Assembly: GCF_024346315.1 (NCBI RefSeq)
Contig: NZ_JAGQCS010000009.1
Location: forward strand, 1 to 64,000
Direction: 5' to 3'
Origin: Cyanobium sp. ATX 6F1
Lineage (GTDB): Bacteria > Cyanobacteriota > Cyanobacteriia > PCC-6307 > Cyanobiaceae
Length of the DNA stretch: 64,000 nt
Made by a program: the position numbers and the translations under genes. The notes below the pieces were generated by a model. The model searched no databases and was not told the origin of the DNA. It saw nothing but the letters and a program-made list of their open reading frames with translations. Below, piece by piece: positions 1-64,000 of the stretch. Position 1 is the first letter of the stretch; each line of letters opens with the position of its first letter.

Positions 1-367
1 AAGGACTTGGGCTTCTGCATGCCCCATTCTGGTGGCCAGACCCATTGCTGTCACTGGGATCTGGGCAGATTTATGGGCGTCTGTGGAGAGCTCGGCCGCT
101 GATCTACGCGCAACAGGCTCCTAGCGCGACCTGCGCACGCGTCTGAGAAGGCGAGCGCCTGAAATGGCCTGGTAGCCAATGGGAGCCCACCCTGGGTCCC
201 ATACCAACAAAGCCCACAAAAGCAACCGCACGACCATGAATCGAGCACGCCTCAAGCCAAAGGAGCAAAGGGGTTGACTTGAGGTATTCCTCAGCTTGAC
301 TCGACGGACATAAACACCCTCGCAACGGCGTCCATATTTACGCGCCCTGCAAAAATTGCTTAGAAAA
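1..367. other. Left-edge intergenic region, no gene recognised
   Basis: Short ORFs occur on both strands here but none has a recognisable domain, a convincing ribosome binding site or a conserved-looking composition. It is the upstream region of the autotransporter gene; TTGAC-type hexamers occur near 274 and 297, but no well-spaced -10 element could be assigned with confidence. Confidence 0.5.
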
Positions 368-3300
368 ATGAGCAGCCCAATCAAAAACGCACTCAAGCCC
401 CTATTGAAAGGGTCAAGGGCAGCAGCCATTGGCGCCCTGGGCTCAGTCTGTCTTTTGGCCTGCGGCTCGCAACTGAATGCCTATGCGCAAACAACAATCA
501 CCGTTGATAATAAATCTGGCCTCACATCCTCTACTAGTGGCAACCTGGGATGGTTCTACGGATTCAATCAAGGCGGCAATATCAATTGGAATTCCCTACC
601 CTTCACTGGCTCTACTTCCTTCCCATTGCCAACGGGGGGAAAAGGCGGAACCTTGCAGATCATTTTGGCAGACCCGACCGGCATCAAAACCGGCCAATCA
701 CCTGGCACCGTTTTAATTGGCCCAGGCTACAGTCAGTTGTATGAATTTGCAACAGCAACCAACCCTTACACACTTGACATTAGCTGGGTAAATAATTTTA
801 GCTTTCCCTCAACCGTTGCAGCGCCAGGGCTGAACTCGATTGGAATTAAACCGACCCTAACGCGGAGCGCAATTTACAGCAAATACACCACCTTTGCAAA
901 GGAGCTGGGCTACGGAGACCTAGTCATTAGCAATCAGTTCTTAACCTCAGCTTTCTCTAATAACGTCAGAAGCCCATTCAGCCTCCCACCTGGCACCGCT
1001 CCGACCAGCAATCCTCAGGCTTACCAGTTCATCCTAAATCCCGGTCAGGCTGTGATCCCGGGAGCCATCAACCTCATTTCCAATGCAGTGGCAGCGGACA
1101 TAAATACATCCTCTTTTGATAACATATGGGGAGATTTTCTGAGACGCGTTCAAGCGAAGAGCAGCTTTAAACTATATTCCCCACCGTACAAATCGGATTT
1201 ACCAGCAGCAACCGTGACGGGCTCTACCATCAATAATATCCCTGCAGCAAGCATCTTTGGCAACTTAGCAGTCGCGAACAACTACGCCGCCACCACAACA
1301 CTAGACCCTTCAAAAATTTACTACAACGGATCCGCTAGATTCACGGGCCTTCAATTCACAGGCGTTCCAACCGGCCCGAGCACAACAACAACAGCCTATA
1401 TCCCAACACCAAGCGATATTTCGGCTCAACTTCTCTGGAAAACCAAACAAAAAAACCACAATATTATCATCCCGAACACCCAAAACGCAGCAACGATGGA
1501 GGTGTCTGCCAGTGATGCTGCCAAGTTGCAGCCTGGGATGTTCCTGGTTAGCAGCAATAATTACTTCACCAATCTCTCAGGTGGCACTACGTCTGATGTG
1601 ATGATCATGGCCATCACGCCCAACAGCGGCAGCAACAACAGCGTAACCCTTACGCTGTACTCGCCAGGGGGCAATCTACAGACCACAGCACCCAAAAATG
1701 AAAACAACGCTGTCGTACTTTTTTCCAATATCAACGATCGTTCGCAGGCCAACTCACCGGCTGCTGTCTGGCTTGCAAACAAGTGGCCGCTGGATTCCAA
1801 CCAGACTCTAGACAACCAGGTATATTGCAACTCCACAATGGACTGTCCCGTTTCAAAATGGGTCGGGCAAATCAAAACCCAGCTCAATCAAGCAATCAAC
1901 TGGGGTTCGCTGGCCTCCACGCTGCCTACTGGCGACACTTTGATCAATACCGTTTGGGCGAACCCTGCTAATTGGTACACCAATACCGATGAAAACGGGA
2001 ATCCTGCTTACAACATCTATTCGGCGTTCTGGCACACGCAGGATGTTGCTACAGCATTTGACACTAACCAAGATCCTTACAAATCTTTTGCCGCTGCCTA
2101 CGGATTCTCCGTAGATGAGAATCCGTACACCGGCTTTCCTGGTAGTTCGTCGCTTCCGACCTTACAGGTTCCATCCAAGTGGGACGGAACCCTTCAAGCC
2201 GGCAATCCCGTGACGATCACCTTGCAGGAGTGGGGCAGCACTCCACCGCCAGACCCCTGCAGCGCGGTTGATGACGTGGTGTGCTGGAACGCAGCCTCAG
2301 GCCCATTCAGCCTAAACACAAACTGGACATCCTCTCAACTTCCTAACCCAGGCACTCCCTTTAGCCTGATCAGTTTCCAGGCTCCTTATGCCATTACTGG
2401 TGGAACGGCTACCAATAACATCACCAACTTCAAGGCCCAGGGAATTGAATATGGGGTTGGGACTGGATCTTACACAATCGATGGAGCCCCCATCACACTC
2501 ACCGGCCGCAATGGGTTCGCCATCAGCAACGAGAGCGGCACTACTCAGACTATTTCGGCGCCGCTGACTCTGACCGGCAGCTCGCGCCTGAGCCTCAACG
2601 TGACGGAAGACTCCAGCCTCACCCTCACCGGCGGCTTAACCTCTGCCCAGGGCTGGCGGAAAGCTGGAAGTGGGCTGCTCTCCCTGGATGGGCTCAGCAA
2701 AGGCACTGAGAGCACCGGCCGGATCTCCATCGCCGGCGGTACTCTTTCTCTTAAAAACAACAGCAACATTTCCAATTATGCCGGCATCGGCTCTGCCCTA
2801 TCTACGGTGATCGAAGGTTCAGGTACCCTGCCGGGCACGGGAAAGAGCTCCATTCAAGGTATGTTGGTTCCTGGCGATATGGATTCACCGATCGGCCGAC
2901 TGGCCTTCACAGGTGATCTAAACATTGGCTATGGCGGCGGTGCCATTCTTCACAATCTCTCCGTAAATCCTGCCAGCAGCGACTTGATAAGTGCTGCCGG
3001 CATTCTCACGATTTCCCCTCAAAACAGCACTCTCTCGATCGGCTCAGTTACTGGCACTACAGCCTCCTATTGGATCCCATTGATAACCGCAGGCAGTGAC
3101 AGCTCGGTGAGTGGGGCTTTCAGTCGCATCTTTGGCCTTAGCGAAAACCGAACCATCGTCTACCGAACATCAGGGAGCCGCCCCGGGGTCTTTCTGCATT
3201 ACAACGGAGATACACCCATTCCAACAGGTGATTGCATAGACCCTGGCAATCCCGCCAACGATGCAAATCCCTATGCCACCACCTTCTGTGGAGGCAGGCT

Positions 3301-5275
3301 GATAATTAACACCAACTCGTCTAATGATAACTGGCTACTAGAAAAGGTATCAGGCGCCGGCACGAACCGCATCGATCTTGCTGGCTATTCTGGCAACTCA
3401 AACTTCACTGGGGTTTTCAGCGGAGAAGGAGATTTGACATTAGAGAATACTGGTCAGACCTTCAATGGATCAATGACGCTCAGCGGCGACAGCACCTACA
3501 CAGGGCTTACCACCATACGCACTGGTGCCAGAGTCTTCATCAACGGCTCGATTGCACCGTCCGCTTCACTGACAGTTCAGTCTGGCGGATTAGTCGGAGG
3601 CAACGGTCTTCTGCCTAGCACGGCGTTGAATCCTGGTGCAATAATTGCTCCTGGCAATTCGATCGGCACCCTAACCGCTGCGAATCTCACCCTGAACGGC
3701 GGCACGATTGCAGCAGAAATCCGGGGGCCGCAGAACGACCGCATCAATGTAACTGGCAATGTGACCGACTTCACCGGCACAGCTGCGCTGATCCCCTTCG
3801 GGGGTGGTTCACCTTTTCCGGGCTTTGTCTACACTGTCGTTGACGCGTCCAACAGTACCAACTTCGCCTCATCCTCAAGCCTGAATCTGGATCAGTCGTC
3901 TGTGAGCAGTGCTTTGCTGCGGTTCGGCACAACCCTGCGTCAGAACCCCCTAAATAATCCTCAAACCTTCGCAGTGCAGTGGAAACCCAATAGCACTACC
4001 GGAGCCACCACTGCCGCGATGCAGGCACTGGGCAACGGCAGCAATAATGCCCTCTGCCTGGCAGGATCTCTGGACAGAGCCTTTAACGCCCTTACGGACG
4101 TCGCCACCAACAACAAGAACAACAGTGGTAATGCCATCGGTGCCACTGGCTTCACCTCAGGCCAGGCCAAAGCAGCGGGAATGAGCTCTGGCTTTGTGGA
4201 AGCCCTCAACAACTTGGTGTTGCTGCCATCCAGCAACCAACTGGTGTCGGCCGTGAACTCGCTTTCCGCCCAGCCCTATGCGGCCTTCCAATCTGTGGGA
4301 CTTGAAACCCTTAAGCAGCAGCGCGAAACGGTGCTTGCCCAGGCTGGGCAATGCCTGAACAACGGCTGGATCATCAACGGCAAGAAGGCGAAGAATCCAC
4401 TCTGTGCCTTTGCCTTGGCCCAGAACAACAGCAGTTCCGTTCGCGGCAACGCCGACTTGGCCTCTTACAATGCTGGGGTATTTTCAAGTGGTATTGGCCT
4501 GGAGTACTACCCCTCCAACCAATGGAGTGTGGGTGTGAGTTACGGCTACGGTACCTCATATGCCAACAATTTCTCAACATCATCCGCCTCAATCAACGCA
4601 GGCGTGAATAGCCTCAACCTTTTTTCCCAGTACAGGCCTTCAGAGCAATGGCATGTGCGCGGACTGCTGGGCTACAGCAGCTTTAATATCGATGCAAGCA
4701 GATCCATCGCTTTTATCGGCAATGACTCCTCCCTCACCTCCAACACAAACGGCAATGGGTTTACTGCTGCCATCGAAACTGACTACGCATTCCCACTCAC
4801 CAAACCGTCCTCGCCCACCCAGGCAGTAATCAAGCCGCTTCTAGGACTTGCCTGGGGCAGTTATGCACAATCAGGATTCTCCGAATCAGGCAATGCTCTC
4901 GCACTCTCCGTAAATGGCAATACATCTAATAGCCTTGTAACGACTGCAGGCGTTGAGTTCAGCACCAGCCCAATCCCTCTGAACACATCAAAAACAATGA
5001 GCATTCGGCCCTCACTATTGGTGGCCTATCAGGTGGACGCACTTGCGAACAATAGCTCTAACAAGTCAATGATGTCGACGTTCTCTGAAGCCTCCAGCGC
5101 CTGCGAATCATGTAAGACAGAGGGCCAGAACCTGGGGACCAATGGCTTAAATATAACCGCTGGTGTTGACTTGCAATTTAACGATTCAACATCTCTCTAC
5201 GTTAATGCCTCTTACGAGACATTCACCAACGCTTCCCAGTATGGATACGGCGGTGGCTTGCGTGTTCGCTTCTAA
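368..5275 (+). CDS. Autotransporter-like outer-membrane protein with beta-barrel domain
   Basis: Predicted surface protein of about 1,635 residues. The N-terminus has a basic stretch and hydrophobic core followed by an AYA-Q type cleavage site (Sec signal). The central part is a long Ser/Thr/Asn/Gly-rich passenger. Around residues 1030-1150 there are autotransporter-associated beta-strand features such as STYTGLTTIRTGA and GAIIAPGNSIGTLTAANL. The last roughly 280 residues look like an autotransporter barrel: alternating aromatic strands (GIGLEYYPSNQWSVGVSYG) and a C-terminal Phe (LRVRF). ATG 368 is preferred; an in-frame TTG at 356 is possible, and neither has a strong ribosome binding site. 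Residues about 1-600 match nothing I recognise. Base composition is clearly more AT-rich than the downstream backbone, which suggests horizontal acquisition. The passenger's function is unknown. Confidence 0.85.
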   Translation: MSSPIKNALKPLLKGSRAAAIGALGSVCLLACGSQLNAYAQTTITVDNKSGLTSSTSGNLGWFYGFNQGGNINWNSLPFTGSTSFPLPTGGKGGTLQIILADPTGIKTGQSPGTVLIGPGYSQLYEFATATNPYTLDISWVNNFSFPSTVAAPGLNSIGIKPTLTRSAIYSKYTTFAKELGYGDLVISNQFLTSAFSNNVRSPFSLPPGTAPTSNPQAYQFILNPGQAVIPGAINLISNAVAADINTSSFDNIWGDFLRRVQAKSSFKLYSPPYKSDLPAATVTGSTINNIPAASIFGNLAVANNYAATTTLDPSKIYYNGSARFTGLQFTGVPTGPSTTTTAYIPTPSDISAQLLWKTKQKNHNIIIPNTQNAATMEVSASDAAKLQPGMFLVSSNNYFTNLSGGTTSDVMIMAITPNSGSNNSVTLTLYSPGGNLQTTAPKNENNAVVLFSNINDRSQANSPAAVWLANKWPLDSNQTLDNQVYCNSTMDCPVSKWVGQIKTQLNQAINWGSLASTLPTGDTLINTVWANPANWYTNTDENGNPAYNIYSAFWHTQDVATAFDTNQDPYKSFAAAYGFSVDENPYTGFPGSSSLPTLQVPSKWDGTLQAGNPVTITLQEWGSTPPPDPCSAVDDVVCWNAASGPFSLNTNWTSSQLPNPGTPFSLISFQAPYAITGGTATNNITNFKAQGIEYGVGTGSYTIDGAPITLTGRNGFAISNESGTTQTISAPLTLTGSSRLSLNVTEDSSLTLTGGLTSAQGWRKAGSGLLSLDGLSKGTESTGRISIAGGTLSLKNNSNISNYAGIGSALSTVIEGSGTLPGTGKSSIQGMLVPGDMDSPIGRLAFTGDLNIGYGGGAILHNLSVNPASSDLISAAGILTISPQNSTLSIGSVTGTTASYWIPLITAGSDSSVSGAFSRIFGLSENRTIVYRTSGSRPGVFLHYNGDTPIPTGDCIDPGNPANDANPYATTFCGGRLIINTNSSNDNWLLEKVSGAGTNRIDLAGYSGNSNFTGVFSGEGDLTLENTGQTFNGSMTLSGDSTYTGLTTIRTGARVFINGSIAPSASLTVQSGGLVGGNGLLPSTALNPGAIIAPGNSIGTLTAANLTLNGGTIAAEIRGPQNDRINVTGNVTDFTGTAALIPFGGGSPFPGFVYTVVDASNSTNFASSSSLNLDQSSVSSALLRFGTTLRQNPLNNPQTFAVQWKPNSTTGATTAAMQALGNGSNNALCLAGSLDRAFNALTDVATNNKNNSGNAIGATGFTSGQAKAAGMSSGFVEALNNLVLLPSSNQLVSAVNSLSAQPYAAFQSVGLETLKQQRETVLAQAGQCLNNGWIINGKKAKNPLCAFALAQNNSSSVRGNADLASYNAGVFSSGIGLEYYPSNQWSVGVSYGYGTSYANNFSTSSASINAGVNSLNLFSQYRPSEQWHVRGLLGYSSFNIDASRSIAFIGNDSSLTSNTNGNGFTAAIETDYAFPLTKPSSPTQAVIKPLLGLAWGSYAQSGFSESGNALALSVNGNTSNSLVTTAGVEFSTSPIPLNTSKTMSIRPSLLVAYQVDALANNSSNKSMMSTFSEASSACESCKTEGQNLGTNGLNITAGVDLQFNDSTSLYVNASYETFTNASQYGYGGGLRVRF

Positions 5276-5474
5276 CTCGTTAACTGAGCGATATCGGCCA
5301 CGCCTGCAAGCGGAGGAAGCCTAGGGACTCAGATGATTAAAGCCTGACCTAGATGAGCTAACTGAAGCGTTGTCGCGGGATTTCGCTGATGCCTAATGTT
5401 GTCAACCTATCGTCACGGGACATACGCACGGGTGCAAAGCGGCTCGCAAAAACCCCAATGTTTCTGAATACTTT
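5276..5474. other. Intergenic sequence left of the mobile element
   Basis: This lies between the autotransporter stop and attL. In the element-free chromosome it would lie directly downstream of the tmRNA gene. I see no gene, RNA or clear terminator in it. Confidence 0.5.
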
Positions 5475-5513
5475 AAAGGGGCCTTCCAGCCCCCACGGAT
5501 CATTTGGGTGATA
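5475..5513 (+). repeat. attL: 39-bp copy of the ssrA 3' end
   Basis: Identical base for base to 15410-15448, with an offset of 9,935. It includes the hairpin and A-run that form the tmRNA terminator when read on the minus strand. Identity stops sharply at 5474/15409 and at 5514/15449. Read with the nearby integrase, this is the distal attachment site of the element. Confidence 0.88.
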
Positions 5514-5610
5514 GACCCCTACGGGCCATTGCGACAACTACGCTTCTCTGTGACGGCAAGGAATTGCAAGGAACAGCCGGGAGCACGAAGTAAGCTGAAG
5601 GTGCGGAAAT

Positions 5611-5636
5611 TTCCGCGTTTTTTCCGCGCTTGCGGA
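5611..5636 (+). repeat. Left-end integrase-arm-like repeat (TTCCGCG pair)
   Basis: Two TTCCGCG units separated by a short T-rich spacer and followed by CTTGCGGA. The same arrangement occurs in direct orientation just inside the right end at 15339-15369. Their placement inside both att sites and upstream of the integrase suggests arm-type recombinase sites or terminal replication/packaging signals. The assignment rests on position and repetition only. Confidence 0.45.
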
Positions 5637-5661
5637 AAACTGGCCTCAGAGGAAATGACCA

Positions 5662-6879
5662 ATGGCGACCACCAAAGCAGCCAACGTATGGGAGGCCGGA
5701 TTCCGTTCCGCCATCCGCACCGGCAGGGCCGGATGGACCGTTTCGAACAACCGTGGCCGAATCCAGCTCAGGGTGCGATCAGCCAACGGCAAGGTCGAGT
5801 CGGCATCGCTGCCTCTGGAATGGTCACCAGCCAGCCAGGCTGCGGCCATGCAACTGATCGGCAGGATCTACCAGATCGTGGCAACCGGCCAGCAGACGGT
5901 GAAGGGTGCCCTGCAAACGGTCGTGGATGGCAGCGACACCATGAAGACGGGCACCAACTGGAGCTCCGCCGTGGATGGCCTGCGGGCGGAACTGATGAAT
6001 GGGCGGAATGAAATCCTCCCGGCGACGTGGAAGTCCAACTACCAGCAGTACATGGAGGAAGCCCTGCGGATCTTGGATGGCCCGAACCCACCTCACGATG
6101 GGCATGGGCTCCTCCAGCGCACTCTTGAGCGGTGGAAGGGCAAAGCGGCCAGCCGTGCGGCCTGCTGCATCGCCATCCGCAACCTGACCGATCACGCTAT
6201 GGCCAGGCATCACGCGGCGGCCTGTTGGACCATCACGGCGCCGATCGTGAAGAACCTTCGAGGGAAGACATCAGAGAAGCGGACCAAGGCCACCCTTTCT
6301 GATTCGGAAATGCTCTACCTCATTGAGGGAGTGGATCGCCGGAATCCTGGTTGGGCGAACGTGCTCCGTGCCCTGGCCCTGTTCGGGCTGCGGCCCATCG
6401 AGTTGCAGCATCTGGTCCCAAAACCTGACGACCAAGGGGTGTTGAGGATGTGGTGCAGCTACCGGAAGAACTGCGGCGGCCAGCTCACGGCGCCCCGCTG
6501 GCTGCTGCCTGCGCCGCTGCACATGGCCTCTGGAGAGCGTCAGGATTGGAACATCACCGGGGCGATGGTGGCGGGCTTGCTGGAAATCCCAGAGGGGCGT
6601 GATGGTGGATTCAGGGTGCTGAATGGCCACTACGTGGAGCAGTTCCTTCGAATCCAACCGGAATGGAAGGAACTGAAGGCGATCTACACCGCCAGGGGGG
6701 AATGGTTGCGGCCTTACACCTTCCGGGACAGTTACAGCCTGCGGTGCCACCAGCGAGGGGTGGAAGTGGGAGCGATCGCCTCCGCCATGGGCCACAGCCT
6801 GGCGGTCCATGCCAGCAGCTACAGGTGGGCATCAGAGGCAACCACTGCTGCGGCGTTTGAAGCGGCCTTCCCTGCCTGA
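5662..6879 (+). CDS. Tyrosine recombinase / integrase of the ssrA element
   Basis: 405 residues. The C-terminal half has the tyrosine-recombinase catalytic layout: Arg244 in GLRPIEL, a box II where the usual HxLR reads YTFR (Tyr352 to Arg355), GH at 377-378, and the likely nucleophile Tyr387 in SSYRW. The N-terminal ~200 residues would bind DNA. The variant box II (Tyr in place of His) is, as I recall, common in picocyanobacterial integrases. The ATG at 5662 has an AGAGGAA ribosome binding site about 8 bases upstream. It lies 148 bp inside attL, fitting a role in integrating into and excising from ssrA. The protein family is certain; its use of this att pair is inferred. Confidence 0.9.
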   Translation: MATTKAANVWEAGFRSAIRTGRAGWTVSNNRGRIQLRVRSANGKVESASLPLEWSPASQAAAMQLIGRIYQIVATGQQTVKGALQTVVDGSDTMKTGTNWSSAVDGLRAELMNGRNEILPATWKSNYQQYMEEALRILDGPNPPHDGHGLLQRTLERWKGKAASRAACCIAIRNLTDHAMARHHAAACWTITAPIVKNLRGKTSEKRTKATLSDSEMLYLIEGVDRRNPGWANVLRALALFGLRPIELQHLVPKPDDQGVLRMWCSYRKNCGGQLTAPRWLLPAPLHMASGERQDWNITGAMVAGLLEIPEGRDGGFRVLNGHYVEQFLRIQPEWKELKAIYTARGEWLRPYTFRDSYSLRCHQRGVEVGAIASAMGHSLAVHASSYRWASEATTAAAFEAAFPA

Positions 6880-7180
6880 GGGCATGGACAAGCCCCGGGG
6901 AACCGCGATGGATGTTGATTCAGGATCAGCCCCCTGAATCTGTGGTCAGCCATCCCTGACTCTGTCGATCTCACGCCCTTTATCAGCCCGAACGACCTGA
7001 TGGCACTGCACAGCTAGGAGCCTCAACGATCAGGAGGCGCTCCACCCAGCCAAGCAGGTGCATCTGACCACCCCAAGCGATGCGCAGCTCTGGCAGAGCA
7101 AGCGGGCCTGAGGCTGGACGGCCTGAAAAAGGGGGGAATTGAAAGTTGGAAAGCTGGGAGTGAGGCACCCGGTAACTTCC
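6880..7180. other. Integrase-HTH intergenic region
   Basis: No convincing gene. It contains a perfect 8-bp inverted repeat at 6917-6940 downstream of the integrase, and must hold the promoter for the HTH / primase / terminase genes, although no clear -10/-35 pair was assigned. Confidence 0.45.
6917..6940 (+). terminator. Possible hairpin terminator after the integrase gene
   Basis: GATTCAGG and CCTGAATC form an 8-bp perfect stem with an 8-base loop 37 bp after the integrase stop. There is no T-run, so it could instead be an operator for the divergent control region. Confidence 0.35.
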
Positions 7181-7435
7181 ATGACTTCCTCCGTATCCGC
7201 CCAGTGGATCCCAACCCCTGAGATGGCCGTCCGTCTAGGGATTCATCCAAAAACCCTCCTTCGGCTTCGTCGCCAATCGTTCGCACCATTCAGTGAGGGG
7301 ATGCACTATCGCCGTGGGGGCCTGACCACGGCAGCTCCGCTCCAGTGGCACCCGGAAGCCACTGAGTCGGCCTTCACCAGCTTCCGGCGGATCGACCCGG
7401 CAGCGGTCGAAACCTTCTCAGGTTCGAGGTCTTGA
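7181..7435 (+). CDS. Small helix-turn-helix DNA-binding protein (excisionase/AlpA-like)
   Basis: 84 residues from ATG 7181 (MTSSVSAQWI); an in-frame TTG at 7139 is less likely. The segment TPEMAVRLGIHPKTLLRLRR has the pattern of a winged helix-turn-helix of the excisionase/MerR type, followed by EGMHYRRGGLTTAAPLQW, a motif I associate with small regulators next to primases in cyanobacterial integrated elements. It lies 3 bp before the 40-codon ORF, which itself overlaps the primase, so the three are probably one operon. Likely roles are excision factor or element regulator; the sequence does not decide between them. Confidence 0.75.
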   Translation: MTSSVSAQWIPTPEMAVRLGIHPKTLLRLRRQSFAPFSEGMHYRRGGLTTAAPLQWHPEATESAFTSFRRIDPAAVETFSGSRS

Positions 7436-7438
7436 GCC

Positions 7439-7561
7439 ATGTCCCTCGTCACTTTGTCCTTGTGCCGCCAGCCGATCCACAACCCGGGGATGCAGGCCCT
7501 GGCTGAAGTCTGCCCAGGCGATCGGCTGCCCGCTGTCATCGTCGCGGGGGATGGCGAATGA
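7439..7561 (+). CDS. 40-residue ORF coupled to the primase gene
   Basis: ATG 7439 begins 3 bp after the HTH gene stop, and the reading frame ends in an ATGA overlap with the primase start (ATG 7558, TGA 7559-7561). It contains the short segment EVCPGDRLPAVIVAGDGE. The tight spacing on both sides supports translation, but no domain is recognised. It may serve only to couple translation of the primase, or be a small element-specific protein. Confidence 0.5.
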   Translation: MSLVTLSLCRQPIHNPGMQALAEVCPGDRLPAVIVAGDGE

Positions 7562-10239
7562 AAATCGCCCAACTGCTCTCGCCAGAGCAACCGGGGGAAT
7601 TAAAACCAGAAACCTCCGCCCATTTTTACGGTGCCACGGTCGCCCCCACCTGCCCCACCGGGGTCAGCCCTGCCGCTGCGCTATCTCCCGCCCATCGCCA
7701 ACAACTGCTGGATGAACTGGGCAGCGATGACGCCGTGCAGGTGGCCATCGACTACGGCGCCCGCAGCGTCACCCCAACTGAGGCCGCGGCCCTGGGCTAC
7801 CGCTACCAGGGCCACGTGACCGGGGGCCTCCTGCTGCCCTTCGGTGGTGACTTCGGGCAACTGCGTTGCGACGATCCACCTGTCGCACCCAACGGCGAAC
7901 GCCTCAAGTACCTCAACCGGGTCGGGAAGCCGCAGAGCGCCGTCACCTTCGGCAGCGGTGACCCGAAGATCGCCACCGAAGGCTGGAAGGATGCCCTGCG
8001 ACTGCACCTGGCCACCTGTCAGGCGGTGCAGGGCATCGCTGGGGTCACGGCCCACAAACTCCTGGCGCCATCGGTGGAGCTGTTGATCTATGACGCCGAC
8101 GCCCGCGATAACCCGGCAGTCTGGTCCCAGTTGATCGCTGCAGGACTGAATCGCAGCAGGCTGCGATTGGCGTTCTTCCCCGTTGACCTGGCCGGGCCGA
8201 AGGGGGGCGCTTGTGAGTTCTTCAAGGCCGCGACCTATGGGGCGTTCGAATCCATCGAGCGGTTCAAGGCCCGTGAGCTGATCCGCCTGCTGTCACAGCA
8301 ATGGGACCGCAACCTACGGGTGGATTGGCAGCCGCTGGCCATGCGTCACCTGGCGCGGCTGGCCGTGCTGGCGGGGTTTAACCGCGATGCGGTGCGCCAG
8401 TTGGTGGCTGGCGCAGCAAAGGGCATCGGGTTCCCTGTGGACTCCGCCAGGCGGATTGTCACCGTCGAGCAGCACAAGCAAGCCCCGCCGCCGAAGCCGC
8501 TACCGGCTGATGCCCCACCAGAGGCGCAGCTTGTTACCTGCGCCGGGGCGGTGCCGGAGTGGAGCGCCAACGCAGGCTCGTGGGCCAATGCCCTAGGGGC
8601 TGGCGTTGGCGATCGTCTGCGCATGAACCTGCTGAGTTCCCGCATCGAGTTCGATGGCCGCGACCTGCGGGCCGACACCGAGGAACTGTTGTACGTCTGC
8701 GCTCAGCAGGCGACCTGGAAGGTCAACAAGGTTGATTGCTTCGACGGCACCCGCCAAGTGGCCCGCGCCCATAGCTTTCATCCGGTGCGGGAGTACCTGG
8801 AGCGGGTGGCTGCCGATCCAACGCTGCCCACGATCGACCTGGATGCCATCGCCGCCCGTTACCTGAGCGTTGATGATTCGCTGAGCGCCGCAATGATCCG
8901 CTGCAAGCTGATCGAAGCAGTTGCTCGCATCTATGAGCCCGGCTGCCCATCGGTGGGGGTAGTTGTGCTGCGGGGGGCACAAGGCATCGGCAAGACCGAG
9001 TTCTGGCAAGCCCTGGCCGGAGCGTTCTATGTCACCAGCCGCGACACCGACAACGGCAAGGATCAGGCGATGTCGATGCACCGCGCCTGGTTCTACGACT
9101 TCGACGAGCTGGACAAAATGACGACCGCCAAACAGGCGGCATCGGTGCGCTCCACAGTTTCAACCAACTGCGACACGTTCCGCCCGCCCTATGCCCGGCG
9201 GGAAGAAACCTTCCCCCGGCAGTTCGTGATGGTGGCAGCCGTCAATGGCGACGGATTCCTAACCGACAAGGAAGGCAATCGGCGGTTCTTGGTGATCGAC
9301 TGCCCGCATCGCAAGGACAGCGGGGCCTTCATTGATGGCCCCGGCGCGAAACGCGACAGGGACGCGATCTGGAAGGCGGCGGTGGAGGCATACCGGGACG
9401 GGGCACCGTGGCGGCTGACGCCAGCGGAGCAGGCTGCCAGCAACGTCCGCAACAGCAATTGGGAGGCGGTTGACGAATGGGAGCCGGCCCTGGCGAGTTG
9501 GGCTCAGACCTCACGGACGCCCGGTGGATTCGACACCCGAGAGGCAATCGTTGGCGCGAACCTGCGGCTGCTTGAGTCGATCACCAGGGCCGATGAAATG
9601 CGAGCCTCCGACGCGCTCAAGCGAGCGGGTTTCGTGCGAAGGAAGCACGAAGTCCACCGGCCCGGCAAACCGAAGGCGCGGGTCTGGCTGCCGGGCGGGG
9701 GTGACATGGACCGTCACAGCCAGCCGGGAGGGCCGTCCTTGGCGCAACCGGCGCAACCTTGGCGCAACTTTTTCGAGGAGGTTGCACCAGCCGAAACCCA
9801 TAGCAGCGCAAGCGACCTGCCCCCCTTGACGCAACCTACGCAACCTTTTTTGGATTACTTCGAGGAAGAAAGACATAAGGGGTCACCCCTAGAGGGGGTG
9901 CATACCCTTCCTAGTAACAAGGAGGGGGAAAAGGCTGCGCCGGTTGCGCCAACGCCCCAAACCGGCTGTGAAACAGCCGATCTGGGATGCCGCACCACCC
10001 CGGGGGGGCCTCCGACGGTTGCGCCAGAGGACGGCCCACCCCCCGGCGGGCTGCTGACTACGCGGGAGGCCGTGGCCGAGGCGCTGCGGGCGTTGAAGCT
10101 GGCCGCGACCCACCCCAGCGTTACCCGCCAAGTGCTGGGGCACCTGGGCGCGGGATATGGGCGCCTGGCGGTGACGGCGGCAATCGAAGCCCTGCGGGAT
10201 GAGGAGCGCGCCGACGACCCGACAGCATTGACCCGTTAA
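7558..10239 (+). CDS. Primase-helicase: DUF3854/Toprim-like plus VapE-type ATPase
   Basis: 893 residues. The N-terminal ~300 residues resemble the DUF3854 Toprim-type primase region (YLNRVGKPQSAVTFGSG, ELLIYDADARDN as the acidic motif). Residues about 400-700 form a VapE-family superfamily-3-like ATPase: Walker A GAQGIGKT (473-480), Walker B WFYDFDELD (511-519), and the family-typical segment DKEGNRRFLVIDC. The C-terminal ~200 residues are Pro/Gly-rich and low complexity. VapE-type proteins start replication in phage satellites and some prophages, so this is probably the element's replication initiator. It starts inside the preceding small ORF (ATGA overlap). Confidence 0.88.
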   Translation: MKIAQLLSPEQPGELKPETSAHFYGATVAPTCPTGVSPAAALSPAHRQQLLDELGSDDAVQVAIDYGARSVTPTEAAALGYRYQGHVTGGLLLPFGGDFGQLRCDDPPVAPNGERLKYLNRVGKPQSAVTFGSGDPKIATEGWKDALRLHLATCQAVQGIAGVTAHKLLAPSVELLIYDADARDNPAVWSQLIAAGLNRSRLRLAFFPVDLAGPKGGACEFFKAATYGAFESIERFKARELIRLLSQQWDRNLRVDWQPLAMRHLARLAVLAGFNRDAVRQLVAGAAKGIGFPVDSARRIVTVEQHKQAPPPKPLPADAPPEAQLVTCAGAVPEWSANAGSWANALGAGVGDRLRMNLLSSRIEFDGRDLRADTEELLYVCAQQATWKVNKVDCFDGTRQVARAHSFHPVREYLERVAADPTLPTIDLDAIAARYLSVDDSLSAAMIRCKLIEAVARIYEPGCPSVGVVVLRGAQGIGKTEFWQALAGAFYVTSRDTDNGKDQAMSMHRAWFYDFDELDKMTTAKQAASVRSTVSTNCDTFRPPYARREETFPRQFVMVAAVNGDGFLTDKEGNRRFLVIDCPHRKDSGAFIDGPGAKRDRDAIWKAAVEAYRDGAPWRLTPAEQAASNVRNSNWEAVDEWEPALASWAQTSRTPGGFDTREAIVGANLRLLESITRADEMRASDALKRAGFVRRKHEVHRPGKPKARVWLPGGGDMDRHSQPGGPSLAQPAQPWRNFFEEVAPAETHSSASDLPPLTQPTQPFLDYFEEERHKGSPLEGVHTLPSNKEGEKAAPVAPTPQTGCETADLGCRTTPGGPPTVAPEDGPPPGGLLTTREAVAEALRALKLAATHPSVTRQVLGHLGAGYGRLAVTAAIEALRDEERADDPTALTR

Positions 10240-10332
10240 GGCTTGATCCACCCGGGCGGCGAGGCCCAACTGACATCAGCCCCGATGTGCAATTCTCTGG
10301 TGCTTCCGGGGCCACGCAGGAAAGATGAGGGC

Positions 10333-10797
10333 ATGTCCAACCGCCTGCCCCACCGTAAGCTCGACCCCGAGATGGTAGCCAAGGTGCGCGAGCTGGCCGC
10401 CCTCGGCCTTCGCCTGGAATCCATCGCAGCAGCCGTGAGCATTTCCTATGGCGGCCTCAAGGCTTGGCTTAAGAACGCCCGTGAGGGGGTCTGTACCGAG
10501 CTTGAAGCCGACCTACTTGCTGCGCTCCATGAAGGCCGCCAGGCGGGTGAGAAGGCCCTTGTGGCAAAGCTGTTGGCTAGTCAGGACACCGCCGACGCCC
10601 GGTGGCTACTGAGCCACAGCAACGCATGGCGCACTGGCTGGAGCGATAACAGCGCCGTCACCCGTGAAGTGAACCGCGCCATGGGGCAGGTGGTAAGTGC
10701 GATCGAATCCGCAGGGCTCAGGGCCGACCAGCGCCAGGATCTACTGCTGCGTCTTGCTGCTGCTGGCATAATCGCCGCGCCAGACAATGCGGAGTGA
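10333..10797 (+). CDS. Small terminase subunit (TerS-like)
   Basis: 154 residues from ATG 10333, preceded by AGGAAAG; an in-frame TTG at 10243 would add 30 unconvincing residues. An N-terminal helix-turn-helix (EMVAKVRELAALGLRLESIAAAVSISYGGLKAWLKNA) is followed by a helical region, the usual TerS plan of DNA recognition plus oligomerisation. Its 3' end overlaps the large terminase start by 11 bp. It would recognise the pac/cos site and choose which DNA is packaged. The call relies on architecture and on the downstream TerL. Confidence 0.78.
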   Translation: MSNRLPHRKLDPEMVAKVRELAALGLRLESIAAAVSISYGGLKAWLKNAREGVCTELEADLLAALHEGRQAGEKALVAKLLASQDTADARWLLSHSNAWRTGWSDNSAVTREVNRAMGQVVSAIESAGLRADQRQDLLLRLAAAGIIAAPDNAE

Positions 10798-12349
10798 TCC
10801 GATCCGACAGGCCCTGGCCCGGATGGACCTGGCGGAGCTTGAGGCGCAACTGGCTGAAAGGCCCGCGGGCACGTTCAAGGAGTTCGTTTCCCGCGTGGCC
10901 CCTCAAGTCGCCTTCTACCGCCATGTCGAGCTGTTGGCCGACGTGCTCCAGCGGGTTGCTGATGGTGGGCACCGCCGGGTGCTGATTCTGCTGCCACCAC
11001 GGTCTGGGAAAAGCCTCTTGTCCTCGCGGTTGCTGTCTGCTTACTACCTTCGCCGTCACCCTGGCCTGTGGGTTGGGATGAGCAGCTATGGCGCCGACCT
11101 TGCCGAGGGCTTCAGCCGCGAGGCGCGAGGGTTCTACACCGCTGATGGGGGAACCCTGGACCGTTCGAGCAAGTCTGTGGGCCAATGGGTGACGGGTGCT
11201 GGTGGCGGGTGCTGGGCGACGGGTGTCGGTGGTGCGACGACCGGCAGGGGATTCTCGCTGGGGATCGTTGACGACCCGACCAAAGACGCGCAGCAGGCCG
11301 ACAGCCCCACCTACCGGGAAAGGATGGTGAGCTGGTGGGAATCAACGTTCGCAACCCGTGCAGAGCCTGGAGCGGCCCTAGTGGTTGTACAAACCCGATG
11401 GCACATCTCCGACCTTGCTGGGCACCTATTGGCGAAGGAAGCGGAGGCACCGGAGGGTTGGCATGTTGTGAACCTGCCTGCCATTGCTGAACAGCAGAAC
11501 GAGCCCACTGCCTGGTCGCAGGAACCGGACTTTCGGGAGCCTGGTGAGCCGCTGTGTCCTGAAAGGTTCGACTCCGATGCATTGGCCAAGATCCGGGCAG
11601 GAATGTCGGCCCGATGGTGGGAGGCGCTCTATCAACAACGGCCCAGCATTGCTGCCGGGTCGGTGTTCGTTCGGGAGTGGTTCAAGTTCTACGAACCGCC
11701 AGAGGTGCCAAGAAACTTTGTCCGCCTAGTGGCTTCGATCGACTGCACGTTCAAGGGCACCGATGGCTCTGATTTTGTCTCCTTGCAGGTCTGGGGTCAG
11801 CACAGCACCGGCATCTGGCTGCTGGATAACGACACCCGCCGACTGGGCTTCACCGGAACTCTTTCGGCCATCACCGCCAGCCACCAGCGGTGGCATTGGG
11901 GCGAACTGCTGATCGAAGACGCGGCCAACGGGCCTGCGGTGATCGACACGCTAATTCGCCAGGCGCAGGGCTTTTCTGTGAGGGCGGTCAGGCCGTTGGG
12001 CGGGAAGGTGGCACGGGCGAACGCTGCGGCTGTGCAGCTCGAACAGGGCCAGGTGTGGTTCCCACGGTCGGCGCCATGGTTACAGGGTTTCGTGGATGAG
12101 CTGCTGAGCTTCCCCAGCGGCGCACATGACGATCAGGTGGACGCCATGACCCAGGCGCTCAACTACATCGCAGGCACCGGACCCATGCGGGTGAGCACCG
12201 CCATTTATGGCCGTGGCAATGGCACCCCCACGCGTGAGCCGTTCTCGCCTCTGCCGGATGAGGATTGGAAGCGCAGGAGTCAACTAGAGACGGCGAAGCA
12301 GGCCGCCCGCAAGGGAGCGGTGGGGTTTCGTGGCGTTTTTCATTCGTAA
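10787..12349 (+). CDS. Large terminase subunit (packaging ATPase-nuclease)
   Basis: 520 residues, full length. The ATPase domain has Walker A LPPRSGKS (69-76), Walker B GIVDDP (159-164) and the coupling segment VVQTRWH. The C-terminal RNase-H-like nuclease has its acidic residues in ASIDCTFKG (Asp319), LIEDAAN (Glu377/Asp378) and GAHDDQVDA (Asp448/Asp449). All catalytic motifs appear intact. It cuts concatemeric DNA and drives it into proheads. Finding TerL without portal or capsid genes is unusual for a satellite and suggests DNA packaging into a helper phage's particles, or a prophage that lost its structural genes. Confidence 0.92.
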   Translation: MRSDPIRQALARMDLAELEAQLAERPAGTFKEFVSRVAPQVAFYRHVELLADVLQRVADGGHRRVLILLPPRSGKSLLSSRLLSAYYLRRHPGLWVGMSSYGADLAEGFSREARGFYTADGGTLDRSSKSVGQWVTGAGGGCWATGVGGATTGRGFSLGIVDDPTKDAQQADSPTYRERMVSWWESTFATRAEPGAALVVVQTRWHISDLAGHLLAKEAEAPEGWHVVNLPAIAEQQNEPTAWSQEPDFREPGEPLCPERFDSDALAKIRAGMSARWWEALYQQRPSIAAGSVFVREWFKFYEPPEVPRNFVRLVASIDCTFKGTDGSDFVSLQVWGQHSTGIWLLDNDTRRLGFTGTLSAITASHQRWHWGELLIEDAANGPAVIDTLIRQAQGFSVRAVRPLGGKVARANAAAVQLEQGQVWFPRSAPWLQGFVDELLSFPSGAHDDQVDAMTQALNYIAGTGPMRVSTAIYGRGNGTPTREPFSPLPDEDWKRRSQLETAKQAARKGAVGFRGVFHS

Positions 12350-12725
12350 TAGTGCCAGTCGGCACACCCGCCAGGCTTCGAGTCGATTGGACACAGCCGA
12401 ACCCCGTCAATGGACAGCGCATCACACGCCGACCGGTCGGATTGGCATGTTGCTTGTTGAGAATCCCGGGCCAGATAAAGCCCGACTGGCACAGCCTCCG
12501 CTGAGCACCTGTCTGGCCAACAGGTGTTCAAGCGGACAGGTGCTCAGCTGGCATGGGTGACCTGGCGGCCATCGCCAACGGGCTAACACCAACCGACTGG
12601 GCGATACGACAGCCTACAAGAAATCCCTGCAACCCTCGCAATTAGTTAGGAGCCAATCCTCTGAGTGCATAACAGCGCAACCATGGACAACATACTCAAG
12701 AAGCCAAAAACCTCTGTGGCTACTG
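12350..12725. other. Gap between TerL and cargo
   Basis: No credible gene. The notable feature is a 14-bp perfect inverted repeat (12500-12548), listed separately. The rest is unassigned; a packaging or replication site could lie here. Confidence 0.4.
12500..12548 (+). repeat. 14-bp perfect inverted repeat downstream of TerL
   Basis: The left arm GCTGAGCACCTGTC (12500-12513) pairs exactly with 12535-12548 across a 21-base spacer that holds a further ACAGGT unit. There is no T-run, so it is not a standard terminator. It could be an operator, an origin or pac-type site, or a hairpin ending terminase transcription. Confidence 0.5.
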
Positions 12726-13370
12726 CTACGACTGGCGCTTTGTGTGCGAACAAATTCCTCCCAAACAGATGGCAATGACGCCACCTCCTATATTGAGGAT
12801 CTGATATATCTGATGAATTGAGCTCTCAGTCTTCATGGAAATCCCATTAAAAAGCATAATGGTCCCAGCGAGAAAGCCGAAGGCTGCTGTTAAAGAAAAG
12901 TGCTTGCCAAGACCGCGCAACTCCAACACGGCAGGAGGCAGCGGCACTAAAGGAGAATTTTCTGCCCTTGATGCAAAAGATTCCAGGCTTTCGTCTTGTC
13001 TTATTCCTTTCTCTCTTCTCTTAACAGAAGTTGCATGATTGAAGACTTCTTCAAGAACTTGATCTATGGGCAATCGTCCAATGATCCGGCCATCCTCGGC
13101 GGCCAATACATATGTCTTCTCCGATCTACGAGATCTTTCCGCCGATGGCGTCATATCATCCTTGATCTTCCGGTCACGATTTGCTATTGCTACTGCAGCC
13201 CTAAAAAGTGATGCATCGCCTTCGCTTGTCCCTTCCATATAGTCACATAAAGAGTAGGCTCCGAACTTTAAGAGATCTTCATTCATTTGTCGAGCCAATG
13301 ACTTGGTCTTCACTAAGCGGCTGTGCTTCTCGTTTTGGCTGATCTCCGTGACCCGAGCCGAGACGTGCAT
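12726..13370 (-). CDS. Uncharacterised membrane protein, cargo family copy A
   Basis: 214 residues. The soluble N-terminal part (residues ~55-120) reads LFRAAVAIANRDRK ... ERSRRSEKTYVLAAEDGRIIGRLPIDQVLEE and matches, with gaps, the start of the gene at 14084-14959. Two C-terminal membrane segments follow (HFSLTAAFGFLAGTIMLF and ILNIGGGVIAICLGGI). The ATG at 13370 lies directly after the stop of the broken Excalibur-domain gene (TAAATG), so the two were probably one operon. A downstream start at 13286 is possible. Coding sequence is AT-richer than its surroundings. No function is recognised; membrane location and island context allow, but do not prove, phage exclusion. Confidence 0.7.
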   Translation of the reverse strand: MHVSARVTEISQNEKHSRLVKTKSLARQMNEDLLKFGAYSLCDYMEGTSEGDASLFRAAVAIANRDRKIKDDMTPSAERSRRSEKTYVLAAEDGRIIGRLPIDQVLEEVFNHATSVKRREKGIRQDESLESFASRAENSPLVPLPPAVLELRGLGKHFSLTAAFGFLAGTIMLFNGISMKTESSIHQIYQILNIGGGVIAICLGGICSHTKRQS

Positions 13371-13797
13371 TTATCTGCGCAGCGATTCGCAAGCCACCCC
13401 ATCGCCGTTCTTATCGAGGTAGCTGTGCCCCTGCTTCAGCAACTCCTGGGCCTTGGCGAAGCTGCCGATTTCCTTGCAGCGGTAACGACCTCCCGACTGT
13501 GCGGGGCTCGGTTGTAGTGCACCCCCTCGGGCTCGACCAGTTTATCTGCCGCTGGAGAAGTTCCCCTGACTCCCGCTGTGCCGCCAGTCCCATGGTCTTG
13601 TGATGCAACCGGGAACTGACCACACTCCCAGCCGAGCAGTCTCAGCCGCCCATTCAGCTCTTGTTACTCATCTCAACCTTCTGCCAGTAGAAGCCGCCTG
13701 GACTGGGCTTGCCCTCGGCAAGCACCTTGGCACCAGCTGACAGCGGAACAAAGGCAAGGCAGGCCAGGGCAGCAGGCGCTATGAGAGAGAGGCGCAT
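13371..13797 (-). pseudogene. Secreted Excalibur-domain protein, broken by two frameshifts
   Basis: Three segments in different frames read as one protein. First is a signal peptide (MRLSLIAPAALACLAFV ... AGA) continuing through GGFYWQKVEMSN, closed by a stop at 13654. The next frame begins about 20 bases before that stop and runs QELNGRLRLLGWECGQFPVA to PEGVHYNRAPHS. The third frame reads GGRYRCKEIGSFAKAQELL, then YLDKNGDGVACESLRR and a stop at 13371-13373. The last part is a typical Excalibur calcium-binding motif (DxNxDGxxCE). Only the first 47 codons remain as an ORF. Sequencing error is an alternative to decay, but two shifts in one gene make decay more likely. Confidence 0.72.
13377..13407 (+). 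repeat. 31-bp repeat, copy 1 (Excalibur tail)
   Basis: Identical to 15130-15160 in the same orientation. It encodes, on the minus strand, the end of the Excalibur motif (DGVACESLR). It marks a duplication inside the cargo end of the element. Confidence 0.8.
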
Positions 13798-14083
13798 TAG
13801 TTCGCGTCGAATTAGCCCATCCTCTCTGGTTTTACTGCGCTTGAACGGGTGTGGGAACAGTGAGCGGGCACCGCTGCCCCTTTGATGCCTGCCCCCACCC
13901 TGGAGAGCCTGCTGCTGCTGGCCTTGAGCGTTCCCGACTACCGCCTCCACCTGATCGGAAGGCTCCGTCCTGCTGTGACAGGCTGAAGTTATCCCCGCTT
14001 CCGCATGGCGCGGAAGAGCTGGAAGGTCGGCTGGATGTCGTCAAAACTTCGCAGATTCCCTTATTGTTCAGGCGAGATGTCAG
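13798..14083. other. Divergent intergenic region between cargo genes
   Basis: It separates the minus-strand Excalibur pseudogene from plus-strand copy B and must contain both promoters. No promoter was assigned. A 33-codon ORF starting at 13885 has no further support. Confidence 0.4.
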
Positions 14084-14959
14084 ATGGCTAGAGGCATGAC
14101 AGAGGCTGAACTGGCTGAGGATAATCTATTCAAGGCGGCTGTCAGCTATTCCCTCAGGAAGGGTAAGATGAAGGCTGAGGGTGACGTTGATTCGGAGCGA
14201 TCTCGACCAACCGGCCAGTCGTTCGTATTGGCTGCCGCTGATGGACGGGTGATCGACCGGATTCCATTGGCTTTGGTCAGAAAAGAGGCTGCCAGGTTGA
14301 CAAACCTTCCCCAGGAGCTAGCTGTCAGGAGGAATGAAACAGCAGATGAAAGGATTGCACGCCAGAGGGCTAGGAGGGAGAGCGGAGCACTTGCTGCATC
14401 TACAGCACCCTTCGGCAAAACAGCACCCTGCGCCATCAAGTTAACCGGCTTCCTTCTCGCCTTACCAGTCGGATTCTTTGCTGCAGGATTCTTTCCAGAA
14501 GGAGCTTCAACAAAAGTGATCGCGGGCCTTATTGGAATTGTATTCCCTCCCATCATGGGACTTCTTTTGTCTGACTGGGTGAAGGGCGGAGCCAAGGGAG
14601 GCTTCATCAAAGCGATTGGCAAGGCCACAGCAATGGCAGGAGCGGGTATCGCTGCATCTTTCGTGCTGTTCAGTGCGATCGTCTTTCTATCGCGACCTAG
14701 CGACATTCTCAACGATGGCAGCGCCCGGGCGGACTGTGAAGCGAACCTGAAGCAGAAATTACGCGACCCAGCCTCCTATGAGCCCACCGGTGAATGGGCG
14801 AACGGGGGCGATGGCCTCGCCTCTGGTGGAGGGAAGGCCACGTGGACATGGAAGTTCCGCGCACGCAATGGATTTGGCGGCATGAATGTAAGCGTCGCTT
14901 CCTGTGTTGTAGACAGTGCCACTCAATCAGTAACCGCAGAGGTCATGATGTCCGAGTAG
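14084..14959 (+). CDS. Uncharacterised membrane protein, cargo family copy B
   Basis: 291 residues. The N-terminal ~100 residues (NLFKAAVSYSLRKGK ... ERSRPTGQSFVLAAADGRVIDRIPLALVRKE) are paralogous to copy A at 12726-13370. Three or so membrane segments follow (residues ~115-205), then a C-terminal domain of about 85 residues (ADCEANLKQKLRDPASYEPTGEW and RNGFGGMNVSVASC) that copy A lacks. That C-terminal pattern (Cys, LKDP-like segment, N-FGG, Cys) recalls small extracytoplasmic domains in phage and plasmid membrane proteins, but I cannot name the family. ATG 14084 has an AGGCGAG ribosome binding site; ATG 14096 is an alternative start. Function unknown. Confidence 0.75.
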   Translation: MARGMTEAELAEDNLFKAAVSYSLRKGKMKAEGDVDSERSRPTGQSFVLAAADGRVIDRIPLALVRKEAARLTNLPQELAVRRNETADERIARQRARRESGALAASTAPFGKTAPCAIKLTGFLLALPVGFFAAGFFPEGASTKVIAGLIGIVFPPIMGLLLSDWVKGGAKGGFIKAIGKATAMAGAGIAASFVLFSAIVFLSRPSDILNDGSARADCEANLKQKLRDPASYEPTGEWANGGDGLASGGGKATWTWKFRARNGFGGMNVSVASCVVDSATQSVTAEVMMSE

Positions 14960-15126
14960 TCCAGCTTCGCCCTTTCAGCGCACCCCGAACAGGCGCCGTC
15001 TGCCTTGGTGCGTGATCCGCTCCGGCAGGTCGCGGCCAGGGGTCACTTTCAGGTGAGCGTTCGATCAACTCTGCCCGGATCTTGTCCGGGGCCATTGTCA
15101 GCGGGCACCAGCGACCCATTGGTTTT

Positions 15127-15180
15127 TCAGCGCAGCGATTCGCAAGCCACCCCATCGCCGCCGCCGTTCGGGGCGGACCA
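15127..15180 (-). pseudogene. Excalibur-domain C-terminal remnant
   Basis: On the minus strand the sequence reads GGGDGVACESLR then TGA (15129-15127). It shares a 31-bp identical block with the Excalibur pseudogene at 13371-13797. Nothing upstream in this frame resembles the rest of the domain, so only the tail survives. Confidence 0.6.
15130..15160 (+). repeat. 31-bp repeat, copy 2 (Excalibur tail)
   Basis: Exact match of 13377-13407 in direct orientation, 1.75 kb apart; flanking sequence diverges at once on both sides. Confidence 0.8.
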
Positions 15181-15338
15181 ACTTCGCAAGTGACCCTGCC
15201 CAAGCGAAAGCCGCAGCAGCACCGCCCTGGCCACTTACCTGAGCCCTCGGCCACCAGTGGGAACACTTGGTGGGCACAGCTACCCCCTAGTGCTCACAGC
15301 GTCCAAGGCACTACTGGTGGCTACCCAGACTCATATTC

Positions 15339-15369
15339 TTCCGCGCTTTTTCCGCGCTTGCCTTGCGGA
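15339..15369 (+). repeat. Right-end integrase-arm-like repeat (TTCCGCG pair)
   Basis: Two TTCCGCG units with a T-rich spacer, then CTTGCCTTGCGGA, in the same orientation as the left-end copy at 5611-5636. Both lie within about 100 bp of an att repeat, consistent with recombinase arm sites. Confidence 0.45.
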
Positions 15370-15407
15370 CGAAAGCTGAAACCCTGAGAAGTCTTGGTAT
15401 AACTACT

Positions 15408-15433
15408 AAAAAGGGGCCTTCCAGCCCCCACGG
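15408..15433 (-). terminator. Rho-independent terminator of the tmRNA gene
   Basis: On the minus strand GGGGGCT, loop GGAA and GGCCCCT form a G+C-rich hairpin followed by a T-run. The same hairpin is carried in attL. Confidence 0.8.
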
Positions 15434-15448
15434 ATCATTTGGGTGATA
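15410..15448 (+). repeat. attR: 39-bp repeat inside the ssrA 3' end
   Basis: It covers the last part of the tmRNA coding piece and the terminator, and is identical to 5475-5513. Because the right copy is contiguous with the complete tmRNA gene, integration keeps ssrA functional. Confidence 0.88.
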
Positions 15449-15702
15449 AGGCTGATCTACCCCATCTCCCTAAGGAGTCAGGCGGCCACAGGGGCGGTCT
15501 GACGGGAGAAAGCAACGATGTTGTTCGCTGTTACGTGTGTGCTCTTACCGAGCAGGCTTCAGTCACCCTCCTGATACCCCGTCGAAACCATTGCAGCCCC
15601 GGGAAGGTCCCGCCACGGGAGCGGGAGAAATGGAGCTGAGCGGAATCGAACCGCTGTCCGAAGCATTGGTGTGAGCCACCTAGTCCGCCCAAGGACGGAC
15701 CT
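15413..15702 (-). ncRNA. ssrA: Transfer-messenger RNA, circularly permuted two-piece form
   Basis: On the minus strand the acceptor piece comes first: a T-arm GGTTCGATTCC and 3' end CAGCTCCA ending at 15631, CCA not encoded. A ~30-base spacer follows, then the coding piece starting GGGGCTGCAA at 15600, whose first bases pair with CAGCTCC. This order is the permuted arrangement known from alpha-cyanobacteria. The tag frame runs 15528 to 15478 and encodes ANNIVAFSRQTAPVAA then stop, with a GCG resume codon. A -10-like CACAAT lies at 15712-15707. The RNA rescues stalled ribosomes with SmpB and tags proteins for degradation. Its 3' end is the integration site of the adjacent element. The 5' boundary is approximate. 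Confidence 0.92.
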
Positions 15703-15753
15703 TGTCATTGTGGCAGCTGAACAGGGATCCAGGGTGGGGCAACACGGGTGGGC

Positions 15754-16929
15754 ATGACCGAACCGTTCGAGGCTGTGGCGGTGCTGCCCCAGGGGCTGGA
15801 GGCCGAGGGGGCCGCCGAACTCGTTGCCCTGGGGGGAGCGGACGTGCGGCCCTTGCGGCGGGCCGCCAGCTTTCGCAGCGATGCCGCGGGCTTCATGCGC
15901 CTGCACCTGCGCGCCCGCCTGCCCTTTCGGCTGCTGCGCCAGCTGGCCTCCTTCCCCTGCACCAGCCCCCGGGAGCTCTACGCGGGCGTGCAGGCCGCCG
16001 CCGACTGGGACCTGTGGCTGCCCCCCTCGGCCAGCTTCCGTGTGGAGGTGAGCGGCTCGGCGCCGGGCCTGAGCCACAGCCACTACAGCGCTCTGCAAGT
16101 GAAAAATGCCCTGGTGGACCTGCAACGCCAGCGCTGGGGCGAGCGCTCCAGCATCGACCTGGACAACCCCGACCTCGCCCTGCATCTGCACCTGGGCGGC
16201 GGCCGGGCCGCCCTGAGCGTGGAGGGCTCCAGCTCCAGCCTGCACCGCCGCGGCTACCGCGCCGCCCTGGGCCTGGCGCCGCTCAAGGAGAACCTGGCCG
16301 CCGGTCTGATCGCCCTCAGCGGCTGGGATGGCACGGTGCCCCTGGCCGACCCCCTCTGCGGCTCCGGCACCTTGCTGATCGAGGCGGCCTGCTGGGCGCT
16401 GGGGCGCGCGCCCGGGCTGCTGGAGCAGGCGGGCGGAGTTCCGCGGGCCCGCACATTTGCCTTCGAGCGCTGGCCGGAATTCGATCCCGTCAGCTGGCGC
16501 GATGAACTGGCCGCCGCAATCGCCCTGCGCCGCGACACCCTCTCAGATGGCTCGGCGCTGGCGCCGATCGTGGGCTGGGAGCGGGACCCCGCCGTGCTGG
16601 AGCAGGCCCGCACCAACGCCCAGGCCGCCGGGGTGGCCCCCTGGCTGCAGCTGAGCCAGGGGGATGCCCGCGATTTCGTGCCACCGGAGCGACCCGGCGT
16701 GCTGGTCTGCAACCCGCCCTACGGCGAGCGCCTTGGCGCCGATGAGGATCTTGAAGCCCTCTACGCCGACCTGGGCCAGGTGCTCAAGGAACGCTGCTCC
16801 GGCTGGAATTTGTGGCTGCTGAGCGGCAACCCCACCCTCACGGGCGCCCTGCGCATGAAGGCGCGCCGCAAGATTCCCGTGAGCAACGGCGGCCTCGATT
16901 GCCGCTGGCTGCACTACGAGATCCGCTGA
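15754..16929 (+). CDS. THUMP-domain RNA (guanine-N2) methyltransferase, RlmL-like
   Basis: 391 residues from ATG 15754 (an in-frame GTG lies 6 bases upstream). The N-terminal ~150 residues form the ferredoxin-like/THUMP RNA-binding region; the rest is an SAM-dependent methyltransferase with DPLCGSGTLLIEAA (around residue 200) binding SAM and the catalytic NPPYGERLG (Asn320) of N2-guanine methylases. Family members modify 23S rRNA (G2445-type) or tRNA. It is divergent from the tmRNA gene, whose promoter lies just upstream of this start. Confidence 0.88.
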   Translation: MTEPFEAVAVLPQGLEAEGAAELVALGGADVRPLRRAASFRSDAAGFMRLHLRARLPFRLLRQLASFPCTSPRELYAGVQAAADWDLWLPPSASFRVEVSGSAPGLSHSHYSALQVKNALVDLQRQRWGERSSIDLDNPDLALHLHLGGGRAALSVEGSSSSLHRRGYRAALGLAPLKENLAAGLIALSGWDGTVPLADPLCGSGTLLIEAACWALGRAPGLLEQAGGVPRARTFAFERWPEFDPVSWRDELAAAIALRRDTLSDGSALAPIVGWERDPAVLEQARTNAQAAGVAPWLQLSQGDARDFVPPERPGVLVCNPPYGERLGADEDLEALYADLGQVLKERCSGWNLWLLSGNPTLTGALRMKARRKIPVSNGGLDCRWLHYEIR

Positions 16930-17062
16930 GCGCCGCGCTCGACAACCGCACCCAGGCGGTGCTGCGCTTGCTGGAGGGTCGCTGATCCAACTCGATCAGC
17001 GCATCAATTGATGCCTAATCTGATGCCAGTCAACACCTCGGCGCCACCAGTCCAAGCAGACC

Positions 17063-17260
17063 ATGCGCACCACCGTCACCCTGGACGATCAGTTGCTGGC
17101 CCAGGCCAGTGAACTCTCGGGAATTCCCGAACGCACCCAGCTGCTCAAGCAGGCCCTCCAGGCCCTGATCGAGCGGGAGAGTGCCCGGCGTCTGGCCTTG
17201 CTCGGCGGCACGGAGCCCGAGCTGAAGCCGATCCCGAGGCGCCGCCCGGCCCGGCCGTGA
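17063..17260 (+). CDS. vapB: VapB-type antitoxin
   Basis: 65 residues. MRTTVTLDDQLLAQASELSG is a ribbon-helix-helix DNA-binding start typical of VapB antitoxins, and the basic Pro-rich C-terminus would wrap the toxin. It ends 7 bp before the PIN-domain toxin, giving the usual antitoxin-first operon, probably autorepressed. The pair is chromosomal, outside the ssrA element. Confidence 0.82.
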   Translation: MRTTVTLDDQLLAQASELSGIPERTQLLKQALQALIERESARRLALLGGTEPELKPIPRRRPARP

Positions 17261-17267
17261 CCCTGCC

Positions 17268-17633
17268 GTGATCCTTGCGGACACCTCGCTCTGGGTGGAT
17301 CACCTGCGCGGCGCCCATGGGCCGCTCTCCGTGGCGCTCAGCGATCAACAGGTGCTGATCCACCCCTTCGTGCTTGGCGAGCTGGCCTGCGGAAACCTGC
17401 GCCATCGGGCCTCGATCCTGCGCCTGCTGCAAGCCCTCCCGGCCGCGGCCGTGGCCAGTGACCTGGAAGTGATGCAGGTGATCGATACGCACCAGCTGAT
17501 GGGGCGGGGCATCGGCTACATCGAGGCCCACCTGATCAGCTCAACCATGCTGAGCCGGGCCAGCCTCTGGACCCAGGACCGGCGTCTGGCCGCGGTGGCC
17601 GAAGCGCTGGGGATCCGTTTCCAGGCCCCTTAA
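17268..17633 (+). CDS. vapC: VapC-type toxin, PIN-domain ribonuclease
   Basis: 121 residues from GTG 17268. Acidic PIN residues are Asp5 (MILADTSLWVDHL), Glu38 (VLGELACGN), an acidic residue before HLISS (GYIEAHLISS) and Asp in LWTQDRRL, forming the metal site. VapC toxins cut tRNA or rRNA when not bound by VapB. The conserved HLISS and TQDRRL blocks are intact, so the toxin is probably active. Confidence 0.85.
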   Translation: MILADTSLWVDHLRGAHGPLSVALSDQQVLIHPFVLGELACGNLRHRASILRLLQALPAAAVASDLEVMQVIDTHQLMGRGIGYIEAHLISSTMLSRASLWTQDRRLAAVAEALGIRFQAP

Positions 17634-17989
17634 TCCCGCCCCAGCACAGCCCGGGTGGTCTTGCTGAGGCCGGCGATCGTATCGGGCAGGTAGGGCCCTT
17701 TGGTGAGCTGGCCGCCGATGCGCAGGAACAGGCCCGCAGCCACCAGATTGATCGCCCCCACCACCAGGGCCGCCGTGGTCCAATCCAGGCCCTTGGCGCT
17801 GTGGAACCAGAGCAACAGGGCGGTTTCGGCGGCGATCAGCGACAGCAGCACCAGCACCAGACCGCCGCTGAGCAGCAGAGCGCCCGCGATCAATCGCCGC
17901 TTCTCCCGGTCGACTTCCTGCAGGGCGATGCGCACGTGCAGATCCATCACCGAGGCGACGATCGCCGTGACCCGGTTGGTGGTGCTCAT
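17630..17989 (-). CDS. Phage-holin-superfamily / YqjE-like membrane protein (DUF1469)
   Basis: 119 residues with two adjacent hydrophobic segments (LIAGALLLSGGLVLVLLSLIAAE and TTAALVVGAINLVAAGLFL) after an amphipathic N-terminal helix. This matches the DUF1469/YqjE plan. It overlaps the upstream DUF883-like gene by 4 bp and overlaps the vapC stop convergently by 4 bp. In other bacteria YqjD/YqjE pairs are membrane proteins linked to ribosomes and stationary phase; the role in cyanobacteria is not established. Confidence 0.7.
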   Translation of the reverse strand: MSTTNRVTAIVASVMDLHVRIALQEVDREKRRLIAGALLLSGGLVLVLLSLIAAETALLLWFHSAKGLDWTTAALVVGAINLVAAGLFLRIGGQLTKGPYLPDTIAGLSKTTRAVLGRD

Positions 17990-18402
17990 CGGGAGCGGCG
18001 GCCCGAGGCCAGCAGCAGACCGGTGAGCAGGCCGACGCCGGCGGCGATGCCCAGGGCCAGCAGGGGCTTCTCCCGCACGGGCTTCTCGATCTTGGGCCGC
18101 AGGCTGGTGTTGAGCTCATCGAGCAGGTTCTCCAGCTGCCGCTCCAGGGGCTCGAGGCTGTCGGCCAGCTGACGGGTCTGATCGCCGGCCCTGTGCAGCA
18201 GCTCCAGCAGCTGCTCCTGCACCCCGTGGGCGGTGCGGCCGGTCTTTTCGGTGATCACCGAGACCACCTCATCGAAGCTGCCCCGGGTGGCCTCAAGGGT
18301 GTCGCGGGCCACCTGGGGCCATTCCTTCTGAATCGTGGGCAGCAGGGTTTCGAAGCGCTCGCGGAAGCGGTCGTGGCTGCCCGATGGGGAATCGGAGGTC
18401 AT
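17986..18402 (-). CDS. DUF883/YqjD-like membrane-anchored helical protein
   Basis: 138 residues: a long amphipathic helical region (residues ~15-110) and a C-terminal membrane anchor (PLLALGIAAGVGLLTGLLLASG) preceded by REK, the ElaB/YqjD/DUF883 pattern. It is the first gene of a two-gene operon with the YqjE-like protein (ATGA overlap) and is divergent from smc. Confidence 0.68.
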   Translation of the reverse strand: MTSDSPSGSHDRFRERFETLLPTIQKEWPQVARDTLEATRGSFDEVVSVITEKTGRTAHGVQEQLLELLHRAGDQTRQLADSLEPLERQLENLLDELNTSLRPKIEKPVREKPLLALGIAAGVGLLTGLLLASGRRSR

Positions 18403-18503
18403 GGGATGGGGAGCGCTTTGGCGCCATGTGCTCTCAACGTAGGCAGCACCCTTGAGATTGTGAGGACAGCCGCTACATTTGCCTCGCTCGGCGCACGGGC
18501 CTG

Positions 18504-21500
18504 TTGGTTCACATCAATCAGGTCGGGCTTACCCACTTCAAGTCCTTCGGCGGATCCCTGACGATCCCGTTGGACGAGGGATTCACGGTGGTCACGGGCC
18601 CCAACGGCTCGGGCAAGAGCAACATCCTTGATGGGGTCCTGTTCTGCCTGGGCCTGGCCAACAGCCGCGGCATGCGCGCCGAGCGGCTCCCCGACCTGAT
18701 CAACAGCGCCATGCTGCGCGAGGGCAAGGCCGCCGAGACGGTGGTGAGCGTGCGCTTCGATCTGAGCGACTGGCAGCCCGACGAGGCCGAAGCGGGGCTG
18801 GAGCGCAGCGGCGAAGGTCCCTGGATCCAACCCGGGCAGACGGAATGGACGGTGACCCGGCGGCTACGGGTGGCCCCCGGAGGCACCTACAGCAGCAGCT
18901 ACGCCGCCGATGGCGTCCCCTGCAACCTGCAGCAACTGCAGACCCAACTGCGGCGCCTGCGGGTGGACCCGGAGGGCAGCAACGTGGTGATGCAGGGGGA
19001 CGTGACCCGCATCGTTTCGATGGGCGCCCGGGACCGCCGCGGCCTGATCGATGAGCTCGCTGGCGTGGCCCTGTTCGACAGCCGCATCGAGCAGAGCCGC
19101 GCCAAACTCGAGGAGGTGCAGGAGCGCGAGGAACGCTGCCGCATCGTTGAACAGGAGCTGCTCGCCAACCGCCAGAAGCTGGAGCGCGACTGCGCCAAGG
19201 CACGCCTGTATCAAGACCTGCGCCAGCGCCAGCACCTGGGCCGCCTGCAGGAACAGGTGCTGGTGGTGGAGGCGGCCCGCAGCCAGCTGCAGGAGCTGCA
19301 AAGCCGCCAGAGCGCCCTGACTCAGCAGCAAGGGAGCGAGCGCGAGGCCCTGGCGGTGGCCGAGCTGGAGCTGCAGGGGGCCTCCGCGAAGCTGGAGGCG
19401 CTGCAAGCGGAGGTGAAGGCCCTCGGCGAAGACGCCCTGCTGGCGGTGCAGGCGGAGCTGGCGGGCCTGGAGGCCAGCGGCCGCGAGCTGGCCCGCCAGG
19501 GGGAGAAGCACCAGCAGAGCGCCGAGGGCTTCCAGCGCCAGCGTCGCCAGCTGGCCGAGCAGCAGGTGGAGCTGCGCAACCAACAGCGCAGCCTCAGCGA
19601 AAGCGACGACCTGAGTGCCCTTGAGCAGGCGGAGGAGGCCTGCCGCGCCGGCGAGGCGGCCGTGGAACTCTCCCGCCGCCGTCTCGGGGAAGTGGCGGGG
19701 CGCTCGGGCACCTGGCTGCAGGAGCAGCAGCAGCGCAGCCGCGAGCGCCAGGAGCTCCAGGCCCGCAGCGGCCCCCTCCAGGCCGAGCAGCAGCAGCTGG
19801 TCGAGCGGCTGCGCCAGGAGCAGGAGCGCCTGGGGGAACTGGAGAGCGAACTGCAGCAGGAGGCCGGCAGCAGCGACAGCGTGCAGCAGGGTCTGGCGGA
19901 GCTCGAAACGGAGTGGCAGCAACTGCTGGAGGCGCTCAAAACTGACCAGAGCCAAGCCCAGGAGCTCGCCGAGGCCCTGGCCCTGCAGCAGCGCACCCGC
20001 GCCCGGCTGGAGCAGGAGCAGACCCAGCTGGAGCGGGAGATCGCCCGGCTGGAGAGCCGCCGCGAGGCCCTGCAGGAGAGCCGCGGGACCGGCGCCCTGC
20101 GGCTGCTGCTGGAGTCGGGGCTGGAGGGGCTGCACGGACCCGTGGCCCAGCTGGCGGAGGTGGATGAGCGCCACCGGCTGGCCCTGGAAGTGGCCGCCGG
20201 CGCCCGGCTCGGCCAGGTGGTGGTGGATGACGACCGCATCGCCGCCAGGGCGATCCAGCTGCTCAAGAGCCGCAAGGCGGGCCGGCTCACCTTTCTGCCC
20301 CTGAACAAGATCCGCGGCACAGGCGGCGGCAGTGGCAGTGCTGGTGGGGCCGCCTTCGAGCGCGGCCGCGGCCCCTCAGGCGCCTCGGGGAACACCGGCG
20401 GCCTGGTGGGCCGGGCCGTGGAGCTGGTGCGCTACGAGCCGGTCTACGCCGAAGTGTTCCGCTACGTCTTCGGTGACACCCTGGTGTTCAGCGACCTGGC
20501 CAGCGCCCGCGCTGAGCTGGGCCGCTGCCGGGCCGTGACCCTCGAAGGCGAGCTGCTCGAAAAGAGCGGCGCCATGACCGGCGGCAGCCTGCAGCTGCGC
20601 GCCGACCGGCTCAGCTTCGGCAGCGCCAGCGACCACGATGAGGCCGAACCCCTGCGTCGGCGCCTGCTGGAGGTCGGTGAAACGCTGGTGGCCAGCCGCC
20701 GCCAGGAGAGCCAGCTGGGCCAGCGACTCGAGACCCTGCGCCCCGAGTTGCAGCGCAAACAGCAGCGCCAGGCCGCCCTGGAGGCCGAGCGCCAGGCGGC
20801 CCGCAGGGCCCATGGACCGCTGCTCCAACGGCAGCAGAACCTCAGCGACCGCCGGCAGCAGGCCGGTGCGGCCCAGGCGGAGCACAGCCAGCGACTGGCC
20901 GCGCTGGAAGCGGAGCTGGCGCCGCTGCTGGAGCGCCTGGCGGCCCTGGAAGCGGCCGAGGCGGCCGCCCAGGGTTCCGGCGACAGCGGCCGCTGGCAGG
21001 GGCTGGAGCAGGAGCTCAGCGCCGCCGACAGCGCCCTGGCCCTAGCCCGAGCGGCCCGCGACGAAAGGCTGGCGGCCCGCCGGGAGCGCGGTCTGGCGCT
21101 CGAGCGGCTGGGCAACCAGCTCGAAAGCCTCGTGGCCGATGAACAGCGGCTCAGCCAGGAGGTGCAGGCCCTGGCCCAGGAGCACGGCCGCTGGCGGGAG
21201 CAGCTCAAGCAGGAGCAGGAGCGCCGCACGGCTCTGGAGGCCCAGCAGCAGGAGCTGCAGCAACGCTTCGGGGAGCGCCGCCGGGCCCGGGACGGGGCCG
21301 AGGCCCAGGTGGCGGCCCAGCGCCAGGCCCTGCAGCAGCGCCAGTGGGAACTGCAGCGCCTGGGCGAAGAACTGCTGGCCCTGGCCGAACAGGAGCGCTC
21401 CGGGGCCCTGCGGCTGGAGCAACTGGAGCGGGACCTGCCCGATCCCCTGCCGGAGCTGAGCGAGGAGTTGCGCGCAGCCGGGCTCGAGGCCCTGCAACAG

Positions 21501-22127
21501 GAGCTGCGCCAGCTGCAGGTGCGCATGGAGGCGCTGGAGCCGGTGAACATGCTGGCCCTGGAGGAACTGGAGCAGCTGGAGCAGCGGCTGGCGGAGCTGG
21601 AGGCGCGGCTGGAGGTGCTCTGCAAGGAGCGCGAAGAGCTGCTGCTGCGGATCGAAACCGTGGGCACCCTGCGCCAGGAGGCCTTCATGGAGGCGTTCAC
21701 GGCGGTGGACCGCCATTTCCGCGAGATCTTCGCCGGCCTCTCCGAGGGCGAAGGCCACCTGCAACTGGAGAACCCCGAGGCGCCATTGGATGGAGGACTC
21801 ACCCTGGTGGCCCATCCCAAGGGCAAAGCGGTGCGGCGGTTGGCCTCGATGTCGGGGGGAGAAAAATCGCTGACAGCCCTCAGCTTCCTGTTCGCCCTGC
21901 AGCGCTTCCGCCCCTCACCCTTCTATGCCCTCGATGAGGTGGACAGTTTTCTCGATGGGGTGAACGTGGAGCGACTGGCGGCGTTGATCGCCCAACAGGC
22001 GGACCAGGCCCAGTTCATGGTGGTGAGCCACCGGCGGCCGATGATCGCCGCCGCCACCCGCACGATCGGTGTCACCCAGGCCCGAGGCGCCCACACCCAG
22101 GTGGTCGGGTTACCCCCGGCGGCGTGA
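18504..22127 (+). CDS. smc: Chromosome segregation protein SMC
   Basis: 1,207 residues. Walker A GPNGSGKS (32-39) is in the N-terminal head and the Q-loop lies near NVVMQGDVTRIV. Two Gln/Glu/Arg/Leu-rich coiled coils flank a hinge (about 520-690, with a Gly/Ser-rich insert at ~608-632). The C-terminal head has the signature MSGGEKSL (~1114) and Walker B YALDEVDSFLDG (~1140). SMC with ScpA/ScpB compacts and separates chromosomes. The start is TTG 18504, supported by the family N-terminus MVHINQVGLTHFKSFGG. Large antisense ORFs across this gene come from its GC-rich coiled-coil codons and are not real. Confidence 0.95.
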   Translation: MVHINQVGLTHFKSFGGSLTIPLDEGFTVVTGPNGSGKSNILDGVLFCLGLANSRGMRAERLPDLINSAMLREGKAAETVVSVRFDLSDWQPDEAEAGLERSGEGPWIQPGQTEWTVTRRLRVAPGGTYSSSYAADGVPCNLQQLQTQLRRLRVDPEGSNVVMQGDVTRIVSMGARDRRGLIDELAGVALFDSRIEQSRAKLEEVQEREERCRIVEQELLANRQKLERDCAKARLYQDLRQRQHLGRLQEQVLVVEAARSQLQELQSRQSALTQQQGSEREALAVAELELQGASAKLEALQAEVKALGEDALLAVQAELAGLEASGRELARQGEKHQQSAEGFQRQRRQLAEQQVELRNQQRSLSESDDLSALEQAEEACRAGEAAVELSRRRLGEVAGRSGTWLQEQQQRSRERQELQARSGPLQAEQQQLVERLRQEQERLGELESELQQEAGSSDSVQQGLAELETEWQQLLEALKTDQSQAQELAEALALQQRTRARLEQEQTQLEREIARLESRREALQESRGTGALRLLLESGLEGLHGPVAQLAEVDERHRLALEVAAGARLGQVVVDDDRIAARAIQLLKSRKAGRLTFLPLNKIRGTGGGSGSAGGAAFERGRGPSGASGNTGGLVGRAVELVRYEPVYAEVFRYVFGDTLVFSDLASARAELGRCRAVTLEGELLEKSGAMTGGSLQLRADRLSFGSASDHDEAEPLRRRLLEVGETLVASRRQESQLGQRLETLRPELQRKQQRQAALEAERQAARRAHGPLLQRQQNLSDRRQQAGAAQAEHSQRLAALEAELAPLLERLAALEAAEAAAQGSGDSGRWQGLEQELSAADSALALARAARDERLAARRERGLALERLGNQLESLVADEQRLSQEVQALAQEHGRWREQLKQEQERRTALEAQQQELQQRFGERRRARDGAEAQVAAQRQALQQRQWELQRLGEELLALAEQERSGALRLEQLERDLPDPLPELSEELRAAGLEALQQELRQLQVRMEALEPVNMLALEELEQLEQRLAELEARLEVLCKEREELLLRIETVGTLRQEAFMEAFTAVDRHFREIFAGLSEGEGHLQLENPEAPLDGGLTLVAHPKGKAVRRLASMSGGEKSLTALSFLFALQRFRPSPFYALDEVDSFLDGVNVERLAALIAQQADQAQFMVVSHRRPMIAAATRTIGVTQARGAHTQVVGLPPAA

Positions 22128-22146
22128 CCAGCACTGGTGGGCCACA

Positions 22147-23469
22147 ATGAATCGGATGGCAAGCCTTCCCCCCTCCGCCGACACCGCAGGCGCCGCCCCC
22201 AGCGACCGCCTCTGGCTGCGCTCCGAGCTGATGGGCACCCAGGTGATCACCCGCGACACCGGGCGGCGTCTGGGCGTGGTGGGCGAGGTGGTCGTCGACA
22301 TCGACCGCCGCGAGGTGGTGGCCCTGGGGCTGCGCGACAACCCCCTCACCCGCTTCCTGCCCGGCCTGCCCCGCTGGATGCCCCTGGATCGCATCCGCCA
22401 GGTGGGCGATGTGATTCTGGTGGATTCCGCTGATTCGCTCACCGAAGGTTTCAACCCGGAGCGCTACAGCAAGGTGATCAATTGCCAGGTGATCACCGAA
22501 TCCGGGGAGCAGCTGGGGCGGGTGCTGGGTTTCAGCTTCGACATCGAAACAGGCGATCTCGCCACCCTGGTGCTCGGAGCCCTCGGCTTACCGCTGCTGG
22601 GCGAAGGCGTGCTGAGCACCTGGGAGCTGCAGGTGGAGGAAATCGTCAGCAGCGGCCCCGATCGGATCATTGTTTACGAGGGCGCCGAGGAGAAGCTCAA
22701 GCAACTGGGCACCGGCCTGCTGGAGAAGCTGGGCATCGGCGGCCCGGGCTGGGAGCAGGAGGAGCGCGACCGCTACCGGCTGAACATGGTGCCGGTGGAG
22801 AATCAGCTGGCGGCTGGTCAGGCCAGCGAACAGGCCCAGCGCCGCATCCAGCCCGCCACCACCCGCGCCTTCGAGCCCGAGGAGGAGCTCGAATACGTGG
22901 AGCTGGAGGGGCGCCAGCAGGAACCCCTGCGCCAGCGCCGCTACCTCGACGACGAGGAGCGCTACGGCGACAGCAACTACAGCGCCAGCAACCGTGATGA
23001 GCGCGACCGTGATGGCCGCCCCCGCGCCACTGGCCGCGACCAGGAGCCCTACCGCGACGAGCGCTTCCGAAGCGAACGCTTTGGCAACGACAACGAAGCA
23101 GGTCGTGATGACCGCTACGACCGCGAACGGCTGGCTCCCAGCGAGCGCTACGACGAACCCTCTCGCACGCGCTTCAATCGCACCGATTCCAGCGGCTCAG
23201 ATGACAGTTGGTCCAATTCAAACCGAACAGCCTCCAATCGTTCCCAGGGCAGCCGCCCGGAACCTAGTCGCAGCCTTGATGAGCGTCTGGATCCCTTGTT
23301 AGCCGAAGCCGCCCCGCGGGAGCTGCCGATCCAACCGCGTCCCCCCAGCCGTCGCTCGCCCCTGCAGGAACCCCTGGACGTCGAGCCTGAGCCCTTCGAT
23401 GACGAGGATGTGCTCGCCGCCCCCCCCCGCGGCGAAGGCCGGAGCGCCCCGATCGACGACCCCTGGTGA
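22147..23469 (+). CDS. PRC-barrel domain protein with long disordered tail
   Basis: 440 residues from ATG 22147, 19 bp after smc. Two PRC-barrel-like repeats occupy residues ~15-180 (RSELMGTQVITRDTGRRLGVVGEVVVDIDRREVVAL and GEQLGRVLGFSFDIETGDLATLVLGALG). The remaining ~230 residues are rich in Arg, Asp, Glu, Ser and Asn and are probably disordered. PRC barrels occur in RNA-processing (RimM) and photosynthetic assembly proteins. Position behind smc suggests co-transcription, but the function is unknown. Confidence 0.75.
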   Translation: MNRMASLPPSADTAGAAPSDRLWLRSELMGTQVITRDTGRRLGVVGEVVVDIDRREVVALGLRDNPLTRFLPGLPRWMPLDRIRQVGDVILVDSADSLTEGFNPERYSKVINCQVITESGEQLGRVLGFSFDIETGDLATLVLGALGLPLLGEGVLSTWELQVEEIVSSGPDRIIVYEGAEEKLKQLGTGLLEKLGIGGPGWEQEERDRYRLNMVPVENQLAAGQASEQAQRRIQPATTRAFEPEEELEYVELEGRQQEPLRQRRYLDDEERYGDSNYSASNRDERDRDGRPRATGRDQEPYRDERFRSERFGNDNEAGRDDRYDRERLAPSERYDEPSRTRFNRTDSSGSDDSWSNSNRTASNRSQGSRPEPSRSLDERLDPLLAEAAPRELPIQPRPPSRRSPLQEPLDVEPEPFDDEDVLAAPPRGEGRSAPIDDPW

Positions 23470-23497
23470 GCGAGCGAGGGGCAGGCCCATGCCGCCC

Positions 23498-23968
23498 TCA
23501 GCCGCCTGCCGCCGGCCGATCCTCGAACGTCAGCGAGGCTGAATTGACGCAGTAGCGCTCACCCGTGGGCCGGGGTCCATCGGGGAACACGTGCCCCAGA
23601 TGGGCCTCGCAGCGGGCGCAGCGGATCTCCGTGCGACTCATGCCGTGGCTGCGGTCCACGATGCGGGTGATGGCGCCGGGGGCCGCCCCGTCCCAGAAGC
23701 TGGGCCAGCCGGTGCCCGACTCGAACTTGGTCGCCGAAGCGAACAGCTCCGCCCCGCAACAGACGCAGCGGTACATCCCTTCGCCCTTGTGGTTCCAGTA
23801 ACGGCCGCTGAAGGCCCGTTCGGTGCCGCCCCGGCGGGCCACCTGGAACTGTTCCGGCGTCAGCCGCTCGCGCCAGGCCTCCTCGGAGCGCTCATCGCGC
23901 GCCAAGCCCGAGGGCAGGGCACAGCCGGAGGGGGCAGTGTTGAGCGGGTCAGGGCCGGAAACCGACAT
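23498..23968 (-). CDS. msrB: Peptide-methionine (R)-S-oxide reductase
   Basis: 156 residues. Two zinc-binding CxxC pairs (CVCC and CARC), the MsrB core GTGWPSFW and the catalytic Cys140 in RYCVNSASL are all present. It reduces methionine-R-sulfoxide in oxidised proteins using thioredoxin. It lies convergent to the PRC-barrel gene, 28 bp away. Confidence 0.93.
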   Translation of the reverse strand: MSVSGPDPLNTAPSGCALPSGLARDERSEEAWRERLTPEQFQVARRGGTERAFSGRYWNHKGEGMYRCVCCGAELFASATKFESGTGWPSFWDGAAPGAITRIVDRSHGMSRTEIRCARCEAHLGHVFPDGPRPTGERYCVNSASLTFEDRPAAGG

Positions 23969-23995
23969 CGGGGCTGAGAAGAGCGTGTCTCCAGG

Positions 23996-25291
23996 CTAGG
24001 GAGCGGTTCGGGGCGCCGGCAGCAGCTCTCGCACCAGCCGCGACAGGGCCGCCACGGCCCCGGGCTGGCCCCGCAGGCTGCGCAGGTCCTCGCGCACGCC
24101 CTCAAGGCGCTGGGGGTGCTCCAGCCAGTCCAACGCCTCCGCGGCGATCTCAGCCGGCGTGATCGCCCCCACCCGCTCGGGCACCACCAGCCGTCCGGCA
24201 GAGATGTTGGGCCAGGCCAGATAGCCCCGGTTCCGCATGCGCCAGGCGGTGAGCGCCACCCCCAGCAGCCAGCTCAACAGCGGCAGGCGGGCCAACAGCC
24301 CCAGCCAGCCGTCCCAGGCCTGCATCACGTGCAGATGCTGGGTGGGCACCAGCACCAGCATCGGCACCGCCAGGGCCCCCAGCTCGGCGGTGTTAGCCCC
24401 CACGGTGGTCAGGGCCAGGACGCACTGGCTGAGGGCGCCGTGGGCGGGCTGCTCCTCCACCAGGCGAATCAAGGTGCCGGCGGGGGTCTCCAGCCAGCGC
24501 GCCCCCGCCGCCTCCCGCAGCTCCGGAGCCCCCTGGCTGTAGGACGACTGCAGCGGGTTGGACGGCCCCCCGTAGCGCAGCAGCTCCTCGACGCTGGTGG
24601 TGGGGGCCACCGGCAACAGGAAGCGGCAGCCGGGGCGCTGCGCCCGCAGGCGATCGGCGGTGTCCAGCAGAAAGGGCACCCCCACCTGGAGCTTGGCCCG
24701 CTTGGAGCCGGGCATCAGCGCCACCCACTCCCCGGGGGGCAGGGGCGCGTCGCTGCGCGCCGACTCCGAGAGATCCGCCATCAGATCCCCCACCACCTCG
24801 CAGCGGGGCCGCCAGCGCCGGGCCAGCCGGCCGGCGGCCTGGGGGCCCATGGCGGCGATGCGGTCGTTCCAACGGGGCCAGCGGACCACCCACTCGGCGT
24901 AGGTGAGGTGGCGGTAGCCGAGGCGCCAGGAGAGCAGCACGGTCCAGAACTGATCGCCGCCGAGGAACACCACCACCCCATGATCCGGCCAGGGGCCATG
25001 GCGGCGGGGCCGCAGCAGCAGCCACCAGAAGCGCTCGGCGGGCAGCACCCGGCTGAACAGCCCCATGCGCCGGGCCACCTGCGCTTCCGAGCCGGTGGCG
25101 TTGGGGCAGGGCACCAGCACCAGCTGCAGATCGATCGCTGCCGCTGGGGCCAGCGGGCGCAGGGGCACGTCCCGGTGCAGCCGACGGGCGAGGGGGCGCA
25201 CCCAGGTGGCCAGCTCGCCGGGACCGTTGCAGACGAGCACGATCACGGCTTCAGCCGGAGCGGCGCCGGCAGGCGCGGTGCCAGGGAGCAT
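23996..25291 (-). CDS. LpxB-related cyanobacterial glycosyltransferase-like protein
   Basis: 431 residues from ATG 25291. Longer starts would run into tRNA-Leu. The N-terminus VIVLVCNGPGELATWVRPLARRL and C-terminal LALTTVGANTAELGALAVPMLVLVPTQ resemble lipid-A-disaccharide synthase. A cyanobacterial family with weak LpxB similarity is known to me (TIGR03492-type), and this fits it better than true LpxB, as there is no lpx neighbour. Substrate unknown. Confidence 0.75.
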   Translation of the reverse strand: MLPGTAPAGAAPAEAVIVLVCNGPGELATWVRPLARRLHRDVPLRPLAPAAAIDLQLVLVPCPNATGSEAQVARRMGLFSRVLPAERFWWLLLRPRRHGPWPDHGVVVFLGGDQFWTVLLSWRLGYRHLTYAEWVVRWPRWNDRIAAMGPQAAGRLARRWRPRCEVVGDLMADLSESARSDAPLPPGEWVALMPGSKRAKLQVGVPFLLDTADRLRAQRPGCRFLLPVAPTTSVEELLRYGGPSNPLQSSYSQGAPELREAAGARWLETPAGTLIRLVEEQPAHGALSQCVLALTTVGANTAELGALAVPMLVLVPTQHLHVMQAWDGWLGLLARLPLLSWLLGVALTAWRMRNRGYLAWPNISAGRLVVPERVGAITPAEIAAEALDWLEHPQRLEGVREDLRSLRGQPGAVAALSRLVRELLPAPRTAP

Positions 25292-25361
25292 GGGCTCACG
25301 GGAACCCGAACCCGGCTGTGCAGCAGTCACGGAGGGGGGCCGGGTTGTGGAGAAAGAAAAA

Positions 25362-25443
25362 TGCGGATGACGAGACTTGAACTCGTAAGGCCGAAGCCAC
25401 ACGCCCCTCAAACGTGCGTGTCTACCAATTCCACCACATCCGC
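25362..25443 (-). tRNA. tRNA-Leu (anticodon GAG)
   Basis: The minus strand folds as an 82-nt class II tRNA. Acceptor GCGGATG pairs with CATCCGC; the D arm contains GGTGGAATTGGTAGACAC; the anticodon stem CACGT/GCGTG encloses loop TTGAGGG (anticodon GAG); a variable arm follows, then T arm GAGTTCAAGTCTC. Discriminator A at 25362; CCA is not encoded. Confidence 0.93.
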
Positions 25444-25551
25444 GTGGGCGGCTGGCTTCGAGAAGCCCTCCGGCTGAGCAATATACGCATCAGCTTCCTC
25501 AGTGAGCGCTGATACAGTCCGCAGCGGCCTGCCCTTGCTCTGCCGCTCCGG

Positions 25552-26913
25552 ATGCCCATCGGCAAATTGCTGATCGCCAACCGCGGCGAGATCGCTCTCC
25601 GGATCCTGCGCAGCTGCCGCGAGCTCGGCATCCCCACCGTTGCCGTCTACAGCACGGTCGACCGCAACGCCCTGCACGTGCAACTGGCCGATGAGGCCGT
25701 CTGCGTGGGCGAAGCCCCCAGCTCCAAGAGCTACCTGAACATCCCCAACATCATTGCCGCCGCCACCTCCCGCGGCGCCGATGCGATCCACCCGGGCTAT
25801 GGCTTCCTGGCGGAGAACGATCGCTTCGCCGAAATCTGCGCCGCCCACGGGCTCATCTTCGTGGGACCCTCCCCCGAGGCGATCCGGGCGATGGGCGACA
25901 AATCCACCGCCAAGGCCACCATGCAGGGCGTGGGCGTGCCCACCATCCCCGGCAGCGAAGGCCTGCTGAAGAGCCCCCAGGAGGCGGCCAGGCTGGCGGG
26001 GGCCATGGGCTACCCGGTGATGATCAAGGCCACCGCCGGTGGGGGCGGCCGGGGCATGCGCCTGGTGAACGAAGCCGAGCAGCTCGAAAGTCTGTTCAAG
26101 GCGGCCCAGGGGGAGGCCGAGGCGGCCTTCGGCAATCCGGGCCTCTACATGGAGAAATTCATCGACCGGCCCCGCCACGTCGAGGTGCAGATCCTGGCGG
26201 ACCGCCACGGCAGCGTGGTGCACCTGGGGGAGCGCGACTGCTCGATCCAGCGCCGCCACCAGAAGCTCCTGGAGGAGGCCCCCAGCCCCGCCCTCGACCC
26301 TGAGTTGCGCCGGCGCATGGGCGAGGCGGCCGTGGCCGCCGCCCGCAGCATCACCTACGAAGGCGCCGGCACCGTGGAGTTCCTGGTGGACCGCGGCGGT
26401 GACTTCTATTTCATGGAGATGAACACCCGCATCCAGGTGGAGCACCCGGTCACCGAGATGGTCACGGGCATCGACCTGATCGCCGAACAACTCCGTATCG
26501 CCGCCGGCGAGCCCCTGAGCTTCCGCCAGGAGGATGTGAAGCTCTGCGGCCACGCGATCGAGTGCCGCATCAACGCCGAGGATCCCAGCCAGAACTTCCG
26601 CCCGGCCCCCGGCAGGATCACCGGCTGGCTCCCCCCCGGTGGTCCGGGGGTGCGCGTGGACAGCCACGTCTACACGGGCTACGAGATTCCGCCCTTCTAT
26701 GACTCCTTGATCGGCAAAGTCATTGTCTGGGGGACTGATCGGGACCATGCCCTGCGGCGCCTGCGCCGGGCCCTCTCGGAATGCGCCGTCACCGGCATCC
26801 CGACCACGATCGAGTTCCACCTGGCTCTGCTGGATCGGCCCGAGTTCCAGCGCGGCGACGTGCACACCAAGTTCGTGGAACAGGAGATGCTGCCGCCCCC
26901 TCCTGGCCGTTAA
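25552..26913 (+). CDS. accC: Biotin carboxylase subunit of acetyl-CoA carboxylase
   Basis: 453 residues, the normal length. N-terminal [16 protein letters not shown], glycine-rich ATP loop [21 protein letters not shown], the [18 protein letters not shown] active-site block and C-terminal [20 protein letters not shown] are all present. It carboxylates biotin on AccB with ATP and bicarbonate, the first step of fatty acid synthesis. Confidence 0.96.
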
Positions 26914-26942
26914 TCGGCCGCTGAACGACCGCTGACCCGTTC

Positions 26943-27293
26943 CTAGCCGACAGCGGCCAGGTCCTGGCTGCGGATCAGCACCAGGGTGAGCAGTCCCTGC
27001 TGGCCCACCAGCAGTTCCCGCAGCAGGCTGATCAGCCCCACCCAGATCACCGGAGTGACATCGACGCCGCCGATCGGCGGCACCAGCCGGCGGGTGAGCG
27101 CCAGCAGCGGTTCGGTGGGCCAGCCCACCACCGCCATCAGCCCGCGGCTGAGATCCACCTGGGGGTACCAGGTGAGCACGATCCGAAACAGGAACAGCAG
27201 CGTCCAGGCCGCCAGCAGCAGGCCGAGAACCAGCTGCAGGGCCGGGAGCACGGCCAGCAGCCGCTCGAGAGGCAACGAACGATCACCCGTCAC
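26943..27293 (-). CDS. YggT family membrane protein
   Basis: 116 residues from GTG 27293. Two YggT-type hydrophobic segments, the first ending in FRIVLTWYPQVD and the second containing PVIWVGLISLLRELLV, separated by GWPTEPLLALTRRLVPPIGGVDVTP. In chloroplast and cyanobacterial relatives (Ycf19-like) the family affects thylakoid organisation. It is divergent from psbX. Confidence 0.88.
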   Translation of the reverse strand: MTGDRSLPLERLLAVLPALQLVLGLLLAAWTLLFLFRIVLTWYPQVDLSRGLMAVVGWPTEPLLALTRRLVPPIGGVDVTPVIWVGLISLLRELLVGQQGLLTLVLIRSQDLAAVG

Positions 27294-27369
27294 AAAGCCC
27301 TAAGCGCAGGGGGCTTCATCGTAGGAAGTGGCCCTGCCTACCTAGGATTTCAGCACAGCTGAGTGCGCC

Positions 27370-27492
27370 ATGACCCCTTCCCTCGCCAGTTTCCTGAACA
27401 GCCTCGCCTGGGGCGCCGTGATCGTGGTCGTGCCCATCGCTGTCGCCCTGGTGTTCATCAGCCAGAAAGATCAGGTTGACCGGAAGCTCTGA
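27370..27492 (+). CDS. psbX: Photosystem II protein PsbX
   Basis: 40 residues, one membrane helix ([17 protein letters not shown]) preceded by [14 protein letters not shown] and followed by a short charged tail (QKDQVDRKL). Length and sequence match PsbX, a peripheral small PSII subunit next to cytochrome b559 that affects QB-site function. It is followed by ycf66, a common cyanobacterial pairing. Confidence 0.92.
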
Positions 27493-27536
27493 AGCCGCTG
27501 GCTTCGGCCGCCAGGGTCCCTAAAGTGTCCTAACGG

Positions 27537-27554
27537 GTTCTCCTTGCGGAGAAC
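27537..27554 (+). promoter_or_regulatory. Stem-loop in the psbX-ycf66 spacer
   Basis: GTTCTCC and GGAGAAC form a perfect 7-bp stem with a TTGC loop, 33 bp before the ycf66 start. It could stabilise the processed psbX transcript or act in the ycf66 leader. There is no T-run. Confidence 0.4.
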
Positions 27555-27587
27555 GTGATCAAGCGTTCTGCCTGAGGAGCTTCAGCC

Positions 27588-28529
27588 GTGGTCAATGCCA
27601 GCCTGAATTGGGCCAGCATCGTCGGCATTGTGCTGGCGGTGGGGGGAGCGCTGCTGTACTTCATGCGCAGCTTCAAGCCCGCCCTCGCCCGCGACTACGA
27701 CGTCTTCTTCGCCGCCATCGGCCTGCTCTGCGGCGGCATCCTCTTCTTCCAGGGCTGGCGCCTGGATCCGATCCTCCAGTTCGGCCAGTTCCTGCTGGCG
27801 GGCACCACGGTGTTCTTCGCCTATGAGAGCGTGCGCCTGCGCGGGGTGACCACCGAACAGGCCCGCCGCTCCTCCTTCCTCGACGACGACGAGCCCGGTC
27901 CCGGGCCGCGCATGGGCGGCGGCCGCGACCAGTGGGGCACCGACAACGACCGCTTCGATGAGCCGGAGCCCCTGCGCCGCCGCATCCGCTCCCGCGGTGA
28001 GGAGCTCCCCGATGACGACCTCTACCGGCCCAGGCGGCCGGCCCGCACCGCCATCCCCGAGCGGGCCGCCAGCCGTGGCCCCCGCCCCGCCGATGACTGG
28101 GACACCCCCGGCAGCCGGCCCCCCGCTCGCCCCGAGCCCACCTACGAACCCCGCGCCAGCCGCTACAGCGCGGGAGCCTCCGCTGAGGCAACCTCGGGCC
28201 CATCCGCCTTCGGCACCCGCCGCCGGGAGCGCGACGAACCTCGCCGCGGCAGCCGCCCGGTGGCCAGTGCCGACAACCTGCCCCGCTCCAGCCGCCGAGG
28301 GGGCCCTGGCGGCGAGCCCAGCCCCGGTCGCGGCACGGGCCTGGGGGCCTCCGGTGTGCCCCAGGGTTCACCGATCAGCGACGCCGATTTCACCCCGGTG
28401 CGCCCCAGCTCCCGCCCCGGTGCCCCACGGCCGGAAGCCCAGGGCCCCCGCCCAGGTGGAGCCGCCTCCCGCCCCAGTGAGCCGCCCGCCGGTGGCCTGC
28501 GTGACAACAGCTCCCGCTTCGACGACTGA
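27588..28529 (+). CDS. ycf66: Ycf66 family protein with long C-terminal extension
   Basis: 313 residues from GTG 27588 with a GAGGAG ribosome binding site. The N-terminal ~85 residues are the Ycf66 domain with three membrane segments (SIVGIVLAVGGALLYFM, VFFAAIGLLCGGILFFQGW, QFLLAGTTVFFAYESVRLRG). The remaining ~220 residues are Arg/Pro/Gly/Ser/Asp-rich and probably disordered. Ycf66 is conserved in cyanobacteria and some plastids; its function is not settled. It ends 2 bp before the first lipoprotein gene. Confidence 0.88.
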   Translation: MVNASLNWASIVGIVLAVGGALLYFMRSFKPALARDYDVFFAAIGLLCGGILFFQGWRLDPILQFGQFLLAGTTVFFAYESVRLRGVTTEQARRSSFLDDDEPGPGPRMGGGRDQWGTDNDRFDEPEPLRRRIRSRGEELPDDDLYRPRRPARTAIPERAASRGPRPADDWDTPGSRPPARPEPTYEPRASRYSAGASAEATSGPSAFGTRRRERDEPRRGSRPVASADNLPRSSRRGGPGGEPSPGRGTGLGASGVPQGSPISDADFTPVRPSSRPGAPRPEAQGPRPGGAASRPSEPPAGGLRDNSSRFDD

Positions 28530-28531
28530 CC

Positions 28532-29089
28532 GTGCCAGCGCCGCGGCCTCATAGGGCCGCCTCCGGTCTGCTCCTGCTGGCCCTCGGCCTTACGCTCTCC
28601 AGTTGCGCTCTGCTCACTGGAGTGCGACGCCAGGCGGCGGCGCCGCTGGGTCTGGGGATCGAAGGCCGCGAAGACCCCGCCCTCAGCGGCGATGGCCGCT
28701 ACCTGGCCAGCGTGGTGGAACGCGGTAGCCGCCGCACGGTGCTGCTGCAGGAACGCCAGAGCGGCCGAATCCTGCCCCTGCGCCACCTCGGGGGCCAGCA
28801 GCCCCACAGCTCCCCGTCGTTGAGCTGGAACGGGCGCTATCTGGCGGTGGTGGTCCAGCAGGGCGCCAAGCGGCTGGCCCTGATCGAAGACCGGGCCACC
28901 GGGGCACGCCATCCGCTCTATCTGCCGGGTGATCTGGAACCCGAGCGCTTGAGCCTGGCCCCGGATGGTCGCCGCATCGCCCTCGAGCTCCTTGACCAGG
29001 GCCGCTCGCGGGTGGAGGTGTTCGATCTGGGGGCGCTGCTGGAGCCGGACCTGGCCCCGGGGCAGGGCCTGAGCGGCTCGCCCCCATGA
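28532..29089 (+). CDS. TolB-like (PD40 repeat) lipoprotein 1
   Basis: 185 residues from GTG 28532. Signal peptide with lipobox LSSC (GLLLLALGLTLSSC), so probably a lipoprotein. The mature part has WD40/PD40-type units (ALSGDGRYLASVV, SLSWNGRYLAVVV, SLAPDGRRIALEL) as in TolB propellers, but only three, too few for a closed propeller. It overlaps the next gene by 4 bp (ATGA), and the two may act as one assembly. Confidence 0.78.
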   Translation: MPAPRPHRAASGLLLLALGLTLSSCALLTGVRRQAAAPLGLGIEGREDPALSGDGRYLASVVERGSRRTVLLQERQSGRILPLRHLGGQQPHSSPSLSWNGRYLAVVVQQGAKRLALIEDRATGARHPLYLPGDLEPERLSLAPDGRRIALELLDQGRSRVEVFDLGALLEPDLAPGQGLSGSPP

Positions 29090-29577
29090 GGGGTGACACC
29101 GTGAAACAGGCCCTGACGAGCGCGGCGCTGCTGCTGCTGCTCGCGGGCTGCGGCGGCACGCCGCTCCAGCCCATGGGTGGCCTCAACGAGCAACTGCAGC
29201 GCGCCGGCAACGGCCGCGCTCCCTCGCTGGGCCTTGGCTGGCTGGCCTGGATCAGTGGCCGTGCGGGCCGCGAGCAGGTGCAGCTGGTGGAACTGAGCCG
29301 TGGCGCCCCGGTGCCCCTGCCGGGTCTCAATCGACCGGACGCCCAGCCCCTGAGCGTGAGCGTCGATGGGCGCGGCGAACGGCTGGCCTTGGTGCGCCAA
29401 CTGGATGGACGCACCGAACTGGTGCTCTACCGCCGCAGTTTGCAGACCCTGCAGCCCTTGCCGATGGAGCCTCCGGGCGTGCCGCGCCAGGTGCAACTCA
29501 GCGCCAATGGGCGCCTGCTGGCGGTGCAGGTGAGCCGGGGCGGCCTCTGGCAGGTGGACCTGATCGAGTTGCCCTGA
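29086..29577 (+). CDS. TolB-like (PD40 repeat) lipoprotein 2
   Basis: 163 residues. A short signal peptide ends in lipobox LLAGC. Repeats of the PD40 type follow (LSVSVDGRGERLALVRQLDG, VQLSANGRLLAVQV). It is related in plan to the preceding gene and translationally coupled to it, so the pair probably arose by duplication and could form one propeller together. Function unknown. Confidence 0.78.
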   Translation: MRGDTVKQALTSAALLLLLAGCGGTPLQPMGGLNEQLQRAGNGRAPSLGLGWLAWISGRAGREQVQLVELSRGAPVPLPGLNRPDAQPLSVSVDGRGERLALVRQLDGRTELVLYRRSLQTLQPLPMEPPGVPRQVQLSANGRLLAVQVSRGGLWQVDLIELP

Positions 29578-29610
29578 ACGGGCTGCCCTGAAGTGGCCCA
29601 ACAACGCCTG

Positions 29611-29823
29611 TCAGGACGGCACAAGACCCGCCCAGCTCAGGAAACTCTGGTGGCTGAGCGCTTCGATCAGGAGCACGGCGGCGAAACCGACCATGGCGAA
29701 ACGGCCGTTGACACGCTCGGCGTAGGCGCTCCAGCCGAAGGCCGGCACATCGCCGGTGGTGGCGCTGGTGGCCGGGGTCTCCTTTGTTGGCGCGGAGGGA
29801 TCGTCGCTGGGGGAGGGACTCAT
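29611..29823 (-). CDS. hli: High-light-inducible / one-helix chlorophyll-binding protein
   Basis: 70 residues from ATG 29823; longer starts would overlap the upstream ABC gene. The single membrane helix carries the chlorophyll-binding signature ERVNGRFAMVGFAAVLLIEA (Glu, Asn, Arg spaced as in ELIP/Hli proteins), followed by QSFLSWAGL. Hli proteins bind chlorophyll and carotenoid and protect against excess light. It lies 7 bp downstream of the ABC exporter gene. Confidence 0.92.
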   Translation of the reverse strand: MSPSPSDDPSAPTKETPATSATTGDVPAFGWSAYAERVNGRFAMVGFAAVLLIEALSHQSFLSWAGLVPS

Positions 29824-29830
29824 GGTGGGT

Positions 29831-31834
29831 TCAGTTCTGGGTGAAGTCATGCTCGGCAGCGGGCACCAGCCGCCAGCTGCCGTTGCCATCGAGGGCCAGC
29901 ACGCGGGTGTGGAAATCGGCCAGGGTGGGGCGGTGGCCCACGCTCACGAAGGCCATCTCCCGATCCCGCAGCAGGGCATAGAGGTGGCGCTCGGTGCTCA
30001 CATCGAGGGCGCTGGTGGCCTCATCGAGCACCACGAAGCGGGGCGAATTGAGCAACAGGCGGGCGAAGGCCAGCCGTTGCTGCTCCCCAAGCGACAGCAG
30101 CCGAGGCCAATCGAGCTTGATGTCGAGGTTGGGATAGCGGTTCACCAACTCGCCCAGACGCACCTCCTCGAGCACGTTGCGCAGGTGGTCGTCGCTGAAG
30201 CGATCGGGCTGCAGCGGGTAGCAGAGCTGCTCCCGCAGGCTGCCCAGGATCATGTAGGGCTTCTGGGGAATGAACAGCAGATCGGCCAGGGCCGGCCGTT
30301 GGATGCTGCCCGCCGCCGGCGCCCACAGGCCACTCACCAGCCGCAGGAAAGAGGTCTTGCCGCAGCCGCTCGGCCCCACCACCAGCAGCCGCTCCTGGGG
30401 GGTCACCTCGACGCTCAGGTCGTGGATCAGCACCCGGCCGCTGCCGGGGGGCACCAGGTCGATGTGCTGGACGACGATCGCATCGACAGCGGGGCCGTCG
30501 CCGGCGGCTTCCAGGGCGATGGCGGCGTCGCTGCTGGCCTGGCTGGCGATCTCCTCCACCCGGCCCTGGAAGCTCTCCAGACGGCTGATGCTGGCTGAAA
30601 AGGCCGCCAGTCGATCGATGTTGTTGACGATGTAGCTGACCGAAAACAGCACCTGGGAGAAGGCGATGCTGGCCTGACCGAAGACGCCGAAATCCACCTC
30701 CTTGGCGAAGTAGATCGGCGCGATCACCAGCCAGGGCAGGAAGCGGGAGAAGTAGTCGTAGGAGCGCTGAATCACCTGGATCAGCGCCTCCCAGATGATC
30801 AGGCCGTTGTAGTTGCGGATCGCCCCCCCCAGCCGCCGCTCCGCCTCCTGGGCCTCCTGCTTCTCACCGCGGTAGAAGGCGATCGACTCGGCGTTGTCGC
30901 GGATGTGAACCAGGCCGTAGCGAAAGTCGGCCTCCAACTTGAGCTGCTGGAAGTTGAGCTTCACCAACTTGCGGCTGGCGAACACGATCAGCGCCGTGCC
31001 GCCCACGGAATAGGCCAGCAGCAGCAGGGCGAGCTTGGAGTTGATGCTCCAGAGCACGATGATGAAGCTGAAAAAGGTGAGCAGCGCCGCGAGGATCTCA
31101 ACGGTGACGCTCAAGCTGGTGCTGGTGAAACTGGCCGTGTCCTGGGAGATCCGCTGGTCGGGGTTGTCGATCTCCGAAAACGATTCATCGTTCGGATCGA
31201 GAACGTAGTAGGCCCGGTTCGAGAGGTAACGGGTGATCAGGCGTCCACTCAGCCATTCCCGCCACAGCAGCCCCAGCTTGGGAATCAGATAGCTCTGGAT
31301 CGCCCGGATCGGCAGGGCGAGCACCAGGCAGAAGGCATAGATCGCGACGGTCTTCCAGAACCCATCCCTGTCGTAGGCGACCAGGGTGTTGTCGACGTTT
31401 CGGGCGATGAAGCTGATGCCGACGTTGATGCCGTTGATCACCAGGATCAGCAGGGCGATGACCCCCAGCAGCACCCAGGGCAGCCAGCGGCCCTGACGCA
31501 GCTTGGAGCGCTGACTGCCGAACACCAGAAGACCGGCCACGAAGGCCGCCAGGACCCCTGGACCGATGGGGCCACGCCAGAGGGCACTCACCTGCTCGGG
31601 CACACCGGGCAGAAAACGGCCGCGGAGCTCCGGGATCAGGGCGCCGGTGGCGGCCACGGTGCCGGTGAGCAGCAGCAGGGTGAGGCCCACCACCACCGCC
31701 AGCAGGGCGACCACCAGCAGCAGGAATTGCCAGGGGCTGGTGTCCTCAACGGGGAGGAAATAGGGCTGGGCCAGGCGCTGCAGCTTGCCGAGCTGGTCGC
31801 GGAAGGCTTTCAGGGGACCCATGGACCGCTGCAT
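29831..31834 (-). CDS. ABC transporter, fused permease-ATPase (SbmA/YddA-like)
   Basis: About 667 residues from ATG 31834 (ATG 31822 is also possible). The first ~400 residues have six membrane segments of the ABC_membrane_2/SbmA-BacA type (SYLIPKLGLLWREWLSGRLITRYL). The C-terminal ATPase has Walker A VGPSGCGKTS, signature LSLGEQQRLAFARLLL and Walker B RFVVLDEATSALD. The substrate is unknown. The hli gene lies just downstream and may be co-transcribed. Confidence 0.88.
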   Translation of the reverse strand: MQRSMGPLKAFRDQLGKLQRLAQPYFLPVEDTSPWQFLLLVVALLAVVVGLTLLLLTGTVAATGALIPELRGRFLPGVPEQVSALWRGPIGPGVLAAFVAGLLVFGSQRSKLRQGRWLPWVLLGVIALLILVINGINVGISFIARNVDNTLVAYDRDGFWKTVAIYAFCLVLALPIRAIQSYLIPKLGLLWREWLSGRLITRYLSNRAYYVLDPNDESFSEIDNPDQRISQDTASFTSTSLSVTVEILAALLTFFSFIIVLWSINSKLALLLLAYSVGGTALIVFASRKLVKLNFQQLKLEADFRYGLVHIRDNAESIAFYRGEKQEAQEAERRLGGAIRNYNGLIIWEALIQVIQRSYDYFSRFLPWLVIAPIYFAKEVDFGVFGQASIAFSQVLFSVSYIVNNIDRLAAFSASISRLESFQGRVEEIASQASSDAAIALEAAGDGPAVDAIVVQHIDLVPPGSGRVLIHDLSVEVTPQERLLVVGPSGCGKTSFLRLVSGLWAPAAGSIQRPALADLLFIPQKPYMILGSLREQLCYPLQPDRFSDDHLRNVLEEVRLGELVNRYPNLDIKLDWPRLLSLGEQQRLAFARLLLNSPRFVVLDEATSALDVSTERHLYALLRDREMAFVSVGHRPTLADFHTRVLALDGNGSWRLVPAAEHDFTQN

Positions 31835-31892
31835 GTGGCGCCATTGTCGCCGCTGGAGGTGCGGGCTGCGGCCCAACGGGCTACCCAGGCGG

Positions 31893-32264
31893 CTAGCCGG
31901 GGGGCCAGGCCAGGGGGCGCCCGCCGATCACGTGCACATGCAGATGAAACACGGTCTGGCCCGCCCCGGCGCCGTTGTTGATCACCGTGCGCCAGCCACT
32001 CAGCCCCTCGGCGGCGGCCACCTTCGCCGCCACCCGCAGCAGGTGGCCCAGCAGGGGTGCGTCGTCATCGCTGGCATCGGCCAGGTTCACCAGGGGCTGG
32101 CGCGGAATCACCAGCACGTGCACCGGCGCCTGGGGATTCACATCGCGGAAGGCCAGGCAGAGCTCATCGCTGTGCACCGGATCGCAGGGGATCTCCCCCC
32201 GCAGGATGCGGCCGAAGATCGTGTCGCTGGGGGCGTTCGATGCGGTGGGGCTGGGGTCGGCCAT
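31893..32264 (-). CDS. HIT family nucleotide-binding protein (HINT-like)
   Basis: 123 residues from ATG 32264 (MADPSPT). DTIFGRILRGEIPCDPVHSDELCLAFRD is the HINT N-terminus and HLHVHVIGGRPL holds the His triad HxHxHxx. These proteins hydrolyse nucleotide phosphoramidates. It is divergent from comM (65 bp between starts). Confidence 0.93.
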   Translation of the reverse strand: MADPSPTASNAPSDTIFGRILRGEIPCDPVHSDELCLAFRDVNPQAPVHVLVIPRQPLVNLADASDDDAPLLGHLLRVAAKVAAAEGLSGWRTVINNGAGAGQTVFHLHVHVIGGRPLAWPPG

Positions 32265-32329
32265 GGCGCCGGCGAGGCGGTCGGTGGGACAGAAGGTGGC
32301 ACTGGAAAGGGCAGTGAGACCTTGATTCG

Positions 32330-33859
32330 ATGCTGGCACGGTGCAGCGGAGCCGCCCTCCAGGGCCTCGACGGGGTCGAGGTGAGCGTGGAGGTGGACAT
32401 CGCCCCGGGGCTGCCGGGGCTGTCGATCGTGGGACTGGCGGATGCGGCCGTGCAGGAATCGCGGGAGCGGGTGCGGGCCGCCCTGCGCAACGGCGGTTTC
32501 CGGGTGCCCCTCACCCGGGTGGTGGTGAGCCTGGCACCGGCGGACCTGCGCAAGGAGGGCCCCGCCTTCGACCTCCCGATCGCCCTGGGGCTGCTGGTGG
32601 CCAGCGCCCAGCTGCCGGCAGAGCAACTGGCGGGCATCTGGTGCGCCGGTGAACTGGGCCTCGATGGCCGCCTGCGGCCCGTGCGCGGAGCCCTGGCCCT
32701 GGCCCTGGCCGCCCGGCGCTGTGGCGCGCGGGCCCTGGTGCTTCCGGCCGCCAACGGGGCCGAGGCCGCCCTGGTGAAGGGGCTCACGGTGTGGTGCGCC
32801 GGGAGCCTGGCCCAGGTGGTGGCGCTGCTGGCGGATCCCGCCCAGGCCAGCCCCTGCAGGCCCTTGCCTGCCCAGGGGGTGCCGCCGACCCTGGATCTCG
32901 CCGATGTGAAGGGCCAACCCCACGGCCGCCGTGCCCTGGAGATCGCCGCCGCGGGCGGCCATCACCTGCTGCTGGTGGGTCCCCCTGGCAGCGGCAAGAC
33001 GATGCTGGCCCGGCGCCTGCCGGGGCTGCTGCCGCCGTTGGAGCAACCCGAAATGCTGGAGCTCACCCAGCTTTATTCGGTGGCGGGGCTGCTGGGCGGC
33101 CATGGCAGCCTGCTGAGCCAACGGCCCTTCCGCGCCCCCCACCACGGCTGTTCCGGGGCGGCCCTGATCGGCGGCGGCGCCATCCCCCGCCCCGGGGAAC
33201 TGTCGCTGGCCCACTGCGGGGTGCTGTTCCTCGATGAACTGGCGGAATTCCGCCGGGACGTGCTCGACCAGCTGCGGCAGCCCCTGGAGGAGGGGGAGGT
33301 GTGGATCAGCCGCACGCGGCAGCGCAGCCGCTTCCCGGCCCAGGTGGCCCTGGTGGCCGCCACCAACCCCTGCCCCTGCGGCTGGTTCGGGGATCCGGAG
33401 CGGGTCTGCAGCTGCGGCGAGCAGCGACGCGAACGCTATTGGTCGCGGTTGTCGGGGCCGCTGCTGGACCGCATCGATCTGCAGGTGATCGTGCGCCGGC
33501 TGGAGGCGGAGCAGCTGGTGGCGGACTTCGAGCCCCGAGCGAGCCCCGGCCACCAGAGCGAAAGCAGCCGACTGGTGGCCCAGCGGGTGCGGCAGGCCCG
33601 CGCAAGGATGTCGCAGCGCAACCCCGGGGGCTGCGCCAACAGCCTGCTGGGCGGCGCCGACCTGCGCCGCCACAGCCATCTGATCCCCAAGGCCCTGGCG
33701 CTCTGGGAGGGGGCGATCCGTCAGCGGCGCCTGAGCGCCCGCTCCGCCGAGCGGCTTCTGCGGGTGGCGCGCACGATCGCCGACCTGAACGGCGAAGGCT
33801 CCATCGGCGCCGAAGCGGTGGCCGAGGCCCTCACCTTTCGCTCCTTCGATCGCCCCTAA
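32330..33859 (+). CDS. comM: YifB/ComM family Mg-chelatase-like AAA ATPase
   Basis: 509 residues. N-terminal ChlI-like domain (VEVDIAPGLPGLSIVGLADAAVQESRERVRAAL), Walker A GPPGSGKT, Walker B GVLFLDELAEF, a zinc-type segment NPCPCGW ... CSCGEQ, and a C-terminal Mg-chelatase domain. ComM helicases extend heteroduplexes during natural transformation. Intact length suggests this strain keeps branch migration capacity, of interest with two recombinase-carrying islands in the window. Confidence 0.93.
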   Translation: MLARCSGAALQGLDGVEVSVEVDIAPGLPGLSIVGLADAAVQESRERVRAALRNGGFRVPLTRVVVSLAPADLRKEGPAFDLPIALGLLVASAQLPAEQLAGIWCAGELGLDGRLRPVRGALALALAARRCGARALVLPAANGAEAALVKGLTVWCAGSLAQVVALLADPAQASPCRPLPAQGVPPTLDLADVKGQPHGRRALEIAAAGGHHLLLVGPPGSGKTMLARRLPGLLPPLEQPEMLELTQLYSVAGLLGGHGSLLSQRPFRAPHHGCSGAALIGGGAIPRPGELSLAHCGVLFLDELAEFRRDVLDQLRQPLEEGEVWISRTRQRSRFPAQVALVAATNPCPCGWFGDPERVCSCGEQRRERYWSRLSGPLLDRIDLQVIVRRLEAEQLVADFEPRASPGHQSESSRLVAQRVRQARARMSQRNPGGCANSLLGGADLRRHSHLIPKALALWEGAIRQRRLSARSAERLLRVARTIADLNGEGSIGAEAVAEALTFRSFDRP

Positions 33860-33865
33860 GCCAAC

Positions 33866-34012
33866 TCAGCGTCGACGGGGATGGTCGCGGTAGGGCTGCA
33901 CCCCCACCAACGGCGGAGGCGGTGCTTCGCCCGGGTGGGGATGGCCGAAGGTGTAGCCAAGCGCGCTGGCGAACCAGTGGGTGAAATCACGGATCAGGTG
34001 GCCCATGGCCAT
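33866..34012 (-). CDS. 48-residue conserved-looking small protein next to rpsU
   Basis: The minus-strand frame from ATG 34012 (or 34006) has MGHLIRDFTHWFASALGYTF then a His/Pro-rich segment and YRDHPRRR. A GGAG ribosome binding site precedes it. It lies between comM (convergent, 6 bp) and rpsU (64 bp upstream) with no other gene present. Aromatic-rich amphipathic N-terminus and proline tail are not random-looking, but I cannot assign a function. Confidence 0.6.
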   Translation of the reverse strand: MAMGHLIRDFTHWFASALGYTFGHPHPGEAPPPPLVGVQPYRDHPRRR

Positions 34013-34060
34013 GCTCCGGGGAACATCTCCATGCTGATCATTCCAGCCTCAGCCGGGGAT

Positions 34061-34074
34061 GGGTGAAAACACCC
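34061..34074 (-). terminator. Short hairpin just after rpsU
   Basis: GGGTG, loop TTTT, CACCC on the minus strand 3 bp after the rpsU stop. No T-run; it may attenuate transcription into the 48-codon gene. Confidence 0.3.
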
Positions 34075-34076
34075 GT

Positions 34077-34247
34077 TCAGCGGCGGCGGCGGCGCTGCTG
34101 GGCCTTGCGCTTGTACTTCTCGACCGGGGTTTCGTGGTGACGCAGGCGCTTGAGGTCAGCGAAGATGCCCGCCTTCGACACCTGGCGCTTGAAGCGCCGG
34201 AGAGCGGATTCAATTCCTTCGTTTTCGCCGACGGTGACCTGGGTCAT
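34077..34247 (-). CDS. rpsU: 30S ribosomal protein S21
   Basis: 56 residues: [19 protein letters not shown], then [23 protein letters not shown] and a very basic C-terminus (KAQQRRRRR). This is the standard S21 sequence and length. It binds the small subunit near the 16S 3' end and aids initiation. Confidence 0.95.
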
Positions 34248-34301
34248 GAAGCAGGGATAAGGCCGAGATGGACGATGGTAGCAAGCGCCCTTCCTGGGAC
34301 T

Positions 34302-35198
34302 TCAACTGGCGGGACGGGTGGGCGGCGTGGGGGGCACCGGGGGCTGCTGGGTGAGGGCCTCGGTGGGCCAGGAATCGCGGTAGACGTAGACGTGGCCCAG
34401 GGCGCGGGCACCGAAGTGCCGGCGCATCAGCTTCCAACCCGGCTCGGGCACCAGCTGCAGGAAGCCGGAACCGGGGCCGCCGGTGCGGGCCACGACCATC
34501 TCGGGTCCTGGATTGGATTTGGTCGGCGAGGCCAGCAGGAAGGTGTCATTCGCCTGGCGCACCACGCTCAGGCGGTAGACGGTGCCCAGATCACTGCCGC
34601 CCACCCGCAGGGAGTAGCCGTTGCCATCGATGAAGCGATTGCAGATGCCGGTGAAATCGAAGCTCCCCAGCAACGGATCCACCTGGGCGGGGGCGGCGCC
34701 GGCGGTGGCGAAGCAGGGGCGCCGATTGCTGACCTGCTCATAGATGTTGAGCTGGGCCCGCTCGCCCGAGCCGATCGGGGCCGCCACCAGCACGAAACGC
34801 TCCTGGAGCACGTCGCGGGCGTCGAACAAGGCCCCCTGGGAGACCACCACCGGCATGGTCTTCGCCACCGCGGGGGAGGGGAGGCCAGCGGCACCTGGTG
34901 CCACGGCTGCCGGATTGGCGCTCGACGGGGCAGCCTTCAGAGGAACAGCTGTTAGCGGGAGAGCTTTTGTAGGAGCAGCTGTAACGGGAACAGGTTCAGT
35001 GGAAACAGCCTTTAAGGGAACAGCCTTTGGGGGAACAGCCTTCGCCGGTCCAGCGTCCGCCAGGGGAGTCACCGCAACGGCAGGAACCGGCGTCTTGACG
35101 GCCTGGGCCAGGGCCCGCGGGGCCTCCGCGCCCACGAATCCCGTCGCCACAACGGCCATGGCCAGGGGGAGCAACACGGGAGGAACGGTGCGTTTCAC
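34302..35198 (-). CDS. DUF3747-domain secreted protein with Ala/Pro/Lys repeat region
   Basis: 298 residues. Signal peptide (VLLPLAMAVVATGFVGAEAPRALAQA). Residues ~33-95 are a low-complexity tract of KAVPLKAV-like units. The C-terminal ~180 residues (FDARDVLQERFVLVAAPIGSGERAQLNIYEQ, CFA, DFTGICNRFIDGNGYSLRVGGSDLG, WKLMRRHFGARALGHVYVYRDSWPTEAL) match the cyanobacterial DUF3747 family, which is periplasmic or cell-surface and of unknown function. Confidence 0.85.
   Translation of the reverse strand: MKRTVPPVLLPLAMAVVATGFVGAEAPRALAQAVKTPVPAVAVTPLADAGPAKAVPPKAVPLKAVSTEPVPVTAAPTKALPLTAVPLKAAPSSANPAAVAPGAAGLPSPAVAKTMPVVVSQGALFDARDVLQERFVLVAAPIGSGERAQLNIYEQVSNRRPCFATAGAAPAQVDPLLGSFDFTGICNRFIDGNGYSLRVGGSDLGTVYRLSVVRQANDTFLLASPTKSNPGPEMVVARTGGPGSGFLQLVPEPGWKLMRRHFGARALGHVYVYRDSWPTEALTQQPPVPPTPPTRPAS
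34927..35050 (-). repeat. Degenerate tandem repeat inside the DUF3747 gene
   Basis: GGAACAG-type units recur every 15-18 bases and encode KAVP/KALP/TAVP repeats. Spacing and identity are too irregular and short for CRISPR. Copy number could vary between strains. Confidence 0.65.
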
Positions 35199-35256
35199 GA
35201 CAACAGGGACGGCGATGGGGAGATCGTAGAAGTGCTCCCGCCCAGCGCCAGGGGGC

Positions 35257-35454
35257 TCAGACCGGGTTGTTGAGACGAATTGCGACCAGCAGGCTTATGG
35301 CAGTGCCGGGCAGGCTGAGCCCGAGGATCAGCCCGGTGAGGGTGACCCCCAGATCAGGGTCGCCGTAGGCCAGCTCGAACACCGATCCGGTGGCGGCGAT
35401 GCCGAGTACGCAGGCCAGGGCCAGGAACAGGCCGGCCAAGGGTTTCATCGGCAT
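35257..35454 (-). CDS. Small two-helix membrane protein downstream of def
   Basis: 65 residues from ATG 35454 (or 63 from ATG 35448). Two hydrophobic helices (PLAGLFLALACVLGIAATGSVFEL and GVTLTGLILGLSLPGTAISLLVAI) around YGDPDLG. It starts 4 bp after the def stop, so it is likely translationally coupled to def. No family recognised. Confidence 0.68.
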   Translation of the reverse strand: MPMKPLAGLFLALACVLGIAATGSVFELAYGDPDLGVTLTGLILGLSLPGTAISLLVAIRLNNPV

Positions 35455-35458
35455 CGGT

Positions 35459-36064
35459 TCAGCGGATGGAGCGGACGTGGGTGCGGTCGAAGCCCCTCTC
35501 CTGCAGCTCCTCATTGAGGCTGAGTTCATCGGTGACCCGGTCCACGAACAGCACACCGGTGAGGTGGTCCATCTCGTGGAGAACACAGCGGGCCAGCAGA
35601 CCGTCGGCCTTGAGGCGGCGGGGGCGGCCCTGTTCATCGCGGAAGCTCAGCTCCACGGCGCTGGGCCGCACCACATTGAGGTAGACCCCGGGGATGCTCA
35701 GGCAGCCTTCCTCATAGGTTTCGAGCGAACCACTGGTGGTCGTGATCTCCGGGTTGATCAGCACCAGGGGCGGGGTGGCGGCGTTCTCCAGATCCAGATC
35801 GATCACCAGCAGCTGCCTGTTGACCCCCACCTGGGGGGCGGCCAGGCCGATGCCGCGGGCGGCGTACATGCTCAGCAGCATGTTCCGGGCCAGCTCCCGC
35901 ACCGACTCATCCACCTTGCTGATGCGCTTGGCGGGCGCGCGCAGGGACTGCTCCCCCAGGGTGTGAATGCGCAGGGGCGGGCTGTCGAGGGGTTCCTTGG
36001 ACACCTGCACGCCCCGGTTGGTCTGCTCCGCGGTGCGGGCCATCTGGGCGAAGAGGCTGGCCAC
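35459..36064 (-). CDS. def: Peptide deformylase
   Basis: 201 residues from GTG 36064 (ATG 36043 is an alternative). The three deformylase motifs are intact: GIGLAAPQVG, EEGCLSIPG and HEMDHLTG, whose Cys and two His bind the metal and whose Glu is catalytic. It removes the formyl group from nascent proteins. The start region faces the divergent S9 peptidase start 36 bp away. Confidence 0.94.
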   Translation of the reverse strand: MASLFAQMARTAEQTNRGVQVSKEPLDSPPLRIHTLGEQSLRAPAKRISKVDESVRELARNMLLSMYAARGIGLAAPQVGVNRQLLVIDLDLENAATPPLVLINPEITTTSGSLETYEEGCLSIPGVYLNVVRPSAVELSFRDEQGRPRRLKADGLLARCVLHEMDHLTGVLFVDRVTDELSLNEELQERGFDRTHVRSIR

Positions 36065-36100
36065 GACACCACCTGAAACGATGGATCGATTGTAGGAGCC

Positions 36101-38140
36101 GTGCCGGAGGGCCAGTTGAGCGACGGGCGCAAGCCACGGGCGGCCCCCAGCGCCGGGATCCGGCCGCTGCCCATCGAGCTGGCGGTGGGCCTGACCCCGG
36201 CGCTGAAGGAACCCCACTGGCTCCAGGGCCGGCTGTTCTGGCTGGAGCAGCGACCCCAGGAGCAGGGCCGCACCACCCTGCTTGTGCGCCAGCGCCCCGA
36301 TGCCGAGGCGGTGGAGCTGACACCGGGACCCTGGAACCTGCGCAGCCGCGTGCATGACTACGGCGGCGGGGTCTATGCCCTCGGTGAGTGGCACGGGGCC
36401 AGCAAGGAACCGGAACGTCTGGCGGAGCCCCTGGCGGTGTTCGTCCACGACGGCGACCGCTGCCTCTGGCGTCTTGACCTGGGCCCAACCCTCGCCGGCG
36501 GCCCAGGCAAGGCCGAGGGCCATGCGCCACCGGAACCCCAGCGACTCACCCAACCGGGTGCGCGCGCCTTCGCCGATGGCCTGATCGATGGCGCCCGCCG
36601 GCGCTGGATCGGGGTGATGGAAGAAGGCGGCCGCGACCAGCTGGTGGCGGTGGACCTGGCGGGGGGGGAACCGGTGCGGCTGCACACCCCTGCCGATTTC
36701 TGCGGCTACGCCGCCCTCAGCCCCTCCGGCCGGCACCTGGTGTGGGTGGAGTGGCAGCAGCCGTTCATGCCCTGGGAGCGCAGCCAGCTGTGGTTGGGCC
36801 GACTGGAGGCCAGCGGCGCCCTGGTGGAGGCCCGGGTGATCGCCGGATCGGGGGAAGCAGACCGCCATGGGATCTCCGTGTTCCAACCCCTGTGGCTGCC
36901 GAACGGGGATCTGGTGGTGGCCAACGACCGCAGCGGCTGGTGGAACCTGGAGCGCCTGGCGGGGGCTGATGGGCTGAAGGCCGCCGACCGGCTGGAGACG
37001 GTCCCCACCATCTGGCAGCCGCTGCTGGAGGTGGAGGCCGAATTCGCCATGCCCCAGTGGGTCTACGGCATGGCCACCACCGCCTGGGACGGGGAGCAGC
37101 TGGTGGCGGCCGCCTGCAGGCAGGGCCGCTGGGAGCTGGGACGGATCGTCCTTCCTGAAGCCCCTGGAGCCAGCGGCCGCTGGCAGCCCCTGGAGCTGCC
37201 CTTCGACGATCTGGCCCATGTGGTCGCCGAAGGCGGTCGGCTGGCCTGCATCGCCAGTGGTCCCACGGCGGGCCAGGGACTGCTGGCGCTGGAGCTGGCC
37301 ACGGGCCGCTGGAGCCATCGGCCTGCCGGTGCGAAGCCCCTGCCGGCGGAACTGATCAGCCCACCCGAGCCCCTCTGGTTCGCGGGCTACGGCAACGCGC
37401 CCACCCACGCCTGGTACCACCCGCCCCTCGGGGGCGCGCATTCAGGCTCGCCCCTGCTGGTGAAGGGGCACAGCGGCCCCACGGCCATGGCGCGCACGGG
37501 CCTGAACCCCGTGATCCCCTACTGGACGTCGCGGGGGTGGGGAGTGGTGGATGTAAACTACGGCGGCTCCACGGGCTTCGGGCGCGCCTACCGCGAGCGG
37601 CTCGATGGCCAATGGGGCGTGGTGGATGTGGTCGACTGCGCCGCCGCCGCCTTGGCCCTGGTGGCAGCCGGCAAGGCGGACCCGGAGCGGATCGCGATCG
37701 AGGGGGGCAGCGCCGCGGGCTTCACGGTGCTGGCGGCCCTCTGCTTCACCGACGTGTTCCGCGCCGGCGCCTGCCGCTACGCCGTGGCCGATCTGGCGGC
37801 GATGGCCGAAGACACCCACCGCTTCGAGGCGCGCTACCTGGATGGGCTTGTGGGACCCTGGCCCGCGGCCAGGGAGCTCTATGCGCAACGTTCACCCCTG
37901 GAGCACGCCGGCCGGATCCGCTGCCCGGTGATCTTCTTCCAGGGCCTCGACGACCAGGTGGTGCCACCCGAGCAGACCGAGCGCATGGCCACCGCTTTGC
38001 GGGCCAACGGCATCGAGGCGGAGGTGCACCTGTTCCCCGGGGAGGGCCACGGCTTCCGCAGCGGAGCGGTGCAACGCCAGGTGCTGGAGGCCAGCGAAGC
38101 CTTCTTCCGCCGCCAGTTCGGCCTCCCCGCTCTCCCATGA
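36101..38140 (+). CDS. S9 family prolyl oligopeptidase-like serine peptidase
   Basis: 679 residues from GTG 36101 with an AGGAG ribosome binding site. The N-terminal ~400 residues form the beta-propeller; the C-terminal alpha/beta hydrolase has Ser537 in GGSAAG, Asp617/Asp618 in GLDDQVVPP and His650 in GEGHGF. No signal peptide is seen, so a cytoplasmic oligopeptidase/acylaminoacyl-peptidase role is likely. The next gene starts within its stop (ATGA). Confidence 0.92.
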   Translation: MPEGQLSDGRKPRAAPSAGIRPLPIELAVGLTPALKEPHWLQGRLFWLEQRPQEQGRTTLLVRQRPDAEAVELTPGPWNLRSRVHDYGGGVYALGEWHGASKEPERLAEPLAVFVHDGDRCLWRLDLGPTLAGGPGKAEGHAPPEPQRLTQPGARAFADGLIDGARRRWIGVMEEGGRDQLVAVDLAGGEPVRLHTPADFCGYAALSPSGRHLVWVEWQQPFMPWERSQLWLGRLEASGALVEARVIAGSGEADRHGISVFQPLWLPNGDLVVANDRSGWWNLERLAGADGLKAADRLETVPTIWQPLLEVEAEFAMPQWVYGMATTAWDGEQLVAAACRQGRWELGRIVLPEAPGASGRWQPLELPFDDLAHVVAEGGRLACIASGPTAGQGLLALELATGRWSHRPAGAKPLPAELISPPEPLWFAGYGNAPTHAWYHPPLGGAHSGSPLLVKGHSGPTAMARTGLNPVIPYWTSRGWGVVDVNYGGSTGFGRAYRERLDGQWGVVDVVDCAAAALALVAAGKADPERIAIEGGSAAGFTVLAALCFTDVFRAGACRYAVADLAAMAEDTHRFEARYLDGLVGPWPAARELYAQRSPLEHAGRIRCPVIFFQGLDDQVVPPEQTERMATALRANGIEAEVHLFPGEGHGFRSGAVQRQVLEASEAFFRRQFGLPALP

Positions 38141-39531
38141 ACGATCTCGCCCCCATGCTCCTGGCGGCCTGGCAGACCTGGGGAGCCACCGTGCTGGTGG
38201 CGGTGGCGGGCCTGGCCGTGCTGCTGGCTCTGGGGCGACTGCTCGGCAACGCCCTGGGGCTGCACCTGCTGGGCATCCCCGAAGCTCTGCTGGCCGGGGC
38301 GATCGGACTGGCGGTGGCACCCACGGGCCTGGTGCCGCTGGTGCCCGAACCGGTGATCGCCCTGTGGTCGGAGCTGCCCACGGCGCTGCTGACGCTGGTG
38401 TTCGCCTGCCTGCTGCTGGGCAAGCCGCTGCCGAACCCGGCGGGGTTGTGGCGGCCGCTATCGGCGCAGGTGCTGATGGCGCTCACCCTCGCCTTCGGCC
38501 AGTACCTGGTAGCCGGGCTGGTGGTTCTGCTGCTGCTGCAACCCTGGCTGGGGGTGAGTCCGCTGATGGCCTGCCTCATTGAGGTGGCCTACGAGGGCGG
38601 CCACGGCTCAGCCGCGGCGATGGGGCCGATCTACGCCGATCTGGGCTTCCCGGGGGGCGAGGCCCTGGGGCTGGCGCTCTCCACGGTGGGGCTCCTGGCG
38701 GCCACGTTGGTAGGCGGGCTGGTGGTTGTCTTGGGGCGCGCCCGAGGCTGGCTGCTGGCAGACCGGCAGGAGCCTGTGGTCGTTCCGGTCTCGAACGACC
38801 TACCGGCAGAGGCTGCTGCGATCGCCAAGCCATCAGCTCAGGCTGTGTCCAGCCCCGGCAGCGCCGAGCGCTGGGCGGTGAACCTGGCCCTGACCGGGGT
38901 GGCGGTGGTGATGGGCTACCTGCTCTGGACCTCCCTGGGCTTGGTGGCGGATCAGCTGGGGGGTGGGTTCAAGCTGGTGATCGATGCCCTGCCGGTGTTC
39001 CCGCTGGCCCTGGCGGGTTCGCTGCTGGTGCGGTTGGTGCTGGAGAAGACCGGCAAGGGGCACTGGACCTCGGCGCCGATTCAGAGCCTGGTGAGCACCC
39101 TGGCGGCGGATCTGCTGATCACAGCGGCCACCGCCTGCCTGGATCTTTCACTCTTGCGGCACGACTGGCTACCTCTGACCGTGCTGGCGACGGTGGGGCT
39201 GGCCTGGAATCTGGGGGTGCTGCTGCTGCTGGCGCCAAGGATCCTGCCGGCCCCCTGGTTTGAGCGCGGGATTGTGGAGTTCGGCCAGGGCACGGGGGTG
39301 GCCGCCAGCGGATTGCTGTTGCTGCGCATGGCCGACCCCGCCGATGACTCCGACGCTCTGCCAGCGTTCTCGATCAAGCAGCTGATCCTGCAGCCCCTGA
39401 TCGCCGGCGGTGTGATCACGGTGGGCGCACCGCTGGCGGTGATGAGCATCGGGCTGCCAGCCTGGACGGCGCTCTGCCTGGTGCTGGTGGTGACTTGGAT
39501 CAGCCTGGGGCTGTGGCTGGCCCGCCGCTAG
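38137..39531 (+). CDS. GltS-like sodium:glutamate symporter family protein
   Basis: 464 residues from ATG 38137, overlapping the peptidase stop by 4 bp. About ten membrane segments in two inverted halves. The first half has LIEVAYEGGHGSAAAMGPIYADLGFPGGEALGLALSTVGL, a glycine-rich re-entrant region of the kind found in GltS carriers, and a second such region is VEFGQGTGVAASGLLLLRM. Substrate may be glutamate, but the family is divergent and this is not proven. Confidence 0.8.
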   Translation: MNDLAPMLLAAWQTWGATVLVAVAGLAVLLALGRLLGNALGLHLLGIPEALLAGAIGLAVAPTGLVPLVPEPVIALWSELPTALLTLVFACLLLGKPLPNPAGLWRPLSAQVLMALTLAFGQYLVAGLVVLLLLQPWLGVSPLMACLIEVAYEGGHGSAAAMGPIYADLGFPGGEALGLALSTVGLLAATLVGGLVVVLGRARGWLLADRQEPVVVPVSNDLPAEAAAIAKPSAQAVSSPGSAERWAVNLALTGVAVVMGYLLWTSLGLVADQLGGGFKLVIDALPVFPLALAGSLLVRLVLEKTGKGHWTSAPIQSLVSTLAADLLITAATACLDLSLLRHDWLPLTVLATVGLAWNLGVLLLLAPRILPAPWFERGIVEFGQGTGVAASGLLLLRMADPADDSDALPAFSIKQLILQPLIAGGVITVGAPLAVMSIGLPAWTALCLVLVVTWISLGLWLARR

Positions 39532-39533
39532 CG

Positions 39534-41630
39534 CTAACGCACCATGGCCGCCACGTTGCCGCCGTCGACCGTGAGCAGGGCGCCGGTGGTGCGTTCCATC
39601 CGCGCCAAAGCCACGAAGGCCTCAGCCACATCGCTGGCGCGCACCTCCTGGCCGAGCAGATTGCCGCCCATGTAGTCCGCCTCCGTGAGACCCCTGGCGG
39701 CGGCGCGCTCCTGGATCATGGTGTCGTCGAGCAGGCCGGAGCGGATGCGATCGGCGTTGAGGCCGTTGGCGCGGATCCCCTTGGGGCCACCCTCGAGGGC
39801 GTATTGGCGCATGAGGGCCAGCAGGGCCGCCTTGGCGATGCCGTAGGCGCCGAACGCGGGGCCGGGGTTGAGGGCCTGCTTGGAGACATTGAACAAGAGC
39901 TGGCCGCCGAAGCCCTGGTCTTCGAACACCGCCACCGCCGCCTGGGCCACGTGCTGGTGGGCGAAAAAGTTGAGCTCGAAGCTGGCGCGCAGGTCGCTGT
40001 CAGGGAGCTGGGCGATCGGGCCACTCCAGGCGGCCCCGGCGTTGGAAACGACGATGTCGAGGCCACCGAAGTGGGCGCAGGCGGCGGCGAAGGCGGCGCG
40101 CACCGCCAACGGATTGGTGACATCACACCCCAGGCCCAGGGCCAGCGGCCCGCAGGCGGCCGCCGTGGCCCCTGCCCCTTCGCCATCGAGGTCGAGCACC
40201 ACCAGATCGGCCCCGTGGGCCGCGAAGGCCCGGGCGGTGGCGGCGCCGATGCCGCCGGCCCCGCCGGTGACCAGCACCACCTGACGGGCCAAGGGTTTTT
40301 CGGAGCCCTTGCCTAGCTTGGCCTGCTCCAGGCTCCAGTACTCCATGTCGAAGGTGTCGTCTTCGCCCACGGGCCGAAAGGAGCCAAGGGCTTCGGCGGC
40401 CAGCAGGGTGGCGGCCCAGGCGCCGGCGATGTCGGCGGTGACAGAAGCGGCGGCGGCGCTGGCCCCCACCCCAATCAGGCCCAGCCCCGGCAGGGCCAGC
40501 ACCCGGGGCAGGGGATCAAGGGGCTTTTTGATCCCGCCGACGCGGGCGTTCTGGCGCGCGAAGTAGGCCTGGTAGTCGGGGATGTAAGCCGCCAGGGCCC
40601 GCTCTGCGGCGGCGGCCCAGGCAGTTAAGGCCTCGGCGTCGCCGGCGGGCGGTGCGGGCGGCAGCACCAGGGGGCGGGCCTTGGTGCGGATCACGTGGTC
40701 GGGGGTGGCAACGCCCCGGGTGGCCCAGTCAGCCAGGCGCTGGTCGTTGACCACAGCGAGGGCGGGCCCATCGGCGCGCAGATCCAACAGCCAGTGGGAG
40801 CGGAGGCCTGCGGCGCCGGCGGCCCGGCCCAGGGCCCCGCGCAACAACGGCAGCAACGCCGCCGCAGGAGCGGCGGGGCTCAGCAGGGGAAGCGGCTGGA
40901 ACGAGCGCTCCACCTGGCCCAGGGCGCGTTCGGCCTCCCCCACCAGCGCAATCATCCGCTCGTAGCTCTGCTTGGCCGTGGATCCAAAGGAGAAGAGGCC
41001 GTGCTGCAGCAGCACCATCCCCTCCAGCTCCAGGCCCTGCTCAGCAGCCCGGGCCGCGGCCGCCTCATAGGCCTCCGCGGCCGCCTTGGCCAGGGCAAAA
41101 CCGGGCATCACATAGGGCACGATCGCCACCCGATCGCCGTAGATCCGGCGGCAGACCGCTTCGGCGTCGGGCTGATCCGCCAGCGCCAGCAGGGCGATCG
41201 AGTGGGTGTGGTCCACGAAAGGATGGGGCAGGAAGGCGTGCAGCAGCGCCTCCACCGAGGGGTTGGGGGCAGCCGGGTCGATCAGGTTCTGGCGCTGGGC
41301 CGCCACCATGTCCTCATCGCTCAAAGCCGCCAAGGCGCGCAGGGCGAGCAACGGCTCCAGGCGCACGGCGGGATGGCCGGGGGGCTCGATCGTGGCGAGG
41401 TCCCAGCCGGAGCCTTTGACGCACAGCACCGGAATCGATTCCCCCAGCAGCCCCGAGACGCTCGTTTTCACCGAGGTGTTGCCGCCGCCGTGCAGCACCA
41501 GCTCCGGATCGGACCCCAGCAGCCGCGCCGTGAAGGTGCGCAGCGCCAGGGCCTCGGAAATTCCGGAGGCGCCATAGCGCTCAACGGCCGCAGCGGCGCC
41601 GGCGTCCGACCAGCGGTTACGGGCGGGCAT
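39534..41630 (-). CDS. Bifunctional rhamnulose-1-phosphate aldolase / lactaldehyde dehydrogenase-type protein
   Basis: 698 residues from ATG 41630. Residues ~1-390 form a class II aldolase domain (LHGGGNTSVKTSV, FVDHTHSIALLAL with metal His residues, LLQHGLFSFG). Residues ~430-698 form a short-chain dehydrogenase (VTGGAGGIGAATARAF, SNAGAAWSGPI, active-site YGIAKAALLALM). This fused enzyme is known from deoxyhexose degradation (RhaD type) and related C4/C5 deoxysugar phosphate pathways. mtnA, 9.7 kb away, could supply 5-deoxysugar phosphates, which is speculative. Confidence 0.88.
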   Translation of the reverse strand: MPARNRWSDAGAAAAVERYGASGISEALALRTFTARLLGSDPELVLHGGGNTSVKTSVSGLLGESIPVLCVKGSGWDLATIEPPGHPAVRLEPLLALRALAALSDEDMVAAQRQNLIDPAAPNPSVEALLHAFLPHPFVDHTHSIALLALADQPDAEAVCRRIYGDRVAIVPYVMPGFALAKAAAEAYEAAAARAAEQGLELEGMVLLQHGLFSFGSTAKQSYERMIALVGEAERALGQVERSFQPLPLLSPAAPAAALLPLLRGALGRAAGAAGLRSHWLLDLRADGPALAVVNDQRLADWATRGVATPDHVIRTKARPLVLPPAPPAGDAEALTAWAAAAERALAAYIPDYQAYFARQNARVGGIKKPLDPLPRVLALPGLGLIGVGASAAAASVTADIAGAWAATLLAAEALGSFRPVGEDDTFDMEYWSLEQAKLGKGSEKPLARQVVLVTGGAGGIGAATARAFAAHGADLVVLDLDGEGAGATAAACGPLALGLGCDVTNPLAVRAAFAAACAHFGGLDIVVSNAGAAWSGPIAQLPDSDLRASFELNFFAHQHVAQAAVAVFEDQGFGGQLLFNVSKQALNPGPAFGAYGIAKAALLALMRQYALEGGPKGIRANGLNADRIRSGLLDDTMIQERAAARGLTEADYMGGNLLGQEVRASDVAEAFVALARMERTTGALLTVDGGNVAAMVR

Positions 41631-41746
41631 GGGCGCAGGGGTGCGGTGGTGGCGCCTGGAGGCTACGGGGGGCGGGGGCAATGAAGAGCCGGGAATCAGA
41701 CGCAGCCGTGCCGTGGGAACACTGAAGCGACGACGACGCCCTTGGG

Positions 41747-42715
41747 ATGACGACAAACCGGCCGCCCCGGCTGATGGAGCGGTACAGACAGGAACTTGTG
41801 GTGCGTCACTACGCCAGGCGCACGGTGAAGACCTACGAGCAATGGCTGAGACGCTTCCTGCATTTTCACCAGATGCGCCATCCGCGCGAGATGGGCAGCG
41901 CCGAGGTGAAAGCCTTCCTCACCCATCTGGCGGTCGATCTGCAGGTGAGCGCGTCGACGCAGAACCAGGCATTGGCAGCACTGTTGTTCCTGTACCGCGT
42001 GCTGCTGGAGAGAGATGTGGAACTTGATGGCGTGGCACGGGCGCGAACGAAACAACGTCTACCGGTGGTGCTCACCGTGGAAGAAGTACGCGCCGTGCTG
42101 AGACGGCTCAGCGGCGCTGAGGCACTGGTAGCGGGACTCCTGTATGGCAGCGGACTGAGGCTGCAGGAGGCGCTGCGCCTTCGCGTTCATGATCTGGATT
42201 TTGGGCGCCATGAACTGATGGTGCGCTCCGGCAAGGGTGACAAGGATCGCAGAGCGCTCCTGCCATCAAGCCAGACTGCTGCCCTTTGGCAGCACCTGAA
42301 TGGCTTGCGCCAGATTCACCAGGCCGATCTTGCCTCAGGCTGGGGCCGAGTTCTTCTGCCCCATGCTCTGGCCAGAAAGTATCCCAACGCACCAGTGGAA
42401 TGGGGCTGGCATTGGGTGTTCCCGCAGCACAAGCGCTGGCGCGATCCAGCCACAGGCCAGGAAGGTCGACATCACCTGGATCCTTCGTTGATCCAGAAAG
42501 CAGTCCGGCGGGATGTAATGGCGGCGGGCATCAGCAAACCAGCTACATGCCACACCCTCCGCCATTCATTCGCGACCCACCTTCTCGAACGCGGGCAGGA
42601 CATCCGCACGATCCAGGAATTACTCGGTCACAGCGACGTGAGGACCACCATGATCTACACCCATGTACTGAACCACGGCACACTCGGCGTTCGAAGCCCG
42701 GCTGATCTTCTGTAA
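41747..42715 (+). CDS. intI: Integron integrase, IntI family
   Basis: 322 residues. All tyrosine-recombinase residues are present: Arg138 (GLRLQEAL), His269 and Arg272 (HTLRH), His295 (LGHSD) and Tyr304 (MIYTHV). The IntI-specific insertion lies at about 212-250 ([17 protein letters not shown] and [12 protein letters not shown]), which separates integron integrases from XerC/D. IntI recombines attC-bearing gene cassettes into attI. It points the same way as the downstream cassette genes, unlike mobile class 1-3 integrons, where intI is divergent. It appears intact. Confidence 0.93.
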
Positions 42716-43025
42716 CCTGACGAACAGTTGGTTCTCAGACCCGGCTAAAGGTCAGAACAAGCCGCGAAGGCCCCTGTGATCGGTAGGCCTGAAAGGGATC
42801 TAAGCTCCTACAGGGCAGGGCACTATGGTTTTATGCGGTTGAATAGGGAGCATGTAGAAGGGACCAAGGACCCGCCCAATTATTGTTGGGCATTCCTCTA
42901 AACCTCAGTAAGCCCGCTCGACACGTGAGGTTGCAAAGCCCCAAAGCATCGCGATAATGCAAGAGCAATAGCGCAGTTCGTACGATCATGTTGTCCAAGG
43001 CTGATCAATTCCCTTGCCATCCATA
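42716..43025. other. Integron attI/leader region candidate
   Basis: No protein gene. It sits between intI and the first cassette gene, where attI and a cassette promoter would lie if integration occurs downstream of intI. A GTTRRRY-type core GTTGGGC is at 42885-42891, part of a GCCCAA/TTGGGC inverted repeat (42874-42891). Another GTT core-like sequence is at 42728. No promoter assigned. Confidence 0.4.
42874..42891 (+). repeat. Inverted repeat containing a GTTGGGC core, possible attI
   Basis: GCCCAA and TTGGGC pair around a 6-base loop; the right arm contains GTTGGGC, which fits the integron core consensus GTTRRRY. It could be the recombination point of attI or a simple hairpin. Not decisive. 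Confidence 0.35.
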
Positions 43026-43628
43026 ATGAAGAGAACCAATTATGTCCTCATAGATTACGAGAGTGTTCAACCCAGCCAGCTTGAGCTGTTAAATAGAGAT
43101 GGCTTTGTCGCCTATGTCTTTGTGGGAAAGGTGCAGACAAGACTCTCATTTGAGACCGTGTCTGCTATTCAAGACCTTGGTGAGCGCGCAAAGTACATAA
43201 AGATCTCCGGTGCGGGGCCCAACGCCCTTGACTTTCATATTGCATTTTACATAGGACAAATTGGCGCAACCGATGCAGATGCTTTCTTTCATATCATATC
43301 TAAGGATAAGGGTTTTGATCCGCTAATTGAGCACTTAAGGGAGCGAAAGGTGTTTGCGGTCCGGAGCGAGACGATTGGCGAAATTCCCATTATTCGAGCA
43401 TCAACGGCAAAGACCCCGAAGGAACGCATGGGGCTGGTTGTTGATCGATTAAAATCCGGAAACTCAAGACCTCGGACGCTGGCTTCTCTAAGCTCTTCAA
43501 TAGACGCTATCCTCTTCAAGCAGGTTGGGGAGCCAGACGTACAAGCCGTGATTGACCAGATGGTCAAGGCTGGATTCGTTACACTGACGGATGAAAAGGT
43601 TTCATACAAGCTCATCATGGATTCCTAA
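43026..43628 (+). CDS. NYN/PIN-like domain protein, integron cassette gene
   Basis: 200 residues from ATG 43026 (an in-frame TTG at 43014 is less likely). NYVLIDYESVQPSQLELL, the central GAGPNALDFHIAFYIGQIG and HIISKDKGFDPLIEHLRERKV match the NYN (LabA/Limkain-like) fold, with Asp in LIDYE, ALDFH and KDKGFD as likely metal ligands of a nuclease. The C-terminal ~60 residues (DAILFKQVGEPDVQAVIDQMVKAGFVTLTDEKVSYKL) look like a winged helix. Coding DNA is more AT-rich than the backbone, typical of a cassette. It may be an RNase; its target is unknown. Confidence 0.78.
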   Translation: MKRTNYVLIDYESVQPSQLELLNRDGFVAYVFVGKVQTRLSFETVSAIQDLGERAKYIKISGAGPNALDFHIAFYIGQIGATDADAFFHIISKDKGFDPLIEHLRERKVFAVRSETIGEIPIIRASTAKTPKERMGLVVDRLKSGNSRPRTLASLSSSIDAILFKQVGEPDVQAVIDQMVKAGFVTLTDEKVSYKLIMDS

Positions 43629-43640
43629 TACTGCGATCCA

Positions 43641-43732
43641 CCTAAGTCGCCTCCATCAGAAGTCCTGTTTCAGCATTTACTCCTTGCGGCCAGGTGATCG
43701 CGAACGTTCGAAGGATGTGGCGACCTTGAAGG
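43641..43732 (+). repeat. Degenerate attC-like stem between cassette genes
   Basis: CCTAAGTCGCC (43641-43651) can pair with GGCGACCTTGAAGG (43719-43732) with two unpaired bases, spanning 92 bp between the NYN and RelE-type genes, where an attC is expected. The conserved GTT of the R' box reads CTT here, so it is at best a decayed or variant site. Confidence 0.25.
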
Positions 43733-43759
43733 GCCCCAGCAAGGCAGCGTTGCGTCGCC

Positions 43760-43775
43760 GTAGCCAACAGGCTAC
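43760..43775 (+). promoter_or_regulatory. Candidate operator/promoter of the RelE-HigA type TA operon
   Basis: GTAGCC and GGCTAC form a perfect 6-bp dyad with a 4-base gap, 9 bp before the toxin ATG. It includes a -10-like TACAGT. Toxin-antitoxin operons are usually repressed at such dyads by the antitoxin, which here has a helix-turn-helix. Confidence 0.4.
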
Positions 43776-43784
43776 AGTTGGTGG

Positions 43785-44087
43785 ATGGTTGAGGTCCGCC
43801 AGACAGAGCGGTTCGTCCGATGGCTTGCGGGTCTCCGTGATCTGAGAGCCCGGGCGAAGGTTCAGGCCAGGATCGAGCGCCTCATCGGCGGCAATCCTGG
43901 TGACGTCAAGCCCGTTGGGGCTGGCGTGTCGGAATTGCGGATCAACTACGGCCCTGGATACAGGGTCTACTACCTGCAGAAGGGAACCGAGTTGATCATC
44001 CTTTTGGCTGGCGGAGACAAGAGCTCACAAGCCAAGGACATTGATGAGGCTCTTCTGTTGGCAGACAACCTGACAGAGGAGACCTGA
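43785..44087 (+). CDS. RelE/ParE-superfamily (HigB-like) toxin, cassette gene
   Basis: 100 residues. VRQTERFVRWLAGLRDLRARAKVQARIERLIGGNPGDVKPVGAGVSELRINYGPGYRVYYL and LLAGGDKSSQAKDIDEAL are typical of the toxin subfamily often listed as addiction module killer proteins, with Arg/Tyr residues (RINYGPGYRVYY) in the catalytic region. It would cleave mRNA on the ribosome unless bound by the downstream antitoxin. Toxin-first order, with the antitoxin start overlapping the stop (TGATG). Confidence 0.9.
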   Translation: MVEVRQTERFVRWLAGLRDLRARAKVQARIERLIGGNPGDVKPVGAGVSELRINYGPGYRVYYLQKGTELIILLAGGDKSSQAKDIDEALLLADNLTEET

Positions 44088-44395
44088 TGAAAACCACGAC
44101 CATCCCGTACGACGTTGCCGAGCAACTCCGAACACCTGAGGAGATGGCGGCCTACCTGGAAGCCTGCATCGAGGAGGCGGATGGAGATGCTGCCTTCATT
44201 GCCAAGGCCCTGGGCGATATTGCACGGGCCCAGGGGATGACCCAGGTGGCCAGAGACTCAGGACTTTCCCGGGAGAGCCTCTACAAGGCTTTGTCTGGAG
44301 AGCGCAGCCCTAGCTTTGACACCATCCTGAAGGTGGTCACGGCTCTGGGTCTGAAGTTGAGCGCGAGTGTGAGAAGCGAAGAGGAGCTGACTTGA
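44087..44395 (+). CDS. HigA-like / XRE-type antitoxin, cassette gene
   Basis: 102 residues. The N-terminal part (PYDVAEQLRTPEEMAAYLEACIEEADGDAAFIAKALGDIARAQGM) is the toxin-binding segment, and TQVARDSGLSRESLYKALSGERSPSFDTILKVVTALGLKL is a clean helix-turn-helix. It starts inside the toxin stop and would neutralise the toxin and repress the operon. Confidence 0.9.
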   Translation: MKTTTIPYDVAEQLRTPEEMAAYLEACIEEADGDAAFIAKALGDIARAQGMTQVARDSGLSRESLYKALSGERSPSFDTILKVVTALGLKLSASVRSEEELT

Positions 44396-44459
44396 GCTCT
44401 GCTGGCGATGCAAAGGTCCGCAATGGTTGCCTGTTGAGAAGCGACACCTTCGAAAAAGC

Positions 44460-44466
44460 GTTAGGC
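44460..44466 (+). other. Integron R' core (GTTAGGC), cassette boundary candidate
   Basis: GCGTTAGGC follows the antitoxin stop by 65 bp and matches the canonical attC R' core, identical to the core at 45167-45173. A matching RYYYAAC R'' box is not recognisable upstream, so the rest of this attC is diverged or partly deleted. It marks the likely junction between the RelE/HigA and BrnT/BrnA cassettes. Confidence 0.5.
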
Positions 44467-44529
44467 CCACCTGAAGACTGCTTGTTTAGTCGAAGTTGAC
44501 GGCCGGACTTTCCGTAGCTACGATAAAGC

Positions 44530-44829
44530 GTGCAGTTCGATTTCGACCCTGGCAAGGACGCGACCAACCTGAGCAAGCACGGCCTCTCCTTGGCGGCCGC
44601 AGCTTAGCTCAGCTGGGATGCAGCACTCGTCTGGATTGATGACCGGGCTGACTATGGAGAAGTAACGATGATTGCCTTGGCTCCAATTGGAGACATACTC
44701 TTATTTGTAGCCTTTGTAGAACGCGAGCCAGCAAGGAGAATTATTAGCCTACGCAGAGCCAATTGCCGTGAGGTCAATCACTATGTCAGAGCCATTAAGG
44801 AAGGTCAACCTGAAGATGCCGACACTTGA
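44530..44829 (+). pseudogene. brnT: BrnT-family toxin with an in-frame amber stop
   Basis: From GTG 44530 the frame reads MQFDFDPGKDATNLSKHGLSL, then TAG at 44605-44607 (codon 26), then continues with BrnT residues: ALVWIDDRADYGE, LLFVAFVEREPARRIISLRRAN and REVNHYVRAI, to TGA at 44827-44829. The frame and the family pattern (KHGLSL, RRIISLRRAN) are otherwise intact, so one nonsense change has disabled the ribonuclease toxin. brnA overlaps its 3' end. Readthrough is possible but there is no evidence for it. Confidence 0.82.
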
Positions 44830-45094
44830 GGAGGATCAGTTGATTACAGAGGCAGCGGAATCAGATCCTGATGCCCTTCCGCTTACAGACGAACAGATGA
44901 GCGCGATGGTCCCCATGCGAGTGCTGCGCGGCCGTCCAAAGTTGGCATATAAAAAGCAGCTGGTTTCAATCCGATATAGTCCTGAAGTTATTGACTATTT
45001 CAGAGCTTCTGGAGCTGGCTGGCAAGCCCGTATGGATGCTGTGCTTAAGGAATATGTCGAAGCTCACGCCACTGTCGATGCGAAGGGTGCCTAA
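44783..45094 (+). CDS. brnA: BrnA-family antitoxin
   Basis: 103 residues from ATG 44783 (an in-frame GTG lies at 44768). The C-terminal ribbon-helix-helix (KKQLVSIRYSPEVIDYFRASGAGWQARMDAVLKEYVEAH) matches BrnA; the N-terminal acidic part (PTLEEDQLITEAAESDPDALPLTDEQ) would bind the toxin. It overlaps the broken brnT by 47 bp, and its stop lies inside the R'' box of the attC, the compact layout of a cassette. Confidence 0.9.
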   Translation: MSEPLRKVNLKMPTLEEDQLITEAAESDPDALPLTDEQMSAMVPMRVLRGRPKLAYKKQLVSIRYSPEVIDYFRASGAGWQARMDAVLKEYVEAHATVDAKGA

Positions 45095-45173
45095 CATCAA
45101 GATTCAGAAGACGTGACCGGAGGCTGTCTCCTTTGCCAAAGCGACTGCCCGCTTCTGATCTTGAGCGTTAGGC
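45089..45173 (+). repeat. Integron attC site (85 bp)
   Basis: R'' GCCTAAC at 45089-45095 and R' GTTAGGC at 45167-45173 are exact complements. Next to them CAAGAT and CAGAAG on the left pair with CTTCTG and ATCTTG on the right, with unpaired bases that set strand choice. The inner ~35 bases form the variable stem. This is a textbook attC and shows that the upstream genes are integron cassettes. Confidence 0.92.
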
Positions 45174-45440
45174 GGTCAGCAACCCCACATCACAATCCGT
45201 CACCCAGGATTGTTCCTACTACCAGTGATCGCCGCCTATTAATGCCTGAAAGGCTGATCTCATGCAAGCTCACTTTGCCGTCAAAAGCGCCATAGGACCA
45301 CAGAGGCCATCGTTGCAAGCGCCCCGCTCGTGTGACATCGATCACAACGGACCGTGTCATTCGTCTGCGGTGTCTGGCATGGCTGCGCCTAGCTTTCGCT
45401 GGAAAGGTGCCGATCGGATCAGCAGATCAACCAGCAGAGA

Positions 45441-46613
45441 ATGGCGCGTCGATGGTTGGCTTTGCTGTCGCTGCTTCTGGGGCTTGCCTTGATCCTCGGG
45501 CTTGCCCTTGCGGTCAACGGGCGTTCACACCAGCGCGAGTACTGGATTCAAGCGGAGGAGATCCTCTGGGACTACGCCCCCTCCTATCCCATCAACAGGA
45601 TGATGGGGATGCCCTTCAGAGCTGAGGAGAACACCTTCGTTGAGCGACGAGCCGGGCGGATCGGCCGGGTCTACCGCAAGGCGGTCTTCCGCTCCTACAG
45701 CGCTGGCTACGGCGCAATTCTTGACGGCCCCAGGGGAGTGCAAGAAGCCGAACCTGGTGCTGATGCATCGCCTCTGCGCAGGCCAGGATCCCGTGAGGAG
45801 CACCTGGGGAACCTTGGCCCGATCCTGCGCGCGGAGGTTGGGGACACCCTCGTTGTTCATCTGCGGAATCAAACCCGCTTCCCGGTGAGCCTTCATCCCC
45901 ACGGTGTTCTCTACGACAAGGCCAGCGAAGGTTCGCCCTATGCCGATGGGTCTTCGCCAAAAGATCGTACGGATGATGACGTGCCACCAGGTGCTTCCCA
46001 CACCTACCAATGGCAGGTTCCAGAGCGCGCCGGCCCTGGGCCCGCTGATCCAGATTCCATCGTGTGGCCCTACCACTCCCACGTCAACGAAGTGGCCGAC
46101 ACCAGCGCCGGATTGGTGGGACCGATCATCATTCACAGGAAAGGCCAGCTGGATGAGAATCGCAGGCTTCCCAAGGGAGTGGATCATGAATTCGTGGGGC
46201 TTTACGCCATCACCGATGAAAACCAGAGCCTGTTCCTAGATTCCAATATTGCTGAGTTCATCAACAACGAATCCATCGACCGCAGCGATGAGGAGTTCAT
46301 CGAAAGCAACCTCATGCATGGCATCAATGGCTTCGTCTATGCGGATCTTCCTGGACTCACCATGCGGCAGGGCGAGCATGTTCGCTGGTATCTGCTGGCG
46401 ATGGGAACGGAAACGGACCTCCACACGCCCCACTGGCATGGCTCAACACTGCTGGAGAATGGCCGGCGCATCGACACCACCGACATCTTCCCCGCCACGA
46501 GCCGAACCCTGGACATGGTCCCTGATGTGCCCGGGGTGTGGATGATGCACTGCCATGTGAACGATCACATGGTGGCGGGGATGCAGGCCCTGTTCCGAGT
46601 GGATCCCCGCTGA
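45441..46613 (+). CDS. Exported multicopper oxidase-type protein
   Basis: 390 residues. N-terminal hydrophobic signal or anchor (WLALLSLLLGLALILGLALA). Copper-ligand motifs in order are SLHPHG, WPYHSHV, DLHTPHWHG and MMHCHVNDHMVAGM, giving the trinuclear and type 1 sites of a two-domain cupredoxin oxidase; the Cys in HCHVNDH is the type 1 ligand. It is shorter than three-domain laccases and nearer to two-domain or ceruloplasmin-like forms. It lies 267 bp beyond the last attC and is likely outside the cassette array. Confidence 0.88.
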   Translation: MARRWLALLSLLLGLALILGLALAVNGRSHQREYWIQAEEILWDYAPSYPINRMMGMPFRAEENTFVERRAGRIGRVYRKAVFRSYSAGYGAILDGPRGVQEAEPGADASPLRRPGSREEHLGNLGPILRAEVGDTLVVHLRNQTRFPVSLHPHGVLYDKASEGSPYADGSSPKDRTDDDVPPGASHTYQWQVPERAGPGPADPDSIVWPYHSHVNEVADTSAGLVGPIIIHRKGQLDENRRLPKGVDHEFVGLYAITDENQSLFLDSNIAEFINNESIDRSDEEFIESNLMHGINGFVYADLPGLTMRQGEHVRWYLLAMGTETDLHTPHWHGSTLLENGRRIDTTDIFPATSRTLDMVPDVPGVWMMHCHVNDHMVAGMQALFRVDPR

Positions 46614-46689
46614 CGCTGAACCGAGCCATTGCCTCTCCGGCGTCCTGATCCAGTTCAGCCATCAGGTCTGCCTGATTCCCCAGCCCGCC

Positions 46690-47217
46690 GTGTTGAATTT
46701 CGCCTACGGCTCCAACATGCTCGTTCGACGTCTGCGGGAGCGCGTCCCCTCGGCGATGCCCCTGGGGCGGGCCGTGCTCCGGGGCTACGAGTTGCGCTGG
46801 CACAAGCGCGGCAAGGACGGCTCCGGGAAGTGCGATGTGTGGGCCACGGACCGGGCGGAGGCGCAGGTCCATGGTGTGCTCTTTGAACTGGCCGCCACCG
46901 AGAAGCCACGGCTGGATCACGCCGAGGGGCTTGGCGTCGGCTACGACGACCAGGTGATCGAGGTGACATGCAACGGCCACATCCTCCAGGCCCAGGTGTA
47001 TGTCGCCACCCCCACCCACATCGACCCTTCGATCCAACCATTCAGCTGGTATCGAGCGCTCGTGCTCGCCGGCGCCCGCGAACACAGGCTGCCACCCGCC
47101 TACATCCAAGGGATTGAGGCCGTTGCCGCCATCCACGACCCGGACCCTGAGCGGCAGGCCATCCATGACGCCCTGATCCGGGCCGCTCAACCCTGGCTGG
47201 AGGCCGACCTGCCTTGA
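46690..47217 (+). CDS. Gamma-glutamylcyclotransferase-fold protein
   Basis: 175 residues from GTG 46690. The N-terminal NFAYGSNMLVRRLRERVPSA is the AIG2/GGCT substrate loop signature, followed by the barrel (GYELRWHKRG, VHGVLFELAATEKPRLDHAEG). GGCT-fold enzymes open gamma-glutamyl peptides to 5-oxoproline. The exact substrate is not determined. Confidence 0.85.
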   Translation: MLNFAYGSNMLVRRLRERVPSAMPLGRAVLRGYELRWHKRGKDGSGKCDVWATDRAEAQVHGVLFELAATEKPRLDHAEGLGVGYDDQVIEVTCNGHILQAQVYVATPTHIDPSIQPFSWYRALVLAGAREHRLPPAYIQGIEAVAAIHDPDPERQAIHDALIRAAQPWLEADLP

Positions 47218-47290
47218 TGGGCACCACCCCAAGGCACCGGCCTACCTGCGGCAAACCTGAGCCCTAGTCTCCGGCCATGGGAGGCCCGCC

Positions 47291-48658
47291 ATGAAACCGA
47301 GCCCAGCGGCGAACGCCGCACCGTCGGGCCAACTGCTCTCGATCCTCGGGGTGGGCTTCGGCATCGCCGGGGCGGTGGGGGGCTCGATCGGCGCCGGCAT
47401 CCTGCGCACCCCCGGTCTGGTGGCCGCCCAGCTGGGCAACGGACCATTGATCCTCGCTGCCTGGGCGCTCGGGGGGCTCTATGTGCTGCTCGGGGCCCTG
47501 GCCGTGGCGGAGCTGGGGGCAGCGATGCCCCGGGCCGGTGGCTGGACGATCTACGCCCGCCGCGCCCTGGGGGATCAGGCCGGCTTCGCCGTTGGCTGGA
47601 TCGACTGGATCGGCCATTGCGCTGGCCTGGCCTGGGTGGTGGTCACCATCGGTGCCTACACCACCGCCCTGATCCCCTCCATCCCCCTCCATGGCACCGG
47701 CATCGCCCTGGTGGTGCTGTTGCTCTTTGCCCTGATCCAGCTGATCGGCCTGGAGGCCGGCCGGCTCAGCCAGGAGCTGCTCAGCCTTGTGAAGGCCCTC
47801 GCCTTCCTGGCCCTGATCAGCGCCTGCCTGCTGCTCAGCCCGGGCCATGGCCCCGAGCTGGCCGGGGCCGGTGGGCCGTCGCCACCGGCGGGCGCAACAG
47901 CCCTGGTGGTGGCGGCGGTGTTCGCCCTGCAGGCCGTGATCACCACCTACGACGGCTGGCAGAGTCCGATTTACTTCGCTGAAGAATTCAACGAACCCGC
48001 CCAGGACCTGCCCCGCTCGGTGATCGGCGGGCTGCTGGTGGTGATCGCTCTGGTCCTGCTGGTGAACCTGGCCCTGCTGAAGGTGTTGCCGATCGCGGAG
48101 CTGGCCGGCTCCGATCTGCCCCTGGCCGATGCCGCCAGAACCCTGTTCGGGCCGCTCAGCGGCCGGGTGATCCTGGTGCTGGCGCTGATCTCCTCCCTGG
48201 GCCTGGTGAACACCTCAATCATGTGTGCGCCCCGCATCCTGTTCGGCCTCAGCCGCGACGGGCTGTTCCTCGGCGCCTTCGCCCAGGTGCGCCCCAGCGG
48301 CACCCCCGTCAACGCCCTGATCGCCACCACCCTGCTGACGGGCCTGCTGGTGCTGTTCGCTGATTTCGAGCGCCTGCTGGGGGTGGCGGCGCTGCTCTAC
48401 GTGCTCCTGTATCTGGCCGGCATGGTCTCGATGCTGGTGCTGCGCTGGAAGGAGCCTGAACTGCCGCGGCCCTTCAAGGCCCCGGGCGGGATCTGGGCCG
48501 CCGCCATCGTGGCCCTGGGCTCGATGGCCTTCCTGGTGGCCGCCTCCTTGAGCGACACCACCAACAGCCTGCTGGCCCTGGCACTGATCGCCCTGAGCCT
48601 GCCGCTGCAGTGGGCCCAGCGGCGCTGGGGCTCGGCGGCCCCCGGCCAGGGGGCCTGA
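47291..48658 (+). CDS. APC family amino acid permease
   Basis: 455 residues with about twelve membrane segments. The start region SILGVGFGIAGAVGGSIGAGILRTPGLVAAQLG holds the unwound first helix (GSIGAGI) of APC carriers, and residues ~200-240 include FALQAVITTYDGWQSPIYFAEE. An amino acid exchanger or importer is likely. It lies 3 bp before the PhzF gene, suggesting one operon. Confidence 0.9.
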   Translation: MKPSPAANAAPSGQLLSILGVGFGIAGAVGGSIGAGILRTPGLVAAQLGNGPLILAAWALGGLYVLLGALAVAELGAAMPRAGGWTIYARRALGDQAGFAVGWIDWIGHCAGLAWVVVTIGAYTTALIPSIPLHGTGIALVVLLLFALIQLIGLEAGRLSQELLSLVKALAFLALISACLLLSPGHGPELAGAGGPSPPAGATALVVAAVFALQAVITTYDGWQSPIYFAEEFNEPAQDLPRSVIGGLLVVIALVLLVNLALLKVLPIAELAGSDLPLADAARTLFGPLSGRVILVLALISSLGLVNTSIMCAPRILFGLSRDGLFLGAFAQVRPSGTPVNALIATTLLTGLLVLFADFERLLGVAALLYVLLYLAGMVSMLVLRWKEPELPRPFKAPGGIWAAAIVALGSMAFLVAASLSDTTNSLLALALIALSLPLQWAQRRWGSAAPGQGA

Positions 48659-48661
48659 GCG

Positions 48662-49531
48662 GTGAAGCCCGACGCCCACCCAGCCATCGACGCCGGCACG
48701 CTGCACCGGCTCACGGCCTTCAGCGACGACCCGGCCGGTGGCAACCCCGCCGGGGTCTGGAACGGGCCGGCCCTGCCGCCCGTGGAGGCGATGCAACAGC
48801 TCGCCGCCGAGTTGGGCTACTCGGAAACCGCTTTCCTGGCGCCGCTGGTTGGAGACGAGCGCACGATCCGCTACTTCAGCCCCAGCTGCGAAGTGCCCTT
48901 CTGCGGCCACGCCACCATCGCCAGTGGCGTCGTGCTGGGAACGTCGAGCGGCATGGGCACCTACCGGCTGCAGACCCCCGTGGGGCTGGTGCCCGTGAGC
49001 GTGCGCCTGGAGAACGGCCGCCCCGTGGCCGCCCTCACCTCCGTCGAGCCCCGCCAGGAGCCCGCCAGCACCGAGCTGGTGGCGGCGGTGCTGGCCTGCC
49101 TGGGCTGGGGCGCCGGCGAGCTCGACCCCGAGCTGCCGCCCCTGAAGGCGTTCGCCGGCTCCTGGCACCTGGTGCTGGCGGCCCGCCATGCCGGGCGACT
49201 GGCGCGGCTCGACTACCCCTTTGAGGTGCTGCGGGAGCTGATGCTGGCCGAGGGGCTGCTCACCCTGCAGCTGATCTGGCGCGCCCAGCCGGCCCTGTTC
49301 CAGGCCCGCAACCCCGCCCCCAGCTGCGGCCTACGCGAGGACCCCGCCACCGGATCGGCCGCCGCCGCCCTCGGCGGCTACCTGCGCGCCCTGGCTCAGG
49401 TGCCCCCCGGCGGGCGGATCACGGTGCTGCAGGGGGAAGCGATGGGGCGCCCCAGCCGTCTGGAGGTGACCATTCCGGCGACGGGCGGCATCGTGGTGAG
49501 CGGCACCGCCGTGGCGCTGACCACGCCTTAG
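48662..49531 (+). CDS. PhzF family isomerase
   Basis: 289 residues from GTG 48662, 3 bp after the permease stop. Motifs include GGNPAGVW, the catalytic Glu in GYSETAF, FSPSCEVPFCGHATI and REDPATGSAAAALGGYL. PhzF proteins are isomerases or epimerases with a diaminopimelate-epimerase fold; most outside phenazine clusters have unknown substrates. Coupling with an amino acid permease suggests an amino-acid-derived substrate. Confidence 0.88.
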   Translation: MKPDAHPAIDAGTLHRLTAFSDDPAGGNPAGVWNGPALPPVEAMQQLAAELGYSETAFLAPLVGDERTIRYFSPSCEVPFCGHATIASGVVLGTSSGMGTYRLQTPVGLVPVSVRLENGRPVAALTSVEPRQEPASTELVAAVLACLGWGAGELDPELPPLKAFAGSWHLVLAARHAGRLARLDYPFEVLRELMLAEGLLTLQLIWRAQPALFQARNPAPSCGLREDPATGSAAAALGGYLRALAQVPPGGRITVLQGEAMGRPSRLEVTIPATGGIVVSGTAVALTTP

Positions 49532-49590
49532 ATGGGCTCCAGGTCTCCTGGACGGGGTCTTTAGCCTGGGCCCGACCCAGCGGAACGGCC

Positions 49591-50013
49591 ATGACCGGTG
49601 ACAGCCCGAGCCGGAACTGGTGGCAGCGCAACTGGCCCTGGGTGGTGCCCCTGGGCTGCGCCGGCAGCCTGGGGTCGGTGCTGGGCTTCATCGCCCTGCT
49701 GGTCTTCGGCGTGTTCGGCCTGATGAAGTCTTCCGCTCCCTACAAGGAAGCCCTGGGGCGGGCCCAGGCCGATCCGCTGGTGCGCAGCCGCCTGGGGTCA
49801 CCCCTCCAAGGCGGCCTGTTCCTCTCCGGCCAGGTGAGCACGAACGGCGCCGGCGGCAGCGCCAACCTGGCGATCCCGATCAGCGGCCCGAAGGGCTCGG
49901 GCACGCTGGTGGTGCAGGCGCGCAAAGCCCGAGGGGAGTGGACCTACTCCACCTTGGAAGTGCAGCCCGACGGTCCCGGCGCCCCCATCAAGTTGATCGG
50001 GGATGCGCTCTGA
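49591..50013 (+). CDS. Coa1/Tim21-like membrane-anchored protein
   Basis: 140 residues. An N-terminal membrane helix (WVVPLGCAGSLGSVLGFIALLVFGVFGLM) precedes a soluble domain with SSAPYKEALGRAQADPLVRSRLGSPLQGGLFLSGQV and GSGTLVVQARKARGEWTYSTLEV, the pattern of Coa1-family proteins (cytochrome oxidase assembly factor 1-like). Role in cyanobacteria is not known. Confidence 0.75.
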   Translation: MTGDSPSRNWWQRNWPWVVPLGCAGSLGSVLGFIALLVFGVFGLMKSSAPYKEALGRAQADPLVRSRLGSPLQGGLFLSGQVSTNGAGGSANLAIPISGPKGSGTLVVQARKARGEWTYSTLEVQPDGPGAPIKLIGDAL

Positions 50014-50087
50014 CCCTCGCCGTTTCAGGGGCCGAAGGCCATGCTCCGGCGCTTGATCGATGGCCCACTGGATCGTCCGCTCGTGGA

Positions 50088-51266
50088 TCAAACCCCGACG
50101 CTTTCGGCAACAGGTGATGGCTCCTCCATGGAGAGCTGAATGCCATCGCCGCCCTGATCGGTTTTGTTGAGATCAGCCACCGGTGTGCCACACACGGAAC
50201 AGGGGCGCATTGGATAACTGTTGAAGGGAAAACGCGGCGGCAGAAAGGGCACGATGCCGCGCTCGCGATCGAAGCGAATCATGCCGATCGTGCCGTCGTG
50301 GGCCACCACCAGGGCGGTGCGGCCCAGCTGCCGCTGGCTACGCGCCCAGCTGCCGTCGTTGTAGGTGGTGATGTGGCAGGGCGCTGCCGGATCACCCGGT
50401 GAAGCGGGGGGCGATTCGAAGCCGGTGACCTCGGGGATGTGGGTGTGGCCGTTGATCAGCCCATGGAGCTGCTGGCCGGCGCGGTTCTCCCGGAACAGGT
50501 GCTGGGTCATCAGCCGCTTGTGCACGCGGTCATGGCCGGTGCGGGTCTTGATCGCCCGCTCGAGGGCGAAGGCCAGCGAAAACTCCGACGACTCCAGCCC
50601 CCTTGCCGCCGGTACCGGCCAGTCCCAGGGCTGAGCCAGCAGCTCCACAGCACTCTCAAGAATCGCCTCCGGATTCCAGCTGGCCAAAGGCGCACTGGGC
50701 CGTAGGGCCTCAGCGGCGGAGCGGAACAGGCCGATCAACTGGCTGTAGTGCTCCGTGAGGCGTGTGAGCTGAGAGGCCAGGCTCTGGTGGAAATGGATCA
50801 CTCCGTCGTATTCGTCGCCATGGCGCACCAGCAGGCGCCGGCCATCCGGGGTGGTGTAGAGATCCTCGCGGCGAATGGCGAAGAACTCAGTTTCCAGACC
50901 GGTGTACTTGCGCAGATAAGCGTCGTGGTTGCCGGGCACATAAACCACCTTCACGCCTGAGCGGCTGAGATCACGGAGATCGCGAAGCACCTGCAGGTGG
51001 GTGTGGCGCAGCAGTTTGCGGCTGCCGAAGACGCCCTTCTCGAGCGGATCAACAGAGCCGGCTTGAAAAGCCCGATCGACGCTGGCCGCCAGGAAGGATT
51101 CACTGACGTTGGCATTGATGCGAATCGCCTCCAGGTCGATGACATCGCCCACCAGATAGAGCACCTGGGGGCGAATCAAGGCCAGAAAGCGACTCAGCTC
51201 CTTGGCCTCGCACTGATTCGATCCCAGATGCAGGTCGGAGATGAACAGGGCGGCACAATCGAGCAC
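50088..51266 (-). CDS. Calcineurin-like metallophosphoesterase (LpxH-like)
   Basis: 392 residues from GTG 51266. The metal-binding motifs are FISDLHLGS, LVGDVIDL, VPGNHDAYL, RHGDEYD and NGHTHIPE. The N-terminal part resembles UDP-2,3-diacylglucosamine diphosphatase, but the protein is longer than LpxH (about 240 residues), with a helical insert, and a C-terminal CSVCGTP segment may bind metal. Substrate uncertain. Confidence 0.88.
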   Translation of the reverse strand: MLDCAALFISDLHLGSNQCEAKELSRFLALIRPQVLYLVGDVIDLEAIRINANVSESFLAASVDRAFQAGSVDPLEKGVFGSRKLLRHTHLQVLRDLRDLSRSGVKVVYVPGNHDAYLRKYTGLETEFFAIRREDLYTTPDGRRLLVRHGDEYDGVIHFHQSLASQLTRLTEHYSQLIGLFRSAAEALRPSAPLASWNPEAILESAVELLAQPWDWPVPAARGLESSEFSLAFALERAIKTRTGHDRVHKRLMTQHLFRENRAGQQLHGLINGHTHIPEVTGFESPPASPGDPAAPCHITTYNDGSWARSQRQLGRTALVVAHDGTIGMIRFDRERGIVPFLPPRFPFNSYPMRPCSVCGTPVADLNKTDQGGDGIQLSMEEPSPVAESVGV

Positions 51267-51328
51267 GACAGATCACCGCTTGGTTGTTCACCTTCCCTTA
51301 ACCTTGAAAGGCCTCAGGCGCGCGGAAC

Positions 51329-52402
51329 TTAGGCCCTGCCGTACAACGATCGCAACCCCTCTTCACTGGCCGGCGCCACACCGCGCTCGGTGATCAGGGC
51401 CGTCACCAGCCGCGCCGGGGTGACATCGAAGGCGGGGTTGAAGGCGCCGCTGCCCTCGGGCGTGAGCGAAAGAGTGCCGATGTGGGTCACCTCGCGGGCG
51501 GAGCGGGCCTCGATCGGGATCTCGGCCACGCCGTCGTCGATCGTCCAGTCGATGGTGGAGGCGGGCAGGGCCACGTAGAAGGGCACGCCGTTATCGAAGG
51601 CTGCCAGGGCCTTGAGGTAGGTGCCGATCTTGTTGCAGACATCCCCCGTGCGGGTGGTGCGGTCGGTGCCGACGATCACCGCATCCACCAGGCCGTGCTG
51701 CATCAGGTGGCCGCCGGCGTTGTCGACGATCACGGTGTGGGGCACACCCTCGCGGCCCAGCTCAAAGGCGGTGAGGCTGGCGCCCTGGTTGCGCGGACGC
51801 GTTTCATCCACCCACACATGAATCGGGATCCCGGCCCGGTGGGCCTTGTAGATCGGCGCCAGGGCGGTGCCCCAATCCACCGTGGCCAGCCAGCCGGCAT
51901 TGCAGTGGGTGAGCACGTTCAGGGGTTCCCCCTGGCGTTCGGCCGGGCGGGCGGCGGCGATCGCCTGGAAGATCGCGAGCCCGTGGTCGCCGATCGCCTC
52001 GCACATGGCGACGTCTTCATCAGCGATGGTGGCGGCCTCCAGCGCAGCGGCGGCGGCCCGCTGGGTAGGCGGGAGCGGCGCCACCCGATCACGCACCCGC
52101 TCCAGGGCCCAGAGGAGGTTGATGGCCGTTGGACGGGTGGCGTTGAGCTGCTCGAAGGCAGCGGCGAGCGAGGCATCGCCTGGATCCGCCTGCAGGGCCA
52201 GCATCAGGCCATAGGCGCCGGTGACCCCGATCAGCGGTGCACCGCGCACCACCATGGTGGCAATAGCCTCGGCGGCCTGATCGAGCGTGGCGAGCGAACG
52301 GGTTTCGAAGCGGTGGGGCAGCTGGGTCTGATCGATCACCCCCACCGAGCAACCGCCCTGCTCCAGCCAGATCGTGCGCCAGGCCTTGCCGTCGATGTTC
52401 AT
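51329..52402 (-). CDS. mtnA: S-methyl-5-thioribose-1-phosphate isomerase
   Basis: 357 residues. The family blocks are present: [34 protein letters not shown] with the catalytic Cys, VIVGTDRT with the catalytic Asp, and [12 protein letters not shown]. It converts methylthioribose-1-phosphate to methylthioribulose-1-phosphate in methionine salvage and can act on 5-deoxyribose-1-phosphate. No other mtn gene is seen in the window. Confidence 0.94.
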
Positions 52403-52495
52403 GGTGGAAGAAGGGGAGCGTGACGATCATCCCAAGCCGCTGGAGGGCTCACTTCAGCAGACCTATCTTCTGCCAAACGCGCCAACCTTCCCGTC

Positions 52496-52867
52496 ATGGC
52501 CACCAATCCCATCACCTGGTTCGAGATCAACGTGTCTGACATGGAGCGGGCCAAAGCGTTCTATGGGGCCGTGTTCCAGGTGGAGTTCGAGGACCTCTCG
52601 AATCCGGGCATGGCCTATTGGTGCTTCCCGATGGACGACACAAAGGCAGGGGCTGGCGGCGCGCTGATGCAGATGGAGGGCTGTGAGCCCGGCAAGGGCG
52701 GCACGATGGTGTATTTCAGCTGTGGGGATTGCGCGGTGGAGGAAAGTCGCGTGGTGCCAGCGGGCGGCCAAGTGTGCCGAGCGAAAATGGCCATCGGCGA
52801 GTTCGGCTTCATCTCGGTGGTGCTCGACACGGAAGGCAACCCCATCGGCCTGCACTCACTCGCCTGA
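52496..52867 (+). CDS. VOC family (glyoxalase/bleomycin-resistance fold) protein
   Basis: 123 residues. NPITWFEINVSDMERAKAFYGAVFQVEFED and the second beta-alpha unit EFGFISVVLDTEGNPIGLHS show the vicinal-oxygen-chelate fold. It is divergent from mtnA, 93 bp away. Substrate unknown. Confidence 0.85.
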   Translation: MATNPITWFEINVSDMERAKAFYGAVFQVEFEDLSNPGMAYWCFPMDDTKAGAGGALMQMEGCEPGKGGTMVYFSCGDCAVEESRVVPAGGQVCRAKMAIGEFGFISVVLDTEGNPIGLHSLA

Positions 52868-52897
52868 GGGCTGGCCTGACTCGGAGCCGTTCCAGCT

Positions 52898-54187
52898 TCA
52901 GCTGTGCTCCCGCAGAAAGCCGATGGTGCCCTGGAGTTCCTCGGCGAAGCGGTCGATTTCCTCAGGCTTGGTGGTGAATCCCAGGCTGGCCCGGGCCGAT
53001 CCGGCCAGGCCGTAGTGGCGGTGCAGGGGCTGGGTGCAGTGGTGGCCGCTGCGAATGCAGATGCCCGCGGAATCCAGCAGGGCGGCGATGTCGTTGGCGT
53101 GCAGGCCCTCCACCGTGAACGCCGCCAGGGCGGCGCGATCCGGTTGTTGCTCGGGCGTGGGGCCGAGGATCCGCACCCCCTCGATCGCCTGCAACCTTGC
53201 AAACAGCTGACGGGTGAGCTGTTGCTCCCAGGCGTGGATGCGCTCGAGCCCCAGGCCGCGTAGATAGTCGAGGGCCACACCCATGCCGATCGCCTCACCG
53301 ATGGCCGGTGTGCCCGCCTCGAACTTGTGCGGCAGCGACGCCCAGGTGCTGGAGCCCAGCTGCACCTCCTCGATCATCTCGCCGCCCCCCAGGAAAGGGG
53401 GCATCGCCTCCAGCAGTGCCTCGCGTCCCCACAAAAAGCCCATGCCCGTGGGCCCGCACAGCTTGTGGGAGGAGCCCACCAGGAAATCGGCGCCGAGATC
53501 GGCCACGTTCAGCGGCAGGTGGGGGAGGCTCTGGCAGGCATCCACCAGCACCAACGCACCGGCGGCGTGGGCCAGGCGGGTGATCTCGGCGATCGGGTTG
53601 AGGCAGCCGAGGGTGTTGCTCACCTGCACCAGGCTCACCAGCCTCGTGCGCTCCCCCAGTTGGGCCTTGAAGTCGTCGAGATCCAGCTCCCCGGTGGGGG
53701 TGAGCCCCACATGGCGCAGCACGGCGCCCGTGCGGGCCGCCAGCAGCTGCCAGGGCACCAGGTTGCTGTGGTGCTCCATCACCGACAGCAGAATCTCATC
53801 GCCGGGGCGGATGTTGACGTCGCCCCAGCTGCGGGCCACCAGGTTGATCGCCTCGGTGGCGTTGCGGGTGAAGACGATCTCGTGGGGGCTGGCGGCACCG
53901 ATGAAGGCCGCCGTCTTGGTGCGTGCCGCCTCGAAGGCTTCGGTGGCACGGCCACTCAGTTGGTGGGCGCCGCGGTGCACGTTGGCGTTGTCATGGCCGT
54001 AGTAGTGCTGCAGGGCCTGGAGCACCTGACGGGGCTTCTGGCTGGTGGCGGCGTAATCGAGATAGATCAGCGGCTCCCCCAGGCAGGCCACCTGATCGAG
54101 CAGCGGGAAATCCGGACGCGTCAGCAAGGCCAGGTTCTCGGCCGGCTCGATCGCGGGGATCAGCGGTGGGAGGGCCAGGCTGGTCAT
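52898..54187 (-). CDS. sufS: Cysteine desulfurase SufS
   Basis: 429 residues. The PLP lysine is in GSSHKLCGPTGMGFLWG and the catalytic Cys in IRSGHHCTQPL, the group II (SufS) form. YLDYAATSQKPRQVL and ATEAINLVARSW are family motifs. It takes sulfur from cysteine for the SufBCD scaffold. It overlaps sufD by 4 bp and ends the suf operon. Confidence 0.96.
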   Translation of the reverse strand: MTSLALPPLIPAIEPAENLALLTRPDFPLLDQVACLGEPLIYLDYAATSQKPRQVLQALQHYYGHDNANVHRGAHQLSGRATEAFEAARTKTAAFIGAASPHEIVFTRNATEAINLVARSWGDVNIRPGDEILLSVMEHHSNLVPWQLLAARTGAVLRHVGLTPTGELDLDDFKAQLGERTRLVSLVQVSNTLGCLNPIAEITRLAHAAGALVLVDACQSLPHLPLNVADLGADFLVGSSHKLCGPTGMGFLWGREALLEAMPPFLGGGEMIEEVQLGSSTWASLPHKFEAGTPAIGEAIGMGVALDYLRGLGLERIHAWEQQLTRQLFARLQAIEGVRILGPTPEQQPDRAALAAFTVEGLHANDIAALLDSAGICIRSGHHCTQPLHRHYGLAGSARASLGFTTKPEEIDRFAEELQGTIGFLREHS

Positions 54188-55449
54188 GGCCGCCGCTCCG
54201 GAGCGCTCAAAGCAGAGCCCGGCTGCAGCACCCTCGCCAGGGGCTCCCAGACGGCGGCGGCCGCGGGAAGACCCTTGAGCACTTCGGCGCAGAAGCCGCG
54301 CTTGAGCAGGCTGGCGGCGAGCTCGGCGTCGATGCCTCGGCTCTGCAAATAAAAGAGCTCATCGAGCTGCAGCCGGCTCACGGTGGCGCCATGGGCGCAG
54401 CGCACGTCGTCGGCGACGATCTCCAGCTCGGGCTTGGTGTCGATCCGGGCCAGGTTGGAGAGCAGCAGGTTGCGGCTCAGCTGGGCGGCGTTGGTGCGCT
54501 GGGCCGCCCGGGGCACGCGCACGGCACCATTGAAAATGCTGCGGCCGTGGTCATCGGCGATCGCCTTGTGCAGCTGCTCGAGGCTGCCATCGGGCCCCTC
54601 GAAGCGCACCCAGGCGTGGGTGTCCGCCACCTGATGCTGCTCCGCCAGCTGCAGGCCCGCCAGCTGGGTGTGGGCCGCGCCGCTCACCTGGCTGATGCGG
54701 GGCTCCAGGCGCGAGAGCGCCCAGCCGCGGGAGGCACTGGTGAACTGATAGCGGCTCTGGGGTTCCTGCTCCACGGCCAGATGGGCCAGCAGGCTGGCCG
54801 GGGCCTCCCCGAAGGCCAGCAGACCGTGGTTGACCGCGGCCTTACGGCCCAGATGCAACTCAAGAATCAGGCTGGTGAGGCTGGCGGCCGAGCCCAGCAG
54901 CACCTGGGTGAGCTCCAGCTGGGCCTTCTCCTCCACCAGCAGCAGCACGCGCAGGGGGAGCACCGCCTGTTCGTTGCAAGCAGCACTGACGAGTTCCAGT
55001 TGAACGGGCTCACGCCCGCTCACGCGCAGGGCCAGGCAATCGCCGGCGCTGGCGTGGTTGAAGGCCACGGGCCAGTGGTGCTCGGCGCCGACGGCCGCCA
55101 GGGTGTGGCCCAGAGCCTGGCTCAGCTCCAACGGCGCCAGGGGGCGCAGGCCGGGCGGCAGTTCAACCCCAGCGAGGGGATCGCCGCGGCCATCGAGCCA
55201 GAGGCGCGTGACCCCAGGGGCCACCGGGGGCAGGTCGACGGGAACCGGCGTGGCGCCGGCATCCCAACGGGGAGCCAGGGCCGTCAGCGCCCCCAGATCG
55301 GTGAAGCGCCAATCCTCCTGCTGCCGGCGGGGCAGGGGCAGGGCCGCCAGGGCCGCGCGACCCCGCCGCTGCACCTCCGCCAACGCACCGGCTGCGGGCG
55401 GCAGTTCCTGAAGCAGGCGCCCACTCCAGGTCTCGGTCGCCAGCGCCAT
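54184..55449 (-). CDS. sufD: Fe-S cluster assembly protein SufD
   Basis: 421 residues. C-terminal SufBD core ([55 protein letters not shown]). It forms the SufBC2D complex with SufB and SufC. It starts 2 bp after sufC and overlaps sufS. Confidence 0.95.
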   Translation of the reverse strand: MALATETWSGRLLQELPPAAGALAEVQRRGRAALAALPLPRRQQEDWRFTDLGALTALAPRWDAGATPVPVDLPPVAPGVTRLWLDGRGDPLAGVELPPGLRPLAPLELSQALGHTLAAVGAEHHWPVAFNHASAGDCLALRVSGREPVQLELVSAACNEQAVLPLRVLLLVEEKAQLELTQVLLGSAASLTSLILELHLGRKAAVNHGLLAFGEAPASLLAHLAVEQEPQSRYQFTSASRGWALSRLEPRISQVSGAAHTQLAGLQLAEQHQVADTHAWVRFEGPDGSLEQLHKAIADDHGRSIFNGAVRVPRAAQRTNAAQLSRNLLLSNLARIDTKPELEIVADDVRCAHGATVSRLQLDELFYLQSRGIDAELAASLLKRGFCAEVLKGLPAAAAVWEPLARVLQPGSALSAPERRP

Positions 55450-55451
55450 GG

Positions 55452-56270
55452 TCAGGCCACCTCCAAGGGTGTGCGGACGTTCTCGGAAAGCTCCAGGGCC
55501 GCCAGCTCTTCATCGACCCAGTCGTAGCCGCGCTCCTCGAGTTCCAGGGCCAGCTCCTTGCCGCCCGTGCGCAGGATGCGGCCCGCCGCCATGACGTGCA
55601 CATAATCGGGGGTGATCACATCCAGCAGACGCTGGTAGTGGGTGATCAGCAGGGTGGCGTTGTCGGCACTGGCCAGGTGGTTGACGCCGCCAGCCACGAT
55701 GCGCAGGGCATCGATGTCGAGGCCGGAATCGGTTTCATCGAGAATCGCCACCAGCGGCTCCAGCAGCGCCATCTGCAGGATCTCGTTGCGTTTCTTCTCG
55801 CCGCCGGAGAAACCTTCGTTCACCGAGCGCTCCAGGAAGGCAGGATCCATCTGCACCACCTTGAGGCGCTCCTGCACCAGATCCTCGAAGGCAAAGGTGT
55901 CGAGTTCCTCCTGGCCCTGCTCCATGCGGCGGGCGTTGGTCGCCACCCGCAGGAACTCCAGGTTGCTCACCCCGGGGATCTCCACCGGGTACTGGAACCC
56001 CAGGAAGACGCCGATACGGGCCCGCTGTTCGGGACTGAGCGCCAGCAGATCCTCTCCGCGGTAGAGCACCGAACCACTGGTCACTTGGTAGGAGGGATGG
56101 CCCGCCAGCACCTTGGAGAGGGTGCTCTTGCCGCTGCCGTTGCGCCCCATCACCGCATGGATTTCGCCGGCGCGGATCTCAAGGTTCACGCCCTTGAGGA
56201 TCGGCTGATCCTCCACGCGGGCGTGGAGGTCCTTGATCTGGAGCAGAAGTTCGGCGTCGGGACGGATCAC
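55452..56270 (-). CDS. sufC: Fe-S cluster assembly ATPase SufC
   Basis: 272 residues from GTG 56270. Walker [10 protein letters not shown], signature [11 protein letters not shown] and Walker [13 protein letters not shown] are intact. SufC drives conformational changes of SufB-SufD. A longer upstream reading frame exists but lacks SufC similarity, so the GTG is chosen. Confidence 0.95.
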
Positions 56271-56326
56271 AGGGCCTGGGGTTGGGGCAGGGCGGAAAGA
56301 AAGGAAGAAGGCAGAGCTGGTGGGGG

Positions 56327-57769
56327 TCAGCCCACCGAACCCTCGAGTTTGAGGGCCAGGAGCTTGTCGGCTTCGGCGGCGAACTCCATCGGCAGCTGGT
56401 TGAACACATCGCGGCAGAAGCCGCTGACCATCATCGACACCGCCTCCTCGAAGCCAATGCCCCGGCTCTGCAGATAGAAGAGCTGGTCTTCGGAGATCCG
56501 GCAGGTGCTGGCCTCGTGCTCGATCGCGGCGTCGGGCTGCTGGGAGCGGATGTAGGGGTAGGTGTTGGCGGCGGCCTGGTCGCCGATCAGCATCGAATCG
56601 CACTGACTGAAATTGCGACCCCCAACCGCCTTGGGCCCCATCTGCACCAGACCCCGGTAGCTGTTGGAGGAATGACCGGCACTGATGCCCTTGCTCACGA
56701 TCGTGGAGCGTGTGCGCGGACCCACGTGGATCATCTTGGTGCCGGTGTCCGCCTGTTGGCGGTGGTTGGTGAGGGCCACCGAGTAGAACTCTCCCACCGA
56801 ATCGGCACCCTGCAACACGCAGCTGGGGTACTTCCAGGTGATCGCCGAGCCGGTCTCCACCTGGGTCCAGCTGATGTGGCTGCGGTCGCCGCGGCAGTGG
56901 CCGCGCTTGGTGACGAAGTTGTAGATGCCGCCCACACCGTTCTCATCACCGGCGTACCAGTTCTGCACGGTGGAATACTTGATCGAGGCGTCATCGAGGG
57001 CCACCAACTCCACCACCGCCGCATGCAGCTGATTGGTGTCGAACATCGGTGCGGTGCAGCCCTCGAGGTAGCTCACCGAGGCGCCTTCTTCAGCCACGAT
57101 CAAGGTGCGCTCGAACTGGCCTGTGTCGCCGGAGTTGATGCGGAAGTAGGTGGAGAGTTCCATCGGGCATTCCACCCCCTTGGGGATGAACACGAAGGAT
57201 CCGTCACTGAACACCGCTGAGTTGAGGGCGGCGAAGTAGTTGTCGTTGCCGGGCACCACCGTGCCCAGGTAGCGCTCGATCAGCTCCGGATGCTCCTTCA
57301 CCGCCTCGCTGATCGAGCCGAAGATCACCCCGTGCTCCGCCAGCTTCGCTTTGTAGGTGGTGGCGATCGAAACGCTGTCGAAGACCGCATCCACGGCCAC
57401 ATTGGAGAGGCGCTTCTGCTCGCTCAGCGGAATCCCAAGCTTGTCGAACGTTTCAAGAAGTTTTGGGTCCACCTCATCGAGGCTGGCCTTCTTGTCCTGC
57501 TGCCGGGGGGCCGCATAATAAATGATGTCCTGGTAGTTGATCGGGGGATGGCCCAGGGTCGCCCAGTCGGGCTCCTCCATGCGCAGCCACTGCCGGAAGG
57601 CGCGCAGGCGGAATTCCAGCAGGAACGCCGGCTCCTCTTTTTTAGCTGAGATCCAGCGCACCACGTCCTCACTGAGGCCCTTGGCAATCTTGTCGGTCTC
57701 GATGTCTGTGACGAAGCCGTACTTGTACGGCTGGCTCATCAGATCGCCGACGGATGGAGCGGTGGCCAT
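56327..57769 (-). CDS. sufB: Fe-S cluster assembly scaffold SufB
   Basis: 480 residues from ATG 57769. Conserved blocks include [49 protein letters not shown] and [15 protein letters not shown], with Cys residues used in cluster assembly. It lies 14 bp downstream of ftrC, so the order ftrC-sufB-sufC-sufD-sufS is one probable operon. Confidence 0.95.
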
Positions 57770-57783
57770 GGCGTTGAGGCTCC

Positions 57784-58164
57784 TCAGTCGGAGGTGTGGG
57801 AAAGAATTTCTTCGGTGCTGATGGTCTGGCTCTCGCCGCGGAAGGGGTTGTCCTCGGTGAGGAAGAGCATGCAGTGGCACTCCTTGCGCTCGCGCATCGG
57901 CACGCAGGGGCAATTCCAGAAAGCCTGGGAGACCTCGGCCTGCTTGTCCTCGTAGTGACGGCAGGGGCAGAGCGCACCACCCAGCTGATCCTTGTGGCGG
58001 GCCAGGCCCTCGAGCACCACGGCGGTCACGCCCGGATCGCTGCAGAAATAGGTGCCCGTGCGCTTGGCGTAGGTCTCGGCAAACTTGCGAATCACCTCAA
58101 GGCTCTCACTGGTGGGAGCCGCTGTGCTGCTGGAAGCCGTGCTGCTGGGGGGAGCGTCAGACAT
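57784..58164 (-). CDS. ftrC: Ferredoxin-thioredoxin reductase catalytic (beta) chain
   Basis: 126 residues from ATG 58164. The cluster and redox Cys residues lie in [24 protein letters not shown] and CHCM, as in all FTR beta chains. It passes electrons from ferredoxin to thioredoxin through a 4Fe-4S cluster, so linkage to the suf operon makes sense. Confidence 0.95.
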
Positions 58165-58247
58165 GGTTCGGCGGGTCGGTGAGCGGCACCACGGATGAAG
58201 GGATCGCAACTTGAAGGATCCAGGCCGAACAAGGCCGACATCCAATT

Positions 58248-58267
58248 ACGAAACCTTGGAGTTTCGT
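58248..58267 (+). promoter_or_regulatory. Candidate SufR operator 1
   Basis: ACGAAAC and GTTTCGT form a perfect 7-bp dyad with a 6-base spacer. Published SufR sites in Synechocystis follow a CAAC-N6-GTTG dyad; this one keeps the AAC-N6-GTT spacing. It lies 84 bp upstream of ftrC, in the divergent ftrC/sufR region. Confidence 0.5.
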
Positions 58268-58358
58268 TTCTTGGAGCCTAGGGCACCGGATCGGCCGTCG
58301 CGCGGCTTGGCGCCATTGTGACCCGTGCCTGACGCCCACCGAAACCGGATCCACAAAT

Positions 58359-58378
58359 CCTTGCCACGCGTGGCAAGG
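58359..58378 (+). promoter_or_regulatory. Candidate operator 2, 20-bp perfect palindrome
   Basis: CCTTGCCACG is followed directly by its exact complement, 43 bp before the sufR ATG. This is a strong protein-binding dyad without a hairpin loop, likely an operator for sufR autoregulation or another dimeric regulator. Confidence 0.5.
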
Positions 58379-58420
58379 TTGGGCAACGGACCGTTCGCCG
58401 GCGGGACCGCGCGCAATCCG

Positions 58421-59077
58421 ATGAGTTCCTCAACCCAGGCCCCCACCCGTGAGGCGGCCCTCAGCCTGCTCCTGCGGGCGGGCGAAGCCACGGCAGCCCA
58501 ACTGGCCGAGAGCCTGGAGCTGTCGGTTCAGGTGATGCGCCGGCACCTGCGCAGCCTCGAAGAAGACGGTCTGGTGGAAGCCAGTCCCGCCTCCGAAGGC
58601 CCCGGTCGCCCCAGCAACCACTGGCGCCTGACCCCCCAGGGCCACGACCACTTCACCGACGGCAGCGAGCACTTCGCCCTCGGTCTGCTTGGCTCGATCG
58701 CCGCCAGCCTCCCCCCCGGCACCGTGCAGGAGCTGCTGGAGCGTCAGGCCCAGGACAAGGCCCAGCACTACCTCCACCAGATCGGCAGCGGCAGCCTGAC
58801 CACACGGGTGGAGCGCCTGGTGGAGCTGCGGCGCCGGGAGGGCTACGTGGCCGAGTGCCGGCCCGACCCCGAAGGTTCCGGCTGGCTGATGAGCGAATTC
58901 CACTGCTCCGTCTCCCGCATCGCTGAACAGTTCCCCGTGATCTGTGAGCAGGAGCTGGCGCTCATTCGCCACACCTTCCCCGATTGCCGGGTGGAACGGG
59001 TGCACTGGCGCCTGGAGGGCGGCCACTCCTGTGGCTTCCACCTCCAACCCGACAACGGCGTCCTGCCCCAGCCTTGA
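58421..59077 (+). CDS. sufR: Fe-S-sensing transcriptional repressor SufR
   Basis: 218 residues from ATG 58421. An N-terminal winged helix (GEATAAQLAESLELSVQVMRRHLRSLEEDGLVEA) binds DNA. The C-terminal part keeps the cluster-ligand region (MSEFHCSVSRIAEQFPVICEQEL, FPDCRVERVHWRLEGGHSCGF) with its conserved Cys residues. SufR with its cluster represses the divergent suf operon and itself; cluster loss relieves repression. Confidence 0.95.
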   Translation: MSSSTQAPTREAALSLLLRAGEATAAQLAESLELSVQVMRRHLRSLEEDGLVEASPASEGPGRPSNHWRLTPQGHDHFTDGSEHFALGLLGSIAASLPPGTVQELLERQAQDKAQHYLHQIGSGSLTTRVERLVELRRREGYVAECRPDPEGSGWLMSEFHCSVSRIAEQFPVICEQELALIRHTFPDCRVERVHWRLEGGHSCGFHLQPDNGVLPQP

Positions 59078-59463
59078 GCGCCGAAGGGCCGCTCAGCTCA
59101 GATGACCTGACGCTGCTGGAGGGAAGCCTGCTGCCGGCACTGGAACGCCACCACCTGCGCCTGCTGGCCCACTGCCTGCGCTGTCTGCAGCAGATCGGTG
59201 CGGCCCACCAAGGCCCCGTGCCGGCCAGCGAGGCGATCGAAGCCTGGATGGCCGGCGAGCCGCGGTTCCAGAGCGATCCCGACTTCGCCCCGGTGTTCCT
59301 GGAGCAACTGCTGAGCGGCGCCGCCCAGCTGGAGCGGCTGGCCGCCGAGCTGGGTTGTGATCCCCTGGCCCTGGAGTTGAGCCAACTGGTGGCCTGGGCG
59401 CAGGGGCAAGCCCAGACGCGGCTGAGGCAGCTGCCAGCGCCCATCCCCCCTCTAGCCCCATAG
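59074..59463 (+). CDS. Hypothetical protein coupled to sufR
   Basis: 129 residues if started at TTG 59074, which overlaps the sufR stop (TTGA). The protein is helical: LLEGSLLPALERHHLRLLAHCLRCLQQIG, then FAPVFLEQLLSGAAQLERLAAELGCDPLALELSQLVAWAQ. It has no recognised domain. Coupling suggests an iron- or oxidative-stress-related role, which is only inference. The stop overlaps the convergent EamA gene by 12 bp. Confidence 0.65.
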   Translation: MSAEGPLSSDDLTLLEGSLLPALERHHLRLLAHCLRCLQQIGAAHQGPVPASEAIEAWMAGEPRFQSDPDFAPVFLEQLLSGAAQLERLAAELGCDPLALELSQLVAWAQGQAQTRLRQLPAPIPPLAP

Positions 59464-60351
59464 GCCCACCACCAAACTGACGCCCGCCAGCGCCAGCAGG
59501 GCCGCCGCCAGCCCCCGCCTCCCCGGCCGGTCCCCTTCCAGGGACGCCAGGGGCAAGGCCATCACCGGTGCCGTGGCCATCAGGGCCACCGCCAGCCCCC
59601 CCGGCAGCAGCTGCAGGGCCGTCTGCTGGAGCACGATGCCGGCGCTCGTCCCCAGCAGCGTCGCCAGCAGCACCAGGGGCCAGCGGGCCGGGGCCGGCCA
59701 GGGGCGCTGGCCCGGACGGGGCCAGGTCCGCAGCAGGGGCAGCAGCACCAGGGAGGCTGCCGCCAGGCGCACCGCGGCGGACTGCAGGGGATCCACCGTG
59801 CCCGCCACCAGAGCGGAGCGGGCCAGCAGGGCCCCGGCACTGCCGCAGGCGAGGGCGCCTAAGGCCAAAGACACTCCCCAGCGATCGGGCCCAAGCCCCA
59901 GAGCCTGATCCGGGCGTTGCGGCGGCGCGCCCCTGGCCACCAACAGCACCGCCAGGCTGATCAGGCCGATCCCCAGCCACTGGAGGGGCCGCGGCACCTC
60001 CGCCAGCACCAGGGCTCCCACCAGGGCGGTGAACGCCGGCCCGCCGGCTTCGAGGGTGAGGGTGCGGCGGGTGCCGAGGCGCCGCAGGGCCGCGAAGAAC
60101 AGGCTGTCCCCCAGGCCGATCCCCACCACCCCGCTCAGGGCCAGGGGCAGCAGCAGCGGAGCCGGCACGACCCCGGGGAACAGCAGCAACGCCGGCCCCA
60201 GCAGCGCCAGGGCCAACAGATTCTTGAGCAGGTTCAACTGGGCGGCGCCCAGGGAGGTGGGAAGCCTGCGCCAGAGACTGGTGGAGAGGGTCCAGCAGAG
60301 GGCGGCGGCCAGGGCAGCCAGGGCTCCGAGGGTCAACGGGGGCGCCGTCAA
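59452..60351 (-). CDS. EamA/DMT family transporter
   Basis: 299 residues from TTG 60351 with about ten membrane segments in two EamA repeats (ALAAALCWTLSTSLWRRL and ALGALACGSAGALLARSAL as repeat starts). Drug/metabolite transporter family; substrate unknown. It is divergent from the lyase gene, with 40 bp between starts. Confidence 0.85.
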   Translation of the reverse strand: MTAPPLTLGALAALAAALCWTLSTSLWRRLPTSLGAAQLNLLKNLLALALLGPALLLFPGVVPAPLLLPLALSGVVGIGLGDSLFFAALRRLGTRRTLTLEAGGPAFTALVGALVLAEVPRPLQWLGIGLISLAVLLVARGAPPQRPDQALGLGPDRWGVSLALGALACGSAGALLARSALVAGTVDPLQSAAVRLAAASLVLLPLLRTWPRPGQRPWPAPARWPLVLLATLLGTSAGIVLQQTALQLLPGGLAVALMATAPVMALPLASLEGDRPGRRGLAAALLALAGVSLVVGLWG

Positions 60352-60391
60352 GGCCGTCTGTTGCGATCATCGCTGTAGCCGATGTCCAACC

Positions 60392-61000
60392 GTGAACCCG
60401 TCGATCGCCGATGCCCTCAGCTTCTTCCAGCTCAGCTGCGGCCGCTGGCGCTCCCAGCGCAGCAGTCATCACCTGCTGTATCGGAGCGCCGAAGCGGGCG
60501 GTTCGCTGATCGAAGTGGTGGAGGTGGCGGCCAACGATCCGCGGCTGGTGGCGATCGCCGCACTGCACCAGCAAGACCCCACCCACCTGGTGGGCGGCTG
60601 CCAGGTGCGCTGGAGCGGCTCGATGGCCTGGGACAAGGCGGGGGAGGCCCACGAGGGCGAATCGGTCTTCGCGCTGATCCCCTGCGATGAACGGGGCCGA
60701 GCCGGCCTGCTGCTGCGCGATCGGGGCTACGCCGAGACGGCCCCGGTGGCCGGCCACTTCTTCATGGATGAACGGGACGAGCTGCTGTTGAGCACGAGCT
60801 ACGAAACGATGAACTCCCTGGAACGCTTCAGCTTCGCTGGGCCCGATGTGCGGCTGCGCACGAGCACCGTGGAGGGGCTCTCGAACACCGCCTCCTTCTG
60901 CATCGAGACCCGCTGGCAGGAGCCCGAAGGCGCAGCAGGGGCGGAAGGGACCGTGGACGGCGCCAGCGCTGCAGGCCCCCTCTCGGTGCTGGGCTGGTGA
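60392..61000 (+). CDS. CpcS/CpeS-type phycobiliprotein lyase
   Basis: 202 residues from GTG 60392. ALSFFQLSCGRWRSQRSSHHLLYR is the family N-terminus, and the central part (DERGRAGLLLRDRGYAETAPVAGHFFMDERDELLLSTSYE) plus NTASFCIETR match the lipocalin-like CpcS/CpeS lyases, which attach bilins to a Cys of phycocyanin, allophycocyanin or phycoerythrin. Its position just before the rod-core linker fits phycobilisome assembly. CpcS versus CpeS/U cannot be decided here. Confidence 0.85.
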   Translation: MNPSIADALSFFQLSCGRWRSQRSSHHLLYRSAEAGGSLIEVVEVAANDPRLVAIAALHQQDPTHLVGGCQVRWSGSMAWDKAGEAHEGESVFALIPCDERGRAGLLLRDRGYAETAPVAGHFFMDERDELLLSTSYETMNSLERFSFAGPDVRLRTSTVEGLSNTASFCIETRWQEPEGAAGAEGTVDGASAAGPLSVLGW

Positions 61001-61130
61001 GCGCCCTTGGGCGGCGGCGGGCGAACCCGTGGCGGCAGCAAACGTTACGGATCGTGAGCCCTGCCCATGCCAGACGTAGTGGCCCCAAGGCCCACTTCTA
61101 CGATCGCAGTCGTTGGAAGCCGAAGAACGC

Positions 61131-61892
61131 GTGGCCCTCCCCCTCCTGCAATACGCGCCCACGACCCAGAACTCCCGGGTCGAGCCGTTTCGGGTGGGCA
61201 ACGACGAGGATCCCAAGGGGGGGGGCTTGGATACGTCTGTCAGCCGCGATGATCTGAGGTCCGTGATCGAGTCGGCCTACCGGCAGATCTTTTTCCACGC
61301 CTTCAAGGTCGACCGGGACAGCAACCTGGAATCGCAGTTGCGCGACGGTCAGATCACCGTGCGTGACTTCATCCGCTCCCTGACCCTGTCAGACACCTTC
61401 ACACGCAGCTTCTACAACCTCAACAACAATTACCGAGTGACCCGCCATTTGGTGGAAAAACTCCTCGGCCGACCGGTACACAGCCAGGCCGAGGAGATCG
61501 CTTGGGCGGCCGTGATCATGACCAAGGGCGTCAAGGGCGCCGTCGACGACATCCTTGATAGCGACGAATACCTCGAAAACTTCGGCTTCAACACCGTCCC
61601 TTTCCAGCGCCATCGCGTCGTGGGCGCCCGGTCTCTGGGGGAAACCCCCTTCAACATCACCACCCCCCGCTACGACGCCTACTACCGCGGCATCTTCGGG
61701 TTCCCCCAGATCGTCTTCACCGGCACAGCCAAATCGCTTCCCAAACGTGCCACCCAGCGCCGCGGCGGTTACCCCGAGGACTACCTCCCCTGGGTGCGCA
61801 GCATGCCCGGCATGCGCTATAGCGGCAACGTGGTGAGCAGCGCCAACATTGATTACCTCTCCAAGGTGCCCTACCGCAGCATCGGTCGCTGA
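61131..61892 (+). CDS. cpcG: Phycobilisome rod-core linker CpcG
   Basis: 253 residues from GTG 61131 (VALPLLQYAPTTQNSRV, the usual CpcG start; an in-frame TTG at 61113 adds six residues). The linker domain (residues ~40-170) has DLRSVIESAYRQIFFHAF, RDGQITVRDFIRSLTLSDTFTRSFYNLNNNYR and GRPVHSQAEEIAWAAVIMTKG. It links phycocyanin rods to the allophycocyanin core. A strong terminator follows. Confidence 0.95.
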   Translation: MALPLLQYAPTTQNSRVEPFRVGNDEDPKGGGLDTSVSRDDLRSVIESAYRQIFFHAFKVDRDSNLESQLRDGQITVRDFIRSLTLSDTFTRSFYNLNNNYRVTRHLVEKLLGRPVHSQAEEIAWAAVIMTKGVKGAVDDILDSDEYLENFGFNTVPFQRHRVVGARSLGETPFNITTPRYDAYYRGIFGFPQIVFTGTAKSLPKRATQRRGGYPEDYLPWVRSMPGMRYSGNVVSSANIDYLSKVPYRSIGR

Positions 61893-61927
61893 GCCCAGGG
61901 CTCGCTCTCACGCCCCTTGGCCAACGA

Positions 61928-61955
61928 AACGGCGGGAGATCCCCGCCGTTTTTTT
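61928..61955 (+). terminator. Rho-independent terminator after cpcG
   Basis: AACGGCGGG pairs with CCCGCCGTT around a 5-base loop, and the stem runs into seven T residues. It lies 35 bp after the cpcG stop. Confidence 0.9.
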
Positions 61956-62047
61956 CATGGCCGGTCGCTCCAGGGGCCGTCAGCGTCCACTGACGGGGGC
62001 AGGCCGTGGGCCTTCGAAGCGGGAATTGCCATGCAAACTGATCCCAA

Positions 62048-63166
62048 ATGAAATCAGGAGACGCTGTGAGTCAGGCCCTTTCTTCTTTGGCACGCATGAC
62101 CCTCCGCCAACTGCGCCAAGTGGCCAGTGACCTGGGTGTGAGTCTCTACAGCCGCAAATCCAAGGAGGAACTGTTGGAGGAAATCGACACCCGTAAGCCC
62201 GAGCAGGCTTCGGACAGCTCGGCGGTGAGCTTGTTCACCATCGAGGCTGATCTGCCGCCAGCCCCCCGTCCCGCCGCCGCCACCAAGGTGGTGTTCCTTC
62301 CCCGGGACCCCCAGTGGGCCTATGTGTTCTGGGAGATCTCGGAGGCGGATCGACAGGGGGCCCTGACCAGCGGTGCCACCCAACTGGCCCTGCGCCTGGC
62401 GGATGTGACCGGCCTGGCCAACGGGGCCACCCACCCCCACACCCTGCAGGAGGTGCCGGTGGATGCCCATTCCACCGAGTGGTACTTACCGGTGCCCCTG
62501 AGCGACCGGGACTACCGCGTTGAGCTCGGATATCGGCAGTCGGCCGGCGGCTGGATCTCCCTGGCCACCTCCGCCGTGGCCCGGGTGCCGGCCCTGCACC
62601 CCAGCGAGCAGATCCTTGATCAATTCGTCCCCTTCACCTTGGAGACGGCCCCCGGTACCACCATGGCCACGCTGCCCAGCCCAGTGGAAGCCGCCAACAA
62701 CGACCTGCACGAGCGGTTGTACCAGAGCGCCACGGTGCGCTGGAAGCGCTTCGGCCGCGGCTCGGAGGCCTTCCACGAAATCGATGACAACGAAAGCTCC
62801 CGCCTCTCCGGTGTGGGGCTGAACCCCTCCGGCATCGGCCTCTGGGCCAGTGGCCGCAACGAATCCGGCCTGGGCGGGGTGACCCCACGCCAGCGGGCGT
62901 TCTGGCTCGTGGCCGACGCCGAGCTGATCGTCTATGGCGCCACGGATCCCTCGGCTCGGCTGATGATCGGCGAGGAGGAGGTCCCCCTCTCCAGCGACGG
63001 CACCTTCCGAGTGCAGGTGCCCTTCCGCGATGGCATCCAGCTCTATCCGATCCAGGCGATCGCCGTCGATGGTGAGCAGAAGCGCAACATCACCCTGCGC
63101 TTCGAGCGTGACACCCCTGAAGACAACAGCAACCCCAGCAGCCAGGCCGTGGCCGAATGGTTCTGA
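62048..63166 (+). CDS. DUF4912-domain protein with SAP/Rho-N-like N-terminus
   Basis: 372 residues from ATG 62048. Residues ~15-50 (MTLRQLRQVASDLGVSLYSRKSKEELLEEI) form a Rho-N/SAP-like helix-extended-loop-helix. Residues ~75-190 (KVVFLPRDPQWAYVFWEIS ... YLPVPLSDRDYRVELGY) are DUF4912. The C-terminal part (RAFWLVADAELIVYGATDPSARLMIGEEEVPLSSDGTFRVQVPFRDG) resembles a beta-sandwich often found with it. Conserved in cyanobacteria; function unknown. Confidence 0.85.
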   Translation: MKSGDAVSQALSSLARMTLRQLRQVASDLGVSLYSRKSKEELLEEIDTRKPEQASDSSAVSLFTIEADLPPAPRPAAATKVVFLPRDPQWAYVFWEISEADRQGALTSGATQLALRLADVTGLANGATHPHTLQEVPVDAHSTEWYLPVPLSDRDYRVELGYRQSAGGWISLATSAVARVPALHPSEQILDQFVPFTLETAPGTTMATLPSPVEAANNDLHERLYQSATVRWKRFGRGSEAFHEIDDNESSRLSGVGLNPSGIGLWASGRNESGLGGVTPRQRAFWLVADAELIVYGATDPSARLMIGEEEVPLSSDGTFRVQVPFRDGIQLYPIQAIAVDGEQKRNITLRFERDTPEDNSNPSSQAVAEWF

Positions 63167-63322
63167 GCCCCGAGGGGCCGTAGTCCCCATCGGTCGTTCA
63201 GCTGCCACGGCAGATCAACTCCTTCGCCTGCCAGCGGGCCAGGAATCTCTACGGGCCTGGGAACTGGAAGCACCGGTGGCAGAGCCTGGGAACTCTGAGC
63301 AAGACCATCGGGGCCAGCGGCC

Positions 63323-64000
63323 TTGGACGCCAACGCCATCCCTTCAGTACGGCCCCATCCAACCGGACCATGGCCAGCGCTGCTCGCTTTGGCTGGGACC
63401 CTGCTGCTGGGTGGCTGCAGCGCCAGCGCCCGGCTGATCGGATCGCCTCCGGCCGTACCGCCGCTGCCCAAGGGGTTCGAGCTGGCCTTCAACCAGAGGG
63501 CCGAAACCAGCTACCGCAGTCCCATCAGCGGCCAGGACCGACCCGGGGATGACCTGGAGGCGCTGCTGCTGGAGACGATCCGCAGCGCCCGCCGTGATCT
63601 GCTGATCGCCGTGCAGGAGCTCTCACTGCCGGAGGTGGCCCGGGCACTGGTGGCCAAGCAGCGGGAGGGTGTGCACGTGAAGGTCGTGCTCGAAAACACC
63701 TACAGCACCCCCTGGAGCGAGGAACACGCCATCGATCTCAACCCCCATCAGCGCCTGCGCCAGCAGCAGCTCAGCGCCCTGGCCGACAGCAACCACGACG
63801 GGCTGCTCAGCGCCCAGGAACGGGAGGCGGGCGATGCGGTGCTGATTCTGCGGCGGGGGGGCGTGCCCCTGATCGATGACACCGCCGACGGCAGCGCCGG
63901 CAGCGGTCTGATGCACCACAAGTTCCTGATCGCCGACGGGCACGTGCTGGTGACCGGCTCGGCCAACTTCACCCCCTCCTGCATCCACGGCGACCCCGAT
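63323..64000 (+). CDS. Phospholipase D-like lipoprotein with an EF-hand, cut by the window end
   Basis: The frame is open from TTG 63323 to the end of the window (226 codons seen). The start is constrained by a TGA at 63296. A signal peptide ends in lipobox LLGGC (ALLALAGTLLLGGC). Next come LEALLLETIRSARRDLLIAVQELS, an EF-hand-like loop DSNHDGLLSAQE, and the first HKD motif HHKFLIADGHVLVTGSANFT. PLD-family enzymes need two HKD motifs, and the second would lie past the window. The EF-hand inside the PLD fold suggests calcium dependence. An exported phosphodiesterase or nuclease is likely. Confidence 0.8.
   Translation, partial: MDANAIPSVRPHPTGPWPALLALAGTLLLGGCSASARLIGSPPAVPPLPKGFELAFNQRAETSYRSPISGQDRPGDDLEALLLETIRSARRDLLIAVQELSLPEVARALVAKQREGVHVKVVLENTYSTPWSEEHAIDLNPHQRLRQQQLSALADSNHDGLLSAQEREAGDAVLILRRGGVPLIDDTADGSAGSGLMHHKFLIADGHVLVTGSANFTPSCIHGDPD

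What the first reader, a model, noticed from the sequence alone, without database searches (positions are those of the whole stretch)
5662..12349. Satellite-like element with both terminase subunits but no capsid, portal or tail genes
Integrase, small HTH, VapE-type primase-helicase, TerS and TerL follow in one direction, then cargo. Classical phage-inducible islands carry at most TerS and borrow TerL; capsid-forming islands carry a full head module. A minimal replication plus TerS/TerL set would be a distinct packaging strategy in cyanobacteria, such as redirecting helper proheads with a private terminase.
Basis: partly seen in the sequence, partly recalled or inferred. Interest (0 to 1): 0.72.

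Follow-up and report, generated by a model that had tools for sequence, protein, structure and literature searches.

The report
Satellite island with its own terminase
A small mobile DNA island in a picocyanobacterium carries its own DNA-packaging motor but no recognisable virus shell genes, and islands at other sites in related genomes look built the same way, so these parasites of viruses may load themselves into shells stolen from cyanophages.

Summary
The element runs from 5469 to 15448, bounded by a 45-bp duplication (43 identical) of the tmRNA 3' end. It carries an integrase, small HTH gene, VapE-type replicase, TerS and TerL; no capsid, portal or tail gene was recognised. An 8-copy iteron cluster at the 3' end of VapE exceeds every shuffle control and sits where SaPI replication origins sit; 16 of 28 replicase loci tested have a cluster there. 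Seventeen fetched stretches with relatives of the integrase mostly lie at tmRNA; nine carry a small TerS-like gene (tentative label) and no TerL. One more tmRNA island and islands at tRNA-Thr and tRNA-Val carry a different TerL family after a TerS-position gene. Two of these have both att ends and, in ten proteins scanned each, no other head gene. A deletion remnant therefore fits poorly. Window TerS is closest to cyanophages KBS-S-2A and S-H1, TerL to S-CBS2, S-CRES and PSS2. Best reading: a PICI-like phage satellite that packages itself with a private terminase into cyanosiphophage proheads. Packaging is inferred. The two key papers on marine satellites were not held, so priority is unchecked.

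The parts
5469..5513 (.). attL: partial copy of the tmRNA 3' end (core 5476-5513)
   Evidence: 45-bp direct repeat, 96% identical to 15404-15448; 38-bp core identical to the single tmRNA copy in same-genus genome G001
5662..6879 (+). integrase (tyrosine-recombinase type, weak profile hit) of a tmRNA-site clade
   Evidence: phrog_1 integrase 1.1e-4; 20 near-full-length places at 46% identity or more in 19 genomes including its own; tmRNA-end copy beside it in 15 of 17 fetched stretches
7139..7435 (+). small HTH protein, probable excisionase/AlpA-like regulator
   Evidence: weak HTH_17 and excisionase hits; relative found in 11 of 17 fetched integrase-clade stretches
7558..10239 (+). VapE-type replication protein (primase-helicase)
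   Evidence: Pfam VapE-like 2e-53; phrog_1313 DNA helicase 7.1e-59; GAQGIGKT at residue 473
9740..10026 (.). iteron cluster (TGGCGCAACC / GGTTGCGCCA), candidate replication origin
   Evidence: 7 of 13 window matches lie here; 8 copies versus at most 4 in 25 dinucleotide and 60 synonymous-codon shuffles; same position in 16 of 28 loci
10243..10797 (+). TerS, small terminase subunit
   Evidence: phrog_309 1.6e-5; 42.5% and 47.5% to proteins next upstream of the terminase genes of cyanophages KBS-S-2A and S-H1
10787..12349 (+). TerL, large terminase subunit (ATPase and nuclease)
   Evidence: phrog_38 1.7e-99; Pfam Terminase_6N and _6C; about 40% to terL of S-CBS2, S-CRES1 and PSS2
12726..13370 (-). 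cargo 1, unknown protein
   Evidence: no Pfam or PHROG family; matches the same N-terminal stretch of an L230 protein as cargo 2
14084..14959 (+). cargo 2, unknown protein
   Evidence: no significant family; N-terminus 54% to a protein beside a TerS homologue in G135
15404..15448 (.). attR, inside the 3' part of the tmRNA gene predicted at 15387-15720, minus strand

Best explanation
The element is a roughly 9.9-kb PICI-like phage satellite of a picocyanobacterium. Shown by sequence: it is integrated in the tmRNA 3' end, it encodes an integrase, an excisionase-like HTH protein and a VapE replicase, it has an iteron array where satellite origins lie, and it carries intact-looking TerS and TerL genes with no recognisable head or tail gene. 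Inferred: on helper infection it excises, replicates from the iteron origin, and its own TerS-TerL motor recognises its DNA, docks on the portal of proheads made by a cyanosiphophage and packs the satellite, probably as a concatemer or headful. It needs the helper only for heads, tails and lysis. TerL kinship points to helpers of the S-CBS2/PSS2 or prophage type B kind.
For: Both att ends at tmRNA. Integrase relatives beside a tmRNA-end copy in 15 of 17 fetched stretches. No head family among the 25 of 40 families shown for 111 ORFs of 11 islands. A small TerS-like gene in 9 of 17 stretches. Islands with a different TerL family after a TerS-position gene, two with 43- and 45-bp perfect att repeats and TerL as the only head/packaging hit among 10 proteins scanned in each. 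Iterons beyond all shuffles and positionally conserved, matching the SaPI layout, origin directly downstream of rep (PMC7581432, passages). TerL motifs present. TerS and TerL kin in cyanophages.
Against: No excision, induction or packaging was observed. No relative of the VapE, the TerS, the L284 integrase or the L284 TerL was found in IMG/VR; those searches find close relatives only. Of the 18 integrase-clade loci examined (17 fetched plus the window) only 2 have TerL, and several stretches are cut by contig ends. Window TerS and TerL resemble different phages, so a working pair is unproven. Outside the window the TerS labels are tentative: the small TerS-like genes hit only a family of unknown function, phrog_34910, or nothing, and the TerS-position genes of the second type hit no TerS family. 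No pac or cos site was identified. Twelve of 28 loci have no cluster at the replicase end, among them L345, L346 and L353. The prophage in the same genome shows no clear capsid gene beyond its scaffold gene by eye, so it may not be an active helper.
Confidence: 0.63

Rival explanations
1. Deletion remnant: a small prophage that lost its head, tail and lysis genes downstream of TerL and now only decays.
For: 18 of 25 fetched loci with a TerL relative also hold a portal relative, and G366, the second-best family hit, has a portal-like gene (27%) beyond TerL. Both att ends would survive an internal deletion. The cargo part holds a 38-bp direct repeat (13370-13407 and 15123-15160), a possible scar.
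Against: The same integrase-HTH backbone forms islands without a head family shown in other genomes. A TerL after a replicase and TerS-position gene recurs with a different terminase family in two-ended islands. The VapE gene of the window has no relative in the type B loci, and its TerS only in G166 and G366 of the 25. All five genes are open and the iterons are kept.
Confidence: 0.13
2. Satellite, but TerL is not its packaging motor: the island moves with TerS plus the helper's TerL, and the satellite TerL serves as a decoy that interferes with helper packaging or is passenger cargo.
For: In 9 of 17 fetched relatives of the island a small TerS-like gene is found and no TerL. TerS and TerL of the window come from different phage lineages.
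Against: TerS and TerL overlap and run in one direction. TerL keeps both sets of motifs. Islands with a different TerL family have the same order.
Confidence: 0.18
3. An integrative cargo island spread by vesicles, transformation or generalised transduction, in which the terminase genes have no current role.
For: No relatives in the four viral-contig searches with VapE, TerS, the L284 integrase and the L284 TerL; marine islands are reported in vesicles as well as particles (recalled from the tycheposon paper, which is not held).
Against: Replicase with origin-like repeats kept in many islands, which a passively spread island would not need.
Confidence: 0.06

Closest known systems
PICI / SaPI (phage-inducible chromosomal islands)
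   Same: Integrase with att repeats, own replication helicase with iteron origin directly downstream (PMC7581432, passages), optional TerS, no head genes
   Different: Carries TerL too; PICIs are described as using TerS or Rpp to redirect the helper terminase (PMC10690885, passages); no SaPI-like regulatory module was identified here
Capsid-forming PICI (cfPICI)
   Same: Encodes both terminase subunits
   Different: cfPICIs carry major capsid protein, protease, portal, connectors and HNH (PMC10690885, passages); none recognised here
Streptomyces satellites MulchRoom / MiniFlayer
   Same: TerS and TerL in a satellite
   Different: They carry a full head module and lack key replication genes (PMC10690885, abstract and passages)
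Tycheposons and VEIMEs (marine phage satellites and cargo islands)
   Same: Integrated islands of marine bacteria, proposed as satellite families (PMC10803314, PMC11389934, passages)
   Different: Could not compare: the defining papers are not held; tycheposons are described at tRNA genes (PMC10872708, passages), here tmRNA
PICMI (Vibrio)
   Same: Small satellite, no genes for capsid remodelling, packaged as a concatemer
   Different: No terS or other packaging-redirection gene found (PMC10803314, passages)

Membership tests
PICI / SaPI | Integrase with flanking att repeats | tested here: met
PICI / SaPI | Own replication initiator with iteron origin just downstream of its gene | tested here: met
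   in the window the array lies in the last 0.5 kb of the gene, not beyond it; function untested
PICI / SaPI | TerL absent (borrowed from helper) | tested here: not met
   TerL present, phrog_38 1.7e-99
PICI / SaPI | Induction and packaging by a helper phage | not testable with these tools
   needs infection experiments
PICI / SaPI | Divergent repressor/regulator module next to integrase (recalled) | tested here: inconclusive
   only one small HTH gene, same direction
Capsid-forming PICI | Head module (capsid, portal, protease, connectors) | tested here: not met
   none in the window proteins scanned; a head protein without recognisable homology could be missed
Prophage | Structural and lysis genes between TerL and attR | tested here: not met
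   about 3 kb with two unknown cargo genes and small ORFs
Tycheposon / VEIME | Clade of integrase and hallmark genes | not tested
   reference papers not held

The most novel reading that the evidence does not exclude
Picocyanobacteria host a class of terminase-complete, head-less satellites that arose more than once by adding different phage TerS-TerL pairs to a shared integrase-replicase-origin backbone. With a private motor the satellite would need only a compatible portal rather than the helper's terminase, which could widen its helper range and free it from helper escape through terminase changes.
Probability: 0.42. Interest if true: 0.78.

Novelty: new variant of a known kind. Interest (0 to 1): 0.61.

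Why it matters
In the satellites described in the papers seen here, head-less ones redirect the helper's motor and those that carry a motor also carry a head. A satellite with a motor but no head separates the two and makes a direct question testable: can a foreign terminase pair load another phage's prohead? In picocyanobacteria, major primary producers, such islands could shape cyanophage yield and gene transfer. The iteron array gives a handle for finding more such elements without relying on protein similarity.

Tried and rejected
Deletion remnant: considered first, because 54 of 400 family genomes (own included) carry TerL relatives at E <= 1e-20 and 18 of 25 fetched TerL loci also hold a portal relative. 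Of the 7 without one, L014, L174 and L181 are short contigs and L010, L184, L187 and L193 are full 20-kb stretches. Not favoured once islands without a head family appeared.

Rejected: that every island of the integrase clade has TerL. Only the window and L284 do.

Corrected on re-checking: I first called the two TerL families unrelated. BLAST finds no similarity between them, but both hit phrog_979, so they are distant relatives. The replicase ORFs of L347 and L354 were assigned by position and turned out to hit mainly phrog_30286 of unknown function and only weakly a DNA helicase. The small TerS-like genes of relatives hit phrog_34910 of unknown function or nothing. For these reasons confidence in the best explanation went from 0.66 to 0.63 and in the novel case from 0.45 to 0.42.

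Direct empty site: G001 has one unoccupied att copy, but its left flank does not match the window's, so the precise empty site is not shown.

I did not annotate their surroundings; only L065 and L072, of the loci then held, also showed a VapE relative, 29%.

Led nowhere: IMG/VR searches with VapE, TerS, the L284 integrase and the L284 TerL; PDB sequence search with TerL (no hits); structure prediction (below). The TerL tree places the window among cyanobacterial TerLs only weakly (94/94, drawn open). The first iteron pattern count over the whole window was not unusual (13 matches, 17 of 100 shuffles as many); only the clustering is. The pattern was picked after seeing repeats, so the test takes the best of all 10-mers in both real and shuffled DNA.

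Dropped before counts: the tally left out integrase, VapE/helicase and TerL ORFs, one 2030-residue ORF of L288, and ORFs under 90 aa. Searches showed only the first 25 of 40, 63 and 97 families. From alignment A3 I dropped 15 of 129 listed ORFs: 9 of L362, 4 of L353, 2 of L361. L352 was never listed for it.
Full report
Observation. Library searches support integrase (weak), HTH (weak), VapE replicase, TerS and TerL. TerS is weak by profile (1.6e-5), but its homologues in cyanophages KBS-S-2A (42.5%) and S-H1 (47.5%) lie next upstream of genes annotated terminase, and it overlaps TerL by 11 bp. TerL matches phrog_38 at 1.7e-99. Its best-ranked relatives among 50,697 phage records are terL of Synechococcus phages S-CBS2 and S-CRES1-3 and Prochlorococcus phage PSS2, about 40%. 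The terminase region of KBS-S-2A and S-H1 shows no significant match to the window TerL, so the pair is of mixed parentage.

Boundaries. A 45-bp repeat (43 identical) lies at 5469-5513 and 15404-15448, the second inside a tmRNA predicted at 15387-15720 minus. A 38-bp core is identical in both copies and in the single copy at the tmRNA of the same-genus genome G001, which has no relative of the integrase. The G001 left flank differs, so this shows an unoccupied att site but not a strict empty-site match. The element is therefore 5469-15448, larger than the reported span. The last 3 kb hold two unknown genes, 12726-13370 minus and 14084-14959 plus, and small ORFs.

Origin. Ten-mers like GGTTGCGCCA cluster at 9740-10026, inside the 3' end of VapE, about 0.2 kb before TerS. 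The best cluster of any 10-mer within 300 bp is 8 copies, against at most 4 in 25 dinucleotide shuffles of the element and at most 4 in 60 synonymous shuffles of the VapE gene. I then took 28 loci with a replicase ORF and looked for clusters of 5 or more in up to 9 kb around its 3' end. In 16 of 28 the midpoint of a cluster lies within 550 bp of the 3' end; 6 clusters lie elsewhere in those stretches. Of the 10 loci with a cluster of 8 or more, 9 have it within 360 bp. Nine loci have none (L244, L245, L246, L248, L345, L346, L347, L353, L354); in L231, L283 and L296 the only cluster is elsewhere. L347 and L354 had been assigned by position and are only weakly helicase-like. L287, not among the 28 because BLAST missed its replicase (phrog_6088 primase 2.2e-38), has a 6-copy cluster in the 3' end of that gene. 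Against this, 48 kb of ordinary G+C-rich DNA in the window has 13 clusters of 5-7 copies, though none of 8, so clusters of 5 alone are not proof. The iterons differ between islands, many share a CAACC core, and in several a T-run follows. SaPI Rep recognises iterons directly downstream of rep (PMC7581432, passages read), so a replication origin is the natural reading; a TerS-binding packaging site is the alternative.

Family at the same site. The integrase has a match in 184 of 400 family genomes at E <= 1e-15, and 20 near-full-length places at 46% or more in 19 genomes including its own (at most 4 candidates scored per genome). Of 17 stretches fetched around 18 such places, 15 have a copy of the tmRNA end beside an integrase (not L288 and L295). 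Six have both ends in the stretch with an open integrase: L281, L282, L285, L286, L287, L290. L299, outside the 17, has both ends but a broken integrase. In the 17, BLAST at 1e-3 finds the HTH gene in 11, a VapE relative in 4, a small TerS-like gene in 9 and TerL in 1, L284. The label TerS-like is tentative: these proteins hit phrog_34910 of unknown function or nothing. It rests on size, position and the hit of one of them (L288) by the protein that precedes TerL in prophage type B. A PHROG tally over 111 ORFs of 11 islands (the window, nine other loci of the integrase clade and L296, integrase 39%) gave 40 families; the 25 shown include no head, portal or tail family.

The same design with another terminase. 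L284 (G339, tmRNA) runs integrase, HTH, helicase, VapE, a TerS-position gene, then a TerL of phrog_2 type (1.9e-26), and the contig ends soon after. BLAST finds no similarity between it and the window TerL, although both hit phrog_979. Relatives of that TerL were found in 20 of 330 genomes, G339 included. L344 (G191, tRNA-Thr, 43-bp perfect att repeat, 14 kb) and L346 (G208, tRNA-Val, 45-bp perfect att repeat, 15.8 kb) are two-ended islands with integrase, primase, TerS-position gene and TerL. Ten proteins of each were scanned, and TerL is the only head/packaging hit. L345 and L354 (tRNA-Thr) and L347 (tRNA-Arg) share the order but only one end was found; their replicases are primase-like (L345) or weakly helicase-like. 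L351 and L353 (tRNA-Pro) have both ends and a more distant TerL (28-30%). Tallies over 102 and 114 ORFs of these and other TerL loci show no portal or capsid family among the first 25 of 63 and of 97 families. The TerS-position genes match no TerS family.

Where TerL relatives usually live. 54 of 400 family genomes, own included, carry window-TerL relatives at E <= 1e-20. Of 25 such loci fetched, 18 also hold a relative of the portal protein. The common form, called prophage type B here, runs HTH and SF2-helicase-like genes (by eye), primase, a PD-(D/E)XK-like gene (just under the Pfam cut-off), a gene in TerS position, TerL, sigma factor, variable genes, portal (6.8e-21), a LysM protein and scaffold (1e-11). 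One lies in the window's own genome (C1, about 428-446 kb). Beyond its scaffold gene I saw no clear capsid gene by eye, so its helper ability is open. TerS-TerL-sigma is also the annotated order in S-CBS2, PSS2 and S-CRES1.

Mechanism. Shown: integration site, gene set, motor motifs, origin-like repeats, recurrence. Inferred: excision by Int with the HTH protein as excisionase; VapE-driven replication; packaging by TerS-TerL into heads of a helper cyanosiphophage. The advantage of a private TerL would be independence from the helper's terminase. The main rival within the satellite reading is that TerL acts as a decoy or is dispensable, since many relatives do without it.

Known kinds. It works like a PICI and shares the replication layout, but fails the usual TerL-absent feature. 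It is not a cfPICI, because no head module was recognised. Papers on tycheposons and VEIMEs were not held, so overlap with them is likely but untested; another integrase-defined picocyanobacterial element is reported at tRNA-Phe and tRNA-Cys (PMC10187409, passages). Nine library searches on satellites and terminases (listings and starts of abstracts, with passages read in seven papers) showed no description of a head-less satellite with both subunits; most subscription papers are outside that library.

Noticed in passing
window 356-5275: Large autotransporter gene (Pfam Autotransporter 2.1e-37) in DNA of lower G+C (0.50-0.56) directly left of attL, possibly a second island at the same site; contig C9 starts with the window.
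   Followed up: no
window 13370-13407 and 15123-15160: 38-bp direct repeat (95%) around cargo 2; cargo 1 and cargo 2 both match one N-terminal stretch of a 400-aa protein beside a TerS homologue in G135 (L230 9818-11020), whose C-terminal part has weak head-morphogenesis hits.
   Followed up: partly
L009, L011, L012, L185, L189, L191 and others: Widespread cyanobacterial prophage type in which TerL and a sigma-factor gene are separated from portal and scaffold by a few kb of variable genes, some defence-like by eye (an HD/dGTPase-like ORF in L011 12219-13547).
   Followed up: partly
L284 19555-19968, L344 10800-11267, L345 7889-8350, L346 14132-14542, L350 12724-13206, L354 10805-11221: A conserved small protein follows TerL in islands of the second terminase type, not clearly in L347; no PHROG hit above chance in L284, L344 or L346.
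   Followed up: partly
L231 9617-10474, L234 9705-10526: VapE N-terminal part is 59% and 49% identical to the window over about 270 residues, while no match to the helicase part was found by BLAST: the replicases look mosaic.
   Followed up: no
L365 4419-4680 (Synechococcus phage S-H1): An 8-copy repeat cluster at the end of a 2.6-kb hypothetical gene, possibly the phage origin, similar in layout to the satellite origins.
   Followed up: no
L284 3471-4679 and 9325-10524; L286 1511-2734 and 5958-6182: Two integrase copies (the second in L286 a fragment) in a row near one tmRNA site: tandem or layered insertions.
   Followed up: no
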